A stretch of DNA of 64,000 bases. Origin: Muricauda sp. MAR_2010_75 (GTDB taxonomy: Bacteria; Bacteroidota; Bacteroidia; Flavobacteriales; Flavobacteriaceae). The stretch spans positions 1,697,501 through 1,761,500 of the forward strand of contig NZ_JQNJ01000001.1 of NCBI RefSeq assembly GCF_000745185.1, written 5' to 3'. Below the pieces are notes generated by a model. It was not told the origin of the DNA. It ran no database searches and saw nothing but the letters and a program-made list of their open reading frames with translations. The translations under genes and the position numbers were made by a program. Position 1 is the first letter of the stretch; every line of letters starts with the position of its first letter. This document shows, in pieces, positions 1-64,000 of the stretch.

Positions 1-480
1 GTCGTTCGGGATTTCCGAAAGGATTTGTGGTATTCCGTTTACCCACAGTTTTGCCACTTGGTTTGCCCCGTTGCCTTCATGGCCCGCAACATATACCGTT
101 GCCGATGCGGATACCGGAACAGCACTTACTGTGGCGGTTAACCCCGAAACGTCCCCATTGGTGGTTTCTGCATCGATGGCAAAATAATAGGTGGTACCAT
201 TGGTCAGGTTATGGGCTTCATAGGATGTATCGTTTTCTTCATCCACTTTCACGAGTTCATCCGCAGAAGACCCCTGGTAAATGTTATAATGTGACAAGGT
301 GGTCTCCGTATTGGCATTCCAAGATAGGGTGGCCCGTTCGTCCCCGGGCTCAGCCGACAGGCCTGTGGGCACGGTGGGCACCTGTGTCGGATCGGGTCCG
401 TTGCCCTTGTCGTCACCGCTACAGCTTATCAGTAGGGACACTGTAAAAAACAAGGGGGTGCATTTTCGTGGAATCATCAT
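1..480 (-). CDS. FN3-domain lipoprotein, C-terminal part outside window
   Basis: Reading the minus strand from an ATG at 478-480 (a second ATG follows directly) gives an open frame that runs off the left edge. The first ~20 residues form a lipoprotein signal ending in a LLISC lipobox, followed by a short polar linker (SGDDKGNG) and a fibronectin type III-like domain at about residues 30-115 with the motif SHYNIYQGSSADEL. After it comes VYVAGHEGNGANQVAKLWVNG, the beginning of a repeat type common in Bacteroidota beta-propeller-like exported proteins. The product is probably anchored in the outer membrane. Its FN3 module is almost identical to that of the next gene upstream, which suggests a tandem duplication. 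No enzymatic activity can be assigned. Confidence 0.8.
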   Translation of the reverse strand, partial: MMIPRKCTPLFFTVSLLISCSGDDKGNGPDPTQVPTVPTGLSAEPGDERATLSWNANTETTLSHYNIYQGSSADELVKVDEENDTSYEAHNLTNGTTYYFAIDAETTNGDVSGLTATVSAVPVSASATVYVAGHEGNGANQVAKLWVNGIPQILSEIPND

Positions 481-539
481 TTTTTTTATTTTTTTATGTG
501 AGTTTATATGGCCCTTCACAAACAAGGCTTCAATCGATG

Positions 540-1535
540 TCAGTCACACTGGTACTGTAGGTTGAAATTGACGGTGCCTGAATTGGAAGTTTGGGTAATG
601 GTACTTATGTTACCGTCACCATCAAAAGCATAATCGAAGACAAACACACTTCCATTCCCATAATCGATACTTTTTATCAAATTTTGATTTTGGTACAGAG
701 GGTAGTGACCGAACGTTAAATAATATTGTAGATTTAAAAAATCGCCTTGTTGCAGGTCGTGTTCCTCAAAGTATTCAAGCACGGTGGTATCGTTTCCATT
801 GGTCTGTGAAACAAGGTTTCCGCCTTCCCACTCGTATAATACCACTACCGATGGTCCTCCCGATGGATCGGTCTGGACCGCTTGGCTTATGTAGGCCCCG
901 TTGTACCCAAAGGCTTGGTTAATCCAATTCGTGCCTGCTTCATCCAGCTCTATGAGGATATCTGTCGGCAGTCCACTTTCATTTAACGAAATGATGGTCT
1001 TAGAGCTAAAGTTCCCTTGGACAATTTCGCTGGCAACAATGGTATTGCCGGTATGCACATAAGTGCGTTGTACGTCCCCATTGGCAAGGGACACGATTTT
1101 TCCTTCACCATCATAGGTGATGTTGGTCACTGTGCCGTTATCCCCAAGCATTGAAACAATTTTGCAGTTGGCTTCAGGGGCAGCACTTACCACACGGCTT
1201 TTTGCCGAGGCACCCCCATTGATGTTTTCGGCAGCGATGGCAAAATAATAGGGGGTACCGTTGGAAAGGTCTTTGGCTTCATAGGATGTATCACCTTCTT
1301 CATCCACTTTTTCAAGGTCATCCGCAGAAGTCCCCTGGTAAATGTTATAATGGGAGAGGTCTGTTTCGATGTTGGCCTCCCAGATGAGGACAATCCGTCC
1401 ATTGCCAGGCTCTGCCGTGAGGCCGATGGGTACGCTGGGCACCTGTGTCGGACCATCGTCACTGCTGTTACAGGCCATCGCAAGCAGGGCCAATATAAAA
1501 AGTCCACCCCCTTTGGGGACGATCGTTGTTTTCAT
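540..1535 (-). CDS. FN3-domain lipoprotein with YD-like C-terminal region
   Basis: The start is set at 1533-1535 (MKTTIVPKGGG) because a classical lipoprotein signal with lipobox LAMAC follows; a longer frame to 1619 would put 28 charged residues before it. After the linker CNSSDDGPTQVP comes an FN3 domain (about residues 25-115) nearly identical to that of the downstream paralogue. The C-terminal ~210 residues (motifs ITYDGEGKIVSL, LIKSIDYGNGSVFVFDY, FDGDGNISTIT) resemble the YD/DUF4595-type strands of Bacteroidota surface lipoproteins. There are 59 bases between its stop and the downstream paralogue, so the two could be cotranscribed. The predicted product is a 332-residue cell-surface lipoprotein of unknown ligand. 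Confidence 0.85.
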   Translation of the reverse strand: MKTTIVPKGGGLFILALLAMACNSSDDGPTQVPSVPIGLTAEPGNGRIVLIWEANIETDLSHYNIYQGTSADDLEKVDEEGDTSYEAKDLSNGTPYYFAIAAENINGGASAKSRVVSAAPEANCKIVSMLGDNGTVTNITYDGEGKIVSLANGDVQRTYVHTGNTIVASEIVQGNFSSKTIISLNESGLPTDILIELDEAGTNWINQAFGYNGAYISQAVQTDPSGGPSVVVLYEWEGGNLVSQTNGNDTTVLEYFEEHDLQQGDFLNLQYYLTFGHYPLYQNQNLIKSIDYGNGSVFVFDYAFDGDGNISTITQTSNSGTVNFNLQYQCD

Positions 1536-1629
1536 GGTATTCCAATTTTTACGGATAAGAGCATCTTGAGGTTTGACAGTTTCAAATTTCGTGAGCTCCT
1601 TGGACCGGCACAATACCATATATATGTGA

Positions 1630-1660
1630 TTTTAGGCCACCGTTCCTTTCGCTATCTTTG
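1630..1660 (+). promoter_or_regulatory. Candidate Bacteroidota promoter for the sensor kinase
   Basis: TATCTTTG at 1653-1660 matches the Bacteroidota -7 consensus TAnnTTTG, with a T-rich stretch (TTTTAG, from 1630) near the -33 position. It lies 38 bases before the kinase ATG. Only the -7 match is strong. Confidence 0.45.
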
Positions 1661-1698
1661 GTACACCATTGATTTTCAAAATGTAACCTTGGGATAGG

Positions 1699-4600
1699 AT
1701 GGACGGACCAATGTGCCTTACAAGGATTTTGACCAGTGCAATCTTGCTCATGGCAAGTTTTTGTGCCGTGCCCATTGCCATGGCGCAGTCCAGGGCACAC
1801 CCCGTTCGGCTCTACACCAAAGAGACAGGGTTCAATTTTGGTTTCAGGAAAATTGTTGGCGACAACAATAATTTTATATGGCTGTTGAATGATTGGTCGT
1901 TCAATGAACGAACGGTACAACGGTTTGACGGGGAACATCTGGATACGTACTTTGAGGGGGTCGATGTGCATTCACTCATCAGTGATGCCCAGGGAACCAT
2001 CTGGGTGTCGGGGGACGAAGGCGTGTTCTTCTTTGACACATCCGTCAATGGATTTGTTGAAGTTGGGATCCAAGAAGGCGCGGACCTCGATAAATTGCTG
2101 TTGGCACCCCCTACGGGGACACCCTATTATGTGAGCAAAAATGGCCTATACCGCTACAGGGAGGAACAAAGATCTTTTGTTTGTCAAAAGAATATTTTCC
2201 AAGACACAGGCCAAGTTCCCACCATTGGGCAGGAACGCATTTCCCTCTATGGCGATATGGTCTTTTATGGTGTGTCCGACACGGTATGGAGACATTCCCT
2301 GCGGAAGGGAAAAAAGGCCCATCGGCATTTCCCCCAGATACGGAACGTCATCGCACTCTCCGGGGAGGAGGTCATTGTAAGCACCTGGGAAACAAAGTCA
2401 TGGCTCTATAATTTCTCCTCTGGCGAGAAGAAGCGGCTTGTGCTGCCCGATGGCAACCAGTCTTTTTTTGTGATGGATGCTGCCCCTGCAGGAAACGATC
2501 TGTACTATCTGGCTTCCCTTGATGGGTTGTTCTTGTTGGATGGACGTGCAGGGACCATAAGGCCCGTGCCGCTCGAACTGCAGGGAGAGGCATTCCCGCA
2601 GCAACGCTACCAGGCCCTGTACAGGGCACCGGACGGCAACATTTGGGCGGGAACCGAGAGCAGCCTACTGTACTTCAACGACACCCCGTACCAAATACAT
2701 TTTCTCAACGGCCGGACAGGCACTTTTTCCGGTGATGTGCGCAGTTTTCTAGAAGATGAAAGGGGCAATCTGTGGCTGGCCACCATCAATGGACTTACAT
2801 ATTGGGATTTGGACGACAATACCTTTGTCACCATGCCTGCCGTGGAAGGTGCCAAGGACCGATTGAACCATCCTTCCATTAGGGGACTTGCCCGGGATGG
2901 TCCCGATATCATCATCGGTCAGACCAATAAAGGGCTGTGGTACTACAATCCCGGGACCAAGGTGTTCCATAGACCGGTGTTCGAGGATTCGGAAATAGGG
3001 GAAAAATTACGTCAAAAGACCGAACGGGCCTTCTTTAACCAAATCATCACCCTGAAAAACGGCAACCATGTGGCCGTGGCCGAAAATGGGGCCTATCATA
3101 TTGAAAAGGGATCCCGAAAGGTAAAGGAAATTGATTTCCCGGGAGCCGGGGACAATGTGAGGTTCGCCTACGAAGATTCTTTTGGAAATATTTTTATAGG
3201 TACTTTCAATGGTCTGTACTGCCTGGATGCATCCCATAACCTTAAATTCCATATCGTCGAGGGGTTCGAAAACACCAAGCTATTGTCCATGTTGGAGCAC
3301 GGGGGCGGCTATTATCTCGGTACGGTCAAAGGGGTGTACTTTTTTAGTGTCAAGAATAACCTGCCCTTGCTGGAAAAAACAATACCTGAACTTTCGGACC
3401 ATGGCATCAACTCCCTTTTTGGTGATAGGGACGGACAGCTCTGGCTGGTATCCTATAGTGAACTGCACAGTTACGATCACAAAGGAAAAATGCTGACCAC
3501 TTTTGGACATGCCGATAATGTCCACGGCGGTTTTTTTAACCGCAACAGCTACTTAACGACCCGTTCGGGCCAGGTTTTCATAGGGGGCACGAACGGCATC
3601 AATCACTTTTTTCCGGAAAAGGTAGATTATACCGCTCCAGTGCTCAGGCCCATTATCCAGAACGTGAGGATTCCAGAACAAGGGACAGTTATCAAAACGG
3701 TTGACAGTTCCTTCAGCTTGAAATACCCCTACAGAAACGTGGAAATCGATTTTACGACCGCTTATTATGGCATGCCTGAAAACCTTGAGTACAGATATCG
3801 GCTAACAAAAGATGGTCCTTGGTTCCATCTTGGAAATCAAAAACGATTGTTCCTTTGGAATTTGCCCCCTGACAAGTACCGATTTCAGGTGGCTGCCTCC
3901 TCAATGAAAGACGAATGGCACACTTCAAAAGATGTTGTTACTTTCACCATTGTCCCACCCTTTTGGCAAAGATGGTGGTTTATTGCCGCACTCATCCTTT
4001 TGGCAGGTATCCTTTTCTATAAGTTCATTACTTCCAACCAAGAAAAATTGCGGATTGAAAAAATGCTGAACGTTTTTGCAACTTCGTTATATGGACAGCA
4101 TACCGTGGATGACATTTTATGGGATACCGCCCGAAACTGTGTACAGAACCTGGGCTTTGTCGATGCCATCGTATATCTGGTGGACCGTGAGCGAAAAGTA
4201 TTGGTACAGAAAGCGGCTTTTGGGATCAAAAACCCCTACGGAAAAAAAATAATCAACATTATGGAAATCCCTATAGGGGAAGGAATCGTGGGCAGTGTGG
4301 CAAAAACCGGGAGACCGGAACGCATCGCGGATACCGAAAAGGACCCACGGTATATCCCGGACAGTGAAAAGGCACTTTCGGAAATTACCGTACCCATTTG
4401 GATCGACGGAAAGGTGTTTGCCATATTGGATTCCGAACATCCTGAAAAGAACTTCTATAAGTTCTATCACTTGGATCTGCTCGAAAAAATAGCGGATATC
4501 TGCTCTGAAAGGATATCAAAATACCTGATCGAAGAAGAATTACGGGGCAAAATGGCGCGTGACCTCCATGATGAGATGGGTTCCACCCTTACCAGTATTC

Positions 4601-5181
4601 AGATCATCAGCAAAATGGCAAGCCAGGACACCAAGGACAGCCCCAGTTTCCAAAAACAGTTCGACCAAATACACAGGCGCACTTCCGGCATCATGGAAAA
4701 AATGGGCGACCTGGTATGGGTGGTCAATCCGGCAAACGACAGTTTGGACCAGGTGATCTATCGGATAAAGGAGTATGCCGCCGATGTGACGGAACCCACA
4801 GGAATGCGATTGGACATTGCCGAGGCCAACAATGCCGAAAACATAAAGATGGATCCCGAACAGCGCAAGAACATCTATTTGATAGCCAAGGAAACATTGA
4901 ACAATGCGGTGAGACACAGCGGGGCATCCAACATAACGATCACCTTCGAGGAGAATGGAAACATCATAGGAATGTGCATCAAGGACAATGGGAAAGGCTA
5001 TGACCCCAATACTGCCAGAACGGGCAACGGCCTAAGGAACATCTCGACCCGTGCGCAAGAAATAAAGGGAAACCTGAAAATAGAGACAGGAAACGGCAAT
5101 GGTGTCAGTGTCTGTTTGACATTGCCCATTACAAAAGTGTTTCCCGACCGATCACCAAAAACCGACGATCATGGGCGTTGA
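1699..5181 (+). CDS. Sensor histidine kinase with periplasmic propeller, Y_Y_Y and GAF domains
   Basis: This is an 1160-residue membrane sensor. A signal peptide (cleaved near IAMAQ) precedes about 600 residues of two-component-regulator-propeller repeats (strands such as GTIWVSGDEG, GNIWAGTESS, GNLWLATING, GQLWLVS). A Y_Y_Y-type domain follows (EYRYRLTKDGPWF, PPDKYRFQVAAS), then one membrane helix at about 760-780 (WWFIAALILLAGILFY). The cytoplasmic part has a GAF domain (about 790-935) and a HisKA_3 dimerisation helix with phospho-acceptor His957 (ARDLHDEMGSTLTSI). A HATPase domain (N box AKETLNNAVRHS, G box DNGKGYDP) ends the protein. It overlaps the NarL-type regulator by 11 bases, so the two are a translationally coupled pair. 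Unlike the usual propeller hybrids of Bacteroidota it has no receiver/AraC tail. The ligand is unknown. An ATG at 1711 is an alternative start. Confidence 0.93.
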   Translation: MDGPMCLTRILTSAILLMASFCAVPIAMAQSRAHPVRLYTKETGFNFGFRKIVGDNNNFIWLLNDWSFNERTVQRFDGEHLDTYFEGVDVHSLISDAQGTIWVSGDEGVFFFDTSVNGFVEVGIQEGADLDKLLLAPPTGTPYYVSKNGLYRYREEQRSFVCQKNIFQDTGQVPTIGQERISLYGDMVFYGVSDTVWRHSLRKGKKAHRHFPQIRNVIALSGEEVIVSTWETKSWLYNFSSGEKKRLVLPDGNQSFFVMDAAPAGNDLYYLASLDGLFLLDGRAGTIRPVPLELQGEAFPQQRYQALYRAPDGNIWAGTESSLLYFNDTPYQIHFLNGRTGTFSGDVRSFLEDERGNLWLATINGLTYWDLDDNTFVTMPAVEGAKDRLNHPSIRGLARDGPDIIIGQTNKGLWYYNPGTKVFHRPVFEDSEIGEKLRQKTERAFFNQIITLKNGNHVAVAENGAYHIEKGSRKVKEIDFPGAGDNVRFAYEDSFGNIFIGTFNGLYCLDASHNLKFHIVEGFENTKLLSMLEHGGGYYLGTVKGVYFFSVKNNLPLLEKTIPELSDHGINSLFGDRDGQLWLVSYSELHSYDHKGKMLTTFGHADNVHGGFFNRNSYLTTRSGQVFIGGTNGINHFFPEKVDYTAPVLRPIIQNVRIPEQGTVIKTVDSSFSLKYPYRNVEIDFTTAYYGMPENLEYRYRLTKDGPWFHLGNQKRLFLWNLPPDKYRFQVAASSMKDEWHTSKDVVTFTIVPPFWQRWWFIAALILLAGILFYKFITSNQEKLRIEKMLNVFATSLYGQHTVDDILWDTARNCVQNLGFVDAIVYLVDRERKVLVQKAAFGIKNPYGKKIINIMEIPIGEGIVGSVAKTGRPERIADTEKDPRYIPDSEKALSEITVPIWIDGKVFAILDSEHPEKNFYKFYHLDLLEKIADICSERISKYLIEEELRGKMARDLHDEMGSTLTSIQIISKMASQDTKDSPSFQKQFDQIHRRTSGIMEKMGDLVWVVNPANDSLDQVIYRIKEYAADVTEPTGMRLDIAEANNAENIKMDPEQRKNIYLIAKETLNNAVRHSGASNITITFEENGNIIGMCIKDNGKGYDPNTARTGNGLRNISTRAQEIKGNLKIETGNGNGVSVCLTLPITKVFPDRSPKTDDHGR

Positions 5182-5812
5182 CGTTTTAATGTACGAGGAT
5201 AACGATAACCTACGGGAAAGCCTTGTAGGGCTTTTGTCCCGGGAAAAAGGATTTTCCGTTGTCGGGGACTTTCCCTTGTGCGACGGCATTGAGGCCGATA
5301 TGGAAAAACTAAGGCCCGATGTCGTGCTGATGGACATCGATCTGCCCGGCCTCAATGGCATAGAGGCAGTAAAAAAAATACGGACGTTCAACTTGAATGT
5401 GAAAATCCTCATGATAACGGTTTTTGATGACAGCCCCCGTGTTTATCAGGCCCTGCACGCCGGGGCCAACGGTTATCTGCTCAAAAAGCATATATCGGAA
5501 CGCTTGGTCACGGCCATCCAGGATGTTATGGAGGGCGGTGCCCCCATGAGCCCGGCCATAGCGAGATTGATCATCGGCGACATTACCAAAAAGGGGATCC
5601 AAAAAACAGCAGGGGACTATAATCTCTCCCCAAGGGAAATCGACGTCCTGGTATCACTTTCCAAAGGGAACAGCTATAAAATGGTGGCCGACCATCTTTG
5701 CATAAGCTTGGAGACGGTTCGTTCCCACATTAAAAAAGTGTACGACAAACTCCACGTCCGATCCCAGGGCGAGGCCATTGGCAAGGCACTTCGAGAGGGA
5801 TTGATAGATTAG
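5171..5812 (+). CDS. NarL/LuxR-family response regulator
   Basis: This 213-residue protein has a receiver domain (acidic D10/D12, phospho-acceptor D55 in LMDIDLPG, conserved T and K in ITVF and LLKK) followed by a LuxR-type helix-turn-helix near residues 148-208 (LSPREIDVLVSLSKG, SLETVRSHIKKVYDKL). Its start lies inside the kinase frame (11-base overlap), the arrangement expected for a cognate pair with the HisKA_3 kinase. It should be a cytoplasmic transcription factor activated by phosphotransfer. Targets are not visible; the tandem FN3 lipoproteins diverge from the pair and are the nearest candidates. Confidence 0.95.
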   Translation: MGVDVLMYEDNDNLRESLVGLLSREKGFSVVGDFPLCDGIEADMEKLRPDVVLMDIDLPGLNGIEAVKKIRTFNLNVKILMITVFDDSPRVYQALHAGANGYLLKKHISERLVTAIQDVMEGGAPMSPAIARLIIGDITKKGIQKTAGDYNLSPREIDVLVSLSKGNSYKMVADHLCISLETVRSHIKKVYDKLHVRSQGEAIGKALREGLID

Positions 5813-7027
5813 TGTGGCCAAAACAAGAGGGATAGACCGATGAAGTTAAGGTTAATTGACCCTCTTATCTTTTTGGCGGGTCAATCCCCATTGGAGACCA
5901 TGGATTCCCTATAATGCTCATTTAGTCACTTGCCCTTCCGTCATGAGCCTGGATGTGCCCTATATCATTGTCTGCTTTCGGAGAATATTTCGTCAATTGA
6001 TCAGCAGAATTCCTCGTAGCCTGTCCACCGACAAAGACAGACTTGCTATCGGTTATCCTGAAACTTGCTGTGATGGCCTTTTTGGTCTTGCCATATCTTA
6101 GGGGTTTGGGGATCCTCCCCAACAAGCTTGCGAACAAAGTGACCAGTTTTTGCTAGCAAAAACATAGCTTGCTTAGTGACCTCCGATCAACTATACCACA
6201 AACCTATGGCCTATGGATTGTTTGCAAGGGTTTTGTCGTACATGGCTCAATATACGGCAAAGCCATCTAGTAAATTTTGGAATGGGAAAGCAATAATTGG
6301 ATGGAATCACAGCAATGAATTTCTATGGAAAGGGAGGAAAAACGGTCAATAGTTACCTATCCACATAGTTCAGTCCATTGTAACATAACTTTAATTTAAC
6401 CTACCAAAGGGACTCTTGGGTATGGCCCATCATGGAAAACTCTCCCTTTCTTTGAGTAATGGTGGTTGACCGGGCCATTTATAGTGGGTTAAGAATTTTG
6501 CCAGAGATAAACTAGGGTTTTTCAGCTTTGCCCAATTTGTCTTGTCCAAACCGATATTTAGCATGTACGGACCAAAAGTAGAGAAGGAAATATCATTCCC
6601 AAAACATGACATTAATCTTAATTATTACTGTTCACGTTCCTCAGGTTACATCCACTTTCCATTAGATATTTTTAGCCAAATGATCATTTGAATGTATAAA
6701 TGTATGATCGTATAATTGTATGAGTTTGTGTCTTGTTCTGAAAAAAGTTGTCACTCAAAGCGGTTGATACTATAACAAGTTTACACATTTTTCAATAATC
6801 CTAGGTCAGGTTTACACCCAAGGTTCCCTTTGTTATCATGCAGGGATTTTGTTCCCTGATCATATTTATGTCTTTCCTTGGATTGTGTTTGGTAGAAAAT
6901 CGACTCGTAATTAATATCATGTCCCACTTTTTCAAAGGGTAAAAAATAATCAAGGATATTACATTCCCATGCATTTTTGAAATTATATGATTTTAAAAAG
7001 GAGCATAAGTAAATTCAAAGAACTTTG
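5813..7027. other. Gene-free scar region
   Basis: No convincing coding frame lies here: the short ORFs lack family motifs, signal peptides or clear ribosome-binding sites. A possible weak terminator for the regulator lies at 5825-5875 (arms AAGAGGG and CCCTCTT with a long loop, then a T run). A decayed dispersed sequence occupies about 6062-6240. The rest is AT-rich non-coding sequence leading into an IS21 remnant. Confidence 0.6.
6062..6240 (-). repeat. Decayed dispersed sequence, copy 1
   Basis: Read on the minus strand this stretch aligns by eye to 29094-29290 on the plus strand. Both contain a 'GTTTTTGCTA(G/A)CAAAAAC' palindrome, then ACTTTGTT(T/C)GCAA(A/G)CTTGTTGG, then CCCCAAACCCC and ATGGCAAGA(A/C)CAAAAA. 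Upstream both share ATAGGTTTG and GGTCAC(G/T)(G/A)AGCAAG(T/C)T. No frame is conserved, so both look like relics of the same mobile or gene-derived element. Confidence 0.55.
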
Positions 7028-7076
7028 CGAATCTTTCTTCTTTCTCCCTTTCCACAAAAAGCACCCATGGGTGTCC
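7028..7076 (-). repeat. Dispersed hairpin repeat, copy A
   Basis: On the minus strand: CACCCATGGGTG hairpin, then CTTTTTGTGGAAAGGGAGAA and a purine-rich tail. The same order (short GC-rich hairpin, T run, GTGGAAAG(G/A)GAGA) recurs at 17408, 28772 and 34859. This copy sits exactly where similarity of the IS21 transposase ends, so it marks a rearrangement junction. Confidence 0.6.
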
Positions 7077-7833
7077 CTTGGCCTATAGGTTCGTGTGGGA
7101 AGGACCGCCGTTTCGTAGTGCTCGGCAAAGTCGGCGAACACCTCGTTGACCTTTGGTTCATAGCGGCTGCTCTTGGGAACGGCCGACTTAAGGTTGTCGG
7201 GCACCAGCGCCCTCGGCACTCCGCGGTAGAACCACAGTGCATTCTCGGTGCAGCGGATGAAGTCCTCGAGCTTCTGGCTGGCACAGGCCTCCACGTAGGT
7301 ATACTGGCTGCTGCCCAATATGCAGACGAACACTTCCAGTTCCTTGAGCTCCCCGGTGTCCCTGTCGACAATGGTGAGCTTCTTGCCCGTAAAATCGATG
7401 AAAAGCTTGTCGCCGGCCTTGTGCTCCATCCGCATCACGGGGGGGTCTCCTTTTGCCATTCGGCGTACCAGTACTTGAACTGTGAGAGCTTGAAGCCATC
7501 GGGATGCTTGGCATAATATTCCTCCCAGAGCAACTGTCGGGTCACCCCGGTCTTCCGTATTTCCTTGTCAAAGTAGGGAAAGTAACGCTGGAGCTCCACC
7601 AGTTTTGGGCTCTTTGGCCTTTGGTCGGCCTTGAAGAGGCCGTGCAGTTCCTCCAGGGTCATCTTCTCCACCTCATAGGCCGTCAGGCGGTAACACTTGA
7701 AGAAATCGATGTACTTGGCCACCGTGTTGCGGGAGATGCCCAACTGCTGGCTTATCCGCCGTTTGCTCACACCTGAGGTGTGGAGCTTGAATATCCGTTT
7801 TATTTTTCGCATGTCTATCTGCTTGTTCGCCAT
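7077..7833 (-). pseudogene. istA-like IS21 transposase, frameshifted and truncated
   Basis: The N-terminal part (7435-7833) has an HTH of IstA type (KRRISQQLGISRNTVAKY) and reads through WYAEWQKE before a stop. The continuation in another frame (from 7459 down) has the DDE-fold start (GDKLFIDFTGKKLTIVD, LVPDNLKSAV) up to TRTYRPRD. The break falls at a run of seven C on the coding strand (plus-strand G at 7439-7445), consistent with a one-base indel. After YRPRD the canonical continuation is replaced by unrelated residues encoded by the dispersed repeat. It is not expected to give an active transposase unless slippage occurs, and the C-terminus is missing anyway. Confidence 0.85.
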
Positions 7834-7990
7834 GGTCCTTTTTCACAAGAAAAGACCTTTGGCACATTACAGACAGATCAGGTCCAAAAGTGGCTCACTT
7901 TCACCGGCCAGCTATGCTCACTTTGGCCCGACGAAGGTGGTATACTATGTCCGGCGTTTCCAGCTTACTGCACCGTCCAAAGCGGCAACA
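7077..7990 (-). mobile_element. IS21-family element remnant
   Basis: The left end lies near 7990, where the minus strand reads TGTTGCCGCTTTGGACGG (5'-TG as expected for IS21 ends). Inside the end are repeated GCTCACTTT boxes (about 7893 and 7920), typical of the multiple terminal repeats of IS21. istA follows but is frameshifted and loses similarity near 7077. istB and the other end are missing. Insertion occurred in a phosphoesterase gene whose 5' piece remains at 7991-8243. A later deletion or recombination at copy A of the dispersed repeat probably removed the rest. Confidence 0.7.
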
Positions 7991-8243
7991 AGTCAAAATA
8001 ATTTTCATTGAACAGGCGGGTGGAATGCAACTGGGCATCCATTGTTCTTATTAAAGCGTTCTTTCCACTTTCTATTGATGTGAATCCTTCAAAATTATGG
8101 TCTTCAATAGCTGGATACACGTCCGCAAAATGAACGTCGGTCATAAAAGCGATTTTTATTTCGCTTGGCTTTGAAAGTTTTTCTGTTTTGCAGCTAACCG
8201 AGAAGAATAAAGGAAGGAGAAAAAGAACGATTCCAATCCTCAT
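7965..8243 (-). pseudogene. 5' fragment of calcineurin-like phosphoesterase lipoprotein
   Basis: The frame starts with a lipoprotein signal (lipobox FSVSC) and continues IKIAFMTDVHFADVYP, the first metal-binding block (DxH) of metallophosphoesterases, then NALIRTMDAQLHSTRLFNENYF. After NENYF, near 7991, the sequence enters the IS21 end and stops after a few foreign codons (DLLPLWTVQ). Only about 85 of an expected 350-450 residues are left, so no active site can form. The start overlaps the stop of the phospholipase gene (ATGA at 8240-8243), showing that it was the next gene of that operon. Confidence 0.8.
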
Positions 8244-9322
8244 TCTTGGTTCCTGCCCCTTTCATAAACCCCGCCTTCGAACCCAATTTTAAAATCCGAT
8301 TCAAAAAAAGTGCTGGGCAAATAATAATCGGTAGTGATTACTTGTGCTCCCGAGGCTTTGGCCTTTTCAAACCTAGTATAGTCGTTTTCCCTCGCTTCTT
8401 TCGTGTCTGCATCTGCACGGGTACGAATCATATAACCCTTCGAAACCAAATCTTTGATTTTATCAAAATTTTTAACGGGGTCATTTATGACTCTAAAGGC
8501 TGCGTTGGGGTTGCCTTCTTTTTCGTTTACAAATAACACTGCTCCTTTCAACAATGGAAATTGTTCCAAATATCGGTTTGTTTTTTCTTCGCCTTCGTCC
8601 AAAACAAATAAGAAACAATTTTTTACGTTTGATAAGACTGGCCAGCCATCGATCAATATTGCTTCTTCTAAAGTCCCATGATTGCCACGAATCATGTCTG
8701 GGGTTACCAAATCATTTTCTTCGAAAATTTCCCGTATTTCCACATCAATGCTTCGCAACGTTTCACCTGTAAACGGAAATGGCTTTCTCGTATCCTTTAT
8801 TTCACTGTCCTTTGCGTTTAGGGTAATTATTATTGGGGTATGTCCCTGATTGGCTTCTGACCATCTTTTCAATTCCACCAATGCATCTTTAAACAATAAT
8901 TGATGACTTCTAAAATCAATTTCTTGAATGTGGAATACTTTTAGCCCTGGCTCTTGCAATTTTTGCATCTCATCAAAAGGTTTTGGCTTCGCTCCTTTTT
9001 CCCTGACAACTTCCAAACCCTTGGGATTGGAAAAGTACCCACCTTCGGGGTCAGCATACACATCTAACTCCAAACTACGCAAACCTAAATCCAATTGTTC
9101 GGAAAGGGGAATATGTTCGTATTCCAAAGAAGTCAACGCAGGATATTGCTCCAACAAATATTCAAAGAGTGGTTTGTCAATCCCAATTTTGTAGCTGTTA
9201 TGACTTCCTATAACCTGAATGTCGTTCAACTTAACTTCATCGGTGGCACTCACATCATCTGAAAGCCTTTTGAAAAAAAACGTAAGCATGACCAAAAACA
9301 AAAGTGCAGGTATAGTTTTCAT
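8240..9322 (-). CDS. Ca2+-dependent PI-PLC-like phospholipase C
   Basis: This 360-residue exported protein has an N-terminal hydrophobic signal. The phosphatidylinositol-phospholipase-C-like TIM-barrel (PF16670 type) shows the first catalytic-histidine block VIGSHNSYKIG at about residue 38. The block LDLGLRSLELDVYADPEGG follows at about 77-95, then FHIQEIDFRSHQLLFKDAL and TPIIITLNAKDSE. The C-terminal part includes IRTRADADTKEAR and AQVITTDYYLP, usual for this family. Expected reaction: cleavage of a glycerophospholipid or phosphoinositide at the glycerol-phosphate bond, outside the cytoplasm. It lies downstream of SusC/SusD and upstream of a broken phosphoesterase, on the same strand, and a GDPD/alkaline-phosphatase fusion is nearby. 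The context suggests phosphorus or head-group scavenging. The substrate is inferred. Confidence 0.85.
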   Translation of the reverse strand: MKTIPALLFLVMLTFFFKRLSDDVSATDEVKLNDIQVIGSHNSYKIGIDKPLFEYLLEQYPALTSLEYEHIPLSEQLDLGLRSLELDVYADPEGGYFSNPKGLEVVREKGAKPKPFDEMQKLQEPGLKVFHIQEIDFRSHQLLFKDALVELKRWSEANQGHTPIIITLNAKDSEIKDTRKPFPFTGETLRSIDVEIREIFEENDLVTPDMIRGNHGTLEEAILIDGWPVLSNVKNCFLFVLDEGEEKTNRYLEQFPLLKGAVLFVNEKEGNPNAAFRVINDPVKNFDKIKDLVSKGYMIRTRADADTKEARENDYTRFEKAKASGAQVITTDYYLPSTFFESDFKIGFEGGVYERGRNQE

Positions 9323-9373
9323 TGAGATATTATTTAAACGTTGTACAGAGTTTAATCAATCTGTATTTTAATA

Positions 9374-9406
9374 ATCAAGGGCAAGAAATCATTTCTTGCC
9401 CTTGAT
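9374..9406 (-). terminator. Perfect hairpin after susD
   Basis: A 16-bp inverted repeat (ATCAAGGGCAAGAAAT / ATTTCTTGCCCTTGAT, one base between the arms) starts 9 bases after the SusD stop. T-rich sequence flanks it on both sides. It may terminate or stabilise the susCD transcript and reduce read-through into the phospholipase gene. Confidence 0.7.
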
Positions 9407-9414
9407 GTTTTGTT

Positions 9415-11160
9415 TTAATATCCAGGATTCTGCTCTAAAAAGCCTTCTTCACTGGAAGCTCCATCAATCGCTCTTTGCGGAATCGGGAACAATCTTTTGT
9501 TTACATCGCTATCGGTCTTTTCTGTCCAGCTATCTTCGTATTTGCTAAAACGTATTTGATAATTTCTTCTGAAACCTTCCCAATACAATTCAAATCCAGT
9601 TTCACGATATAAACTCTCGATGTCAATCGATGTCAAAGCTTCAGGAGTTTGCTCTGGTCGAGCAGACCTGGAAGCTCTAAGCGTATTGATATCGGCCAAT
9701 GCACCAGCATTATCACCTTTTCTCAGTTTGGCCTCAGCACGCATCAAATAAATCTCCCCCAAACGCATCAATACCACATCAACACTGCTGTAAGAACAGC
9801 AGTTGGTCGATGTACTGCTAAACTGATATTTCGAGAAACGATGTCCCGTGTTGTGCAGGCTTCCTTCCGCAGTAAAATCTACTTGTAAATTGTGGTCAAC
9901 ATAACGAATATCAGCTCCACTAGTTCGTCTATTGATTACAGGATAAATTCTAACGGTACCATCATCACAGGTCATAATATTACCGCTTTCATCTTTTCGA
10001 GGTCCCCAGATAATACCACGAATGATGCCTCTATCTACTTGAAAATCTTCCGCTTCAACACAGTAAAAGTGGTCTTCATCATTGGTTGGATTCACCCCGC
10101 TCAAATCTTGTAAACCTTCAGGAATAATGGTGTTTTCTTGAAAAAATCTAGCATCTGCCTCGGCAGGATCAACATCGCCATAGGCATCTACCCAAGTTTG
10201 GTAAAAATCAGGCGTTGCCGCAACAGCATCGGTACCTCTTGAACTGGGCACTTCTGGTCTTGGCACTTGGTCACCCGACATGGACCAATATGCCCAACGG
10301 CTATGCTCTGTTTCAAGAACACCTCTTTGGTCAAGTGCAAAAATCAGCTCGGGATTGTTATGATTGTCATCATTGAACAATTCAAAATATTCGGCAGACA
10401 ATGTATATGGTCCTGCAATGATGTCGTTGGTGTATTGAATTACCTTATCCATATCTTCTTGTCTAAAATCAGGCGTACCATAAGGATCACGATAAACTGC
10501 AGCATTTAAATACAAACGTGCCAATAATGTTCTAACCGCATCTTGCGTCAATCTAGCCGGACCTTTATTGGTATTGATAACATCGACAACAGATAAAAGC
10601 TCGCTTTCAATATAGTCGATGGCCTCTTGCCCCCTTAAGATTTCGGAAATCTCATCAGAACTTTCCTTCTTAAAAACCAAGCCCCAGTTATCAAGCATCA
10701 ACATGTTGAGATATGCCTTCATGGCAATCATTTCGTTAAGCGCATCAGCGGCTTGTGCATTACCACCTTCGGCTTCTGGCTGCAACCTTTCCTTGGCAAT
10801 TACCGCTCTTGATATGCCCAAGGCGATATTGGTCCAAGAATCTCCCACCAAACTGTTGCTGGGTGTCATCAGATGTTGATGGACAGCGATAAATTTTCCT
10901 CCATCGTACCAATCGGTACCACCTCTGTAAGGAAGGATAGCCTCATCGGAAGCCACTTCTTGAAGGCCAAAATTCACCGTATGAAACCATACATAACGAA
11001 GTATGCCATATACCGGTGCAATTGAGCCACTCACGACCTCAGCCTCTCCGGTACCGGTTAGAGACTCATCAAGAACTTCTTCTTCCAAATCTGTACAGCC
11101 CAGAAAAGCGAACAGGAAAACTATTATGGAAAGCTTTTTACTAAAAATTTTATTTTTCAT
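9415..11160 (-). CDS. SusD/RagB-family outer-membrane lipoprotein
   Basis: This 581-residue protein has a lipoprotein signal (FAFLGC at residues 17-22) and the helical SusD fold: an N-terminal segment with YVWFHTVNFGLQEVASDEAI, a TPR-like helix block (AYLNMLMLDNWGLVF, LLARLYLNAAVY), and the C-terminal SusD domain with DVVLMRLGEIYLMRAEA, ALADINTLRASR and ELYWEGFRRNYQIRFSKY. SusD proteins cap the SusC transporter at the cell surface and bind the substrate. It is 28 bases downstream of susC in the same direction. The neighbouring genes are phosphohydrolases rather than glycosidases, so a phosphorylated or lipid-derived ligand is more likely than a plain glycan. That ligand is inferred from context only. 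Confidence 0.95.
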   Translation of the reverse strand: MKNKIFSKKLSIIVFLFAFLGCTDLEEEVLDESLTGTGEAEVVSGSIAPVYGILRYVWFHTVNFGLQEVASDEAILPYRGGTDWYDGGKFIAVHQHLMTPSNSLVGDSWTNIALGISRAVIAKERLQPEAEGGNAQAADALNEMIAMKAYLNMLMLDNWGLVFKKESSDEISEILRGQEAIDYIESELLSVVDVINTNKGPARLTQDAVRTLLARLYLNAAVYRDPYGTPDFRQEDMDKVIQYTNDIIAGPYTLSAEYFELFNDDNHNNPELIFALDQRGVLETEHSRWAYWSMSGDQVPRPEVPSSRGTDAVAATPDFYQTWVDAYGDVDPAEADARFFQENTIIPEGLQDLSGVNPTNDEDHFYCVEAEDFQVDRGIIRGIIWGPRKDESGNIMTCDDGTVRIYPVINRRTSGADIRYVDHNLQVDFTAEGSLHNTGHRFSKYQFSSTSTNCCSYSSVDVVLMRLGEIYLMRAEAKLRKGDNAGALADINTLRASRSARPEQTPEALTSIDIESLYRETGFELYWEGFRRNYQIRFSKYEDSWTEKTDSDVNKRLFPIPQRAIDGASSEEGFLEQNPGY

Positions 11161-11188
11161 CTTATACTATTTTAAAATCGCTAGTTGA

Positions 11189-14100
11189 TTAAAAGGTTAG
11201 ATTAAGGCCCACTAAAAAGGTTCTTGCCTTGGGATAGGTAAAATAATCCACCCCGAATGTTTGGATACCGGCAGAGGTTGAACCTGTATTGACTTCGGGG
11301 TCAAATCCAGAATAATCTGTAATCGTAAATAAATTTTGACCAGTTACGGAAAGTCTAATGTTTTGAACGACATCTTCAAGGCCCAACTTCTCCGCACTCA
11401 AATTATAACCAAGTGTTGCGTTGTTCAACCTTAGGAATGAACCATCTTCCAAATAACGTGTAGAAACCGTATTGGCATTACTGGTAGATTCATTGGGATA
11501 TTGAACGGCAAAATCTGTAGTATTGACTGATCTTGATAATTGTGCTTTTGTAAAAAGCGACATTTTTGTGTGGTTATATATTTTGTTACCTGCCACACCG
11601 TTAAAATTCAATCCCAAATCAAAGGCCTTGTATTTTAGGTTGATGTAGTAAGCGTAAATCAATTTTGGTATTGCGCTTCCGACAACGGTTCGGTCATCAT
11701 CTAAAATGGCACCATCTCCATTAACATCTTTGAACACATTTAGTCCATCATCTCCTATACCTTCAAATTGAAACATATAAAAAGCGCCGATAGGTTCATC
11801 ATTTATGTAACCGTTAATGGTAGCACCCGTTTGACCCGAACCCTGAGCCGCACCTGTTGTAAGTACCGTGTAGGGTGAATTTTTTACTTTATTCTGAATG
11901 TAGGTGATGTTACCTCCAATATTGTATGAGAAATCACTTGATGTATCACTGTTATAATCCAAAGTCAATTCAATACCGTTGTTTTGAATTTTCATATCAT
12001 CTATATTGTCCCAATACGTTGCCGTAGGCTCAACAGGGTCAGCAGGTACCACTTCCAATAATATGTTTGAGGATTGCTTGTTGAAATAGTCCAAGGAACC
12101 TGATAATCGATAGTCCTGAAGGGCAAAATCGACACCCACATTAACTGCTGTAGAAACCTCCCACTGTAAATCTGGATTGGCCAATCGAGTATAGACAATA
12201 CCGTAAGGGTAACCATCTATAGAGTTGGAATCCGTATCAATAGGATAAGTGCTAAGGCTACCTGCCCCAGTCAACAATCTATCTTCGGAATAACTGGCCT
12301 GGGTAATTTTAGAAGGAATTTCCTGATTACCAGTTTGGCCCCAGCTGATGCGTAACTTTAAATTATCGAACACCGAACTTTCCATAAATTTTTCATTGCT
12401 CACATTCCAACCAAGTGCAAAAGAGGGGAAATAGCCGTACTTTCTGTTCTTACCAAACTTTGAAGATCCATCTGCACGAACAGTTGCAGTAAGCAAATAT
12501 CTATCATCATAAGAATAGTTTACCCTGCCGAAATAGGATTGAAGTTCATTTTTGACAGCCGATGAACTAACAGTGGTTGGATACTGTGCTGAACTTGTTT
12601 GATCTTGGTAAATTGGATCAACGTTGTTATCGGCAAAGCCACGATATGAAAACTGCCTGACCTCATCCATAAATTTTTGATATGAATGACCTGCCAAAAT
12701 TGTAAGATTATGCACATCTTGATTCCAGTTGTATGTTAGGGTGTTTTCGGTCAGTTGATTGGAGTTTGCACTAAGAATGGTTACTACATCACCGTTTGAA
12801 ATATCGGATTCATTTACCACCAAAGTATAAGGCTTATACTGTCTATCCCTATGGGTTTCAGAATAATCAATACCATAATTCAATTTATAGGTAAGTCCTT
12901 TTACAATTTCAACAGAAGGAGAAATACTGGCCAAAATTCGATTGTTGGCAGCTTTGTCGCTAAAGATGTTATATCGGGTAATAGGGTTTAGTGCGTTGGT
13001 GTTCAACAAGGTTGGCACGCCATTGGTGTAGGCGGGGACTGTAGGATTAAGACCCAACATATCACTGATAGTGGATCCTATATCTGGTCGTAAATTTTCA
13101 GTACGGGTCGCGGTTAAATTATAATCAATATTCACCTTGCCATTAAAGGCTTTTTGATTCATATTTAATTTGCCTGAATAGCGCTCTAAATCACTATTCT
13201 TCAAAATACCTTCTTGATCTTGGTAACCGAAAGAAGCGAAGTATGAGAATTTTTCACTGTTGGCCCCACTCATTGATACATTTATATTTTTTGTAATACC
13301 CGTTTGCGAAAGTTCTTCTTGCCAATCTGTACTGCCGCCATAATCTTCTAAAGAACCACCAGTAGCCACTACTTGATTTCTGAACTCATCTGCGGTGAAA
13401 ACGTCGATTGTATTTGACATAGAAGCTGCGGCGGTGGACAAAGTAAAGTTCACTTCTGTTCTTCCAACTCTTCCTCTTTTAGTGGTAATTACGATAACAC
13501 CATTTGATGCTCTAGAACCATAAACTGCAGTCGCACTTGCATCCTTCAAGACATCAATACTTTCTATATCGCTTGGATTGAGAAAGTTCAAAGGATTTGT
13601 CGCCACTCCATTGGATGAATTATCCAACAGAAATCCATCAACAACATATAGCGGCTGGGTACCAGATCGCAAACTACCGATACCCCTGATAATCACATTT
13701 TGTGAAGCTCCAGGTTCACCGCTATTTGCAGCAATGTTTACCCCAGCCATTTTACCTTGTAAAAGTTCGCCAGGGTTTGTGACCACACCCTTGTTAAAGT
13801 CCTCGCTTTTTACTGAAGCAATGGCACCTGTTATATCAGACCTTTTTTGGGTTCCATAACCCACGACAACCACATCTTCAAGCTGGGTTGCGTCAGCATC
13901 TAATTGAATTTCAATTCTAGATTGTCCGTTTACGGAAACTTCTTTGGTGGTGTATCCTATATAGGATATCTGAATTGTAGCATTAGCAGCAACCTCTATT
14001 TCAAAATTGCCATCAAAATCAGTTGTGGTACCATTTGAGGTGCCTTTTTCCAAAACAGATGCTCCGGGCAAAGGCGCCCCTGTTTCGTCGACAACGATAC

Positions 14101-14275
14101 CGGTTACCGTTTGCTGTTCAAACACTAAAATAGAAGCGGAAACGTTTTTAGTGCTATAAAATTCTTTTTCTGTATTTTTATTTGGTCGGTTTAAGGAACT
14201 GCCGCCGTAGGCAACAGTACATATCATCCAAGCTGACGCACAGATGATTTTAGATAATAAAATTTTCGAATACAT
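11189..14275 (-). CDS. SusC/RagA-family TonB-dependent outer-membrane transporter
   Basis: This 1028-residue protein has, in order: a signal sequence, a carboxypeptidase-regulatory-like domain (TGIVVDETGAPLPGASVLEK), a TonB box-like segment before DVVVVGYGTQKRSDITGA, the plug domain with SATAVYGSRASNGVIVITTKRG, and a 22-strand barrel ending in YPKARTFLVGLNLTF with the usual terminal aromatic residue. The size is typical of SusC. It forms the import channel with the SusD protein directly downstream. No ECF sigma factor, anti-sigma factor or hybrid kinase adjoins the pair, so regulation may be distal. A 9-bp hairpin lies in the predicted 5' leader. Confidence 0.95.
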   Translation of the reverse strand: MYSKILLSKIICASAWMICTVAYGGSSLNRPNKNTEKEFYSTKNVSASILVFEQQTVTGIVVDETGAPLPGASVLEKGTSNGTTTDFDGNFEIEVAANATIQISYIGYTTKEVSVNGQSRIEIQLDADATQLEDVVVVGYGTQKRSDITGAIASVKSEDFNKGVVTNPGELLQGKMAGVNIAANSGEPGASQNVIIRGIGSLRSGTQPLYVVDGFLLDNSSNGVATNPLNFLNPSDIESIDVLKDASATAVYGSRASNGVIVITTKRGRVGRTEVNFTLSTAAASMSNTIDVFTADEFRNQVVATGGSLEDYGGSTDWQEELSQTGITKNINVSMSGANSEKFSYFASFGYQDQEGILKNSDLERYSGKLNMNQKAFNGKVNIDYNLTATRTENLRPDIGSTISDMLGLNPTVPAYTNGVPTLLNTNALNPITRYNIFSDKAANNRILASISPSVEIVKGLTYKLNYGIDYSETHRDRQYKPYTLVVNESDISNGDVVTILSANSNQLTENTLTYNWNQDVHNLTILAGHSYQKFMDEVRQFSYRGFADNNVDPIYQDQTSSAQYPTTVSSSAVKNELQSYFGRVNYSYDDRYLLTATVRADGSSKFGKNRKYGYFPSFALGWNVSNEKFMESSVFDNLKLRISWGQTGNQEIPSKITQASYSEDRLLTGAGSLSTYPIDTDSNSIDGYPYGIVYTRLANPDLQWEVSTAVNVGVDFALQDYRLSGSLDYFNKQSSNILLEVVPADPVEPTATYWDNIDDMKIQNNGIELTLDYNSDTSSDFSYNIGGNITYIQNKVKNSPYTVLTTGAAQGSGQTGATINGYINDEPIGAFYMFQFEGIGDDGLNVFKDVNGDGAILDDDRTVVGSAIPKLIYAYYINLKYKAFDLGLNFNGVAGNKIYNHTKMSLFTKAQLSRSVNTTDFAVQYPNESTSNANTVSTRYLEDGSFLRLNNATLGYNLSAEKLGLEDVVQNIRLSVTGQNLFTITDYSGFDPEVNTGSTSAGIQTFGVDYFTYPKARTFLVGLNLTF

Positions 14276-14318
14276 AGTTTAAGTATTGGATTACGCTGAG
14301 TTTTTCGATGCTTTTTTT

Positions 14319-14352
14319 AAGAGCCTGTTGCCGCAGGCTCTTTTTTATTTTT
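14319..14352. terminator. Hairpin in susC leader / intergenic terminator
   Basis: AAGAGCCTG and CAGGCTCTT form a 9-bp stem with a TTGCCG loop. On the plus strand it is followed by TTTTATTTTT, a good intrinsic-terminator shape, but both flanking genes are on the minus strand, where the U-tract is missing. It could block antisense transcription or act as a leader hairpin of the susC message. Confidence 0.55.
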
Positions 14353-14528
14353 GCCCAAAAATAGTCTATATGTAGAAGCGCATTGTTAACAATATTTTAG
14401 GATTGCATCAACTAAAAAACAACTGGAAAGCACCAATTTTAAGTCTATGTAATTTTTACGTAAAGTGGTATTTGCCCTAAACAAACCAATGGGTCTGGTT
14501 CATCTACAGTTGAATAAGGAACTTGGCT

Positions 14529-16295
14529 TTATAACCCCAAAGCTTCTAATATTTTATGATGTATTTCGGTGTTTTCGTATACTCCGCGAAACAATTGCGA
14601 TTGTGGGCCGTAAGCAAATACGGGAACAAAAATGCCTGTATGGTCATTCGTTGTAAAATCTGCTTCAACCTCTTTGTCTTTTACATTGCCTTGCGGTATG
14701 GTCAAGCCTCCCGTTTCATGATCTGCGGTAATAATGACCAAAGTGTTTTTAACATCGTCAGCAAAACGCAGGGCTTCTGAAACAGCTTTGTCAAAGGCAA
14801 TACTTTCATCAATAATACCATCTATTTTGTTGGCATGCCCGTAGGAATCAATTTTTGCTCCCTCTACCATTAGAAAAAAGGGAGTTTGACTTTTCTGAAA
14901 TTTATTCAATATCGAACGAACAGCATCTTGAATTGGTAGGACAGTATTTTCTTTTGGAAAGAAATAGGCCATCTTATTGGTTTCAGAAGTTTCAAGCATC
15001 TTCAAGTTATCTGCGATTTTAAAACCTAAATATTCTTGTCCGCTAACTTTATCTTGATTTCCTGTTGCAACAAAAAAATCCAATTTGCTTGTTTCCAAAT
15101 CATGTAAGATTTCCTCGCTCATAGAGCGTTCGATTTGATGGGCGAAAAAGGAAGCGGGTGTAGCCCCTGAAATTTCATCAGTGGTTACAATTGCCGTCGT
15201 AAAATTTTTCGCTTGCAAAAGTTCCATGACATTCGGGACTTTTTTACCATTCAAATCAACCCCAATAGCCCTATTTGCAGTTTTTGTACCGGTAGCCATA
15301 GCTGTTGCTCCAGCAGCAGAATCGGTCGTAAAATCATCGGCCGATTGTGTTTTCGAAAAACCAATGTTTTTAAGCTGTGTTAAGCTAAGAGAACCTCCAT
15401 TTGCCAATGCCGTAGCCGATATTTGAGCCAACCCATTTCCATCGCCAATCATAAGAATAATGTTTTTAGGCACCTCATCAGACCCATCATTCTCAAAATT
15501 TGGCAGATAGGGTTCGTGTTTTTCTTGATTCACATAAACCCGTTGTGACAATGAATTCACATATTGAACACACTCAAAGGGGCGGTCTGTATTGATAAAA
15601 TTTACACCTAGATCCGCCATTGCCTTCCATGAGGTTTTAGAATCCGGTGTAGCCCAAAACCGAAAAGGCTTTTTAAAGGAATGGGCTTTTTCAACAACGC
15701 TGTCCACAAGAACCAAATCGTGTTTTGTTAATCTTCCCAAGCCATTCCAATCAGAAAAATTTCGAAAACTCAGGCTAATCAATCCGATTTTATCCAATAG
15801 CTCCTTATTTTTTATGGGACGCAGATCTTGATAGTCAAAAAGAATAAAATGAGGGTAATTACTATAATCTTCAACTTTTGGTCGGTTTCCGGAAATTACA
15901 ATTGAGATATTCTTGTTGTTTATGATTGTGGGATACTTTTTTAATTCCTTCACAATCGCATCCAAGGTTGTATATGCCTCAGATTTTAAATCAATAAGCA
16001 ATTGCAATTTTTTATTGGGAATCAGGTTCAACTGCAAAAATTCATTTATTGGCTTTAAGTATAAGCTTTCAAGGGTTCTATCCTCTATAATATGCTCTTT
16101 TTCATGTGCTACCATCAGCTTTCCACCCATTAAAAAAACATCAGATTCCACCGACAACACACCTGCAGATATGGCTTTCCAAAATGGCACATCTTGCAGA
16201 TAATCGTTATGTGAATGAACAGCAGGATCTTGTCCATTTACCCATAAAAATGTGAGAAACAGAAATAGAGGCGTAAAATATTTTTTGCTTTTCAT
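14529..16295 (-). CDS. Glycerophosphodiesterase-like / alkaline phosphatase fusion
   Basis: The start is put at 16293-16295 (MKSKKYFTPLFLFLTFLWVNGQ), which gives a clean signal peptide; ten extra residues are possible upstream. Residues 20-265 resemble a glycerophosphodiester-phosphodiesterase TIM barrel (VHSHNDYLQDVPFWKAI, VESDVFLMGGKLMVAHE, LLIDLKSEAYTT). Residues ~285-588 are an alkaline phosphatase: ILMIGDGNGLAQIS holds the first metal-binding Asp, DDFTTDSAAGATAMATG the catalytic Ser, VEGAKIDSYGHAN and IITADHETGG further metal ligands, and TNDHTG the last His. Such a fusion could release phosphate from diesters in the periplasm in two steps. It is upstream of and co-oriented with susC, but separated by 253 bases with a hairpin, so probably a separate unit of the same locus. 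Confidence 0.88.
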   Translation of the reverse strand: MKSKKYFTPLFLFLTFLWVNGQDPAVHSHNDYLQDVPFWKAISAGVLSVESDVFLMGGKLMVAHEKEHIIEDRTLESLYLKPINEFLQLNLIPNKKLQLLIDLKSEAYTTLDAIVKELKKYPTIINNKNISIVISGNRPKVEDYSNYPHFILFDYQDLRPIKNKELLDKIGLISLSFRNFSDWNGLGRLTKHDLVLVDSVVEKAHSFKKPFRFWATPDSKTSWKAMADLGVNFINTDRPFECVQYVNSLSQRVYVNQEKHEPYLPNFENDGSDEVPKNIILMIGDGNGLAQISATALANGGSLSLTQLKNIGFSKTQSADDFTTDSAAGATAMATGTKTANRAIGVDLNGKKVPNVMELLQAKNFTTAIVTTDEISGATPASFFAHQIERSMSEEILHDLETSKLDFFVATGNQDKVSGQEYLGFKIADNLKMLETSETNKMAYFFPKENTVLPIQDAVRSILNKFQKSQTPFFLMVEGAKIDSYGHANKIDGIIDESIAFDKAVSEALRFADDVKNTLVIITADHETGGLTIPQGNVKDKEVEADFTTNDHTGIFVPVFAYGPQSQLFRGVYENTEIHHKILEALGL

Positions 16296-16353
16296 GGGAA
16301 GGTGATTAAAAAGAATAACCGGCACAAGAATGTACCGGTCATTAAACTAACTC

Positions 16354-16412
16354 AAACTAACTTAAAATCATCAATGATGTCAAAATTGATGATATTTTCA
16401 GAAGTTAGTTTT
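16354..16412. promoter_or_regulatory. Long inverted repeat upstream of the phosphatase gene
   Basis: The left arm AAACTAACTTAAAATCATCAAT and right arm ATTGATGATATTTTCAGAAGTTAGTTT pair over about 21 bases with one bulge. It starts 59 bases before the phosphatase ATG. It may be an operator, a leader hairpin, or a terminator left from the erased upstream gene. Confidence 0.45.
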
Positions 16413-16549
16413 AACTTAATGTCAAGTTAAGTTTAAATTGATAGCCAGAAAAAGTCGGCCACATTGGCAAAACGCAAATTGATTGCGAAATAGCAAAACA
16501 TTTCATAAAAATACTTTTTTCAGACTGCCTATTATGCCTGACATTGTAT

Positions 16550-16700
16550 CTAATTAGAAGCAACATCTCCCGATGCGTTGTTGGAATAGGTATTACCCGA
16601 TTGGGATAGATTATTGCCTCCCTGAACAAAATCAACACCCCAGCCACCACTGTCCTTAACAGAACTGTTTTGTAGCGTCAAATTTGCACCGCATGTCATT
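16550..16700 (-). pseudogene. C-terminal fragment of a right-handed beta-helix protein
   Basis: The minus-strand frame ending at 16550-16552 reads NLTLQNSSVKDSGGWGVDF, then GGNNLSQSGNTYSNNASGD and a stop. The spacing of N and small residues is typical of parallel beta-helix rungs. Upstream the frame dissolves into unrelated sequence near 16700, and there is no start. It is the tail of a destroyed exported protein. Confidence 0.5.
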
Positions 16701-17407
16701 ACGATGTTACAGGAACATTTTCGACAAGGAAGGATTCGAAGTGGCGAATGACCTGGTCAATGACCTTGGTCGTTTGATAAACTTCAACAATGTCAAGGAT
16801 CTGTCCATGGGAGAAAATCAGATCATGCTTACCGAAAACTCTCCTAAGATCTATACAACTTTTGTCAATGTGACCTGACTATGGGAAACCAAGGCCAGGG
16901 AACTTGCCGTGCAAATCGGGTTAAAGGTCACCTCACAAAAGAACACCCCTGCAAGGAGAAAGGATAGAGGAATGGGGTTATAATCAATCCAAGCCCTGAT
17001 CATCCTATCCAACACTTGCAACTTAACTGTACAGACCAATCCGTACTATAGACCTTCAAATCGGTTTTTAGATCGTTTCATAGATTGAATGCAGTATCAT
17101 AAGTATATATCATATCCAATAACATCTGTTCAAAACAACTCTCTTAAAACTTTATCGTGGATTTTGAAATACCTTAGAAAGGAAACTGATTGAACAAGAA
17201 CTTTGAACCTAAGTCCATTTCAACTAGCTTTACTTGAAATTGCCTCCATAATTATCCCCTGAAGTTGTAAAAACCCAAACAGGACAGCAAAACCAGATTC
17301 TTATTTTCCATCCTATCGTGTTCCGCTGTACCCAAAAGAACCCCTTACATCCGAATTAAATTAATCTGTGCCCTCTAATGAACCATTGCATTTTTGTCAT
17401 CAGAGGA

Positions 17408-17490
17408 GGCACCCCGTTGGGTGTTTTTTGTGGAAAGAGAAAAAGCGGAAAGGGTTGGATATTTCCTTGGATTCCCTAGTGTTCCCTAAA
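17408..17490 (+). repeat. Dispersed hairpin repeat, copy B
   Basis: GGCACCCCGTTGGGTG hairpin, T run, GTGGAAAGAGAAA, then GGTTGGATATTTCCTTGGATTCC. The last part matches copy C (AGTTGGATGTTTTCTTGGATTCT), so the repeat unit is longer than the hairpin, at about 85-90 bases. Confidence 0.6.
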
Positions 17491-17708
17491 TAATCGTATA
17501 ATTTCAATCACTTAATATTGAAAATGGATGTGGTCGCAATGTTCTTGGAATACTTTTTCGCCCTTTGAAAAAGAGAGGATATGATATCGGCTACAGAGTC
17601 GATACTGGAACAAGGCTGTAACAAAGAACAGAAAATTGAGTCTCCTAAACGACAAGGGACTTTCCTTTATCATTTAGTCCTGTGTGAAACTGCCTTTGAA
17701 ATTTCTAA

Positions 17709-17762
17709 AGGGTTGGGACAATAACCCTAAGGTCGTTGGTTCGAATCCAGTCCTCGCTGGTA
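17709..17762 (+). pseudogene. tRNA-like 3' remnant
   Basis: AGGTC followed by GTTGG-TTCGAAT-CCAGT and CCTCGCTG has the layout of a variable loop, T arm (two wobble pairs) and 3' acceptor strand. Before it, TTGGG-ACAATAA-CCCTA imitates an anticodon arm with one mismatch and no U33. No D arm or matching 5' acceptor strand was found, so this is not a functional tRNA. It is either a mutated tRNA or the 3' piece left by an integration event. A terminator-like hairpin follows. Confidence 0.5.
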
Positions 17763-17770
17763 AGGACATG

Positions 17771-17806
17771 GCTTCCGAGGAATCGGGGGGCTTTCTTATT
17801 TCTTCT
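17771..17806 (+). terminator. Terminator after tRNA-like remnant
   Basis: GCTTCCGA-GGAA-TCGGGGGGC forms a stem with two GU pairs and one bulge, followed by TTTCTTATTTCTT. Its position 9 bases after the tRNA-like sequence fits the end of a former tRNA transcript. Confidence 0.55.
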
Positions 17807-17999
17807 CTAAAACAAATTTTTGTTCCTAGGCTACGGACTTTTCCATACCTCAAGAAGATTTAAATTGGTCAATACCCCCAGAAAATGATCGTTCCATATA
17901 ACGAAAATAGGGTTCAATGCCATTGAAAGTGCAATGACCGAAGCAAAAGGGCGAGAAGGAATTTCGATTCCATCAACTCCCAAAGCAACTTTCTTTGTC

Positions 18000-18231
18000 C
18001 CTCCCAAATCGCTTTCAAATTGAGATTGTTTTATAAAAGTTAATGGTCTTTTTCGATACTCCCATGGTCTTCTCCAGTGCCGAAAATGATCTCCCTTTGA
18101 GAATATACCGATTCGATAAGCCCGATTTCTAGGTCCGTACCGCGTTCAAGCACCCTTACTATGATAAAATCCCTGTCCTTTTCAGCATCCAACAGGTTCA
18201 GGTCCATATCCCAAAAGGTAGTAGCGTTCAA
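18000..18231 (-). pseudogene. Frameshifted DUF6922-like protein
   Basis: The minus-strand frame reads ATTFWDMDLNLLDAEKDRDF, then RGTDLEIGLIESVYSQREII. It aligns residue by residue with the ORF at 35016-35231. After REII the matching text (ALEKTMGVSKKTINFYK) continues in a different frame, so one base was lost or gained near 18080. There is no ATG, only TTG at 18229-18231, preceded in frame by SLNKDY. The family resembles the small DUF6922 proteins encoded next to AbiEii-type nucleotidyltransferase toxins, but no toxin gene remains. Confidence 0.6.
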
Positions 18232-18307
18232 ATAATCTTTATTGAGACTTTATTTTTCCAAGCCTTTGATTCCAATTGACAACATTTACAATTTAACCCG
18301 TTTATTT

Positions 18308-19147
18308 TCAATCATTACAAATATACAAATTGTTGTCGCCAGTCTCCACGGTGTCAATATTTCCAAGTCCCAAGGTGTTTACCGTACCCCGGAATGTATC
18401 GGCCATCATATTCTTTACCCCAGTAGTGTTCATCAAGCGTTTGGCTTGGGCTTCAACGGCACTCATGATCTGCCGTTCAAAATAGGTGGTAAGACCGGGT
18501 AAAAAAGCCTGTACGGGGCCGTTTATGGTAAAATGTCCCTTCAATTCGGTACCTGTGGCTTCGAACGCAATGGAATTGTTGTGGACAATGGGCTTTAATT
18601 CAATAATAAGCTCCCGATTTCCCATCCAGTTGATATCAGGGGCGCGACTGTCCTCATATCGGTTTATACACCCCGGGCATTTTCCTTTTATCTCGCTACG
18701 ATCCCCTTCAAAGGTAATCTTCAGATAAAACCTTCTGTTCTGCTCATCAAAGGTAGCAACAGCTTTGGTTGAGTTTACATTATTCATGAAATACACCCAA
18801 TCATGGGCTGGCTTTTTAACCTTGTAATCGGAAATTGACAACCTTTGTGTTTGGCCGTTAAAACGGATATACGAATCTTCCCTGTCTAACTTAATGCTAA
18901 GTGTATGGCCAAGGACCTTGGTGAGAATGGTGTTGACCTTGGCAGCCGCCAATGGCTTACAACCTTTGGTCTCCTTAAGCTGTACTACCGCCTTTTGTGT
19001 ATTGGCAGGAATTGCCCTTACCTCAGAGGGCTTCTTTATGGGCTTCTTAACCGTGGTGGTAGTCGGTTTTTTGGGCACAAACTGGGCCTGACCCAAACAT
19101 GGGCCAAGGAGCAGCATTAGTACAATGAGTATTTCTAGAGTCTTCAT
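18308..19147 (-). CDS. Exported protein of unknown function
   Basis: This 279-residue protein has a signal peptide (cleavage near GQAQF), a K/T/P-rich linker (PKKPTTTTVKKPIKKPSE) and a soluble domain from about residue 50 to the end with four cysteines (GCKP, KGKCPGC, YICND). I recognise no family. The DISYK-rich and FYLKITFEGD strands suggest a beta-rich fold. It is the last gene of a co-directional run of secreted proteins starting at 25237, though a 106-base gap separates it from the preceding gene. Confidence 0.75.
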   Translation of the reverse strand: MKTLEILIVLMLLLGPCLGQAQFVPKKPTTTTVKKPIKKPSEVRAIPANTQKAVVQLKETKGCKPLAAAKVNTILTKVLGHTLSIKLDREDSYIRFNGQTQRLSISDYKVKKPAHDWVYFMNNVNSTKAVATFDEQNRRFYLKITFEGDRSEIKGKCPGCINRYEDSRAPDINWMGNRELIIELKPIVHNNSIAFEATGTELKGHFTINGPVQAFLPGLTTYFERQIMSAVEAQAKRLMNTTGVKNMMADTFRGTVNTLGLGNIDTVETGDNNLYICND

Positions 19148-19253
19148 AATTAGCCCCTGTCCTAAAAAGGAATACCTATCAGGGGTGAATAGGTTTTTTA
19201 ATGGTTAATGTCTAGCGATGTTCCCTTTCCATGGGAACCGTACCTTGATGATA

Positions 19254-19940
19254 TTATTTTGAGAATGCCGTTAACACCGTGGTACCCTGCAATTTTCCGT
19301 TGGCATTGTAATATTCATTCTTTACCATGCCCACACCCTCTGCCAGCCATGTTTTTTGAATCCCTTTTTGGTTGGCCACCATCATTTTAACCTGTGAGGT
19401 CTGTGTAATGGCCACGCACTTAAATGTGCCTGCTGGAGTTGTAATGGTTTCCATGCCAATTACCTTTCTATCGGTTATCCGGGTCTCCATGTTCATTTTC
19501 ATGGCCCCCATGTCCATAGTAATGTTAACCGAAGCATCTGCCAGAGTCTGTCCAGGTGTCAGTGTATTGGGAATCTCCACATTGGTGCCGATGATCGTTG
19601 CGTCCCCATTTTGAAACTGTTGCATCCTTGCAGAGTTCATCAACGATTTAAAGTCCATGGTCACCGTGGAACCGTCACATCTCATATCAAACTCGTTTGT
19701 CATAATGACCTGTCCTTTCTTGTCAAATAACTCTGAATTGATCGTTGCCGTTGTGGCCCCTCCCGTTTGGGATACATTGCCCACGGTATACTTCATTTTG
19801 GCCTCCAACTTGCCCTTTCTGTCATAAGATTCAAATTCGGAGACAGTACCCTCACCAAAAGGGTAATATGTACTGCAATCGCCCTGCCCAAAAATGGTCA
19901 AAGCAAACAATAGCATTACTGTGGTAATCCAAGTTTTCAT
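19254..19940 (-). CDS. Exported TapB/DUF3108-like protein
   Basis: This 228-residue protein has a signal peptide ending near IFGQG. The mature part begins CSTYYPFGEGTVSEFESYDRKGK and continues as a beta-sheet domain with ITTPAGTFKCVAITQ and TWLAEGVGMVKNEYY. These motifs resemble DUF3108/TapB-type periplasmic proteins that measure or bind lipid-like ligands. That family link is my recognition from motifs and moderately sure. It lies 44 bases downstream of the OmpA-type lipoprotein on the same strand. Confidence 0.78.
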   Translation of the reverse strand: MKTWITTVMLLFALTIFGQGDCSTYYPFGEGTVSEFESYDRKGKLEAKMKYTVGNVSQTGGATTATINSELFDKKGQVIMTNEFDMRCDGSTVTMDFKSLMNSARMQQFQNGDATIIGTNVEIPNTLTPGQTLADASVNITMDMGAMKMNMETRITDRKVIGMETITTPAGTFKCVAITQTSQVKMMVANQKGIQKTWLAEGVGMVKNEYYNANGKLQGTTVLTAFSK

Positions 19941-19984
19941 TTTTTCTGATTTTTTGATTTATACTATTTCAGTCCTCTACCGGC

Positions 19985-21724
19985 CTATTTAGGCAATACC
20001 AGCAGTTCTACCCTACGATTTTTTTGCCGGTTTTCATCACTGTCGTTGGGCGCTATGGGTTGGGTATCTCCAAGACCCTTTATTTCCCAACTAAAATGGT
20101 CCGCCGAAGCTTTCATCAAATTTTTCAATAGGGTACTAACGCTATTGGCCCGTTGTTCGGAAAGTTGTTTATTGGCTTGGGCACTGCCCACGTTGTCCGT
20201 GTGGCCCTCCAGCACAATGGTTCCTTTGCCCATACGCTCTATCTGTGGAATCAGTTCCACAAGCAATGTCTCTGCTTCCGGTCTTAGGTGGTACTTCCCA
20301 AATTCAAACAATACCGAACTGTCCAGATTCAACCGAAGCGCACCTCCAATGGCTGCCACGGCATCCACATCCGCACCGGGAACACCACTTCTTGTTTCCA
20401 AATCGGTCAGGCGAACGTAGGTAAAGGTTTCTCCTGGTTTTACAAAGTCATGGATATCCACCATGGCCGTACCCCCCTCGATCTTGCCTACCTCAATCCA
20501 ATTATTTCCATCTTTGGACAGCTCCAGAACCGTAGGTTCTATGGCACCCGCTTCAAATACATAAAGATCTGGGCCATTCACATCAGTAATGGCATTGTCC
20601 AAGAATTGCAACGTAAGCACTCCTTTTAATCCAATGCTGCACATTTCCGGCTTGGCTTGATTGAGCCGGGCAAGTTCCACGGTCAAATCAGGCTCGTTAA
20701 GGGCACCCTCTGGATATTGACCGCCATTTCCAGGGTCAAAATCAACAACCGCATCCGCAAAGGAACGCTTGCCCAATGGCAGATATATTTGATTGTTTCG
20801 AGTATCGGCATAGGTATTCCCGATTTCATCCGAAGTCTCCGAGTACCATCCTGGATTAAGCTTGTAAAAGGCTTCCCGGGCACTGGATGATTTTTTTAGG
20901 AACTTGTCCGCACTTCGCTTTTGCATTTCCTTGTTTTCTTTTATCAATGCCTTAAAGTTTGAAGATGTATTCGGGTCCTCGAGTGCCATCTCCACTGCAT
21001 TGCTATAAACAGGATTGGAAAGATTTTGGGCCTGCTTCTCATTCAGGATGCCAGATTGCTTTTCAATGCTATTTAAAAGTTCTACTTCTTCAAGGTCAAT
21101 GCCATAATGATCGGCCAATTGTTGTTTGGCCTCCTCTGGACTGGCATCCCTGAGATTTTGGTACAATCTTTTGTTCTCCACTCTTTTTTGTATGCTTCCA
21201 CTGGAAACTTCCTTGAGGTCCTGCTCAAAAAAAGTGCCGACAAACGGATGATCCGGCCTCCCAGAATGAGTACCCCCTAAACTTGTAATCTTGGGGAGTA
21301 TGGCGTTTAGGGTATTGAGGTCTTTTGCCTCCATTTCGGATACAGCCGCTAAAAATTTTGAAAAGTCCACATCCACCGTGTTTTTTTCAATGGCGATGGC
21401 TTGGCTTAAATTGGGATGCTGTTCCAAAAGGCTTTTTAAGGAGTCAATATCGGCTTGGATGAGCCTTTTTTTCTCAACGGAGACCGTTCCCATCATTTGG
21501 GAAAAGACCATGGCCGCACCATCAATATCCACATCCCCTTTGAACATATCTTCCAGGTTCAAATCCGAAAGACTATTGCCTTTTTCTTCACTGTTGGTGA
21601 TTTCGGTATTCGATGCTCCTGTTTCTGTTTCATCGGATTGTTTGGCCTTTTTGCCCTGTTCTTGATCTTTACATGAAAAATTAAAGACCACCAAGACCAT
21701 CGCTATGTAGATCCATCTTTCCAT
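19985..21724 (-). CDS. OmpA-family lipoprotein with N-terminal unknown region
   Basis: The start at 21722-21724 is chosen because it overlaps the upstream stop (TGATG) and is followed directly by a lipoprotein signal with lipobox FNFSC. The 579 residues comprise an acidic low-complexity linker, an alpha-helical region of about 230 residues rich in E/K/L, and a discoidin-like beta domain (about 290-420; LTLQFLDNAITDVNGPDL, LELSKDGNNWIEVG). The last ~120 residues form an OmpA domain with the peptidoglycan-binding motif ILEGHTDNVGSAQANKQLSEQRA. It should tether the outer membrane to peptidoglycan and present the beta domain. It is translationally coupled to the 134-residue lipoprotein upstream. 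Confidence 0.85.
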   Translation of the reverse strand: MERWIYIAMVLVVFNFSCKDQEQGKKAKQSDETETGASNTEITNSEEKGNSLSDLNLEDMFKGDVDIDGAAMVFSQMMGTVSVEKKRLIQADIDSLKSLLEQHPNLSQAIAIEKNTVDVDFSKFLAAVSEMEAKDLNTLNAILPKITSLGGTHSGRPDHPFVGTFFEQDLKEVSSGSIQKRVENKRLYQNLRDASPEEAKQQLADHYGIDLEEVELLNSIEKQSGILNEKQAQNLSNPVYSNAVEMALEDPNTSSNFKALIKENKEMQKRSADKFLKKSSSAREAFYKLNPGWYSETSDEIGNTYADTRNNQIYLPLGKRSFADAVVDFDPGNGGQYPEGALNEPDLTVELARLNQAKPEMCSIGLKGVLTLQFLDNAITDVNGPDLYVFEAGAIEPTVLELSKDGNNWIEVGKIEGGTAMVDIHDFVKPGETFTYVRLTDLETRSGVPGADVDAVAAIGGALRLNLDSSVLFEFGKYHLRPEAETLLVELIPQIERMGKGTIVLEGHTDNVGSAQANKQLSEQRANSVSTLLKNLMKASADHFSWEIKGLGDTQPIAPNDSDENRQKNRRVELLVLPK

Positions 21725-22128
21725 CACTGTATAATGCGTTTCATGCTTTTGCTGCAACCATCCGAGCTGTTATCCTGGTAAGTGTCTCCCTCAATCGTGA
21801 TGGTCACTTTTTTCCAGGTCTCAGCACCTGTGGTACTACGCCATTTTACCGATCCTGTGTAAGTTCCCAAACTTTGTTTCACCACTTGATACCCTATTTC
21901 GTCTTGGGAGAAGTTGTATTTTTTAAGTCCACCCAATTGGGTGTATCTACCATATATCTCGCCATTTTCCTCCTTGGTGAAGGTTACCACACGTCCATCG
22001 CATCCTTCCCAAGAACCAACAATGTCCGTGTTGGTGTTGAAAATGACCGTTCCCACAGACTGGGTTTTGCAGCCGGACCATAGGGTCACGCAAAAAACAA
22101 ATATCAGTGTTGGCACAAAAGGTTTCAT
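21724..22128 (-). CDS. Small lipoprotein of unknown function
   Basis: This 134-residue protein has a lipoprotein signal with lipobox LWSGC. The mature domain (GSWEGCDGRVVTFTKEENG, IYGRYTQLGGLKKYNF, KKVTITIEGDTYQDNSSDGC) is beta-rich and looks lipocalin-like or like a small wall-associated sandwich. Two further cysteines may form a disulfide. It lies 3 bases after the upstream gene and overlaps the OmpA lipoprotein start by one base, so it is clearly operonic. Confidence 0.75.
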   Translation of the reverse strand: MKPFVPTLIFVFCVTLWSGCKTQSVGTVIFNTNTDIVGSWEGCDGRVVTFTKEENGEIYGRYTQLGGLKKYNFSQDEIGYQVVKQSLGTYTGSVKWRSTTGAETWKKVTITIEGDTYQDNSSDGCSKSMKRIIQ

Positions 22129-22131
22129 AAC

Positions 22132-23541
22132 TCAGTCTTTTCTTGCGTACTTCTCTTTCATAAATTCAAAATACATATAGCCAAAACGGTCGTACCAATC
22201 CTCCACGCCGTATTTGGCCTCGCATACGTTAAGTTCCATCATGGCATCGGCCAGATCTTGTAGCATTTCGGCATATTTGTTATCGTATGCTTTCTCAAGG
22301 TCTTCTACCGATTTTAGTATTTTGATGCGTTCGCCCTGCCAGGCCAAACCTGCCACACCATGCACTCCAGAGGCATTGTCTCCAAAGGCTATGGCCGCAT
22401 TGGTAAATTTTTTAGTGCATTTGTAGATGGTGGCCAAACGTTCAAAAAGATAGCGTCTCTCATTGAACTTCTGCCGAGCTTCCACAAAACAGCTCGCGCA
22501 GCCCTCGTCCTCATCCTCCAATATTTTACCATCTTCGCCCATTGAGATTTCGGTACAGATGGATGGAATACTAGGTGCACCGGCCGGGGGCGTGGAATTG
22601 ATACACGAACTCAATCCGGTATATGAGCTGTACAGATTTTTAACCGTTGCCCATGTGGACCGTATATTGGAAAGGGTCTTGTTTAGGTTTTCAATTCCCT
22701 TTTTCATACCGGCCCTTTCGCTTTTGAGCACTTCCAACTCGGTTTTCAACATATCTTGATCATGCTCGAACTGAGTTTTCCAATTTTCAAATTGCTCCAT
22801 GGTCATGACATTTCCCTCCCAATAATTTTGGGCTATTGCGCCAAGGGGAACCAAGAAGATGAAGAGCAATAGCATTGTAGTGTTCTTTCCCTTTTTGCCC
22901 ATTAGTTTTCCAGCAAGCACCCCAATGACCAGAAGTGCTACGCCCAACGCAATGTAGAGCCAAGTACCACCACCTTTGTCGCTGTTGCCATTTCCATCTG
23001 ATGACACGGCCCCTGTACTTGTATTGACCGTTGCATCACCTCCTGATTTCATCTCACTCGGTTTGATTTTTCTAAAGGCACTGCCCAGATAACTCTTTTC
23101 TTCTGGACTTGCCAGCACGGCAATGTTGTAAAGTGAGTTGGTGGGATTGTCCGTCTCTATTTTGATGCCAAACTTGCCCTCTGCCCGGAGTTGAAACCGG
23201 ACCATGCCGTCCGGGGAAGAACCTGTGCTTTTTTTATTGTATTCATCGTTCCAAATGTCTTGGTTCAAACTGACCTCCAAAGGGCTTCCATCCAAACTGG
23301 TGACCAAAACATCCAAAAACTGGAACATGGAATGCCCGGTCACAAAGTGATACATGGTGGAATCAGTCATTCGATTGAAGAACACCATCCCTTTCTCCCC
23401 TTTATGTCCATCTCGGGTATCTTCCGAAAGCATCAATTCAATAGGTTTTATGGCTTTGTCCAAGGTATAGGGCTGGGCAAATGCTTGAAGGCATCCCAGG
23501 GAGAGAAAACCGAACAATAATATGATCTTTATCTGTTTCAT
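22132..23541 (-). CDS. Membrane protein with two exported domains and central helix hairpin
   Basis: The 469-residue product has an N-terminal signal (LQAFAQ) and a beta domain at ~20-150 resembling pre-peptidase/PPC domains (EKGMVFFNRMTDSTMYHF, GMVRFQLRAEGKFGIKIE). A Gly/Ser/Asn linker leads to a membrane helix (TWLYIALGVALLVIGVLAG), a basic turn (KLMGKKGK) and a second hydrophobic segment (MLLLFIFLVPLGAIAQ) that itself looks like a signal peptide. After that comes a coiled coil (ELEVLKSERAGMKKGIENL) and a helical domain with several Cys (SSCINS, GCASCFVEA, CTKK). Both large domains are predicted outside the cytoplasm. It looks like a fusion of two exported proteins. Operon spacing is 4 bases upstream and 3 downstream. 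No function is assigned. Confidence 0.75.
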   Translation of the reverse strand: MKQIKIILLFGFLSLGCLQAFAQPYTLDKAIKPIELMLSEDTRDGHKGEKGMVFFNRMTDSTMYHFVTGHSMFQFLDVLVTSLDGSPLEVSLNQDIWNDEYNKKSTGSSPDGMVRFQLRAEGKFGIKIETDNPTNSLYNIAVLASPEEKSYLGSAFRKIKPSEMKSGGDATVNTSTGAVSSDGNGNSDKGGGTWLYIALGVALLVIGVLAGKLMGKKGKNTTMLLLFIFLVPLGAIAQNYWEGNVMTMEQFENWKTQFEHDQDMLKTELEVLKSERAGMKKGIENLNKTLSNIRSTWATVKNLYSSYTGLSSCINSTPPAGAPSIPSICTEISMGEDGKILEDEDEGCASCFVEARQKFNERRYLFERLATIYKCTKKFTNAAIAFGDNASGVHGVAGLAWQGERIKILKSVEDLEKAYDNKYAEMLQDLADAMMELNVCEAKYGVEDWYDRFGYMYFEFMKEKYARKD

Positions 23542-23545
23542 GATA

Positions 23546-24166
23546 TTAGTTCTTGTATTTTTCGATTAAGTAATCAATTGTCTGAATACCTTTTTGTTCC
23601 AGATATTCGCTTTGGGTCTTGTCCACCTTGAACATGGTTCTATACCGGATTTGGATTCCATTGGCGTAGTTTGGATTTTGAAGGATGAAATAACCCTGAT
23701 TGGGGTGTTTCCAGATATAGTGATCGCCAGAATTGCTTATCCTTAAAAACTTTTTCTCATAAGAACCCGACAACCAACTTGAGATTTCCGATTGTACATC
23801 GGACATGGGTTTCTGAAAGAATGTCAAGCCAAAAACGGATTGATTGCCATCCCTGAGCGTTAGATTGTAACTGCATAAATATCCTTGACCACTGGGACCA
23901 TTGGAGGTCTCCTTCATGTCCGCAACGGTAATACCGTACAGGGTGGCCACTTCTTCAGCCGTTAACTTACATTGGGAGCTGGAGGCATAAAGGTTGGTGT
24001 AATCCCCATGTTGCTCAAGGCGAATTCCATTTGTATCTACTTTACTCTTGGCGGTGGTTTCCACATTGCCTTCTGAACTGGCCTCCCCTTCTTTTTTGTT
24101 TGACTGCCCGCAGGCCATGAAGAGCATTACTGCAAAAAAAATGATTGAAATCTTTTTGGTTTCCAT
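23546..24166 (-). CDS. Lipoprotein of unknown function
   Basis: This 206-residue protein has a lipoprotein signal (lipobox LFMAC), a Glu/Ser-rich linker, then a domain with SSSQCKLTAEEVATLYGI, GQGYLCSYNLTLRDGNQSVFGLTFF and HPNQGYFILQNPNYANGIQIRY. The two cysteines may pair. It has the look of the DUF3558-like sandwich lipoproteins, but I cannot claim the family. It is spaced 15 bases from the lipocalin gene upstream and 4 bases from the next gene. Confidence 0.72.
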   Translation of the reverse strand: METKKISIIFFAVMLFMACGQSNKKEGEASSEGNVETTAKSKVDTNGIRLEQHGDYTNLYASSSQCKLTAEEVATLYGITVADMKETSNGPSGQGYLCSYNLTLRDGNQSVFGLTFFQKPMSDVQSEISSWLSGSYEKKFLRISNSGDHYIWKHPNQGYFILQNPNYANGIQIRYRTMFKVDKTQSEYLEQKGIQTIDYLIEKYKN

Positions 24167-24181
24167 ACTGATTTAGATTGA

Positions 24182-24760
24182 TTATTCCTTTTCCCTTACC
24201 AATGTCACCACTGCCCCGGTCATATCATCTTTCATGACCAAGCGGTTTTGGGTTTGTTCCATAATGGTCTGAGTGGTGGTTATCTTGGTTGTGCTCATCT
24301 CATCCTTTGCCTCGGCAGTAACTTTCATGATGTTGTCCTCCAACTCAAAAGTGCCCCCACTATCGGTAAGAAGATTACAGTCATTATCATAAAACTGGAC
24401 ATGATAGTTGTTGGCCGAATAGGTGATGCTGGATTTCTTGCCACAATCGTTCAGGTTTTCGTATCCGGGCACTCCTTCTAGGGATTCATAGTACCAAGTG
24501 CCCTCAAGATCATTCCCTTCGTTAGTTTCTTTTTTGTCCATCACACTTTTGGGAACGCCAAAAACGGTTTCAATGGCTTTTTCCGTACTCTCTTCAGCTT
24601 TTTGTTCCGCCTTGCGCTCCACGGTCCGTTCCACTCCACGTTCAGCACCTTCTTTGGCTTTTTTGCCCAATTTTTTAAGGAACTGGGCCTCAGTCTGCTG
24701 AAATGGTGCCATAAAGGCTAATGCCAGTAAAAATGCTGTTAAAATTTGTTGTGTTTTCAT
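24182..24760 (-). CDS. Lipocalin-like exported protein
   Basis: This 192-residue protein has a signal peptide with cleavage near QQTEAQ. An Ala/Glu/Lys-rich amphipathic stretch follows (LKKLGKKAKEGAERGVERT), which may bind membranes. From about residue 85 there is a lipocalin-type barrel: GTWYYESLEGVPG carries the GxW motif, then SSITYSANNYHVQFYDNDC and ENIMK-type strands, ending MTGAVVTLVREKE. It is one of two lipocalin-like proteins opening the secreted-protein run. Confidence 0.72.
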   Translation of the reverse strand: MKTQQILTAFLLALAFMAPFQQTEAQFLKKLGKKAKEGAERGVERTVERKAEQKAEESTEKAIETVFGVPKSVMDKKETNEGNDLEGTWYYESLEGVPGYENLNDCGKKSSITYSANNYHVQFYDNDCNLLTDSGGTFELEDNIMKVTAEAKDEMSTTKITTTQTIMEQTQNRLVMKDDMTGAVVTLVREKE

Positions 24761-24802
24761 AGTCTAATGTTTTTTCTGTTTACTGCGACTGCATCCCGAG
24801 TA

Positions 24803-25237
24803 TTATCCATCACCCGGGTTTTTGTCCAAAACATAGGTAAACGAATCTTCTCCTACATCAAACACGAATTCATTTTCTGTTAATGTGATGATTTCACACA
24901 TCAAATCTTCACCATCTTCGGTTAGAATAAATTCTGTATCGGAAAGCAATTGCCAAGTGTAGTTGCTGTTACCTAGAAAATTGCAATTAAATTCGCCGTC
25001 ATAACCATAGGCTTCCAATACAAGTCCCCCTTCCATTGTAAAATTGTAAATACTCTGTCTGTCGCAGTCGCCCAGGACAAAATCGCCAAAGCTTTCGAGA
25101 TACCAATTTTCAGAAATCATCAACTCCGCTACCGTTGGTTCGGGTTGTGGTTTGTTACCGTCATCGTCTTTCCCGCAGCTAAAAATGAGCAATGCGATAC
25201 TTAGGATGCTTACATATTTGATGCTGTTTGTTTTCAT
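24803..25237 (-). CDS. Lipocalin-like lipoprotein
   Basis: This 144-residue protein has a lipoprotein signal (lipobox LIFSC) with a GKDDDGNKPQPEP linker and a small barrel: NWYLESFGDFVLGDCDRQS, GGLVLEAYGYDG, TLTENEFVFDVGEDSFTYVLD. The pattern is that of the short lipocalin-like lipoproteins of Flavobacteriia. It is the first clear gene of the co-directional secreted cluster, 42 bases before the next. Confidence 0.72.
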   Translation of the reverse strand: MKTNSIKYVSILSIALLIFSCGKDDDGNKPQPEPTVAELMISENWYLESFGDFVLGDCDRQSIYNFTMEGGLVLEAYGYDGEFNCNFLGNSNYTWQLLSDTEFILTEDGEDLMCEIITLTENEFVFDVGEDSFTYVLDKNPGDG

Positions 25238-25244
25238 GATGTGT

Positions 25245-25409
25245 TTACTTTTTGTTGAAATGTATCTTCTTGATCAACTTATGTTTGTTGATGATGTTCA
25301 GTTCATAATGGCCCTTCTCCAAATACTTTATGTTCAAATAGATCCTGGTATTAGGGAGATGGTCCATTTCCCCTCTATAGTGCAGGGGTTTGCCGTTGCG
25401 TGACTTCAT
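25245..25409 (-). CDS. Possible small conserved protein
   Basis: The frame from the ATG at 25407-25409 gives about 54 residues: MKSRNGKPLHYRGEMDHLPN, then a beta-prone strand pattern (TRIYLNIKYLEKGHYELNII) and a basic tail. It lies 7 bases before the first lipocalin gene. Composition and strand pattern look coding, but length and lack of family keep confidence low. An upstream ATG at 25445 is possible. Confidence 0.4.
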   Translation of the reverse strand: MKSRNGKPLHYRGEMDHLPNTRIYLNIKYLEKGHYELNIINKHKLIKKIHFNKK

Positions 25410-25534
25410 TGTTCCAAAGCTATGGGATGCTTTGGACAGCATCATGTAACTATGTAACAGATACCATGGGTATATGTAACATAGGGAATGCTCCCTTTAA
25501 AAGGGCATGCTATGGGATTAGGAAATAAGGGAAA

Positions 25535-28447
25535 TCAGGTAGTCTTCCTAAAGTCGGATGGGGAAAGACCGTAAATGTCCTTAAAACATTTGGAGAAATA
25601 GGTCGCCTCATTGAAACCTGAACTATAGGCCACCTCGGCAATGGAGAGTTTAGGGTTTTTCAGAAGTTCCGTGGCTGCTTTCAATCGTTCATTACGGACA
25701 AACTCCGTGGCGGAAACCCCAAATAGGGATTTTAGCTTTCTATGCAATTGCATCCGGCTCAGGTTCATCCGTGAAGCAAACTCATCGGTGGTAAAATCGG
25801 GATTGGTCAATTCGGCGTCCATAACGGTTTCCAATCGTTGTATAAATCTTTCATCGGCTGTATTGATGGCAATGTCAACTGGTCTTAAAATGAGTTCACG
25901 GCTATACCTTTCCTGTAGTTTTTTGCGTTCATGGAGGAGTTGATGAACCGTAGCCTTTACAATTTTGTGGTTGAAGGGCTTGGTAAGATACCCATCGGCG
26001 TGGGTTTGTAGACTCTTCAATCGGGCTTCATCCCCTGCTTTGGCGGTGAGCAGCACTATCGGAACAGAAGACGTGAGTTCATCTTCCTTCAATGCCTTTA
26101 CCAGAGCATACCCGTCCTTTTTGGGCATCATGACATCTGAAATGACCATATCGGGAATTTCCTTTTGGGCAAGTTTAAAAGCTTCCTCTCCATTACTGGC
26201 TTCGAGTATGGTGAAATCTTCCTTGAAAACATCCTTGAGCACGGTGCGAATATCCGGATGATCGTCCGCAATGAGCAAAACAGGAACCTCATCACTTTCA
26301 ATTTCAATGGCCTGTACCTGTTGGTCGGAATGTGAATCATTGTTTTCCTCTATCAAAATGGCATCTTTCAAATCCTTTTTCAACGGCATTTCAACGGAGA
26401 TTATCACTTTCCCCTTATCCAAACCCGCATGGATGGAACCTTCACAAATTGTGACCAGATTCTTCACGAGGGCCAGCCCAATTCCAAAACCCACTGCAGT
26501 GCCATCTTTTTGGTAAAAGCGCTCAAAAAATTTGGGCAGATCTTTCTCTTTCACTTGACCATTGTGGTTTTCAATTTCCAACACAAGTCTTTCATTGTGT
26601 ATCCTTGAAACAAAGGAAACAGGCCCACCTTCCCTATATTTAAAGGCATTGGAAAGTAAATTGACAACGATTTTTGTAAGTATGTCCCTATCGAAGTAAT
26701 GAGGCTCCTCTGAAACCTGTACATTAACTTCGAATGGGACCCCTTCTTCTTTGGCCCTAAACTGAAACGGCTCCAAAAGGGCATTTAAAAAAGAGGAAAC
26801 ATTGCCCCTTTTCAAGATGATCTTCAATTGGCCTCCCTCTATTTTTGAGAGTTCCAATAGCTGGTCCACAAGTTCCAACATCCGATCGGCATTGCTGTCG
26901 ATCAGGTCCAATTGTTTTTGGTTCGTTCCATCCGAGATGGACCTTAATTGCTGCACTGGACTCTTGATCAAGCTCAATGGGGTCCTAAATTCGTGGGAGA
27001 CGTTGGCAAAGAAACGGGATTTGAGCGTGTCGAGTTCCTTTATCCTTTCGGCCGTCCTTAGCTTGTTCCTATATCCATAAAACAAAAGGCTCACAATGGC
27101 AAAAAACAGCCCCAAGAGCCCAATATATAGGATTTTTTGATTTTTCCTGCGTTGTTCAGAGAGTTTGTTCCGGGCAGAGAGCAGGGCTATTTCCTGTTCT
27201 TTCTTTTCGGTCTGGTACTTGGCTTCCAGTTCTTGAAACATACTTCTATTTCTGTTTTTTATCAGGGTATCCTTTACGGATAAGTGGTTTTTTAGTTGCT
27301 GAAGTGCAAGTTCAAACGATTTTTGGGATTCATAGGTTGAACTGAGCAATCTGTAGACCTCTCCTTTATGCTCTATTACATTGGGGTCGTTCAACTCATT
27401 ATAAATATTGAGTGCGGTGATGAATTTTGATTGGGCATTTGGAGGGTTTCCATTCTCCAAATCAATTTTACCAAGTGTTAGGTTTGAGTTGGCAATTCCC
27501 AAGGGATTTTGGACCTTTTTTTGCAATGGCAGACTTTTGTTATGGTACAGCTCAGCACTTTTAAAATCTTTTAGTTCAAAATAACAGTCGCCCAAATAAT
27601 AATATATTTCCGCGAGATCATACTCGCTTTCAAATGTCTCCAAAAAGTCTTTGGCTTTCAACAAATAATCGATTCCTTTTTGTGGATTGCCCTTTTCCTT
27701 TTCAATGATGCCCCTATATAGATTTACGGTTGCCAAGCCATAGTCATGCCCATTGTGCTCGGAAACTTTTTCTGCTTTATCGATATAGACTGAAGCCTTT
27801 TCAAAATCCTTTTGAATGATGAGGAGCTGGGCAATATTAATGTTGTTGTTCACCAAGGTCTTTTGGTATGGATCGTGAATGTCCAATATGGAATCGACCT
27901 TTATGTATGCATCTATTGCCTCTGGGAATTTATTTTGGTAGAAATAGGTGTTGCCCAACCCAAAATACGATTTTGAAAGTACGTCCCAGTTGTTGATTTT
28001 CTTGGATATTCCCAAATCTTGGATTGAAAGCTGCTCAGCTTTTTTGAAATCCCCCAAAATGGAGTACGACCAAATAAGATTTTGATTAACGGTACTGTAC
28101 AATAATGAATCCATTGTCTTGGGAATAAGTTCCAGCGCTTTGTTCCCATAAAAAATGGTGCTGTCAAATTTGGATTGTACATTGTAGAGGGTCATATAAT
28201 TTTTATAGACATTAACTACCCCTTTTATGTTTTTCGCACGGTTGGATTCCTCCAATAGTTTTTTTAATTCCGGTCTTACTTTTTCAGGACTATTGTAGAT
28301 GTAGAGTTCAAACAATTTGTCCGCTACATTTAGTTTGTCTTCAAGTCCAGAAGAAAAATAAATTTCTTCCAGTGAATCAATCTGACTTTCGGTTTGGGCA
28401 AAAACCAGAACAGGAAAGAACAATAAGGTAACCAACAACTTTTTCAT
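25535..28447 (-). CDS. Hybrid sensor kinase: TPR sensor, HisKA-HATPase, receiver, AraC output
   Basis: This 970-residue protein has a signal peptide (LLFFPVLVFAQ) and a periplasmic sensor of TPR repeats (about 30-420; SYFGLGNTYFYQNKFPEAI, AEIYYYLGDCYFELKDFKSA). One membrane helix follows (ILYIGLLGLFFAIVSLLFYG). The kinase core has phospho-acceptor His485 (ANVSHEFRTPLSLI) and ATP-binding boxes LSNAFKYREG and GFGIGLALVKN. The receiver domain has Asp771 (DMVISDVMMPKKDG) and K in YLTKPF, and a C-terminal AraC domain follows (LSIAEVAYSSGFNEATYFSK, then GLSPSDFRK). All phosphorelay parts are in one chain, so it senses and regulates by itself. It lies upstream of and in line with the secreted-protein run, a likely target. 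It is paralogous to the kinase at 29738. Confidence 0.94.
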   Translation of the reverse strand: MKKLLVTLLFFPVLVFAQTESQIDSLEEIYFSSGLEDKLNVADKLFELYIYNSPEKVRPELKKLLEESNRAKNIKGVVNVYKNYMTLYNVQSKFDSTIFYGNKALELIPKTMDSLLYSTVNQNLIWSYSILGDFKKAEQLSIQDLGISKKINNWDVLSKSYFGLGNTYFYQNKFPEAIDAYIKVDSILDIHDPYQKTLVNNNINIAQLLIIQKDFEKASVYIDKAEKVSEHNGHDYGLATVNLYRGIIEKEKGNPQKGIDYLLKAKDFLETFESEYDLAEIYYYLGDCYFELKDFKSAELYHNKSLPLQKKVQNPLGIANSNLTLGKIDLENGNPPNAQSKFITALNIYNELNDPNVIEHKGEVYRLLSSTYESQKSFELALQQLKNHLSVKDTLIKNRNRSMFQELEAKYQTEKKEQEIALLSARNKLSEQRRKNQKILYIGLLGLFFAIVSLLFYGYRNKLRTAERIKELDTLKSRFFANVSHEFRTPLSLIKSPVQQLRSISDGTNQKQLDLIDSNADRMLELVDQLLELSKIEGGQLKIILKRGNVSSFLNALLEPFQFRAKEEGVPFEVNVQVSEEPHYFDRDILTKIVVNLLSNAFKYREGGPVSFVSRIHNERLVLEIENHNGQVKEKDLPKFFERFYQKDGTAVGFGIGLALVKNLVTICEGSIHAGLDKGKVIISVEMPLKKDLKDAILIEENNDSHSDQQVQAIEIESDEVPVLLIADDHPDIRTVLKDVFKEDFTILEASNGEEAFKLAQKEIPDMVISDVMMPKKDGYALVKALKEDELTSSVPIVLLTAKAGDEARLKSLQTHADGYLTKPFNHKIVKATVHQLLHERKKLQERYSRELILRPVDIAINTADERFIQRLETVMDAELTNPDFTTDEFASRMNLSRMQLHRKLKSLFGVSATEFVRNERLKAATELLKNPKLSIAEVAYSSGFNEATYFSKCFKDIYGLSPSDFRKTT

Positions 28448-28771
28448 TTTGAATGGAAGTTTAGGATAACCAATAGTACAATATTTTAACAGGGGGAACT
28501 GGGTATCATGGTAACATTCTAAAGTTACATAATTTAATCCATGCCGCGATGTAAGGGCAAATTTTCGGTTGCCCTGTATTCCTCTCTTTTAAAAAATGAT
28601 TGCGGAATTGTTGATTATTTAATTTCTCGAACAGTTTTAATGACAGTTAAATCATCACCTGTTTTGTTGGAGTGACACCTGATATTTTTTAAAGAGGAGG
28701 AATACTAAAAACCATTAATTGATCAAGATGGTTCCAGTCCGCAAAAATATTGGTTTCTTGCCCCATGTTCC

Positions 28772-28858
28772 AGCACCCTTCGGGTGCCCTTTTGTGGAAA
28801 GGGAGAAGGAAGAAAAGTTGGATGTTTTCTTGGATTCTACGGTGGTTCTGCCAAACGA
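28772..28858 (+). repeat. Dispersed hairpin repeat, copy C
   Basis: GCACCCTTCGGGTGC hairpin, CTTTTGTGGAAAGGGAGAA, then AGTTGGATGTTTTCTTGGAT and GGTGGTTCTGCCAAACGATA. The tail shared with copies B and D (D has GCAGGATTGCCAAACACTTA) shows that the unit spans about 90 bases. Confidence 0.6.
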
Positions 28859-29093
28859 TAGCTGTGGCAATTGCAAGACACAAATAAATATTTATTGATT
28901 TGTATGATCGTACATTTAATTCTTTAGATATATATACGTGAAAATGTACTTTTCTCCGTTCCCATTTTTGGCCCATACACGCATTAAAATCGATTTGGAG
29001 AAAACAAATCGGCCGTTCTTCTTCCTTTCCATTGAAATACTAAGTTCAAGTTCAGTACGGTTTTTGATTTTTCTCTTCTGAAAAGACTCCCCA

Positions 29094-29290
29094 ATGATTT
29101 GCCGTACAAAAGCCCATGTATGGCAAAGCCCAGACAAACATTACATACATTATAGGTTTGCCAAATTGTTGATGGATGGTCACGGAGCAAGTTGTGTTTT
29201 TGCTAACAAAAACCCTGCGCACTTTGTTTGCAAACTTGTTGGACATATTCCCCAAACCCCGCAGGTTATGGCAAGAACAAAAAAGATATA
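29094..29290 (+). repeat. Decayed dispersed sequence, copy 2
   Basis: This is the plus-strand counterpart of 6062-6240: GGTCACGGAGCAAGTTGTG, GTTTTTGCTAACAAAAAC, CACTTTGTTTGCAAACTTG, CCCCAAACCCCGCAGG and ATGGCAAGAACAAAAAAG. The similarity covers about 180 bases with small gaps. Short frames exist in both but are not conserved between copies. Confidence 0.55.
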
Positions 29291-29737
29291 GGCATTCAGG
29301 TGAACGTCAGGATGTCTGTGGACGAATATCCGATTCGATCAAATAATATAGGCCACGTGGAATGAGGTATCTCCGACTACTTCTGAGGTGTTTTGTTGGA
29401 CAGTTCCGATATGATCGGTTTTATTTGGGCGACAATACCTCAAATTCCCCGTCACCTTTTGGTTGTTTTAATAACAATATCATACAAACTCTTGAGCTAA
29501 CCACTACATTTCATTAAAGATTGGAACTGGCACATTGTTTTGTTCCATTAAATAATATATCAAAACAAATGAGGGTAGGGCATAAAAAAATAGATTTACA
29601 GGAATCACTATAAATGCAGAAAATAAGAAAGCCCTAGTGTAAATTATTCTAGTGATAAGCTATCCCTCTGAAATGACCAATCCTACCAAAGTTCAAGTAA
29701 AGAATCTAGAAAATTAAGTTGGTCCAAGGAATGGGGG

Positions 29738-32700
29738 TCAAGGAGTACCATCTTTCGATTTTCCCTGATAGTATTCCGAAGGGGTATTGCCAAAGAGCTC
29801 TTTAAACCGTTTTGTAAAGTAAGACAAATTGTTGAACCCTACTTGGTACGCTATTTCGGATACGTTCCCAGCCCTTCCCTTGAGCAATTGTGCGGCCCGT
29901 TTCAATCGGAAATCCCTGATGAAGTCCTGAGGTGATTGATCTATCAATGCCCTCATCTTTCGGAACAGTTGTGTACGGCTCATCCCCGTTTCCCTGGCAA
30001 GATCCCCGACACCGAATGTGGAATCATCCAAATGCTGTTCCACTATCCGCAATATCCTTTCCAAAAAATGTTCATCGGTCGAGGTAACTGCCAAAAGCTT
30101 GGGTTCCAAGGTCAGTTGTCGGCTGTATTTTTCCCGTAAAAGCCGACGTTGGTCGATACGGTTTTTTACACGGGCGACGAGTTCTTTCCTGTCAAAAGGT
30201 TTTATGATATAATCATCTGCCCCGGTCTCGATCCCTTCCACTTTTGAGGCTTGGGAGGCAAGGGCAGTAAGCAATATTACAGGAATGTGGCTGGTCCTTT
30301 CATCCGTTTTCAGTTTTTTGCACAACGATAACCCGTCCATCCCTGGCATCATCACATCACTGATGATCAGATCTGGAATGGTCTTTTGTGCCACTTTAAA
30401 ACCTTCGTTCCCGCTGATGGCATCTTTTATATGGTATGCTTTGCCAAGATGTTGTTTTATATAAAATCTTACATCATCATTGTCCTCCACAATAAGAATG
30501 AGCGGCAAGTCTTTATTAAGGGCCTGTGTCGTATCGATTAGTTTCATAACCTTTGCCGGAACAGATGGCGCACTTTTTTTTGTGTCCGGCTTCTGTAGGC
30601 CTTGCAGGGCTATTTCACTTGAACCAAACTGTTCTTTGGCAATGGGCAAGATTACCGTAAATATCGTGCCCTTTGCCATTTCGCTGACAACAGAGACGTT
30701 ACCATGGTGCAATTCCACCAGTTCCTTTACCAGGGCAAGGCCGATACCTGTTCCGGTTCCTGTCCCTTGTTGGGTGCCCTCCACTTGGTGGAACCGGTCA
30801 AAAACCTTGTCCAATTCGGAACTGGCAATTCCCTTTCCGGTATCCTCTACCTCAATTTTTAGGGATTGCCCTTCCTCATTTTTGTTTGTGTTGACCAATG
30901 AGGCGTTAAAATGGATTTCCCCTCCCTCAGGCGTAAACTTAAAAGCATTTGACAATAGGTTGTTGATGATTTTTTCTAGTGCATCACCATCATACCACCC
31001 AGTTTCAATTTCCTTGGCGATATTTATATTGAAAATGACATTCCGATAGTCGGCCCAGGAACTGAAAGCGGCCGTTATCGTTTTCAACGAAGTCTTTAGA
31101 TCCCCTTCAGCAATCTGCAGGGGCAAAGCACCGGCTTCAAGCTTGGCCAAATCCAACAACTGGTTCACAAGGCCCAATAGCTTTTCACCATTTCTTTTCA
31201 TCAACTCATAGCTCTGTTGATGCCCTGCATCTTCCTTTTTGGATGCCAACAAATCCTTTAGCGGTCCCAAGATCAAGGTGAGCGGGGTTCGGAATTCATG
31301 GGAGACATTGGCAAAAAATCGTGACCGCAGCTCCACAAACTCCCGTTGCTTTTTATTGACCACTTCCTTGGTACGCAGCTTTACCTGGTAGTTTCTGAAC
31401 AGGAGCAACGAAATAATGAGCATTGAGGCGATTCCGCCCAAAAGTAGGTTTCTTTGGGTCGTTTTCTGTTTTATCATCGCCTCTTGTGTGGCCATTTCTG
31501 CTTGCTTCAGTTCCCTCTCTGTGGTCAACAATTCGATTTGTCGGTCTTTTTTGGCCGTTTCATATTGTATCTCCCTTGCGACAATGTTTTTGTTCGTCTC
31601 GTCATCAAAAATGCTGTCCTTGAATGCCTGGTATTGTTCAAGGTAAGTAAGTGTCCTGGTCTGATCCCTCATCTTTTTATACAGTCCGTACAGGGCATGG
31701 GACAACCGACTTTTCATTTCTTTGGAATCGGTCAGGGATGCAACTTGCCACCCCTCTTCAAGACTTTCCCGAGCTTTGGAAAACTGGCCTTGGTCGAGAT
31801 AAACGGTGCCCAGTTCATAAAGGGAGGTGGCTATGTTGTAATTGTCCGATGTAATGGATCTTTTCAGTGCAATGCTCTTGTTGAGAAATGAGATTCCCTT
31901 CGAAGGATCCCCCTTTGCGTGCCATACCCCCAAACTGTGGTAATTCTGGCTTATCAAGTCCTTGAAGTTCCCTTCCTGGGACAGTTTGAGGCTTTTGTCA
32001 AAATAGTACAGAGCCGAATCCTGTTGTGCGTGTTTGTCCATGACCACCCCTAAACTGTGGTAATTGGAGGCCGTAAGCCTGGCATCCCCGACCTCCTCGC
32101 CATGATGGAGGGAGGCCCGATAATACTCAAGGGCATTTTCATAGTTCCCCAGGTTCTCGTAAACCCCTGCGATATTTTCAAGACAACTGGCCAAAAGATA
32201 GTGGTCGCCCTCCTCCTCAAAGACAGTGAGGGATGCAAAAAAATCGTTCAGGGCCAAATCGTAATTGCTGTAGTTCCATTGTATGGTGCCCAAGTTGAAA
32301 TTTACCTTGGCAACGGACAAATGATCCCCTGCCGCTTCAAAGTAAGGGATGGAGGCGGTAAAATTTTTGTATGCATTTTGATTGTCCCCTTTGTACAGAT
32401 ACACGGCACCCATGTTCAGATAGCCATCGGCTATGCCCAAGGTGTCCCCAATTTTATTTCTGTAGGTAAAGTCCTTTTTGTAAAAGGAAATGGCCTTGTC
32501 ATATTCGGCTATGGATGCATGTAGTAGGCCCAAATTGTAGTTGATATCGTGTATCCCGTCCAAATCCCCCAATTCCTGAAACAGCTCTTGGCCCTTTTGA
32601 TAGTAGAAGACACTGCTGTCCATGGCACCGGAGTATAAAAAATAGGTGCCCTTGATCTTATCGGCAGATGCCATGCCATAGGTGTAACCAATGCTTGACG

Positions 32701-32914
32701 CCACATCGAAAGCCTTTTTAGCGTACAGATGGGAAGTGTCAAGATTGATGCCCCTATACGTGTTGGCGATATCCAACAGCAGCCCAACGGTCGTGGTATC
32801 CTGATTTCGGATCTTTTCCAATATCCGGGTCAGGCTATCCACCTCCGATCGTAGCTGGGCATGGGCAACCCAACAAAAAAGACCCATAAAACCTAAAAGG
32901 GCAAGTTTTTTCAT
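29738..32914 (-). CDS. Hybrid sensor kinase: TPR sensor, HisKA-HATPase, receiver, AraC output
   Basis: The start at 32912-32914 gives a clean signal peptide (MKKLALLGFMGLFCWVAHAQ). The 1058 residues comprise periplasmic TPR repeats (about 30-440; GYLNMGAVYLYKGDNQNAYK, LENIAGVYENLGNYENALEY), then a coiled segment and one membrane helix (LLLGGIASMLIISLLLF). The kinase has phospho-acceptor His539 (ANVSHEFRTPLTLI) and ATP-lid boxes LSNAFKFTPEGG and GTGIGLALVKELVE. The receiver has Asp853 (DLIISDVMMPGMDG), and a C-terminal AraC pair of helices follows (NVSEIAYQVGFNNLSYFTKR). It has the same domain order as the kinase at 25535, so the two probably arose by duplication. The ligand is unknown; TPR sensors suggest protein or peptide recognition rather than direct glycan binding. 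Confidence 0.94.
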   Translation of the reverse strand: MKKLALLGFMGLFCWVAHAQLRSEVDSLTRILEKIRNQDTTTVGLLLDIANTYRGINLDTSHLYAKKAFDVASSIGYTYGMASADKIKGTYFLYSGAMDSSVFYYQKGQELFQELGDLDGIHDINYNLGLLHASIAEYDKAISFYKKDFTYRNKIGDTLGIADGYLNMGAVYLYKGDNQNAYKNFTASIPYFEAAGDHLSVAKVNFNLGTIQWNYSNYDLALNDFFASLTVFEEEGDHYLLASCLENIAGVYENLGNYENALEYYRASLHHGEEVGDARLTASNYHSLGVVMDKHAQQDSALYYFDKSLKLSQEGNFKDLISQNYHSLGVWHAKGDPSKGISFLNKSIALKRSITSDNYNIATSLYELGTVYLDQGQFSKARESLEEGWQVASLTDSKEMKSRLSHALYGLYKKMRDQTRTLTYLEQYQAFKDSIFDDETNKNIVAREIQYETAKKDRQIELLTTERELKQAEMATQEAMIKQKTTQRNLLLGGIASMLIISLLLFRNYQVKLRTKEVVNKKQREFVELRSRFFANVSHEFRTPLTLILGPLKDLLASKKEDAGHQQSYELMKRNGEKLLGLVNQLLDLAKLEAGALPLQIAEGDLKTSLKTITAAFSSWADYRNVIFNINIAKEIETGWYDGDALEKIINNLLSNAFKFTPEGGEIHFNASLVNTNKNEEGQSLKIEVEDTGKGIASSELDKVFDRFHQVEGTQQGTGTGTGIGLALVKELVELHHGNVSVVSEMAKGTIFTVILPIAKEQFGSSEIALQGLQKPDTKKSAPSVPAKVMKLIDTTQALNKDLPLILIVEDNDDVRFYIKQHLGKAYHIKDAISGNEGFKVAQKTIPDLIISDVMMPGMDGLSLCKKLKTDERTSHIPVILLTALASQASKVEGIETGADDYIIKPFDRKELVARVKNRIDQRRLLREKYSRQLTLEPKLLAVTSTDEHFLERILRIVEQHLDDSTFGVGDLARETGMSRTQLFRKMRALIDQSPQDFIRDFRLKRAAQLLKGRAGNVSEIAYQVGFNNLSYFTKRFKELFGNTPSEYYQGKSKDGTP

Positions 32915-33138
32915 ATTGGTCGGATTGGTCGCAGGCACTTCCACTAAGATAGCGGTAAAATCCGTCTTTCATAAAATATTCACATTGATTCTGTTGGAAA
33001 TGAGGCATATGGATGTAACCTGAGCATCAGAAATTGGAACATCCGTAGCAATGCCCCGTTCCTCCATGGCATACTTTTAAGATTCAAAGTGATGGGATGT
33101 ATGCCCCATCGTTCCAACAACATCAAAAAACTAAAGAA

Positions 33139-33654
33139 ATGAAAAAACCTAAGTATTTTTCCGCTATTGAACAATTGAGACTTCCATTGTATTTGTCCGT
33201 ATGTATATTGGCCTTGGTCCCTTTGTACCAATGTAGTGATGAGGAGGAGGGTCCGGACTGCTCCTTGCAGGGAACCAATCTGTCCATTGCCGATATGTCA
33301 GGGAACTGGGTGGCAACGAGCGCCATTTTTTTTACGATCACCGATCCCATAGAAACAGTGGATGTTGTGGAAGAAGGGGGAACGGTCACCCTGTCCATCC
33401 AATCCAATGGAGGGTTCACCCTCAATATTGCCGAATCCGGTGGGCCAAGTGATGTTTCATCAGGGGATTTCTGTTTTGATGAAGATCTTTTGGTGGTGCG
33501 TTTTGATGGGGATGCCCCGGATGATTGGGAATATTTCAGGGTTCAGCTTAGCTCGGGAAACAACCTATCCATCGGAGGCCCCGCAGAATTTGATTTTGAC
33601 GGGAACGGGACACCCGATCCGGCCGAAGTCGAGCTAAGCTTGATAAAAGACTGA
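33139..33654 (+). CDS. Lipoprotein of unknown function
   Basis: The ATG at 33139 (after CTAAAGAA) is preferred over an upstream one because it starts closer to the export signal. The 171-residue product has the hydrophobic segment LPLYLSVCILALVPLYQC with a lipobox-like LYQC, then an acidic linker (SDEEEGPDC). A lipocalin/ig-like beta domain follows (LSIADMSGNWVATSAIFFT, GNWV being a GxW-type motif; DDLLVVRF-like strands) and an EF-hand-like FDFDGNGTPDPAEV. It is divergent from the kinase at 29738 across 224 bases, so it may be a target of that kinase. Confidence 0.72.
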   Translation: MKKPKYFSAIEQLRLPLYLSVCILALVPLYQCSDEEEGPDCSLQGTNLSIADMSGNWVATSAIFFTITDPIETVDVVEEGGTVTLSIQSNGGFTLNIAESGGPSDVSSGDFCFDEDLLVVRFDGDAPDDWEYFRVQLSSGNNLSIGGPAEFDFDGNGTPDPAEVELSLIKD

Positions 33655-34235
33655 TTGAATTTTCGGTTGTTGGATACAGCTATGGCATTCTTCTTTCTCA
33701 TTAAGGAAATTCTCAAAAATTCGAATAGACAATTGCCAATGACATTGATTTGTGCTCACTTGTGAGATAGAAAGATGTATATTAAATATGTTGGTAACAA
33801 CGTATAACTACAATTACAATGGATTTGGATGTTGTCGAATCCACTGGCGGATACTTTGGACAAAACAGTAATACCACGGGTGAAATCCACCTGTCCCGCC
33901 ATGTGATCTTTATTAGGGTAATTTTTTTTAGTTAACTGGATTGCAGACCTTTTTTCAGCAATCCTTTTTGGGGAATCAGCAAGCACCCTGCTTTTAAGAA
34001 ACAATGAAGCATAAATAAAAGAGCCAAAGAACACAGAAACGTTCACAAGTATCCAAAACATTAATTGCTTAACTTTGGATTATTGTCAAGTATTTGGCTG
34101 TCAAAGAGGTTTCCGACATCCCCAAAAAGGGGAGCTCACTAAATTTCCAAATGCATCCAGGGGATTATTTTTACAGGTAAGTACGGATAGCATGGCAACG
34201 GATGAAGGGAAAACAGGACAATAAAACATCAGGTT
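33655..34235. other. Intergenic stretch, weak membrane-like ORF only
   Basis: The only frame of interest is on the minus strand at 33756-34061, starting MFWILVNVSVFFGSFIYASL, with one hydrophobic helix and no recognisable family or ribosome-binding site. Its second half looks random. It may be the start of a destroyed membrane-protein gene. No other feature was seen. Confidence 0.4.
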
Positions 34236-34454
34236 ATGGATATTCAGGATATTAAAAAAATGCCAGTGGCCAAGCGTATTTTGATCGCTCAGGACATTTG
34301 GGACTCGATTGAGGACAAGGACTCCATAGAGTTGAGCGATGAAATGAAAACGGAACTCGATAGTCGTATCGACCACCATAAGAGCGGAGGTGCCAAGTAT
34401 TATTCCCTGGAGGAATCAAGAAAACGAAATGCCAAATTGAGGAATGACCTATAG
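34236..34454 (+). CDS. Addiction-module antitoxin (ParD-like, PF09720 type)
   Basis: This 72-residue protein starts MDIQDIKKMPVAKRILIAQD and continues with IWDSIEDKDSIELSDEMKTEL and RIDHHKSGGAKYYSLEESRK. This is the arrangement of the short 'putative addiction module component' family, with repeated LAxxIWDSI and ending before the toxin. It overlaps the toxin gene by 11 bases, as usual for antitoxin-first modules. It should neutralise the RelE/ParE-like toxin and autoregulate the pair. Confidence 0.88.
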   Translation: MDIQDIKKMPVAKRILIAQDIWDSIEDKDSIELSDEMKTELDSRIDHHKSGGAKYYSLEESRKRNAKLRNDL

Positions 34455-34749
34455 GTTCCAGATCCTTGAAGCTGCCGATCAGGATATTGCAGAGGCGATT
34501 CTACAGTATGAGGATATCCGTAAGGGTCTATCTGTAGATTTTGAACTTTGCCTGGAGGAAGGATATGCAGATATATTGAACACACCCCTTGGTTATCAGG
34601 TCAGATACAGGGGTGTCCGGATAAAGTTCATCAGGCGTTTTCCCTATGGGATCCATTATATGATCGAGGATGACATGATTACGGGAATTTCCGTTTTCCA
34701 TCAGTCCAGAAGCCCAAGGAAATGGTTTAAAAGATTGAAAGAGAAATAA
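34444..34749 (+). CDS. RelE/ParE-family toxin
   Basis: This 101-residue protein has the ParE/RelE fold pattern: YRFQILEAADQDIAEAILQY (strand plus helix), SVDFELCLEEGYADILNTPL, VRYRGVRIKFIRRFPYGIHY and the terminal VFHQSRSPRKWFKRL. The RRFPYGIHY strand and the basic C-terminus are family signatures. Targets in this family are gyrase or ribosome-bound mRNA; which applies cannot be read from the sequence. It sits 0.65 kb from an integrase, in accessory DNA. Confidence 0.88.
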   Translation: MTYRFQILEAADQDIAEAILQYEDIRKGLSVDFELCLEEGYADILNTPLGYQVRYRGVRIKFIRRFPYGIHYMIEDDMITGISVFHQSRSPRKWFKRLKEK

Positions 34750-34858
34750 TATGGAACACTGAACAAGGAACAAAGGGACAACCAGCCTCTTTTTTCTTGC
34801 CTGAAGACTGACTTTCCTACGACGACCCAACGTTATTTGAATTACAGTTAGGGATTTT

Positions 34859-34950
34859 GACACCTTTTGGGTGCTCTTTTGTGGAAAGGGAGAGAAAAGA
34901 AAAATGAGAAAATCAATGTTCAATCAGAGCAGCAGGATTGCCAAACACTT
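34859..34950 (+). repeat. Dispersed hairpin repeat, copy D
   Basis: GACACCTTTTGGGTGCTC hairpin, TTTTGTGGAAAGGGAGAG, A-rich part, then GCAGGATTGCCAAACACTTA. It lies 110 bases after the toxin gene. The three plus-strand copies (B, C, D) and one minus-strand copy (A) all sit in non-coding scars. Confidence 0.6.
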
Positions 34951-35015
34951 AAAAAACCAGTAAATTTTTGTTAGGATTATAAGATATTGAAAGGCAAAGG
35001 CTCAACAAAGATCAA

Positions 35016-35231
35016 TTGAGCCCTGCTACCTTTTGGGAAGTGGACATTAACCTATTGGATATCAAAAAGGATAGGGACTTTATCATTGTAAGGATGCCCG
35101 AACGAGGTACGGATCTGGAAATTGGGCTTATTAAATTGACATATTCGCAAAGGGAGATTATCTCGGCATTGGAAAAGACCAAAGGAGGCTCAAAAAAGAC
35201 CCTTAATTTCTATAAAACGATTTCAATTTAA
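35016..35231 (+). CDS. Small DUF6922-like protein
   Basis: This is a 71-residue frame from a TTG at 35016; the frame is open upstream to 34983 but has no ATG. The sequence PATFWEVDINLLDIKKDRDF, IIVRMPERGTDLEIGLIKL, YSQREIISALEKTKGG, KKTLNFYKTI has the form of DUF6922 proteins, which often precede AbiEii-type toxins as antitoxin-like partners. No toxin follows here. It is the intact-frame paralogue of the broken copy at 18000-18231. It may be expressed from TTG or be a relic. It lies between the toxin-antitoxin pair and the integrase. Confidence 0.5.
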   Translation: MSPATFWEVDINLLDIKKDRDFIIVRMPERGTDLEIGLIKLTYSQREIISALEKTKGGSKKTLNFYKTISI

Positions 35232-35398
35232 AGGCACACGAAATGTAGCTGTCCCAATCAATGAACAAAAAAAGCCGCTTTAGGGATATGGTTTTAGTGC
35301 TTGAAAGCATGGCTGACAATTTTAAGTACTCCCTAACTGTGTGATTAAATAGTGACGATTACAGCTGTAGGGGTTTGTACTTCCCAAAGTGATTTTGG
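35232..35398. other. Spacer before integrase 3' end
   Basis: The 167 bases between the DUF6922-like stop and the integrase stop hold no coding frame or clear hairpin. Confidence 0.5.
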
Positions 35399-36724
35399 TC
35401 AAGGGCTTTGAACTTTTGTGATCTTGGCATTGATTTCATCCAATATTTTCTCGGAAACACTTTTACCATAGTGTTTTTCAGTTACCTGAACACTGGAATG
35501 TCCAAGTCCCGATGAGATTTTTCGGATATCGATACCCATGTCCAAGCCGATATTTGTCCATGTATCCCGAAGGGTATAGGTAGTAATTTTTTTTTCTATT
35601 CTAGCAAGTGCAGCAATTTTAGCTGCGTACTTGTTAAAAATTTTCACTTTTCCGTTATTGACTTTATGCATTCTTTCCGGAGTGGTGTCTTCCGGGATAA
35701 TAGGGAAAAGATACTCATCTTCCTTTTGTCCGTTCAAATAGAATCCAATGATTCTTAGAGCTTCTTCATTTTGTAAAACACTAAAGTAATCACCCTCATA
35801 GTGTGTCTTTTTTCTATAGTACTTTATGCGATTGTCCTCAAACTGATATCGTTTTATTGTTGCCATGTCATAATGGTTCATGCCCATGTTATTGAACATG
35901 AACAATAAATAGTTGCGCGTGTGCCAAATAGGGGTTTGTGGTTTTAGTTTCAATTTGCGAATGGCCATAATATCTCCCAAACTTAATGGGTCAGGAGCAT
36001 TTTCATGGCTTTGTTTCTTTATGTTTGATAGCGGGTTATGGTCTTTTAAATCGGAATAAGTTTTTCCTGCATCGTTCATTATGGCCTGTAGACTCCTAAG
36101 ATGGATGGAGGGAGTATTTCGTGATCTATATCGATTGCTCATATACGCTTTGAAATCTTTTAGGAAAGCATAGTCCATAGCTTTTATTTCCATATCCAAC
36201 TCCGAAAAATCTTCCAGCACCCTTAATTTTTTGTCCTCCATTTTATAAAGAGTTCTGATTGGAAGTGTATCATCCTGTCCCTTTAGATTTTTTCGAAATT
36301 TGACTAATGCTTTAAGTGCGTCCTCATAGGAACTGGCAGTTGAGTAGCGCTCCTCAAGGCGAAGGCGATTCAAGTATATTGCACCATGGTTTAGTATGGA
36401 GCGGGAAGGGGATTTTTTGAAAAACCTTTGCTCGATTTCAGATTTTAAACGACTTATTTCCCAATTTTTAATTTCACCTGCATTCTCATCCATCCATAAG
36501 TCTACATCTGAATAAATCTTCCGTGTACGCTTGGTATGCCTTGAAGCATTTAGTATTCCAGTTATTATCCCAGTTGAAAAATCATACTGGGTTTCCTTTA
36601 AATGTATATTGAAAGGGATGTCCCTAGTTTTTCTGACATGCCCTATACGAAGAACCAATGGGAATTTTTTATCTTTAGTTGTGTGGTCTGCTCGTTTATC
36701 AAAGGTAATCTTGATTGTGGCCAT
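35399..36724 (-). CDS. Tyrosine recombinase / integrase of Bacteroidota type
   Basis: This 441-residue protein has an N-terminal arm-binding domain (about 1-90), a SAM-like core-binding domain (about 110-240; YAFLKDFKAYMSNRYRSRNT) and a C-terminal catalytic domain. In that domain TYTLRDTW carries the second Arg (the usual His-Thr being Asp-Thr), GLGHSSVQVTEKHYGKS carries the final His and the nucleophile Tyr, and the first-Arg block reads FNNMGMNHYDMATI. The first Arg is therefore replaced by Asn, as in many Bacteroidota integrases (IntDOT also lacks it). The gene points away from a tRNA-Asn 3' fragment 141 bases from its start, the arrangement of an integrative element at its attachment site. 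Confidence 0.92.
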   Translation of the reverse strand: MATIKITFDKRADHTTKDKKFPLVLRIGHVRKTRDIPFNIHLKETQYDFSTGIITGILNASRHTKRTRKIYSDVDLWMDENAGEIKNWEISRLKSEIEQRFFKKSPSRSILNHGAIYLNRLRLEERYSTASSYEDALKALVKFRKNLKGQDDTLPIRTLYKMEDKKLRVLEDFSELDMEIKAMDYAFLKDFKAYMSNRYRSRNTPSIHLRSLQAIMNDAGKTYSDLKDHNPLSNIKKQSHENAPDPLSLGDIMAIRKLKLKPQTPIWHTRNYLLFMFNNMGMNHYDMATIKRYQFEDNRIKYYRKKTHYEGDYFSVLQNEEALRIIGFYLNGQKEDEYLFPIIPEDTTPERMHKVNNGKVKIFNKYAAKIAALARIEKKITTYTLRDTWTNIGLDMGIDIRKISSGLGHSSVQVTEKHYGKSVSEKILDEINAKITKVQSP

Positions 36725-36864
36725 ATTGTTATAAGGATTTCAGTGGCGTGCTTTCGGCGTGCTTTTTTTGGATTGAAATGGTTTTATATGGACTTAAAAT
36801 TAATAAAAACTACTGAAAAACAAATAGTTGAAAATATATAAATTCACACAAAACCATATATTAA

Positions 36865-36911
36865 CTGACTGTTAATCAGAGGGTCCTTGGTTCGAGCCCA
36901 AGAGGGGGAGC
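36865..36911 (+). other. tRNA-Asn 3' fragment, probable attachment site
   Basis: The fragment reads CTGACTGTTAATCAG (anticodon arm with GTT, Asn), variable loop AGGGTC-like bases, T arm CTTGG-TTCGAGC-CCAAG with five perfect pairs, and acceptor strand AGGGGGA plus G. The D arm and 5' acceptor half are absent: the bases before 36865 do not pair. This is the expected right-hand attachment repeat after integration into the 3' end of a tRNA-Asn gene. The intact tRNA should then lie to the left, beyond what I can see in this window. Confidence 0.85.
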
Positions 36912-36920
36912 AAAAATAAA

Positions 36921-36950
36921 AGAGCTGCACGAAAGTGTGGCTCTTTGTTG
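36921..36950 (+). terminator. Terminator after tRNA-Asn fragment
   Basis: AGAGCTGCAC-GAAA-GTGTGGCTCT forms a 10-bp stem with one GU pair, followed by TTGTTG. It belongs to the original tRNA-Asn transcript, so the bases right of 36865 are native chromosome. Confidence 0.75.
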
Positions 36951-37147
36951 TTTGGGGTGGGCGAGAAGTTTGTGATGAATGTAAGGGACAGCATGGGTTT
37001 ATTCTAAAAACAGTTACGGCGCAACTCTCTCCTTCATTGATTTAAACAAAGTTTTATTCGTATGAAAAATCGTTTACCTAGCTAAGGTTAAAAACCAATT
37101 TTTTGTACCTTATTTCCATAAATACTTGTAAATCAAACATTGACCAA
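36951..37147. other. Leader region before DUF4421 gene
   Basis: Non-coding stretch downstream of the tRNA terminator. It should carry the promoter of the DUF4421 gene, but I see no strong TAnnTTTG box. Confidence 0.35.
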
Positions 37148-38155
37148 ATGCAAGGAATAAACCGCTGTCCTCCTGTTAAGATATTTGTTGGTCTTTTGTT
37201 TGCCTTTGCCTTAAACGTAATGGTTTTCACTCAAATTTATGGACAGGAAGCTGTAGATTCCAATATCATCTCCTATACCGATAAACTTGCTTACGGTGTT
37301 GATTTAAGTACGGATATAGATGAATTTATTGTGAGCGGTCCTGACACTGAAAATTTTCACTTGGTTACCAACAATGATGTAAAGCTTACACTGCGGTTGA
37401 ACTACAAATTCTTGAATTTAAGTTTTGGGTTTTCCCCGGGATTTTTATCAGGAAATGATGATGATGAACTAAAAGGGGATAGCTCCTTTACGGAATATCA
37501 GGTGAATATGTTTCCCGGAAGATTTGTGCAAAATGTCTTTTTTAGAAGGATGAAGGGATTTTATGTAGAAAATACCGAAGATTTTGTACCACTGTGGCAG
37601 GAAGGTACAGACCCTTATTTACAATTCCCAGATTTAAAAAGCATTGAATGGGGAGGGTATACAGGCTTTGTCCTAAATGAAAAATTTTCGCTTAGGTCTT
37701 TGCTTAACCGACAAGAATGGCAATTAACGAGCAGTGGAAGCTTTATACCCGCATTACGTTATAATTTTACAAAGTTGGCCAACACTTTTGAAAGTGGGTC
37801 CTACGGTAAAGAAAATCAGGTTGATTTACGCGCGGATCTTGGATATTATTACAACTATGTGGTATCGCCAAAAGTTAACATTGCACCCTACGCACGTGCA
37901 GGTATTGGACCCAAAACATCCAAATATACGTTGGATGGTGTGGTTGATAAAAACACCTATTTTGTTTCCGATTACGGCGGGGGACTCCAATTGGGGTACA
38001 ATACAGACCAACTCTACATGGGAATTAGGGGTAGTTTTAATGGCTATACCTACAAGGATGAAAGCGATAATACCATATCCAATAATTTATGGCATGGCCT
38101 TTTTTATATTGGATACCGATTTGAAACACCCGAAAAGTTGAAAAATCTTTTTTGA
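37148..38155 (+). CDS. DUF4421-family outer-membrane beta-barrel protein
   Basis: The start at 37148 (MQGINRCPPVKIFVGLLFAF) gives a typical signal peptide cleaved near IYGQE; 15 more residues upstream are possible. The remaining ~300 residues alternate amphipathic strands (VKLTLRLNYKFLNLSFGFSP, ADLGYYYNYVVSPKVNIAPY, GLFYIGYRFETPE) and contain DKLAYGVDLSTDIDEFIV at the N-terminus, all DUF4421 features. Probably an outer-membrane barrel of unknown cargo. It is convergent with the next gene (45 bases between the stops). Confidence 0.8.
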   Translation: MQGINRCPPVKIFVGLLFAFALNVMVFTQIYGQEAVDSNIISYTDKLAYGVDLSTDIDEFIVSGPDTENFHLVTNNDVKLTLRLNYKFLNLSFGFSPGFLSGNDDDELKGDSSFTEYQVNMFPGRFVQNVFFRRMKGFYVENTEDFVPLWQEGTDPYLQFPDLKSIEWGGYTGFVLNEKFSLRSLLNRQEWQLTSSGSFIPALRYNFTKLANTFESGSYGKENQVDLRADLGYYYNYVVSPKVNIAPYARAGIGPKTSKYTLDGVVDKNTYFVSDYGGGLQLGYNTDQLYMGIRGSFNGYTYKDESDNTISNNLWHGLFYIGYRFETPEKLKNLF

Positions 38156-38200
38156 GGATATTCGTAATGATTTTCAAGATATTTCAGAGCGATACTGTCT

Positions 38201-39988
38201 TTAATTATGAACCACTTCCGAAGGAATCCTTAGTGTAAATAGGTGTTGGTTCACGCCTTTCATACCCAATTTAAATACCTTGACTTCCTTGCTTTGCAGT
38301 TTGCTGCCGTAATTTCTATAAATAGTGGCTTTTATATAAGTAGGCGTGACCTGCTTGTTACCATGATAGGTGGCATTGATTTTCCAGGTGCCCAACAATT
38401 CATTGTCTAGAAGAAAATCTGCCATGGCGTAACCCAATTCCTTTTCTGAGCGGATTCTATTCGGCATTTCAGCTAGGGTATGTTTCCACTCAAAATATTG
38501 GTTGTCAGGATTTACAAACTGTAGGTCGAATTCTGCTTCAGAATCGTTCCAATCAAAGACCAAACGCGTGCTACGTTCATCAAAATCTTTCTTTCGCTTT
38601 TTGATTTTCAGGGAGCCGTTGTCCAAATCAAAGAGGTTGTCCACCTCCCGTTGCATGATTGCGGCAAGCTCCATACTGTCTTTGGGCAACAGGCCTTCCT
38701 CCAAAAGATAAGAATGCCGTGCATAGAGCGATGCGGCTGACTCAGGTTTGTCCAGATTGCGGTAACTGTTGGCCATATCAATAAAGCTCTGGGCATATTC
38801 AGGCCGAAGCTTGTACACCTGTTTGTAGAGCGCATGTGCCTTTTCCTGCTGGCCCTGCGCTTCCAACACATAGGCCATGGCCTTCAGTAGCACTGGATTG
38901 TTATCGTTCAATTCAACATATTCGTCATAGATGGTATTGGCGAATGCTTCATCCTTATCATAAAAGTATCGGTAGGAATCGAGATAAAAGAAGGCGTGAT
39001 TGGCGTATTTACGCTTATTGTTTTCAAATACGGTCCGAGCAGCTTCAGGTGACCCACTTTCCTTGAGTTCTGTGAGATAACCAGGCAAAGAAGCACCGAC
39101 TCCCTCAGCATCTACTAAATCTTCGGTGAGATAATTGTTTCGCAGTTTTGCCCGATCATAGGGTAAGCCTTCTCCTTCTTTTGGGATGACCGTTCCTGTT
39201 TTGGTATTGATGACGACGACCCCGTTTATGCCCAAGTGCCCATATCGCGCTAACCCGGCATAGGACGGAATAAAAGCAACTCTCCGAAGGTTGCCCCACA
39301 GAGTACTGCATTTTATACGAGTCAATACAACACCGTCCACATCAAAAACAGCTTGCCCTCTAGATAAGCCAGGAGAGGATGAGCCTTTGTTCAAAGAAAG
39401 GCTTTGGATTATGTTTGAAGGCCTTATTAGGCTGCCTCGGGACCGCATGAACACTTTTAATTCATCAGTTGTGGGATCGCATTTAGCAGCTACCCCTGCA
39501 AATCTTCCAGTGATTACAAAATCAAGGCTGGGAGCTAGATCAAACTCATCCTCATCGATTATACGAAGTGAGTAGCTAGCCGTTTCTTTGTTTAAGTACC
39601 CGAAGGCAGATTTGATGATATTGGGATTGGAATCGTACTCCAATTCCAATTCTCTCTGGCCTTTCAATACTTTTTTCGACACCGTAACCTCATCCAGTTC
39701 TTCCACTCGTATCTTCATTTGGATATTGAGGATTTTGGTGACATCTTCTACGATAACAGAGATGGTGTCCATCCCAACATAGGTGAACCGGAGTTCCTCT
39801 TTGGGCTTGGCCATGATTTCATACATACCGTTTTGGTCAGAACCAATGTTGTCTCCCGAAGAAAGATTGGCAATGTGAACATCCTGTAACGGATTTCCTA
39901 GATTGGTAACTTTCCCATGAATGTTTTTTTGCCCGTAGGAAAATGTCAAAAAGAGAAGAAAAATACTGGTTGTGGCAATTGCTTTCAA
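38201..39988 (-). CDS. Carboxypeptidase-regulatory-like / plug-like / TPR protein
   Basis: The TTG at 39986-39988 gives a signal peptide directly (MKAIATTSIFLLFLTFSYGQ); a GTG at 40075 would add 29 residues before it and no ATG fits. The domains are a CarboxypepD_reg-like Ig fold (about 20-105; GKVTNLGNPLQDVHIANLSS), a partial TonB plug-like region (GLARYGHLGINGVVVINTKTG at about 250) and two or more TPRs (PVLLKAMAYVLEAQGQQEKA, QSFIDMANSYRNLDKPESA). A C-terminal beta region with FDWNDSEAEFDLQFVNP ends the protein. There is no barrel, so this is not a transporter. It is probably a periplasmic or outer-membrane-associated scaffold. The start is less certain than the rest. Confidence 0.78.
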   Translation of the reverse strand: MKAIATTSIFLLFLTFSYGQKNIHGKVTNLGNPLQDVHIANLSSGDNIGSDQNGMYEIMAKPKEELRFTYVGMDTISVIVEDVTKILNIQMKIRVEELDEVTVSKKVLKGQRELELEYDSNPNIIKSAFGYLNKETASYSLRIIDEDEFDLAPSLDFVITGRFAGVAAKCDPTTDELKVFMRSRGSLIRPSNIIQSLSLNKGSSSPGLSRGQAVFDVDGVVLTRIKCSTLWGNLRRVAFIPSYAGLARYGHLGINGVVVINTKTGTVIPKEGEGLPYDRAKLRNNYLTEDLVDAEGVGASLPGYLTELKESGSPEAARTVFENNKRKYANHAFFYLDSYRYFYDKDEAFANTIYDEYVELNDNNPVLLKAMAYVLEAQGQQEKAHALYKQVYKLRPEYAQSFIDMANSYRNLDKPESAASLYARHSYLLEEGLLPKDSMELAAIMQREVDNLFDLDNGSLKIKKRKKDFDERSTRLVFDWNDSEAEFDLQFVNPDNQYFEWKHTLAEMPNRIRSEKELGYAMADFLLDNELLGTWKINATYHGNKQVTPTYIKATIYRNYGSKLQSKEVKVFKLGMKGVNQHLFTLRIPSEVVHN

Positions 39989-40179
39989 TACCGTTGGATT
40001 TTTGTGTTTACAAATTGTGTTTTTTACAACGGGGGAATTTTTCTGACAAAGATTGTAACGTCTATGTCTACCCACAAGATAATATTATTTTATCAGCGGG
40101 CATGTAAAAAGTATCAAAAATTGGTCCAAAGTGCTATTTTTCAATGAGTTTTTATGCAAAGCAGAATGGACCAAATCGT

Positions 40180-40202
40180 AAAAACCACCAATTTTGGCGG
40201 CT
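40180..40202 (-). terminator. Terminator of PepSY gene
   Basis: On the minus strand GCCGCC-AAAATT-GGTGGT pairs over 6 bp with two GU pairs and is followed by TTTTTACG. It lies about 30 bases after the PepSY stop. Confidence 0.6.
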
Positions 40203-40230
40203 TTTTGTTGTAGGAAAGAAATAGAGACTT

Positions 40231-40740
40231 TTAAACAAACAAGAGTATCACCGTTAGCAAAAAACCTGCTGCTGCAAAATACAGTCCGTTTTTGTAGATG
40301 GGAGCCTTGGGCCGGAACATAAAGAAGGCCGATACCGCAAAGAACAAAAGGGCAACCCCAAAGAAAATACCCAGCCAGAACAAAGGGTGCCCCGAGTGCA
40401 TTTTGTGCAATTTGTTCATATTGTCCAAAAGCTTAGGCAGGCGTTTTTCAGTATAAGTAGTTTCCCCGGTCTTTATGTTATAGGTCCCCCCATTAAAATA
40501 CATCAGGCCGCTTTCGGTTTTATCGACCTTAAATCCTCTTTTTCGCAAAGCGGCACCCAGAGCCTCTTCTTCGAGATTGGGCTCCAAGGTAGCCTGTATC
40601 TGGACTTCACTCTTCATATAATCGGTGTTCCTAAAGGTGAGCACGATGCCGCTTATGGCATAAACGGCCATAATGCCCGCCAAAAAGAATCCAAGGTACC
40701 TGTGGATTTCCCGGAATGTATTTTCTGATTTTCTTCCCAT
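40231..40740 (-). CDS. PepSY-type integral membrane protein
   Basis: This 169-residue protein has its first membrane helix at about 15-34 (LGFFLAGIMAVYAISGIVLT), then a PepSY-like external part (EEALGAALRKRGFKVDKTES, MYFNGGTYNIKTGETTYTEK). HKMHSGHPLFWLGIFFGVAL opens the second helix (about 120-140) and a third follows (FAAAGFLLTVILLFV). PepSY proteins of this size accompany TonB-dependent siderophore or cation uptake or reduction systems. No receptor is adjacent, so the role is open. The neighbours are a YceI gene upstream on the same strand and the CarboxypepD/TPR gene downstream. Confidence 0.82.
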   Translation of the reverse strand: MGRKSENTFREIHRYLGFFLAGIMAVYAISGIVLTFRNTDYMKSEVQIQATLEPNLEEEALGAALRKRGFKVDKTESGLMYFNGGTYNIKTGETTYTEKRLPKLLDNMNKLHKMHSGHPLFWLGIFFGVALLFFAVSAFFMFRPKAPIYKNGLYFAAAGFLLTVILLFV

Positions 40741-40781
40741 AATTTTACTTTGAGGCCCTAAATAAATGTATCAAAAGAATC

Positions 40782-40813
40782 AGGACCAAAAACCCATAAG
40801 GTAATTTGGTCCT
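40782..40813 (-). terminator. Terminator after yceI-like gene
   Basis: AGGACCAAA and TTTGGTCCT form a 9-bp stem with a 14-base loop. T-rich sequence follows on both strands. It separates the YceI gene from the PepSY gene. Confidence 0.6.
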
Positions 40814-40841
40814 TTCTTATTCTCTTTTTCTAATAGTAGTT

Positions 40842-41402
40842 TTATTGTTGTGCCATCTCTAGGTTTATGGTAATATCTACATCATCACCCAAAGTTGGGG
40901 TGTCACCACCCACACCAAATTCCAACCTATTCACTGTGCCCGTGATTTTAAGACCGGCCTTTAATTTTTGGCTTCTTTGGTCCGTTATGACACCGTTCAC
41001 TTTTCCCTCTAAGGTAACGGGCTTGGTAGTACCATGCATGGTTAAATCACCGGTCAGCATAAAGGTCTTGTCCCCGGTTTTCTCATAGCCAGTAGTTTTA
41101 AAGGTAATGGATGGATGTTTCTCTGCGGCAAAAAAGTCATCACTTCGTAGATGATCGTCCCTTCTGGAGTTGTCGGTATCTATGCTGGTTGTTTTAATGT
41201 CAACCATGAATTCGGCATCCTCAAAAGTATCTGTAGCCGTTGCGGTGATATCAAAATCTCCAAAATGGCCTTCAACTTCAGAGATCATTAAGTGGGTTAT
41301 GGCAAAACCTACTTTGGAGTGCGCTGGATCAGATTTCCATGTGGACTGTGCAGTGACGGCCAAACCTAGTAATAGTGCCAAAGTCAAAGTTATTTTTTTC
41401 AT
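40842..41402 (-). CDS. YceI-family periplasmic lipid-binding protein
   Basis: The start at 41400-41402 (MKKITLTLALLLGLAVTAQS) gives a signal peptide; an upstream start would add 15 residues. The 186-residue product follows the YceI pattern: TWKSDPAHSKVGFAITHLMI, the EGHFGDFDITATATD strand, RDDHLRSDDFFAAEKHPSIT, then MLTGDLTMHGTTKPVTLEGK and the C-terminal RLEFGVGGDTPTLGDDVDIT. YceI proteins carry isoprenoid-type lipids such as polyprenyl quinone precursors in an eight-stranded barrel. It is divergent from the LytS gene by 288 bases. Confidence 0.93.
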   Translation of the reverse strand: MKKITLTLALLLGLAVTAQSTWKSDPAHSKVGFAITHLMISEVEGHFGDFDITATATDTFEDAEFMVDIKTTSIDTDNSRRDDHLRSDDFFAAEKHPSITFKTTGYEKTGDKTFMLTGDLTMHGTTKPVTLEGKVNGVITDQRSQKLKAGLKITGTVNRLEFGVGGDTPTLGDDVDITINLEMAQQ

Positions 41403-41690
41403 GATGTGTTTAAATTTAGGTGTTAGTGATTGTTTAATTCGTTTCAAGCGTTAAAGTATCATAATTTATTTAGAAACTTTAATTTTTAAAAAGATGAAGA
41501 TCAATATGGTAAAATAGAGTTGAACTTTAAACAATTTTCTGTGAACGACTCAGGTTGACCCCTAATCAACTGGTTTGTAGAAAACTATAGTTAAGGTGTT
41601 GTTCATGGGGTTAACTTTGTTGTTGGCGAAACAGTTTTTTTCCAGACCTTTTTTATCGCTAGTTTTGATTCTTGATTTAATTGGAACGAA
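41403..41690. other. Intergenic region between yceI-like gene and LytS pair
   Basis: These 288 bases contain both divergent promoters; no convincing -7 boxes or hairpins were seen. Confidence 0.35.
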
Positions 41691-42689
41691 TTGATTTCTA
41701 GAAAGGAACTTCTTTTTCAAATTGTACTTCACATAATTGTGCTGTTGTTCTTCTCTTTTGATAAGAACAGGGAGGCCATTAATGTGGACAGGGCCATATT
41801 TCTTTTGTATTATAGTGTGGCCACAGTGGTAATCACTTATTTCTTAATGCCAAGATACCTTTATAAAAAAAAATATTGGCAATTTTTTGTAGCATTCTTC
41901 GCAGTGGTCACGACCGTGATTGCGATAGAGGAATTGGTTCTGGAACCCCTAATGTTTCCAAACACCAGAAGGGGAAATGGGTTCCCAGGGGTATATGCCT
42001 CCCTTTTGGGTATTTTACCTGTAATGACCATACTTTCGGGTTGTAAGTTTGGTTGGGATGCCCTGCAGAAACAAGCCGAAATTGACGAGCTACAGTCCAC
42101 GATTCAAGAAAGTGAACTGCAATTTTTACGTTCGCAGATCAACCCTCATTTTTTGTTCAATAACCTGAACAACCTGTACTCTTATGCACTTCAGAATTCG
42201 CCCAAAACACCAGAGATTATATTGGAAATGAGCGGAGTGCTCCGGTACATGTTGTACGAATCCAAAGAACAGTTTGTTCCCCTAAAAAAGGAAATTGAAC
42301 AACTGGACAACTTTATTCGCTTGTATAAATTACAGATTGAGAACAGGGGGGATGTTAATTTTGAAACGGTCAACATAAAACCAGGCTACAAGATTGCACC
42401 ACTTATATTGATTGTGTTTATAGAAAATGCCTTTAAGCACAGTCAATCTGGGCAATCTTCCAATATTGAAATAGATATTTCTGTAAAAATGACCGACTCC
42501 GTCTTGGAGTTTAACTGTAAGAACAACTTTGAGGCCGTACCTAGTCTGGACACCATTGCAAAAGGAATAGGACTAAGGAACGTGCAAAAACGATTGGAAC
42601 TTTTATATCCCAATAAGCACAAGTTGGAGATAAGTGAGGAAAACAACTCTTATATTGTATACCTAAGGCTGGAACTTGAAAAAGCATAA
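41691..42689 (+). CDS. LytS/YehU-type sensor histidine kinase
   Basis: The start is TTG at 41691: a stop lies in frame at 41673 and no ATG precedes the first helix. Membrane helices span about 1-120 (FQIVLHIIVLLFFSF, FLLYYSVATVVITYFLM, FFVAFFAVVTTVIAIEEL, LLGILPVMTIL), and a short coiled coil follows. The His_kinase domain has LRSQINPHFLFNNLNNLYSY, whose His is the phospho-acceptor, and a HATPase region with ILIVFIENAFKHSQSG and GIGLRNVQKRLELLYP. It partners the LytTR regulator 5 bases downstream. Confidence 0.92.
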   Translation: MISRKELLFQIVLHIIVLLFFSFDKNREAINVDRAIFLLYYSVATVVITYFLMPRYLYKKKYWQFFVAFFAVVTTVIAIEELVLEPLMFPNTRRGNGFPGVYASLLGILPVMTILSGCKFGWDALQKQAEIDELQSTIQESELQFLRSQINPHFLFNNLNNLYSYALQNSPKTPEIILEMSGVLRYMLYESKEQFVPLKKEIEQLDNFIRLYKLQIENRGDVNFETVNIKPGYKIAPLILIVFIENAFKHSQSGQSSNIEIDISVKMTDSVLEFNCKNNFEAVPSLDTIAKGIGLRNVQKRLELLYPNKHKLEISEENNSYIVYLRLELEKA

Positions 42690-42694
42690 GGAAT

Positions 42695-43384
42695 ATGAGA
42701 TGTATCATTGTTGAAGATCAACCCCCTGCCCAACGAATTCTTCAAAAGTTCATAGAAGATGTCAATCACCTTGAGTTGGTCGGGATATTCTCTGACGGGT
42801 TACAGGCCATGGAGTTTTTGAACTCAAAACCTGTGGACTTAATGTTTTTGGACATCCACTTACCCAAAATCAATGGCATTGAGTTTTTAAAAAGTATACC
42901 AGATGCGCCCCATGTAATTCTCACCACTGCTTTTTCGGAATATGCTCTGGAAGGATATGACCTCAACGTAGTGGATTATTTGCTGAAACCGTTCTCTTTT
43001 CAACGTTTTCTTCAGGCGGTAAATAAAGCCAGCATGAAACAAGAACAGGAAGAAGCCGTTACATCCAATCAAATCAGTGAGATCTATGTCAAGTCCAGTC
43101 ACGAGCACATTAAAGTGTCTGTCAACGATATTTTGGCCATTTCTTCTGATTCCGATTACACAGAAATCCGTACCGAAAAAAGAAAGGTACTTTCCAATGA
43201 ACCCTTACGGCATTGGGTGGATATTTTAGGGCCACCCCATTTTTTCCAAGTCCACAAGTCACATATTGTGAACACCAAAAAGATAGACCGTATATCAGGA
43301 AACTTGGTTTATCTTATTGACGGCTCAAAAATACCGTTGGGCCGTGCCTACAAAGACCACTTTCTGAAAAATATCTTGGGGTAA
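42695..43384 (+). CDS. LytTR-family response regulator
   Basis: This 229-residue protein has a receiver domain with E7/D8, phospho-acceptor D53 (LMFLDIHLPKINGIEFL) and K in VDYLLKPF, followed by a LytTR DNA-binding domain from about 125 (EIYVKSSHEHIKVSVNDILA, FFQVHKSHIVNTKKIDRI). It forms a two-component pair with the upstream kinase. It is followed by a xylanase gene in the same direction, but the operator and promoter between them suggest separate control. Confidence 0.95.
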   Translation: MRCIIVEDQPPAQRILQKFIEDVNHLELVGIFSDGLQAMEFLNSKPVDLMFLDIHLPKINGIEFLKSIPDAPHVILTTAFSEYALEGYDLNVVDYLLKPFSFQRFLQAVNKASMKQEQEEAVTSNQISEIYVKSSHEHIKVSVNDILAISSDSDYTEIRTEKRKVLSNEPLRHWVDILGPPHFFQVHKSHIVNTKKIDRISGNLVYLIDGSKIPLGRAYKDHFLKNILG

Positions 43385-43422
43385 AGAGCAATTGTGTTTT
43401 TATCATAAAGACCCTCCACAAT

Positions 43423-43434
43423 GCAATCGATTGT
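43423..43434 (+). promoter_or_regulatory. LacI-type operator of the exported GH10 gene
   Basis: GCAATCGATTGT differs by one base from the perfect palindrome at 54996 (GCAATCGATTGC) and by two from the site at 49242. It lies just upstream of the TATATTTG box at 43447, near the expected -33 position, so a bound repressor would block the promoter. Confidence 0.7.
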
Positions 43435-43446
43435 TTGGCTTTTGAT

Positions 43447-43454
43447 TATATTTG
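43447..43454 (+). promoter_or_regulatory. -7 promoter box of the exported GH10 gene
   Basis: TATATTTG matches the Bacteroidota -7 consensus TAnnTTTG and lies 45 bases before the GH10 ATG at 43499. It supports that start, since the longer frame from 43421 would include the promoter. Confidence 0.6.
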
Positions 43455-43498
43455 GCACAATCACTGATAATCAATCTATTGTACTTAAAATTTTACAA

Positions 43499-44611
43499 AT
43501 GAACACAAAATCAGACAGCAGCAAGCTTAAATACTTTTTGTTAATGGTATTAGCGGCAGTATCGACGGTATTTCTTGGGTATTCCCAAGAAGAAGCATCA
43601 GAAAAGGGCCTTAAGGATTATTATAAGGACCATTTTCCTGTTGGGGTGGCAGTTTCGCCTAGAGCCTTGGAAGGAGAAAGTGCCGAGCTGATCTTAAAGC
43701 ATTTTAACAGCATGACACCGGAAAATGTTATGAAAATGGGACCAATCCATCCAGAAGAGAATCGGTATAATTGGGAATATGCGGACCAAGTTGCCGACTT
43801 TGCCGTAGAACATAACCTAAAATTGCGGGGGCATGCCCTATGTTGGCACAACCAAGCCGGTGATTGGATTTTCAAAGATAAAAATGGAGATCAGGTGAGC
43901 AAGGAAGTGTTGCTCCAACGTTTAAAAGACCATATCACTACTGTAGTAAAGCGGTACAAGGGAAAGATATATGCTTGGGATGTGGTCAATGAAGCAATAT
44001 CGGACAAGGAAGATGAATTTTTAAGAGATTCTCCGTGGTACCAGATCTGTGGGGAGGATTTTATCATCAAGGCATTTGAATATGCCCATGAAGCCGACCC
44101 TGACCTTAAACTGTTTTATAACGACTATAGTGCTGTACATCCCATAAAAAGGGACAAAATCTATAAGTTGGTAAAAATGATCCAAGATGCTGGGGTGCCA
44201 ATTCATGGGGTGGGCATTCAAGGTCACTTTTCTATTTATGAACCCACAGAGCAGGAATTAAGGGACGCCATAGAAAAGTACGCTTCTTTAGGTGTTGAAG
44301 TCCAGATAACCGAACTGGATGTTTCCGTATACCACAAAGAACATAGTAGGAGAGATCCCTTGCCAAAAGATGAGGATGATGCCTTTAAACCAGAGCAGGA
44401 GCAGAAACAAATCAAACAATACGATATGCTGTTCAGGGTTTTTAGGGATTATGAGGATACACTTACCAGCGTGACTTTTTGGAATATCTCTGACCGTTAT
44501 TCGTGGTTGGATAATTTTCCGGTACGGGGACGAAAAAATTATCCGTTACTGTTCGATGAAAAATTGCAACCCAAAAAAGCCTATTACAAAGTAATAGACT
44601 TCGAGGAGTGA
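43499..44611 (+). CDS. GH10 endo-1,4-beta-xylanase, exported
   Basis: The start at 43499 (MNTKSDSSKLKYFLLMVLAA) is taken because promoter and operator lie just before it. The 370-residue product has a signal peptide (FLGYSQ) without lipobox and one GH10 barrel: NSMTPENVMKMGPIHPEENR, LRGHALCWHNQ, acid/base Glu165 in YAWDVVNEAIS, DPDLKLFYNDYS, IHGVGIQGHFS, nucleophile Glu272 in QITELDVSVY, and LTSVTFWNISDRYSWL. It cleaves beta-1,4-xylan or xylo-oligosaccharides, probably in the periplasm or outside. It is transcribed away from the symporter gene, sharing the bidirectional terminator at 44632, and probably under the LacI regulator through the site at 43423. Confidence 0.96.
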   Translation: MNTKSDSSKLKYFLLMVLAAVSTVFLGYSQEEASEKGLKDYYKDHFPVGVAVSPRALEGESAELILKHFNSMTPENVMKMGPIHPEENRYNWEYADQVADFAVEHNLKLRGHALCWHNQAGDWIFKDKNGDQVSKEVLLQRLKDHITTVVKRYKGKIYAWDVVNEAISDKEDEFLRDSPWYQICGEDFIIKAFEYAHEADPDLKLFYNDYSAVHPIKRDKIYKLVKMIQDAGVPIHGVGIQGHFSIYEPTEQELRDAIEKYASLGVEVQITELDVSVYHKEHSRRDPLPKDEDDAFKPEQEQKQIKQYDMLFRVFRDYEDTLTSVTFWNISDRYSWLDNFPVRGRKNYPLLFDEKLQPKKAYYKVIDFEE

Positions 44612-44631
44612 AAAAACGAAAAGAATATAAA

Positions 44632-44660
44632 AAAGCCCAGATTGTTTCTGGGCTTTTATT
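44632..44660. terminator. Bidirectional terminator between GH10 and symporter genes
   Basis: AAAGCCCAG-ATTGTTT-CTGGGCTTT forms a 9-bp stem flanked by A and T runs, suited to stop both converging transcripts. Confidence 0.85.
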
Positions 44661-44681
44661 ATTATATGTAACCGCAATTGA

Positions 44682-46334
44682 CTACCCTGTAAAGTACGAT
44701 AGAATCGCAATTACAATGACTACCAATAATACGGAGAGCACTACATCTATGGTACTGTAGCTTCCTTTGGTTGCAGTACGATCTTCGGCAGATAAAGTAC
44801 CAAAGGACAAACCTTTGATCAAAGCATAATTTGGTGGCGCTGTGGCCAAGGTTACCGCAATACATAGTGCTACCGAAAATATGAACATGAAAATTGCCAT
44901 GTGGGCAAAATTAACTGTAGCAAAGGCAAACATAAAGCCAGATACATCTTCACCAGCTGCAATCTGTGGTTGATAATAGATTTCTGAGCCCAAACGGAGT
45001 ATCAATAATACTAGACCGGCCAGAAGCGTTGTAATGGCCGCTTTGGAATTGACTCGTTTCCAAATAATACCCAAAAGGAAAACAGTGGTCACTGGTGGAG
45101 CAATATAAGATTGCACATTTTGAAGGTATTGATACATGACCCCACCCCCAATTTTATCCATAATAGGAATCCAAATGATGCCCAGTACAACAATAAATCC
45201 GGTTGCCACTTTACCTATGGTCAATAATTGACGCTCTGTTTTTTCTGGGCGCAATTTTTTATAGATATCAATGGTGAAAATTGTGGAACAGGAATTGAAC
45301 ACAGAGGCCAATGAGCTCATCAGAGCAGCCATAAGTCCACCGGCCACCAAACCTTTCAATCCAACTGGAAGAAGTGTTTTAACCAACATTGGGAAAGCCC
45401 TGTCCGCGCGTTCTACACTAAAAACCTCTGGGTTTTGTACGGTCAATGCAAAGGCAATAATACCGGGAATCAAGAAAATTAAAATGGGCATCAATTTTAG
45501 ATAGGCTCCAAAAATGGCTCCTCGTCTACCAATTTTAATATTATTGGCGGCAAGGGTACGTTGTACTATGTACTGATCCGTACACCAATACCAAATCCCC
45601 ACGATGGTACCACCGAACAATAGTCCGGTCCACGGAAAATCTGGGTCGCTCATGGGGCGCCACATGTTAAAATGATCTGGACTTACCGCGGTTACAGTTT
45701 CATGGAGTTGGCTCCATCCACCTACTTCTTTAAGGCCCAAATAGGTAATGATCAATGAACCTAGAATAAGAATAATGGTCTGAAGGGTTTCGGTATAGAT
45801 TACCGCTTTCATCCCACCGATGATCGTGTAGATTCCGGTAAAGACCACCACTCCAATGGCTCCGTACCAAAACGGAATCCCCAAAAGTTCGGAAACCACA
45901 ATACCACCGGCATAGATGGTTACCGAAACCTTGGTCAAAACATAGGCGACCAATGAGAAAATGGACAAAAACCAACGGGATTTACTATCAAATCGTTTTT
46001 CGAGAAACTCGGGCATGGTAAAGGCCCCACTTCGAATGTAGAACGGTAGGAACAACCAACCGAGCAATAATACAATCCAAGCATGTAGCTCATAATGGGC
46101 CATGGGTGTGCCCGATTCAAATCCCGTACCGGCCAACCCCACTACGTGCTCCGAACCAATGTTCGATGCAAAAATTGAGGCGCCGATAACGAACCATCCC
46201 ACGTTTCTACCAGCCAAAAAGTAGTCCTCGGTATCTTTGTTCTTTTGGGCGACCACCCAAACGGCCACTCCAATAAGTGCCAAAAAGTAGATGCCTAGGA
46301 CGATCCAATCCGGCCTCTCTAAAACTGATTCCAT
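44682..46334 (-). CDS. SSS-family sodium/sugar symporter, probably xylose
   Basis: This 550-residue protein has about 14 membrane helices. It contains the SSS signature blocks EDYFLAGRNVGWFVIGASIF and ASNIGSEHVVGLAGTGFESG, the typical IYTIIGGMKAVIYTETLQT and WYWCTDQYIVQRTLAANN, and the C-terminal helix VVLSVLLVVIVIAILSYF. SglT-type members import sugars with Na+. It sits 34 bases downstream of xylA as the third gene of xylB-xylA-symporter, which points to D-xylose or a xylo-oligosaccharide as cargo. This is inferred from context. Confidence 0.92.
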   Translation of the reverse strand: MESVLERPDWIVLGIYFLALIGVAVWVVAQKNKDTEDYFLAGRNVGWFVIGASIFASNIGSEHVVGLAGTGFESGTPMAHYELHAWIVLLLGWLFLPFYIRSGAFTMPEFLEKRFDSKSRWFLSIFSLVAYVLTKVSVTIYAGGIVVSELLGIPFWYGAIGVVVFTGIYTIIGGMKAVIYTETLQTIILILGSLIITYLGLKEVGGWSQLHETVTAVSPDHFNMWRPMSDPDFPWTGLLFGGTIVGIWYWCTDQYIVQRTLAANNIKIGRRGAIFGAYLKLMPILIFLIPGIIAFALTVQNPEVFSVERADRAFPMLVKTLLPVGLKGLVAGGLMAALMSSLASVFNSCSTIFTIDIYKKLRPEKTERQLLTIGKVATGFIVVLGIIWIPIMDKIGGGVMYQYLQNVQSYIAPPVTTVFLLGIIWKRVNSKAAITTLLAGLVLLILRLGSEIYYQPQIAAGEDVSGFMFAFATVNFAHMAIFMFIFSVALCIAVTLATAPPNYALIKGLSFGTLSAEDRTATKGSYSTIDVVLSVLLVVIVIAILSYFTG

Positions 46335-46368
46335 AATTAATTGTTGTTAGTTTGCTTAGTGATTTTTA

Positions 46369-47694
46369 TTAGATGTACTGATTGATAATGTTCTCAAACA
46401 GTTCCTGCTTACCACTGCGCTTTTTAATGTCTTGGTTTGCAGACGCATGACCGTGAAGGTCTTCCAATGTCAACGTACCATCCTCAAACGCTTTTCCGGT
46501 GCCGGAATCGAATGAACTATATCGCTCTTTACGGAGACTAATATAATTGGAATTTTCCAATACGTCATTTGCTGCCAACAGAGCCCTTGCAAAAGTGTCC
46601 ATTCCGCCAATATGCGCATGGAAGATATCATCAAGATCGGTTGAGTTTCTTCGGATTTTTGCATCGAAGTTGATACCGCCTCCTTGGAAGCCTCCTGCTT
46701 GAAGTATGACCAACATGGCCTGTGTAAGCTCGTATACATCCACTGGGAACTGATCGGTATCCCATCCGTTTTGGTAATCTCCACGGTTGGCATCAATACT
46801 TCCCAACAAGTTGTTATCAGCGGCAACCTGAAGCTCATGCTCAAAAGTATGTTGCGCCAAAGTAGCGTGGTTCACCTCAATGTTCAATTTAAAATCATCC
46901 AAAAGATCATACTTAGTCAAGAAGCCCAATACAGTTGCTGAGTCAAAATCATATTGGTGCTTTGTGGGCTCCATGGGTTTTGGCTCGATAAAGAAGGTTC
47001 CTTTGAATCCTTGTTTTCTTGCATAATCTTTGGCCATATGAAGGAATCGGGCCATGTGGTCCTGTTCACGACCCATATTGGTGTTCAAAAGGGACATATA
47101 CCCTTCACGACCGCCCCAAAAGACATAATTTTCACCGCCCAATTTTATAGTCGCATCCAATGCATTTTTCACCTGGGCACCAGCGTAGGCAACAACATCA
47201 AAATCTGGATTGGTGGCCGCACCGTTCATATACCTTGGATTGCTGAAGCAATTGGCTGTGCCCCAAAGAAGTTTTACCCCAGAGGCTGCCATTTTTTCTT
47301 TGGCATAATCGGTGATGATTTGCAGTCTTTTTTCAGATTCTGCCAGCGTACCGCCTTCGGCAATCAAATCAAAATCATGAAAACAATAGTAAGGAGCACC
47401 TATTTTGGTAATAAATTCAAAAGCGGCATCCATTTTGTCCTTGGCCTGCTGGATGGGATCTGTACTCGTCAACCATGGAAATTCTTGGGTGGGCGCTCCA
47501 AAAGGGTCGCCTCCAACTCCGGTGAAGGTATGCCAATACGCAATGGCAAATCTGAAATGCTCTTTCATGGTCTTTCCACCGACCACTTTGTTCTCATCGT
47601 AATATTTAAATGATAGGGGATTGTCCGATCCTTTTCCTTCAAAAGATATTTTCCCTATACCTTTAAAATACTCCTTGTCTCCTTTCGTAATCAT
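46369..47694 (-). CDS. xylA: Xylose isomerase
   Basis: This 441-residue product has the usual length of the class II enzyme. It contains the catalytic region [55 protein letters not shown], metal-ligand stretches [17 protein letters not shown] and [19 protein letters not shown], and [19 protein letters not shown]. It converts D-xylose to D-xylulose with divalent metal in the cytoplasm. It is the second gene of the xylB-xylA-symporter unit (13 bases after xylB). Confidence 0.98.
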
Positions 47695-47707
47695 AGTTTT
47701 AAGTTAT

Positions 47708-49192
47708 TCAATTGTCAATATATTCTTCTAATTGTTTTTTCCATTCATCGTAAGCTTCGCGATATTTTTCCATTGGGTCATCAGGCTGATAGGTCAATTG
47801 TACAGCATCTGTCTCGGTTGCTTCGCCAATACTTTTAAAATCTCCAAACGCAAAGGCGGCTGCTCGTGCAGCTCCTACAGCTCCAGTGGTCTCTACAATA
47901 TCGATTCTACTATTGGTCAGTGTGGCGATGGTCCTCGAAAAAATTCCAGCCCGAAACAAATTATCGTTTCCAGCCTTGATGGAGGCTATATCAACTCCAT
48001 CATTTTTAAGAATTTCCATGCCGTACACAAAAGAGAAGGCAATGCCTTCCAATGCAGCCCTAAAAATATGCGGTGCTTTGTGCACATTAAAGTTGAGGTT
48101 TAAAATTCGAGACCCTTTGTTGCTATTGTTCAGCATGCGTTCAGCACCGTTTCCAAAAGGTAGAATATTTAATCCTTCTGAACCAATAGGAACAGATTCA
48201 GCTTGTTCGTTCATGCTGTTGTATGAAAGCGCGTTGGTCAATTCGTTTCTGACCCAGCTATATTGAATGCCCGTACCATTGATGCACAGGAGTTTGCCAA
48301 TTCTGGTATCGTCTCCAGTATGGTTTACATGGGCAAAACTGTTGATTCGCGTATGCTCTTGTGTATTTTTTTGGCCCGAGATGGCATAGACTACGCCGGA
48401 AGTACCTCCAGTAGCAGCAATTTCACCAGGTTCCATGACATTGAGTGCCAAAGCGTTGTTAGGCTGGTCGCCGGCACGGTACATAATGGGAATCCCTTCG
48501 GGTAGTCCTGATTCCTGGGCTCCTTGTTTTGAGACAATGCCTTGCTGAGAAAAAGAAGGACGTATCTTAGGAATTAAGGCAGGATCAATACCAGCGTCTT
48601 CCAAAAGCCATGAAGCCACATCGTTTTCTTTAAAGTCCCACATAATTCCTTCTGAAAGTCCAGAAGGGGTGGTAACACAAGACCCAGATAGTTTTAGTGC
48701 GATATAATCGCCCGGCAGCATGAATTTGTGGATTTTTTTAAAGGTATCCGGCTCATTATCCTTTACCCATTTTAATTTTGAAAGCGTGAAATTTCCGGGA
48801 GAATTCAGCAGATGCTCCACACATTTATCTTTTCCAGAAGCCTGAAACAATTGCTCGCCAATTTCCACGGCGCGGCTGTCGCACCAAATAATGGAAGGCC
48901 TTAAGGGTTGAAGGTTTTTATCAACCGTGACCAATCCATGCATTTGGTACGATATTCCTATACCTTTAATGTTATTTTTGGAAATGTTGTTATTGGAAAT
49001 CAACTCTTGGGTGGCGGCACATAAATGCTTCCACCAAAGCTCGGGGTCCTGTTCTCCCCAACCTAGGTTGATTGATATAATGGGCATTTCCTTTTTGGGA
49101 TATTGTGCAATGTCCAGTACGCTGCCATCATCGGCATTGATGAGGGCTGCTTTGATGGAGGAACTACCAATATCGAAACCTATCCAGTGCAT
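47708..49192 (-). CDS. xylB: Xylulokinase (FGGY family)
   Basis: The start at 49190-49192 (MHWIGFDIGSSSIKAALINA) puts the FGGY nucleotide-binding loop at the N-terminus as in the family; the longer frame from 49222 adds ten residues. The 494 residues show the ATP and sugar motifs SYQMHGLVTVD, WCDSRAVEIGEQ, the second domain ATGGTSGVVYAISG, LCINGTGIQYSW and the adenine-binding TGAVGAARAAAFAFGDF. It phosphorylates D-xylulose to xylulose 5-phosphate for the pentose phosphate pathway. It is first in the unit, preceded by a -7 box and operator at 49228-49253. Confidence 0.96.
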   Translation of the reverse strand: MHWIGFDIGSSSIKAALINADDGSVLDIAQYPKKEMPIISINLGWGEQDPELWWKHLCAATQELISNNNISKNNIKGIGISYQMHGLVTVDKNLQPLRPSIIWCDSRAVEIGEQLFQASGKDKCVEHLLNSPGNFTLSKLKWVKDNEPDTFKKIHKFMLPGDYIALKLSGSCVTTPSGLSEGIMWDFKENDVASWLLEDAGIDPALIPKIRPSFSQQGIVSKQGAQESGLPEGIPIMYRAGDQPNNALALNVMEPGEIAATGGTSGVVYAISGQKNTQEHTRINSFAHVNHTGDDTRIGKLLCINGTGIQYSWVRNELTNALSYNSMNEQAESVPIGSEGLNILPFGNGAERMLNNSNKGSRILNLNFNVHKAPHIFRAALEGIAFSFVYGMEILKNDGVDIASIKAGNDNLFRAGIFSRTIATLTNSRIDIVETTGAVGAARAAAFAFGDFKSIGEATETDAVQLTYQPDDPMEKYREAYDEWKKQLEEYIDN

Positions 49193-49227
49193 AAATCGAA
49201 ATTGAGTAATTTTTTGATACAATTTTT

Positions 49228-49235
49228 CAAATATA
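49228..49235 (-). promoter_or_regulatory. -7 promoter box of the xylB unit
   Basis: On the minus strand TATATTTG (plus-strand CAAATATA) fits TAnnTTTG exactly and is 35 bases before the xylB start. AATTTACG-like bases near 49260 could serve as the -33 part. Confidence 0.65.
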
Positions 49236-49241
49236 GGTAAC

Positions 49242-49253
49242 GGAATCGATTGC
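49242..49253. promoter_or_regulatory. LacI-type operator between xylB and the regulator gene
   Basis: GGAATCGATTGC (one mismatch to the perfect site GCAATCGATTGC at 54996, followed in both by GCGT/TAAA-like bases) lies 6 bases upstream of the xylB -7 box, that is between -33 and -7. A bound regulator would exclude RNA polymerase. It is also 195 bases before the lacI-type gene, so autoregulation is possible. Confidence 0.75.
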
Positions 49254-49447
49254 GTAAATTTATTTCTTTAAATAATTTAGTGTAGATTGTGGTTTTTTAA
49301 CAAATCATTTTTTTCTGTTAGTATAAGTATGGCACTAACAATTGGAAAAATAATACTCTAAAAAGGAAACTAAAAGTTAATTTAGTAACTTGAAATTCAG
49401 GTCCGTTTCCATTCTTGGACTTGGACGACCTAACCGCATTATGACAG

Positions 49448-50497
49448 ATGAAGATTAAAAAGGAGGTTACCATCTACGATCTCGCCAAAGAATTGAACTA
49501 CTCTCCCTCGACTATTTCAAGAGCTTTGAACAACCATAAGAGTATCAGTAAGAAGACCATAAAGTTGATTAAAGAAGCTGCTGAGGAAATGGGATATCGT
49601 CCCAATAATTTGGCTGCAGGACTCAGAAACAATAAAAGTAATACCATTGGGGTGCTTATTTCCCGGATAAACAGACCTTTTATGGCTTCCTTGATCAGTG
49701 GTATTGAAGAAACCGCCCGGAAAGCTGGGTACAATGTGTTGATAAGCCAGTCCAATGATAAGTATGAAAACGAGGTCAGTAATTGTAATGCACTATACGA
49801 TAGCCGCATTACCGGTCTTGTGGTTTCCCTTTCCATGGAAACTGTTGATATGGGGCACTTCCAAAAATTTATAGATAAGGGAATACCCACCGTTTTTGTG
49901 GATAGGGTCCCAGACAATTTCAATTCCTATAAAGTTGTTATTGACAATTACACAGCAGGTTATTCGGCAACCAAGCATTTAATTGAACAGGGATGCAAAC
50001 GGATTGCGCATTTTGCCGGAGCACAGCACAGAAATATTTACGAAGAGCGGAAAAAGGGATACTTGGATGCTCTAAAGGAATATGACCTGCCTGTTGAGGA
50101 AGACCTTATCATTCATTTTAAAACATTGAGTTTTGAGGAAGGAAACAAAGCCACCAAAAAACTTCTTAAAATGAAAAACCCACCTGATGGCATATTTTCG
50201 GCCAATGATACAGCTGCAGTGAGCGCCATTATGTGTGCAAAGAAAATGGGAGTGGATGTCCCTCATGATCTTGCCGTAATAGGATTCAACGACGACCCAA
50301 TTGCTTCCATTGTGCAGCCCTCACTTTCAACCGTATCACATCCTGCCGCTAAAATGGGTGCCATATCTGCAAGACGCATCCTAGATCATTCGGGTCAAAA
50401 TTATGATACCGATCTCTCTGAAATAACGGTTCTGGGCACGGAAATTATCGTAAGGGATTCCTCTTTGAAGAAAGTCCCTAGCCTAAAAGCCAAATAA
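49448..50497 (+). CDS. LacI-family transcriptional regulator of the xylan locus
   Basis: This 349-residue protein has an N-terminal HTH (VTIYDLAKELNYSPSTISRA, hinge NNLAAGLRNNKSNTIGVLIS) and a periplasmic-binding-protein-like effector domain (RITGLVVSLSMETVDM, IPTVFVDRVPDNF, GCKRIAHFAGAQHRN, GIFSANDTAAVSAIMCAKKM, DLAVIGFNDDPIASIVQPSL). It lies between the xylose unit (divergent) and the glucuronate TRAP/uxaC unit (convergent), and palindromes of LacI-operator type occur before these units. It probably represses them until a sugar or uronate inducer binds. The effector is not known. Its 3' end overlaps the TRAP permease 3' end by 15 bases. Confidence 0.93.
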   Translation: MKIKKEVTIYDLAKELNYSPSTISRALNNHKSISKKTIKLIKEAAEEMGYRPNNLAAGLRNNKSNTIGVLISRINRPFMASLISGIEETARKAGYNVLISQSNDKYENEVSNCNALYDSRITGLVVSLSMETVDMGHFQKFIDKGIPTVFVDRVPDNFNSYKVVIDNYTAGYSATKHLIEQGCKRIAHFAGAQHRNIYEERKKGYLDALKEYDLPVEEDLIIHFKTLSFEEGNKATKKLLKMKNPPDGIFSANDTAAVSAIMCAKKMGVDVPHDLAVIGFNDDPIASIVQPSLSTVSHPAAKMGAISARRILDHSGQNYDTDLSEITVLGTEIIVRDSSLKKVPSLKAK

Positions 50498-51769
50498 TCT
50501 GGGTAGCCAGAGACTCAATTCTGGGAAAATACTTACCAGAATCAGTGCAATGATCATGGCCAAGAACAAAGGTAAAAGTGGGCGTACAACCTTTTGAATG
50601 GAGGTTCGTGCCACTCCAATCCCAATAAAAAGAACCGATCCCACTGGAGGTGTGCACAATCCAATGCAAAGGTTTAAAACCATGATGATTCCAAAATGAA
50701 CCGGATCAATACCTAATGCGGTGGTAACTGGAAGAAAGATTGGGGTGAAAATGAGGACAGCAGGGGTCATATCCATAAATATTCCAACCACCAACAATAT
50801 AATATTAATGAGAATCAAGACCATAATTTTGTTATCGCTCAGGCCCAGTAACGCATCGGTCATGGCTTGCGGGATATTTTCATAAGAGAGCACCCAGGAC
50901 ATCGCCATGGACATGGCAATCAACAACATAACAATGGCTATAGTGGAAGACGATTCCACTAAGATTGGCCTGATATTTTTAAAGGAAACTTCTTTATAGA
51001 TGGCAGCCAACGCCAAGCAATATAGAACGGCGACTGATGATGCTTCAGTGGCCGTGAAGATTCCAGCGACAATTCCACCTATGACCACTACTAATAAAAA
51101 AAGGCTTGGCAAGGCTTTCACAAATGTGCTGAATACGTTCTTAAGGGAGCTCCTATCCGCGGTTGGGTACCCTTTTCGCTTGGCCCATATATAGGCAACA
51201 ACCATGAGTAAAAGTCCAGTAAGAATTCCGGGTAAATAACCCGCCAAAAACAAAGCGCCAATGCTTACCCCTCCACTGGCCACAGAGTAGATAATGAATA
51301 CATTACTAGGCGGAATGACCAACCCTGTAGTTGCAGAGGTAACATTTACCGCGACACCAAAACCTTTGTCATAACCAGACTCTTCCATTTTATCTGACAT
51401 AAAACCACCTATTGCTGCAGCGGCTGCCCCAGCTGATCCAGCAATGGCCCCAAACAGCATGGCGGCAACAATGTTCACGTGGGCCAGCCCTCCCGGAAGA
51501 GAACCTACGAGAGCTTTGGCAAAATCGATCAACCGTTCGGCAATACCTCCTTTGTTCATGATATGTCCGGCTAAAATAAAGAAAGGAATGGCCAGAATGG
51601 AAAAGCTGTCAAGTCCAGTGACTATGCGTTGTGCAATAGTGGTCAATGCGGGAAAGGTGTCCACACTTACAACAAGGGTAAGCAAGGATGAAATCCCCAG
51701 GCACCAAGCCACGGGAACCCGTAGTGAAATTAGAACCAGAAAGCTCAAAATGAGAATGCTAATTTCCAT
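50483..51769 (-). CDS. TRAP transporter large permease (DctM type)
   Basis: This 428-residue protein has about 12 membrane helices. Motifs: FSILAIPFFILAGHIMNKGG, VNIVAAMLFGAIAGSAGAAA, GLVIPPSNVFIIYSVASGG, the ATEASSVAVLYCL stretch, and LNLCIGLCTPPVGSVLFIG near the C-terminus. It is the main Na+-coupled channel for a carboxylate substrate. It is the last gene of uxaC-dctP-dctQ-dctM with overlaps between the TRAP genes, which suggests uptake of glucuronate or an aldouronic acid. The substrate is inferred. Confidence 0.95.
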   Translation of the reverse strand: MEISILILSFLVLISLRVPVAWCLGISSLLTLVVSVDTFPALTTIAQRIVTGLDSFSILAIPFFILAGHIMNKGGIAERLIDFAKALVGSLPGGLAHVNIVAAMLFGAIAGSAGAAAAAIGGFMSDKMEESGYDKGFGVAVNVTSATTGLVIPPSNVFIIYSVASGGVSIGALFLAGYLPGILTGLLLMVVAYIWAKRKGYPTADRSSLKNVFSTFVKALPSLFLLVVVIGGIVAGIFTATEASSVAVLYCLALAAIYKEVSFKNIRPILVESSSTIAIVMLLIAMSMAMSWVLSYENIPQAMTDALLGLSDNKIMVLILINIILLVVGIFMDMTPAVLIFTPIFLPVTTALGIDPVHFGIIMVLNLCIGLCTPPVGSVLFIGIGVARTSIQKVVRPLLPLFLAMIIALILVSIFPELSLWLPRLFGF

Positions 51770-52238
51770 TTTTCAAGTTTTTAAAGGTGGTTTGTAGGTC
51801 CAATATTTTGTAGTATGAGACAAAAAGTCCAGCAATGGGCATCACTATATAAACAACCCCTATGGGAAGTTTTAATGCTGGGGATGTTTGCCCTAAAGCG
51901 AAGGAAATATAGACATAGCGCAGACCGCCAACCAAAAAGACAGCAATGGCAAATAACAGCACAATGGAGGTAGTAATGATGTCAAGTATTTTCTTATTGC
52001 GATCGTTGAGGTATTTGGGCAAAAGATCAATGGCTATATGCAGTTTCTTACCAGAGGCATAGGCAGCGCCCAAAATACTTAACCAAATCAGTAGAAATCG
52101 AGCCAGCTCATCGGTCCATGAACTTTGGCTATCCAAAATGTACCGCGTAATTACGCCCCAGAAAACATCTATCACCATGGTACCCAACAAAATGGCAAGA
52201 GTCCATTCCAAAAAAAGATCTATCCGGTTTTTTGTCAT
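51759..52238 (-). CDS. TRAP transporter small permease (DctQ type)
   Basis: This 159-residue protein has four membrane helices (WTLAILLGTMVIDVFWGVIT, FLLIWLSILGAAYASG, IITTSIVLLFAIAVFLVGGL, VVYIVMPIAGLFVSYYKIL) and the family block QSSWTDELARFLLIW. It bridges the binding protein and the large permease. It overlaps dctM by 11 bases and dctP by 4 bases. Confidence 0.93.
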   Translation of the reverse strand: MTKNRIDLFLEWTLAILLGTMVIDVFWGVITRYILDSQSSWTDELARFLLIWLSILGAAYASGKKLHIAIDLLPKYLNDRNKKILDIITTSIVLLFAIAVFLVGGLRYVYISFALGQTSPALKLPIGVVYIVMPIAGLFVSYYKILDLQTTFKNLKNGN

Positions 52239-53209
52239 TTTACTTTTTTTATTTGCTGCGCGAGCTGATACAGGTGCTCATCCTTTTCTTTCAAGGCTTT
52301 GAGCATGGACTCCGATTTCTCCTCAAAAAGGGATTTGTCCGGATATGAAACTTCAACACCAGCCTTTTCCACTTCCTCCAAGGCCTCCTGCTCTGCCTCC
52401 TTCCAGAGTTTATGTTGATATACTGTAGCCTCTTCGGCGGCTTCCGTGATCCATTTTTTTTCGGAATCTTTCAATTTGTCCCAAACAATGGTGCTTATGG
52501 CCAAAATATCGGGTACGGAGGTATGTTCGTCCAAAGACAGAAATTTGCATACCTCATAATGTTTTGAGGAATAAAAACTCGGCAAGTTGTTCTCGGCACC
52601 GTCCACCACTCCCTGTTGAAGGGCAGTGTACAATTCTCCCCAAGAGATGGGAGTAGGGGAGCCCCCAAATGTTTTGACCATTTCTATGGCCGTGGGACTT
52701 TGCATTACCCTGACTTTTAATCCCTGCAAATCTTCAGGCTTATCAATAGGAGTGTTTTTGGTGTAGAACGAACGATTTCCGGCATCAAAGTAGGTCAATC
52801 CCTTCAACCAATATTTTTCAGAACCTGAAAGGAGTTGTTTTCCAATGGCCCCATCATATACTTTAAATCGATGTTCATCGTCCCGGAAAAGATATGGATA
52901 CCCGAGCACTCGTAAATCTGGGGAGAAATTTTCCATAACGGCGGCGGAAACCTTGGTCATGCCCAAACTGCCTATTTGGAGGAGTTCCAAGCATTGCTTT
53001 TCGGAACCCAACTGGCTGCTTGGGTATATCTCGAGCGTTAATTTTCCGTCCGATTTTTTGGCCACTAAGTCGGCCATATAGACCATGGCTTCGTGAACAG
53101 GGTGGGTAACCCCAAGGCCATGGGCCAATTTTATGGAGTTGGCCGCTTTTTTATCTGGTTCACAGGAAAGCAGCAACAATGAGCATATGAAAATTATTCT
53201 GATGTTCAT
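52235..53209 (-). CDS. TRAP transporter substrate-binding lipoprotein (DctP type)
   Basis: This 324-residue protein has a lipoprotein signal (lipobox LLLSC) and then the DctP fold: IKLAHGLGVTHPVHEAMVYM, KLTLEIYPSSQLGSEKQCLE, GLKVRVMQSPTAIEMVKTFG (with the conserved Arg that binds the carboxylate) and QQGVVDGAENNLPSFYSSKH. It is anchored in the cytoplasmic membrane rather than soluble. It is coupled with dctQ by a 4-base overlap and 3 bases from uxaC, so uronate uptake is the likely job. Confidence 0.94.
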   Translation of the reverse strand: MNIRIIFICSLLLLSCEPDKKAANSIKLAHGLGVTHPVHEAMVYMADLVAKKSDGKLTLEIYPSSQLGSEKQCLELLQIGSLGMTKVSAAVMENFSPDLRVLGYPYLFRDDEHRFKVYDGAIGKQLLSGSEKYWLKGLTYFDAGNRSFYTKNTPIDKPEDLQGLKVRVMQSPTAIEMVKTFGGSPTPISWGELYTALQQGVVDGAENNLPSFYSSKHYEVCKFLSLDEHTSVPDILAISTIVWDKLKDSEKKWITEAAEEATVYQHKLWKEAEQEALEEVEKAGVEVSYPDKSLFEEKSESMLKALKEKDEHLYQLAQQIKKVK

Positions 53210-53212
53210 AAC

Positions 53213-54643
53213 TTACCCTTTCAAGGTAAGGTTTTCCACCAAACTGGGGAACTGAAAAAATTCTTTGGCATTGTTGTAGGTAATGTCCTGAACGATTTTT
53301 CCAATCCATTTCATGTCATTAGGGATTAGTCCAGCTTTAATGTCATTGCCCAACATATTACAGAGTACCCTTCTGTAGTATTCATGTCTTGGAAATGATA
53401 GAAAGCTTCTACTGTCCGTGAGCATTCCCACAGAACAACTCAACAACCCCATATTGGAGGTGGCATCCAGCTGGTCCTTTATGCCATCCTTTTGATCCAG
53501 AAACCACCAAGCAGCGCCAAATTGGACCTTACTTTTTATTTCCTCTCCCGTAAAATTGCCAGCCATTGTAGCAAAAACCTCATTATCTGAAGGATTGGAA
53601 TTATAGAGGATGGTCTTGGGCAAACCGCCACTATTGTTCAGTCTATTTAAGAAACTGGCCAACTGTTCCGCTTGGGGATAATCGCCAATACTGTCAACAC
53701 CCGCATTGATACCAATTTTTGTCAGAATGGCCTTGTTGGTATCCCTAATAGGTCCTAAATGGAGTTGCATCACCCAGTTTTTTTCGGCGTATAATTGCCC
53801 CAACAGATGAAGGATTGCAGATTTGTACTGTCGGATTTCTGTTTGGGAAATCGATTTTTCATCTAATCTTTTGGAAAGGATTTCATTGACTTCTTTTTCT
53901 GTGTAGGCAAAGCCATACGCATGGGGAAGGCCATGATCGGAAAGTCTACAGCCATTTTCATGAAAGTAATCCACTCTTTTTTGGATGGCCTTGCCCAACG
54001 ATTCGAAATCGGTAATGGAAATGTCGGTCATTTTGGAAAGCGCGGACAAATAATCTGTAAAATCAACCTTTTCAATATCTATTAAACCATCTGGACGAAA
54101 CGTGGGAAGCACTTTCACAGGGTAATCAGACCCTGACAGTTTTATATGATGGGAAAGATCATCCAACGGGTCGTCTGTAGTACATACCACTTCAACATTC
54201 ATTCTATTGACCAAATTGCGTGATGAGAAAGTGGTTTTTTTCAATTCTGAATTACACTTTTCATATATTTTACCTGCATTTTCTGGGATTAAGAGTTCTT
54301 CTATCCCAAAATAACGGCTTAACTCTAAATGGGTCCAATGATACAAAGGATTTCTTAGCGTGTAGGGTACGGTTTCAGCCCATTTTTTGAACTTTTCTTC
54401 ATCAGTGGCCTTTCCTGTGATAAATTGTTCAGGGATGCCCAGTGCACGCATGGCCCTCCATTTATAATGGTCGCCCTCTATCCAAAGTTTGGTAATGTTG
54501 TCAAACTTTTTGTCCTCGGCCAGTTCATTGGGAGGAAGGTGACAGTGATAATCTATGATAGGTTGGTTCTTTGCATAGTCATGATAAAGCGTTCTGGCAT
54601 AATCGGTTTCCAACAAAAAGTCATCATGGATAAATTTTTTCAT
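53213..54643 (-). CDS. uxaC: Glucuronate isomerase
   Basis: This 476-residue protein is the usual UxaC length: FIHDDFLLETDYARTLYHDY, IIDYHCHLPPNELAEDKKFD with metal-binding His, EVVCTTDDPLDDLSHHIKL, NGCRLSDHGLPHAYGFAY, MQLHLGPIRDTN and GMLTDSRSFLSFPRHEYYRR. It converts D-glucuronate to D-fructuronate (and galacturonate to tagaturonate). It is first in the uxaC-TRAP unit and diverges from aguA across a region with palindromes. With the SDR and UxuA it forms the Ashwell-type glucuronate path. Confidence 0.97.
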   Translation of the reverse strand: MKKFIHDDFLLETDYARTLYHDYAKNQPIIDYHCHLPPNELAEDKKFDNITKLWIEGDHYKWRAMRALGIPEQFITGKATDEEKFKKWAETVPYTLRNPLYHWTHLELSRYFGIEELLIPENAGKIYEKCNSELKKTTFSSRNLVNRMNVEVVCTTDDPLDDLSHHIKLSGSDYPVKVLPTFRPDGLIDIEKVDFTDYLSALSKMTDISITDFESLGKAIQKRVDYFHENGCRLSDHGLPHAYGFAYTEKEVNEILSKRLDEKSISQTEIRQYKSAILHLLGQLYAEKNWVMQLHLGPIRDTNKAILTKIGINAGVDSIGDYPQAEQLASFLNRLNNSGGLPKTILYNSNPSDNEVFATMAGNFTGEEIKSKVQFGAAWWFLDQKDGIKDQLDATSNMGLLSCSVGMLTDSRSFLSFPRHEYYRRVLCNMLGNDIKAGLIPNDMKWIGKIVQDITYNNAKEFFQFPSLVENLTLKG

Positions 54644-54660
54644 GCTATGTTTTTCTCTCG

Positions 54661-54930
54661 TTATTCGTTAATTAAGGTTAATGGTTCCAATACTCTTTTT
54701 TGTGGTCCACAGACCAATGGCTTAAAGAAAAATTGCAACAGTGTTTTGTTCCGCCATTCAATAGGGAGTATACCCAAGCGTTGAATGATAATGGTAATGT
54801 AGAATGGAAAATCGTGGATGGAAGTTGCTTCTTTTGTAGACGAGAACTCAGCTGGTGCTTGGCCAAATGTTTTTTTGAATGCCACAAAATAGGTAAAGAG
54901 GGTCCCGAACACTAATTTGAAAAACTTCAT
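54661..54930 (-). CDS. Possible small exported protein or relic upstream of uxaC
   Basis: This 89-residue frame starts MKFFKLVFGTLFTYFVAFKK, a signal-like hydrophobic start, then FGQAPAEFSSTKEATSIHDF and a hydrophobic stretch. No family was recognised and no strong ribosome-binding site is visible. It lies 17 bases upstream of uxaC in the same direction. It could be a short member of the unit or a truncated gene. Confidence 0.3.
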   Translation of the reverse strand: MKFFKLVFGTLFTYFVAFKKTFGQAPAEFSSTKEATSIHDFPFYITIIIQRLGILPIEWRNKTLLQFFFKPLVCGPQKRVLEPLTLINE

Positions 54931-55106
54931 GATTTGATTTTGATTACTATGGTTTTACTAAAAGAGCTTCAAATTTCGTAAAAATATCGATTTTTGCAAT
55001 CGATTGCGTTAAACATTTTGTTAATCTATGAATTTTTTACTTATTTTACTCGGTGCAATTGATTGATTAAGCAATTAATCGATTTTTTTTTGTCAATTTC
55101 TAAATT
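54931..55106. promoter_or_regulatory. Divergent promoter region uxaC/aguA with LacI-type palindromes
   Basis: The perfect 12-bp palindrome GCAATCGATTGC is at 54996-55007, followed by GTTAAAC. Two weaker relatives are GCAATTGATTGA (55054-55065) and GCAATTAATCGA (55071-55082). GAAATTTG on the minus strand (54970-54977) could be part of the uxaC -7 box. The region separates two catabolic units that would be controlled together. Confidence 0.7.
54996..55007. promoter_or_regulatory. LacI-type operator, perfect palindrome
   Basis: GCAATCGATTGC reads the same on both strands. It is shared with one-mismatch sites at 43423 and 49242, all located upstream of xylan or uronate genes. Confidence 0.75.
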
Positions 55107-57287
55107 ATGAGACAGTCCATGAAGTTAAAAGTAAGGTATTTTTTTGGTATTTTCTTTTTGGTTTCGGCCACATCCTTTTCAATGTCAAATGGATACGAAC
55201 TTTGGCTAAATTACAACAAGATTGCAGATGAGGACCTACGCAATGAATATCGCTCCAACCTTCAGACAATTTATCTGGAAGGAGACAGTGATACCCATTT
55301 GGCCATTAAAAAAGAATTGCAGATGGGGTTTGGTGGATTGTTGGATACCGAAGTGATCTTCCAAAAGTATAATGGAACAGGCAATGCACTAATCGTTGCA
55401 AAATATGATGACTTGCCACAAGATTTTAAGACTATCGTTACAGCAGAGGGGCTTACCGAAGAAGGATATGTCATAAAAACTGCTCAACTCAAAGACAAAT
55501 CCTATGTTGTGGTTTCCTCTAAAGGAGATATTGGACTGCTTTATGGCACCTTTCACTTTCTAAGACTATTGCAGACCCATACCCCATTAACGGACATTGA
55601 TATAATGGAAATGCCTAAAGTGGACATTAGGGTGTTAAATCATTGGGACAATATGGACAGGAGCGTGGAGCGTGGTTATGCTGGTTTTTCCATTTGGAAC
55701 TGGCACACGTTGCCGGGTTACATTGACCAACGATATATAGATTATGCCCGGGCAAATGCCTCAGTGGGAATCAATGGAACGGTGCTTACCAATGTAAATG
55801 CCAATGCATTGATATTGACACCACACTATTTGGAAAAGGTAAAAGCCTTGGCTGAGGTTTTTCGACCATATGGCATTAAGGTGTATCTAACCGCTAGGTT
55901 CTCCGCACCCATTGAAATTGGAGGATTGGAAACCGCCGATCCGCTTGACCCAAATGTCATTCAGTGGTGGAAAGACAAGACCAAGGAAATTTATACCATG
56001 ATTCCGGATTTTGGTGGGTTTTTGGTAAAGGCGAATTCCGAAGGGCAGCCTGGTCCCCAAAACTATGGAAGAAGCCACTTGGATGGCGCCAACCTTATGG
56101 CCGATGCATTAGAGCCCTATGGTGGATTGGTAATCTGGCGTGCGTTTGTCTATTCTGAGCATGATCCGACGGACAGAGCAAAACAAGCCTATTCCGAATT
56201 TATTCCAGAAGATGGCAAATTCAAGGATAACGTGTTGCTTCAGGTAAAAAATGGAGCAATAGATTTTCAGCCTAGAGAACCTTTTCATCCCATGTTTGGA
56301 GCCATGCCCAATACACCATTGATGATGGAATTTCAAATTACCAAAGAGTATTTGGGGTTTGCAACCCATTTGGTATTTCTGCCCAAACTTTTTGAAGAAG
56401 TATTGAAATCAGATACCTATCGGAAGGGAAAAGGATCCTTAGTGGCCAAGGTAATAGATGGTTCCTTGGACAATAAAAAACTTTCCGGAATGGCCGGGGT
56501 ATCCAATGTGGGTACCGACATAAATTGGACAGGGCACCCTTTCGGTCAGGCAGATTGGTATGGATTTGGGCGATTGGCTTGGGATCCTTACATGGATTCT
56601 GAAACTATTGCCGATGAATGGCTCCGTGTCACCTTTGGCAATAATGATAAATTTGTGGAACTCGTAAAACAGATGATGATCGAATCCAGGGAAGCTGTGG
56701 TCAATTATATGAACCCGCTTGGGTTGCACCATATTTTTGATACAGGACACCATTACGGTCCTGGACCCTGGGTAGGCAATCTATCAAGACCGGAATGGAA
56801 CCCGGTGTATTACCACAAAGCAGATGATGATGGGGTTGGGTTTAATCGAACAAAAACAGGTAGTGACGCCCTATCGCAATACGCTCCAGAAGTGGAAAAA
56901 ATGTTCACAGACTTGGAAACCTGTCCGGAAGAATACTTATTGTGGTTTCACCATTTGCCATGGGACTACACCTTAAAAAATGGAAGGACCCTTTGGGATG
57001 GCCTGGGGTTGAAATATCAAGAAGGCGTAGATCAAGTTCGGGATATGATCAAGACCTGGAAGGCTATGGAGCCCTACGTAGATAAAGACCGCCATCATCA
57101 GGTTTCCATGTTGCTCAACATACAGCTCAAAGAAGCCATATGGTGGAAAGATGCTTGTATGAGTTATTTCCAGACCTTTTCAAAAATGGACTTTCCCAAA
57201 GAAATGGAAGCCCCCGAGCATACCTTGGAATATTATAAATCGTTAAAATTTCCTTATGCGCCGGGTATCCGGCCCAGATGGAACTAA
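55107..57287 (+). CDS. aguA: GH67 alpha-glucuronidase, exported
   Basis: This 726-residue protein has a signal-like N-terminus (a second ATG at 55119 is possible) and the GH67 start GYELWLNYNKIADEDLRNEY. Next come VLNHWDNMDRSVERGYAG and the catalytic-domain blocks FLVKANSEGQPGPQNYGRSH (likely acid/base Glu312), KNGAIDFQPREPFHPMFGAM (Asp386) and MEFQITKEYLGF (likely base Glu414). The C-terminal helical part has HHLPWDYTLKNGRTLWDGLG. It removes 4-O-methyl-glucuronic acid from the non-reducing end of aldouronic oligosaccharides made by xylanases. It is first of the aguA-SDR-uxuA-GH10 unit, divergent from uxaC. Confidence 0.96.
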   Translation: MRQSMKLKVRYFFGIFFLVSATSFSMSNGYELWLNYNKIADEDLRNEYRSNLQTIYLEGDSDTHLAIKKELQMGFGGLLDTEVIFQKYNGTGNALIVAKYDDLPQDFKTIVTAEGLTEEGYVIKTAQLKDKSYVVVSSKGDIGLLYGTFHFLRLLQTHTPLTDIDIMEMPKVDIRVLNHWDNMDRSVERGYAGFSIWNWHTLPGYIDQRYIDYARANASVGINGTVLTNVNANALILTPHYLEKVKALAEVFRPYGIKVYLTARFSAPIEIGGLETADPLDPNVIQWWKDKTKEIYTMIPDFGGFLVKANSEGQPGPQNYGRSHLDGANLMADALEPYGGLVIWRAFVYSEHDPTDRAKQAYSEFIPEDGKFKDNVLLQVKNGAIDFQPREPFHPMFGAMPNTPLMMEFQITKEYLGFATHLVFLPKLFEEVLKSDTYRKGKGSLVAKVIDGSLDNKKLSGMAGVSNVGTDINWTGHPFGQADWYGFGRLAWDPYMDSETIADEWLRVTFGNNDKFVELVKQMMIESREAVVNYMNPLGLHHIFDTGHHYGPGPWVGNLSRPEWNPVYYHKADDDGVGFNRTKTGSDALSQYAPEVEKMFTDLETCPEEYLLWFHHLPWDYTLKNGRTLWDGLGLKYQEGVDQVRDMIKTWKAMEPYVDKDRHHQVSMLLNIQLKEAIWWKDACMSYFQTFSKMDFPKEMEAPEHTLEYYKSLKFPYAPGIRPRWN

Positions 57288-57303
57288 CCTTATAAACAAA
57301 TTA

Positions 57304-58044
57304 ATGGATAAAAAAGTAGCCATAGTAACCGGAGGGAATTCGGGATTGGGTTTTGCCACCGCAAAAAAGTTTTGCGACAATGGAATAAAAACCTACATCA
57401 TAGGCAGGACAAAAAATCGAACAGAAGAAGCATGTGAACAAATTGGGGAAAATGCTGTTCCCATAATCTTTGATTTGACCCATCTTGAAGGGATTCCTGA
57501 AATGGTCGAGGATATTTTTAAAAAAGAAGGACATATTGATGTTTTGGTGAACAATGCCGGAATCAATCTAAAGAAAGACTTTATCGATGTAACAGATGCA
57601 GAGTTCGAACAGATAATCCGAACCAATGTGTTCAGCGTTTTTGCAATAAGCCGTGAAGTGGTCAAAAAAATGAAGGAGACCGGTGGTGGTAGCATTGTGA
57701 ACATCAGTTCCATGGCTGCCCAATACGGTATGCCCAAGGTAATTGCCTATTCGGCCAGTAAAACGGCCATTGAGGGAATGACTAGGGCCATGGCGGTGGA
57801 TTTAGCCCAATATAACATTAGAACCAACTGTATCGCACCCGGTTTTATAAAGACCAAAATGACGGCTAAGGCACTCGACTCAGACCCCCCTCGAAAAGAA
57901 AAAGTCTTTTCAAGGACCCCTATGGGAAAAATGGGAATGCCTGAGGATATTGCCGATGCGGCTTATTTCTTTGCTTTGGACGAGGCCAAATTTGTGACCG
58001 GGACAGTATTGCCCGTAGATGGAGGAAACAGTATTGGATTTTAA
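57304..58044 (+). CDS. SDR-family oxidoreductase, probable fructuronate reductase
   Basis: The start at 57304 gives MDKKVAIVTGGNSGLGFATA, placing the TGxxxGLG cofactor loop at the N-terminus; the ATG at 57256 lies inside aguA. The 246 residues are a classical SDR: NAG loop VLVNNAGINLKKDFI, catalytic Ser in VNISSMAAQYG, Tyr-x-x-x-Lys in AYSASKTAIEG, IRTNCIAPGFIKTKM and TVLPVDGG at the end. It lies between aguA and uxuA, where the step D-fructuronate to D-mannonate is missing. Bacillus UxuB is also an SDR. This assignment is by context and family, not proven. KduD-type activity is the alternative. Confidence 0.87.
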   Translation: MDKKVAIVTGGNSGLGFATAKKFCDNGIKTYIIGRTKNRTEEACEQIGENAVPIIFDLTHLEGIPEMVEDIFKKEGHIDVLVNNAGINLKKDFIDVTDAEFEQIIRTNVFSVFAISREVVKKMKETGGGSIVNISSMAAQYGMPKVIAYSASKTAIEGMTRAMAVDLAQYNIRTNCIAPGFIKTKMTAKALDSDPPRKEKVFSRTPMGKMGMPEDIADAAYFFALDEAKFVTGTVLPVDGGNSIGF

Positions 58045-58061
58045 GTCTAAATGCCAACGAT

Positions 58062-59246
58062 ATGATTAAAATGCAACAGACCATGCGCTGGTATGGCCCT
58101 CATGATGCCATTACATTGGCCGATATTCGGCAATGTGGTGCATTAGGAATTGTTACGGCTCTACACCAAATACCCGTTGGGGAGGTTTGGGAGGTGAAAG
58201 ACATCAAAGAAAGACAGCAGATGATTCGTGATGAAGGAATGGAGTGGACTGTGATTGAGAGCTTGCCAGTTCATGAAGACATCAAACGAGGAGGGGGCGA
58301 TTACCAAAAATATATCGCCAACTATAAAAAGAGTTTAGAGAACATTGCTGAATGTGGTCTAAAAGTGGTCGCTTACAATTTTATGCCCATTTTGGATTGG
58401 GTTCGCACGGACCATGCCTATCAGAATATCGATGGGACAAAAGCACTTTTATTTGATGAACGAGCCTTTATCTATTTTGATGTTTTTCTGTTACAAAGAC
58501 CTGGAGCGGAAGAGGACTACAGCAAAGAAAAATTGAAAGCGGCCATCGTATATGGCAATAGTCTGGATGAAGCCGCTCAACAAAAATTGTATAGGAATGT
58601 ACTGTTGGGCCTTCCGGGAAGTGATGAAAGCTTCACCAAGGAAAAAGTACTGGAATTGTTGGATGACTATAAAGGAATCAACGATGAAGACCTTAGAAAA
58701 AACCTAATTCATTTTTTGTCGGAAGTAGCTCCGGTGGCTGAAAAGTTAGGGGTTCAATTGGCCATTCACCCAGACGACCCACCATTTTCTGTACTGGGAT
58801 TGCCCAGGGTAGTATCCACTGAAAATGATCTTAAAGAAATTTTAGCTGGGGTGCCCATAAATGCCAATGGACTCTGTTTTTGCACAGGTTCTTTAGGTGC
58901 AAATCCAAACAATGATCTTCTTCGAATCATAGAAGAAAACGGAGATCGTATACACTTTTTGCATCTCAGAAATGTAAAACGGGAAGAAGGCAAACGTTTC
59001 AGGGAATCGGAACACCTTAATGGCGATAATCCTATGGAAGCCATTGTGGAGAAGCTATTAATGTTGATGCAAAAAAACAATAAAGAACTTCCCATGCGAC
59101 CCGACCATGGCTTTCTGCACTCGTTTGAGAAGGTAGAAAAATACCCAGGATATTCCTTGATTGGTAGGCTTAAGGGATTGGCAGAAATACGTGGGCTGGA
59201 GTTGGGGTTGTCCTATAAGTTACAACAGGCACAAATTGAAAAATAA
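58062..59246 (+). CDS. uxuA: Mannonate dehydratase
   Basis: This 394-residue protein matches the family in length: MQQTMRWYGPHDAITLADIR, ADIRQCGALGIVTALHQIPV, IKRGGGDYQKYIANYKKSLE, VVAYNFMPILDWVRTDHAY, VQLAIHPDDPPFSVLGLPRV (metal ligands), NGLCFCTGSLGANPNNDL, IHFLHLRNVKRE and MRPDHGFLHSF. It dehydrates D-mannonate to 2-keto-3-deoxy-D-gluconate. It starts 17 bases after the SDR stop, 30 bases before the GH10 lipoprotein. A kdgK/kdgA pair for the next steps is not in the window. Confidence 0.97.
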   Translation: MIKMQQTMRWYGPHDAITLADIRQCGALGIVTALHQIPVGEVWEVKDIKERQQMIRDEGMEWTVIESLPVHEDIKRGGGDYQKYIANYKKSLENIAECGLKVVAYNFMPILDWVRTDHAYQNIDGTKALLFDERAFIYFDVFLLQRPGAEEDYSKEKLKAAIVYGNSLDEAAQQKLYRNVLLGLPGSDESFTKEKVLELLDDYKGINDEDLRKNLIHFLSEVAPVAEKLGVQLAIHPDDPPFSVLGLPRVVSTENDLKEILAGVPINANGLCFCTGSLGANPNNDLLRIIEENGDRIHFLHLRNVKREEGKRFRESEHLNGDNPMEAIVEKLLMLMQKNNKELPMRPDHGFLHSFEKVEKYPGYSLIGRLKGLAEIRGLELGLSYKLQQAQIEK

Positions 59247-59276
59247 CAGAAAAAAGAAAAGCTAAACAGAAAGAAA

Positions 59277-60467
59277 ATGAAGACAATTAAGATTTTAATG
59301 ATAGTGATTTTTGCGGTGATAACGGGATGCAGTTCCGATAGTGGTTCAACTGGCCCTCAGGTTGGTGGTCCCACGGAAAATCCTGATTCGGGGACTACTG
59401 ATGATGATGGTTCAACCACGGATGATGATGTGCCTACCGAAGACCCATTTTTGTATACTGCTACCGAAGACCTGAAGGAGATAGCCAGTTTTCCCATCGG
59501 GAATATTGTTTCCGCTAGTAAATTGGCATCCACATCAGCCAATAATACAAGCTTCAAGCAGATTCTGAATGCTGAATACAATAGCATTACTGCGGAAAAT
59601 GACATGAAGATGGCCAACATGTTCACGGGTCCGGACACTTATGATTTTAGTGATGGTGATGCCATTGTGGCCTATGCCAAGGAAAATGGGTTTAGGGTAC
59701 ACGGGCATGCGTTGATATGGCATTCGTCAATCCCCAATTGGTTGAACGACTTTGCCGGCACCGATGAGGAGTTTGAAGCCCAAGTGGAAGGCTATGTGAA
59801 AGCTACGGTGGCCCATTTTGCCGAAGCGGAAGATGATAGTGGAAACCCCATAGTGACTTCTTGGGATATCGTCAATGAGTATTTTGATGGAGCTTCCGTA
59901 AGAAACTCACTTTTTACCCAACGCATAGGAAACGATTTCCATGAGAAGGCTTTTCAATGGGCCAGGGAGGCCGACCCAGATGTAAAACTTTTCTATAACG
60001 ACTACAATATTGCAGGGCAGGTGGATAAAAGAAATGCCATTATCGGAATGGTGAATAATTTTATAACCAATTCCATCCCAATTGACGGTATTGGAATGCA
60101 GATGCACCTGAACCATGATTGGCCCTCTTCAGATTTACCTATTTCCATCCAAGCCATATCGGACACTGGTCTATTGGTGCACATATCGGAGTTGGATGTA
60201 AAAGTAAACTACGGGGATGACATCACAGAATTCACGGAAGAAAGAGCCATGGCCCAAGAATTCCAATATCAAAGAGCAGGGTATTATTATAGCACTATTG
60301 TGCCTTCGGCACAGCAATTTGGTTTGACTTTATGGGGTTTTCGAGATCAGGACAGCTGGTTGTATGATGGAGGTTCGGATTGGCCCTTGCTCTATGATAA
60401 TGATTTTAACACGAAGATTTCCCACAGAGGGTTGGTTGCAGGTCTTAACGGAGAAAATCCAGAGTAA
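59277..60467 (+). CDS. GH10 endo-xylanase, lipoprotein
   Basis: This 396-residue protein has a lipoprotein signal (lipobox VITGC) with an extended S/D/T/P-rich acidic linker (about 20-60), which suits export to the outer cell surface. The GH10 barrel shows YNSITAENDMKMANMF, FRVHGHALIWHSSIPNWL, acid/base Glu201 in TSWDIVNEYFDG, DPDVKLFYNDYNIAGQ, nucleophile Glu305 in VHISELDVKVNY, and LTLWGFRDQDSWL. It should act on polymeric xylan outside, while the other GH10 handles shorter chains inside. It lies downstream of uxuA and ends at a strong terminator. Confidence 0.96.
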   Translation: MKTIKILMIVIFAVITGCSSDSGSTGPQVGGPTENPDSGTTDDDGSTTDDDVPTEDPFLYTATEDLKEIASFPIGNIVSASKLASTSANNTSFKQILNAEYNSITAENDMKMANMFTGPDTYDFSDGDAIVAYAKENGFRVHGHALIWHSSIPNWLNDFAGTDEEFEAQVEGYVKATVAHFAEAEDDSGNPIVTSWDIVNEYFDGASVRNSLFTQRIGNDFHEKAFQWAREADPDVKLFYNDYNIAGQVDKRNAIIGMVNNFITNSIPIDGIGMQMHLNHDWPSSDLPISIQAISDTGLLVHISELDVKVNYGDDITEFTEERAMAQEFQYQRAGYYYSTIVPSAQQFGLTLWGFRDQDSWLYDGGSDWPLLYDNDFNTKISHRGLVAGLNGENPE

Positions 60468-60488
60468 ACCACTAAGGATGAAATACTA

Positions 60489-60533
60489 AAAACCATGATG
60501 GAAAATGCCCAAAACTTCATCATGGTTTTTTTT
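60489..60533 (+). terminator. Terminator after GH10 lipoprotein gene
   Basis: AAAACCATGATG and CATCATGGTTTT form a 12-bp stem with a 17-base loop, followed by TTTTGTTG. It separates the aguA unit from the esterase genes. Confidence 0.85.
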
Positions 60534-60553
60534 GTTGATTATAAAAGAACATT

Positions 60554-63238
60554 ATGAAAAATGTATTACTGGTTGCAGGTTTACTGTTTGCAATTGTAGG
60601 AAATGCCCAGATTAAACTTCCTAGACTGATAAGCGACGGTGCAGTGTTGCAGCGCGATGAAAAAATAAGGATTTGGGGATGGGCATCTCCCAATGAGAAA
60701 GTGGAAATGTTCCTAAAAGGCAAGAAATACAGTACTACTGCCGACCAGCATGGTGATTGGGCAATTCAACTAAAACCACAAAAAGCTGGTGGACCCTACA
60801 CCATAAAATTTAAAGGAAAAAATGAGGTCTCCGTAAATGATGTTCTTTTTGGAGATGTCTGGCTCGGAGCTGGGCAGTCAAACATGGTGACGCCCATGGA
60901 GCGAGTCAAGGAAAAATACCCCGATGAAGTGGCCAACGCCAACTATCCTGAAATTCGGAATTTCTTTATTCCAACCCTTTCCAGCGTAGCTGGACCGGAA
61001 AAAGATTTGCCCGCTGGAGAATGGAAACCAGCTGTGGCGGGAGATATCATGCCAATGGGAGCGGTGACCTTTTTCTTCGCCAAAGACCTTTATAAAAAAT
61101 ACGGAGTTCCTATCGGAATTATCAATTCGAGTGTAGGAGGTACGCCCATCGAGTCTTGGATCAGTGAAGATGGTTTTAAGGAGTTTCCGAGTGATTTGGC
61201 AACCATCCAAAGAAATAAAGATGAAAATTATTCTAGACAATTTACCACAAGACCTCCTGCTCCAGATGAGCAGCCTGAAATTAAGGATGAGGGTCTAACC
61301 GGGCCTATTAAATGGTATGAAAATGAATATCAACCTAAAGGTTGGAATAACTACTACATTCCAGGATATTGGGAAGACCAAGGGTTAAGAGACTTGAACG
61401 GCGTAGTGTGGTTTCGCAGGGAATTGGAAATCCCTGATGCGCTGGCCGGGGTTGAAGCCAAACTTTTTATGGGTCGAATTGTGGATGCCGATGAGGTATA
61501 TGTCAACGGTACCAAAATCGGAAATATCACCTATCAATATCCACCCAGACGATATACGGTTCCCGAAGGTTTGTTAAAGAAAGGCAAGAATCTTGTTGTA
61601 GTTCGGGTCACTAATTCTGGTGGAAAAGGAGGCTTTGTCCCCGACAAAAATTATGAACTCATAGCCAATGGTATCAGCGTTGACCTAAAAGGAGAATGGC
61701 AGTACAAAGTGGGAGAAGTCTTTAAACCTATTCGAAGGGGCCGGAGAGGAGGGGGCTACAATCCATTTTGGGCCCAGAACCAACCTACGGCACTCTACAA
61801 TGCCATGATTGCCCCATTGACCAACATGTCCATTAAGGGGATGTTGTGGTATCAAGGCGAATCCAATACAGGTCGACCAAAAGCCTATGCCGATTATCTT
61901 CCGGCACTCATTAAGGATTGGCGAGAAAAATTCAACAAACCCAATGGCCCTTTTCTATGGGTGCAATTGGCCAACTTTCAGGATGTGGATTACCTTCCCA
62001 CTGAAAGTAATTGGGCCGAACTCCGATTTTCGCAGTTCAAGACACTTTCGGTTCCCAATACGGCCATGGCCGTCATCATCGATTTAGGGGAATGGAACGA
62101 TATTCATCCCTTAAACAAGGAAGGGGTAGGAAAAAGATTGGCTTTGGGAGCCTTAAAATTGGCCTATGGTGAAGATGTTGTGCATTCAGGACCTATTTTC
62201 AAGTCCTCAGAAATCCAAGGGGATAAAATTGTACTGCATTTTGATTCTGTAGGAAGCGGATTGGTTTCCAGTGATGGAGAACCGTTGCACCGATTTGAAA
62301 TTGCAGGGCAGGACCAAGAATTTGTGTGGGCCGATGCCCAAATTGTTGGAAACACGGTTGTGGTTGAAAGCGATGAAGTTCCCCGTCCGGCTTATGTCCG
62401 CTATGCTTGGGCCGATAATCCCAGAGGTGCCAATCTCTACAATAAGGAAGGTTTGCCAGCATCGCCATTTCAAAATTTTGATAATGAGGAACTGAACCAA
62501 TTGCCTTGGCAAGGCAAAAAAGCGGCGGTCATCCTTACGTATGATGATGCCTTGAATGTTCATTTGGACAATGTGGTTCCTTTACTGGATTCCCTGAATT
62601 TAAAAGGGACTTTCTATGTATCCACTTTTTCGGAAGCCTTCAGAAATCGACTGAACGATTGGAAACGGATTACATGGAATGGCCACGAGCTGGCCAACCA
62701 CACCATTTTTCATCCCTGTATTGGTAAAGAGAGCAGGCCATGGGTAAAACCGGATTATGATATGGCCACGTATACCGTTCAACGTTTGGTGGATGAAATC
62801 AAGATCAACAACACCCTATTGGAAGCTTTGGACGGCAAAAAGGATAGAACCTTTGCCTACACCTGCGGTGATTTCACGGTAAATGGAGATGATTTTTTCA
62901 TTGATGAACTAAAAGATGATTTGGTGGCGGCACGGGCCGTGCGCTCGGAAATGCATACCATTGATGAGGTGGACCTTTTTAATATGGATAGCTATGCCAT
63001 AGTGGATGCCACTGGAGATGAGATGATTGACATGGTGAAGAAAGCAGTGGAGACTAACTCCCTGCTTATCTTTCTTTTTCATGGCGTGGGGGGTGAGCAC
63101 TCCATGAATGTTTCGCTCCCGGCTCATAAACAACTGCTGGAATATTTAAAACAACACGATAACGAAGTTTGGACCGCACCACTCATTGATGTGGCAAAAA
63201 ATGTTAAAGCATATCAATCCAAGACAAAAACAAACTAA
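60554..63238 (+). CDS. SASA-type acetylesterase fused to polysaccharide deacetylase
   Basis: This 894-residue protein has a signal peptide (FAIVGNAQ). Residues ~22-640 are a sialate-O-acetylesterase/SASA-type SGNH esterase with Ser in LGAGQSNM, SSVGGTPIESWISEDG, LWYQGESNTGRPKAYADYLP and Asp/His in GEWNDIHPLNKEGVGKRLAL. An inserted GH2-like beta domain has GVVWFRRELEIPDALAG and NLVVVRVTNSGGKGG. From ~645 a NodB/CE4-like domain begins (AAVILTYDDALNVHLDNVVP, GTFYVSTFSEAFRNRL, NGHELANHTIFHPC, LIFLFHGVGGEHSM), with the TYDD acid and HxxxHxxxHP-like metal block. Two deacetylation steps on acetylated xylan are a reasonable guess. A peptidoglycan or other target is not excluded. Confidence 0.9.
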   Translation: MKNVLLVAGLLFAIVGNAQIKLPRLISDGAVLQRDEKIRIWGWASPNEKVEMFLKGKKYSTTADQHGDWAIQLKPQKAGGPYTIKFKGKNEVSVNDVLFGDVWLGAGQSNMVTPMERVKEKYPDEVANANYPEIRNFFIPTLSSVAGPEKDLPAGEWKPAVAGDIMPMGAVTFFFAKDLYKKYGVPIGIINSSVGGTPIESWISEDGFKEFPSDLATIQRNKDENYSRQFTTRPPAPDEQPEIKDEGLTGPIKWYENEYQPKGWNNYYIPGYWEDQGLRDLNGVVWFRRELEIPDALAGVEAKLFMGRIVDADEVYVNGTKIGNITYQYPPRRYTVPEGLLKKGKNLVVVRVTNSGGKGGFVPDKNYELIANGISVDLKGEWQYKVGEVFKPIRRGRRGGGYNPFWAQNQPTALYNAMIAPLTNMSIKGMLWYQGESNTGRPKAYADYLPALIKDWREKFNKPNGPFLWVQLANFQDVDYLPTESNWAELRFSQFKTLSVPNTAMAVIIDLGEWNDIHPLNKEGVGKRLALGALKLAYGEDVVHSGPIFKSSEIQGDKIVLHFDSVGSGLVSSDGEPLHRFEIAGQDQEFVWADAQIVGNTVVVESDEVPRPAYVRYAWADNPRGANLYNKEGLPASPFQNFDNEELNQLPWQGKKAAVILTYDDALNVHLDNVVPLLDSLNLKGTFYVSTFSEAFRNRLNDWKRITWNGHELANHTIFHPCIGKESRPWVKPDYDMATYTVQRLVDEIKINNTLLEALDGKKDRTFAYTCGDFTVNGDDFFIDELKDDLVAARAVRSEMHTIDEVDLFNMDSYAIVDATGDEMIDMVKKAVETNSLLIFLFHGVGGEHSMNVSLPAHKQLLEYLKQHDNEVWTAPLIDVAKNVKAYQSKTKTN

Positions 63239-63239
63239 A

Positions 63240-64000
63240 ATGAAAGCATCACATTGTATCATATTTATTTGTGTGTTGACCGGCTTTTACGGAAATGCAC
63301 AATTCTTTTTATCTCCTGAAGAGCGGGATAGCATAAACAGATATGGAAGAATAAACCATGAAGACATGATGGAACAGTTGGGCATCACGGAATTAAGGCG
63401 TGGCCGAACTCCTGATCAGTCTGCCGAGAATGCGGCCAACTATGATCAGTCAAAAGCGGATCCATGCCCAGAATTGCCTGAGATATTGGTGACCAATAAG
63501 GGCAAAAAAGTCAAGGATGCGGAGGATTGGTGGACTATACGCCGACCAGAGCTAGTTGAGGACTTTGAACGTGAGGTATATGGTAGATCGCCCAAAAACA
63601 TTCCAGATGTTACTTGGACCGTAAAGGTGGAGGACAAAGAATTTGTCCGTAGAACACCTGTTGTGGTAAAACAATTGGTGGGTCATGTGGACAATAGTTC
63701 CTATTCTTCCATCAATGTGGACATTAATGCTATATTGGTGGTTCCTGCCAATGTTGAGGGGCCAGTGCCCGTTTTGATTATGTTCGGGCGACCTTCGTTT
63801 CCTGCCCCTGCACAACCTTCGGAAGAGGATATGGAAACCCTCAATGCTTCTTTTAAGGAGTTGATGGTCAAGCACGACCCTAAATTAAAAGCGATATTCG
63901 ATAAATACCCAGCATATAGTCCCATTACAAGACTGCCTGGTCCAAATTTCTGGGAACCTTTACCTGAAGGTGATCTTCCCTCAACAGAACAATTGCTGAA
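63240..64000 (+). CDS. CE15-like glucuronoyl esterase, partial at right edge
   Basis: The ATG at 63240 is one base after the preceding stop region (2-base gap). The visible 253 residues are a signal peptide (FYGNAQ), then FLSPEERDSINRYGR, ITELRRGRTPDQSAENAANY and PELPEILVTNKGKKVKDAED. The WWTIRRPELVEDFEREVYGR block is characteristic of CE15-type glucuronoyl methylesterases and related acetylxylan-esterase-like hydrolases. The alpha/beta-hydrolase start VPVLIMFGRP follows, but the catalytic Ser-His-Glu lie beyond the window. It would cut ester links between glucuronic acid of xylan and lignin-type alcohols or methyl groups. Confidence 0.85.
   Translation, partial: MKASHCIIFICVLTGFYGNAQFFLSPEERDSINRYGRINHEDMMEQLGITELRRGRTPDQSAENAANYDQSKADPCPELPEILVTNKGKKVKDAEDWWTIRRPELVEDFEREVYGRSPKNIPDVTWTVKVEDKEFVRRTPVVVKQLVGHVDNSSYSSINVDINAILVVPANVEGPVPVLIMFGRPSFPAPAQPSEEDMETLNASFKELMVKHDPKLKAIFDKYPAYSPITRLPGPNFWEPLPEGDLPSTEQLL

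Follow-up and report, generated by a model that had tools for sequence, protein, structure and literature searches.

A LacI-family regulator encoded at 49448–50497 of the 64-kb stretch of DNA analysed here (the window) very probably acts as a repressor that binds a palindromic operator and jointly controls a SusCD locus and the genes for xylose and glucuronate. The palindromes at 43423, 49242 and 54996, which the original prediction had assigned to one LacI regulator, were all recovered at these coordinates, and the lacI-type gene does lie among them. The features of the locus are as follows (operators carry no strand).

43423–43434, operator GCAATCGATTGT, one mismatch, 65 bp 5′ of the likely GH10 start
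43447–43454, plus strand, putative −7 box TATATTTG of the GH10a promoter
43500–44611, plus strand, GH10 xylanase GH10a (PF00331); ORF opens at 43421, ATG at 43500 preferred
44682–46334, minus strand, sodium:solute symporter (SSF; PF00474), substrate predicted from position
46369–47694, minus strand, xylA, xylose isomerase (TIGR02630, above cut-off)
47708–49222, minus strand, xylB, xylulokinase-type FGGY kinase (PF00370/PF02782), ATG probably at 49189
49228–49235, minus strand, putative −7 box TATATTTG of the xylB promoter
49242–49253, operator GGAATCGATTGC, one mismatch, in the xylB/lacI divergent promoter
49448–50497, plus strand, LacI-family regulator (PF00356 and Peripla_BP domains), proposed operator binder
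50483–51769, minus strand, DctM, TRAP transporter large permease (PF06808)
51759–52238, minus strand, DctQ, TRAP transporter small permease (PF04290)
52235–53209, minus strand, DctP, TRAP solute-binding protein (PF03480)
53213–54643, minus strand, uxaC, glucuronate isomerase (PF02614; NF002794 above cut-off)
54996–55007, operator O1, perfect GCAATCGATTGC, between uxaC and aguA
55055–55066, O2, a weaker operator-like fourth site GCAATTGATTGA, 59 bp from O1
55107–57287, plus strand, aguA, GH67 alpha-glucuronidase (PF07488)
57256–58044, plus strand, SDR oxidoreductase (PF13561), by position a probable fructuronate reductase (UxuB role)
58062–59246, plus strand, uxuA, mannonate dehydratase (PF03786)
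59277–60467, plus strand, second GH10 xylanase, GH10b (PF00331)
60554–63238, plus strand, acetylesterase-like (SASA) protein with polysaccharide deacetylase domain (PF03629, PF01522)
63186–64000, plus strand, glucuronyl-esterase-like protein (PF22244 on the whole ORF), running past the window

The sites had been described as preceding xylan or uronate genes, and these gene assignments hold by Pfam and TIGRFAM; however, 353 bp lie between the 54996 site and the uxaC start, and of the divergent pair only aguA is close. GH10a probably starts at ATG 43500, since the ORF start at 43421 would place the operator inside the ORF, and its product is probably exported, as judged by eye from the N-terminus. 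The xylB product scores below the cut-off of TIGR01312, and the in-window part of the glucuronyl-esterase-like protein alone gives no Pfam match. The TRAP transporter genes (DctMQP) are on the uxaC side. Glucuronoxylan is a plant fibre of the wood and grass type. A histidine kinase–LytTR response regulator pair (41691–43384, by Pfam) adjoins GH10a, and no HTCS, SusR-like or ECF/anti-sigma gene was found among the 30 proteins in and beside the locus that were scanned with Pfam, a set that covers the window after position 35000 apart from two small ORFs at 40231–41447 and reaches as far as GH43 beyond it.

Within the window, three places match the 12-mer with at most one mismatch (0.16 expected), a count reached by 0 of 100 shuffles, and at up to two mismatches the four matches (2.89 expected; at least four in 32 of 100 shuffles) are not significant. 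Across the genome, six of the 18 sites with at most one mismatch fall inside a single 43-kb glucuronoxylan locus that extends past the window and includes susC and susD (0.13 expected, P ~6e-9), which is the clustering at carbohydrate genes that had been proposed as a check. The three units first named stood, and the set proved larger, adding susC/GH43, GH2/GH30, a TIG/CBM protein and a distant GH115; of the six two-mismatch sites in the locus, four are intragenic. A profile of 57 sites extended the operator to about ACGCAATCGATTGCGT, and because these sites had been chosen by the 12-mer, only the flanks count as independent evidence. The 18-mer TACGCAATCGATTGCGTA, with up to three mismatches, was found at seven genomic places, five of them in the proposed regulon, and a reversed-pattern control gave none. 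Its sole perfect copy in the genome lies 2 Mb from the locus, 5′ of a GH115 gene, and a perfect 18-mer likewise precedes a GH115 gene in a relative (G064, L204). Of the two places left over, that at 1387416 is within a gene and that at 2136385 lies about 300 bp 5′ of an ECF sigma gene.

Comparison of orthologous upstream regions, also suggested at the outset, gave the site in 28 of the 29 loci with LacI-gene orthologues (L091 being the one without), and 49 of the 51 sites in such loci are intergenic or no more than 90 bp into a called ORF. GCAATCGATTGC ranks first of 4096 palindromic 12-mers. The 49242 operator is kept in five of six aligned genomes, the present one counted, amid a diverged spacer, and the 59-bp O1/O2 spacing in four of six (the present one, G010, G017 and G019). 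In L076 and L079, too, a like site precedes a GH10 gene, and directly upstream of aguA the site is absent in 4 of 27 aguA-bearing loci. Moreover, 16 of 71 genomes of the genus contain the lacI regulator, and these are exactly the ones that contain GH67. Counts of the 18-mer come to 4.6 per genome with lacI (n = 16) versus 1.4 without (n = 55; P 2.6e-7, relatedness ignored), while counts of the 12-mer at one mismatch or fewer do not separate the genomes (8–18 with the regulator, n = 6 genus members, versus 4–15 without, n = 18); in one lacI-bearing genome (L189), an 18-mer match lies next to unrelated genes. Genome clustering, footprint conservation, recurrence across orthologue loci, the first palindrome rank and GH67 co-distribution together support the link between site and LacI protein. 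That the palindromes arose by chance or compositional bias would agree with the ordinary two-mismatch count in the window, but the genome clustering, the recurrence in orthologue loci, the first palindrome rank, the one-mismatch window count and the 18-mer matches leave this explanation hardly any credibility, and it was rejected on the clustering and on the conservation already seen across orthologous loci.

The regulator combines a LacI helix-turn-helix (PF00356, 46.9 bits, cut-off 27) with a periplasmic-binding-protein-like effector domain (PF13377, 114.7 bits, cut-off 26.5; PF00532, 96.6, cut-off 22.2). Consistently with a LacI-family operator, GCAATCGATTGC is an even palindrome with a central CG, the latter being typical of LacI operators (1173 of 1303 regulators; PMC4052901). 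The recognition helix of the LacI protein reads NYSPSTISRALN or NFSPSTISRALN in seven of the ten orthologues listed, and upstream of the two other full-length LacI genes that were found in the genome lie different CG-centred palindromes. More distant LacI proteins have GCAAYCGATTGC before their own genes in five loci (L109–L112, L139), and like sites also precede L113 and L116, whose recognition helices differ; similar operators thus serve related LacI proteins, and the core alone names no single regulator. By sequence, the PDB relatives include PurR. The E. coli PurR operator is ACGCAAACGTTTGCGT, with the same flanks and central CG as the present operator, whereas two inner positions and the physiology differ.

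The 49242 site had been noted 5′ of a putative −7 box and the 43423 site shortly upstream of another, and both arrangements were seen, with TATATTTG at 49235–49228 on the minus strand, beginning 12.5 bp from the operator centre, and at 43447–43454 on the plus strand. We infer repression because, for both xylB and GH10a, the likely core promoter is overlapped or directly bordered by an operator. A perfect TAnnTTTG lies within 80 bp of only three of the eight operators of this genome, and that at operator 85433, beyond the window, faces away from susC. Counted from the start codons, 7 of 11 genes begin 30–140 bp from an operator, the starts of lacI, uxaC, GH2 and the TIG/CBM gene being more distant (194–353 bp). 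A sigma-70 promoter scan around aguA gave no match, sigma-70 being the wrong promoter type.

Two further explanations accept the palindrome as functional. It might be a LacI operator used for fine-tuning while another system, such as the histidine kinase–LytTR pair or global catabolite control, mainly induces the genes; the pair adjoins GH10a and has homologues in 4 of 29 orthologue loci (L076–L079, adjoining GH10a in three), but it was not found in the other 25 (up to 10 kb on each side), 24 of which have the palindrome. The palindrome tracks lacI and GH67, and we consider this division of labour rather unlikely. LytTR as the reader of the palindrome was itself rejected, the palindrome being kept at loci where the pair was not found within 10 kb on either side. 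Alternatively, a different regulator might read the palindrome and the adjacency of lacI be incidental: similar cores precede other LacI homologues in relatives, and LacI binding is itself a prediction. The shared distribution of lacI and GH67, the near-complete recurrence of the site in orthologue loci, the central CG and the different palindromes of the other full-length LacI genes make this improbable.

In the favoured reading, the LacI protein would bind the core GCAATCGATTGC, extended to about ACGCAATCGATTGCGT, and would repress, within the window, GH10a, xylB–xylA–symporter, lacI itself (putative autoregulation) and aguA–SDR–uxuA–GH10b–esterases, these operon extents being predicted; the divergent uxaC–TRAP unit would probably be repressed as well. 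The repressed set would extend, beyond the window, to GH2/GH30, the TIG/CBM protein, susC–susD/GH43 and the unlinked GH115 gene. A cytoplasmic glucuronoxylan breakdown product, either a xylan-derived sugar or a sugar acid, would release the repressor. A glucuronate-branch compound is favoured as effector, with about half of the weight, over xylose or a xylo-oligosaccharide, which we hold possible at a clearly lower level.

LacI control had been called unusual in Bacteroidota. This agrees with a 2024 review, in which three systems are named as common, HTCS, ECF sigma factors and CCR (PMC10766802). The claim is weakened by LacI-family uronate regulators predicted in Bacteroides (UxuR, UxaR and KdgR, for glucuronate/galacturonate catabolism; PMC3878776, PMC4052901) and in Algoriphagus marincola (UxuR2, with a TRAP transporter of Bacteroidetes type among its predicted targets beside uronate genes; PMC5507952), and by a lacI gene listed in the figure legend for the Gramella flava xylan PULs (PMC5306329). 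As far as the descriptions go, the Bacteroides regulators serve monosaccharide pathways, HTCS and SusR-like systems running polysaccharide loci there and an NrtR-type XylR running xylose (PMC3878776), whereas here one regulator appears to span all tiers; UxuR2 shares predicted control of uronate genes and a TRAP transporter with the present LacI, its account in the cited part of PMC5507952 being without a xylan locus. The Gramella flava PULs share GH10, GH43, GH67, xylA/xylB, SusCD and a lacI gene with the present locus, and xylan induces the enzyme, transport and xylose genes there, operator and regulator function not being given in the text cited (PMC5306329). In Xanthomonas and Caulobacter, XylR is described as a LacI-type repressor, released by xylose, that acts through the xyl-box on xylan-degradation and xylose genes (PMC10380989); in the present genome, sites precede xylan and xylose units, over which joint LacI control is predicted, and the predicted regulon, unlike the proteobacterial one, extends to a susC–susD pair and TRAP transporter genes. 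No published account of the present operator or regulon was found in the open-licence literature searched. Given that Xanthomonas is known to have LacI xylan repressors and that Bacteroides is predicted to have LacI regulators of uronate use, the present LacI is a well-supported addition.

For a polysaccharide locus of a marine member of the Bacteroidota, this yields an operator that is defined and testable, together with a predicted regulon comprising about ten transcription units. We see an even chance that, in a Flavobacteriia lineage, one cytoplasmic LacI repressor replaces the usual periplasmic sensors (HTCS, SusR, ECF) for a whole SusCD locus and gathers unlinked units (GH115 and, in relatives, a Weimberg-type pentose-acid operon) via one operator, so that a single breakdown product inside the cell would govern the pathway as a whole. 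If LacI is the main switch, these bacteria would sense an internal breakdown product and not a periplasmic oligosaccharide, which, if true, would alter how such polysaccharide loci are modelled and engineered.

The three palindromes that the original prediction had tied to one LacI-family regulator (encoded at 49448-50497) were confirmed at 43423, 49242 and 54996. In the window (G000:C1:1697501-1761500 of a 4.42-Mb chromosome), ≤1 mismatch to the 12-mer gave three matches vs 0.16 expected, a number reached in 0/100 shuffles, whereas at ≤2 mismatches four matches vs 2.89 expected make a count that proves nothing. The genome held 18 places with ≤1 mismatch, six of them between 1740923 and 1782944, bearing out the clustering at the xylan locus (0.13 expected per 48 kb, P about 6e-9 against the site density outside, an optimistic value since the interval was picked after the sites were seen). 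Three 12-mers were perfect, two in the xylan locus and one at 3.71 Mb, where a 951-codon GH115 gene starts 60 bp further on. Outside the locus lay 12 places, eight of them intragenic (L008, L009, L010, L016, L017, L019, L021, L022) and four intergenic (L007, which is the GH115 site, L015, L018, L020), with no xylan link seen at L015, L018 and L020.

Reading to 1797899 revealed a complete glucuronoxylan utilization locus, comprising GH10, SSF symporter, xylA, xylB, lacI, TRAP DctMQP, uxaC, GH67 (aguA), SDR, uxuA, GH10, acetylesterase/deacetylase, glucuronyl-esterase-like, GH2, GH30-like, three FG-GAP/ASPIC, TIG/CBM, susD, susC and GH43. Further operator-like sites were found there, in window numbering continued past its end:

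67755, between GH2 and GH30
76688, before the TIG/CBM gene
85433, between susC and GH43
85546, two mismatches, between susC and GH43

Two-mismatch matches numbered six in the locus, and four of them (69801, 77620, 85036, 85739) fell within genes. The three FG-GAP/ASPIC-UnbV proteins are large (771, 1096 and 1097 aa; L063:8727-19543). A histidine kinase-LytTR pair (41691-43384) adjoins the first GH10 gene, GH10a; it has homologues in L076-L079, next to GH10a in L076, L078 and L079. The interval from uxaC to the aguA operator contains a full-length GH3 enzyme in the related genome G019 (L072:3863-6151, minus strand), a 94-aa ORF matching the C-terminal part of that enzyme in G010 (E 5e-11), and here an 89-aa ORF (54661-54930, minus strand) that had no Pfam hit and matched GH3 weakly (E 0.002, composition correction off); a GH3 gene was apparently lost.

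The operator held up in related genomes, being kept with its flanks in 5/6 aligned xylB-lacI spacers, including that of the source genome G000, while much of the remaining spacer had diverged; the arrangement differed in G015. Before aguA, the operator at 54996-55007 (O1) was present in 6/6 genomes, with one half-site change in G007, and its pairing with a weaker site at 55055-55066 (O2), 59 bp apart, in G000, G010, G017 and G019. Scanning named genomes with N-terminal peptides, a query type that favours similar helices, yielded 67 LacI loci, the closest in Muricauda, Flagellimonas and Allomuricauda; those at about 50% identity or more (29 loci, L076-L104) were counted as orthologues, with the remaining 38 serving for comparison, some records being the same genomes as those with G handles, so that locus and genome sets overlap. 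The site occurred in 28/29 orthologue loci vs 13/38 comparison loci; 49 of 51 sites in the former and 13 of 15 in the latter were either intergenic or no more than 90 bp into a called ORF. Among all 4096 palindromic 12-mers, GCAATCGATTGC ranked first in the orthologue loci (28, runner-up 21) and in ten one-per-lineage loci (9, runner-up 6). Among the 27 orthologue loci with an aguA gene, 23 carried the site directly upstream of it, and in L096 a site lay in the susC/GH43 divergent promoter.

A symmetrised profile from 57 sites gave ACGCAATCGATTGCGT, in which only the flanks are new information, the sites having been preselected by 12-mer match and many being orthologous. With ≤3 mismatches, TACGCAATCGATTGCGTA matched seven places in the genome, five of them at GH115 (perfect), xylB/lacI, TIG/CBM, aguA and susC, the others being 1387416, which is intragenic, and 2136385, upstream of an ECF sigma gene; reversing the pattern left no match. 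Across the genus, 16/71 genomes carried GH67, and precisely these carried the lacI orthologue. Against such a link, counts of the 12-mer (≤1 mismatch) failed to separate six genus members with lacI from 18 without; the 18-mer WRCGCAATCGATTGCGYW (2 mismatches) averaged 4.6 per genome with lacI vs 1.4 without, relatedness being ignored. Matches to WRCGCAATCGATTGCGYW were inspected at 23 loci, one per genome. Ten came from genomes with lacI, and all but L189 lay at genes of the regulon type (IlvD/EDD in four cases, lacI in two, and one each of TIG/CBM, GH10-like, and GH115 in G064 with a perfect 18-mer); of the 13 from genomes without lacI, nine were intragenic and four intergenic (L184, L192, L195, L196), another LacI homologue adjoining the site at L184 and L195. 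In genus members without the regulator, AACGAAATCGATTTCGTA recurs within the 5' part of a pckA-like gene, named by eye (L185, L198, L200; genomes G043, G061, G021).

As to which regulator reads the site, recognition helix NYSPSTISRALN or NFSPSTISRALN was common to 7/10 orthologues compared (Flagellimonas group to Salegentibacter) and differed in three (Lewinella group and MAGs). Distant regulators (L109-L112, L139), with SP-T-SR-L helices, had GCAAYCGATTGC before their own gene; two Flavobacterium homologues both carried SVSYVSKALN and had no site within 350 bp, one (L126) having a site 4.9 kb off. Against a helix-site match, L113 and L116 had like sites despite other helices. Using this LacI protein as query, we found two other full-length LacI genes in the genome, with candidate upstream palindromes CGAAAACGGTTTCG (6/7 pairs) and TTTAAACGTTTAAA; a short LacI-like ORF at 2093417 had no such upstream palindrome. 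The xylan locus of G017 (L073/L060) holds two LacI copies, about 22 kb apart and 56% identical; the second differs in its recognition helix (LATSTISRGL) and is preceded by GCAAACGGTTGC.

Bacteroidota promoters have a consensus with a TATATTTG-type box. The operator centre lies upstream of TATATTTG by 12.5 bp at xylB and 18.5 bp at GH10a, positions that would suit steric repression. A perfect box within 80 bp was absent at five of the genome's eight operators, and the box near 85433 is directed away from susC. At aguA, O1 and O2 could hold two dimers or a looped tetramer. According to PMC4052901, LacI operators are generally even palindromes with a central CG, the start codon follows >75% of them at a distance of 30-140 bp, and autoregulation applies to 72% of LacI regulators; by coordinate arithmetic, 7/11 gene starts here lie within 30-140 bp of a predicted operator.

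Gene content favours an inducing signal from the glucuronate branch, because aguA-SDR-uxuA are the usual neighbours of lacI, GH67 shares its distribution, and xylA/xylB are near it in fewer loci; against this, the operator also precedes xylose genes and GH10. In four related genomes, G017, G019, G039 and G047 (L151, L152, L182, L188), an IlvD/EDD-family gene likewise has this operator upstream; in G019 (L151:9723-15373) genes for GntP, FAA-hydrolase and aldehyde dehydrogenase come next, a set resembling a Weimberg-type operon.

In Xanthomonas, xylan genes are under LacI XylR repressors (PMC10380989), and beta-1,4-xylan systems were reported before as regulated by LacI regulators or HTCS (2025 paper, PMC12125979). 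Regulators predicted in Bacteroides comprise the LacI-type UxuR/UxaR/KdgR, acting on uronate pathways, an NrtR-type XylR acting on xylose use, and, at polysaccharide loci, HTCS and SusR-like proteins (PMC3878776). Among the genes given for the Gramella flava xylan PULs is a lacI (PMC5306329), and LacI genes adjoin Roseithermus hemicellulase clusters (PMC7409140). LacI control is thus known for xylan genes and predicted for uronate genes, and no description of this operator was found in the literature searched; the interest of the present case is that a single LacI protein appears to span the SusCD locus, the xylose genes and the glucuronate genes.
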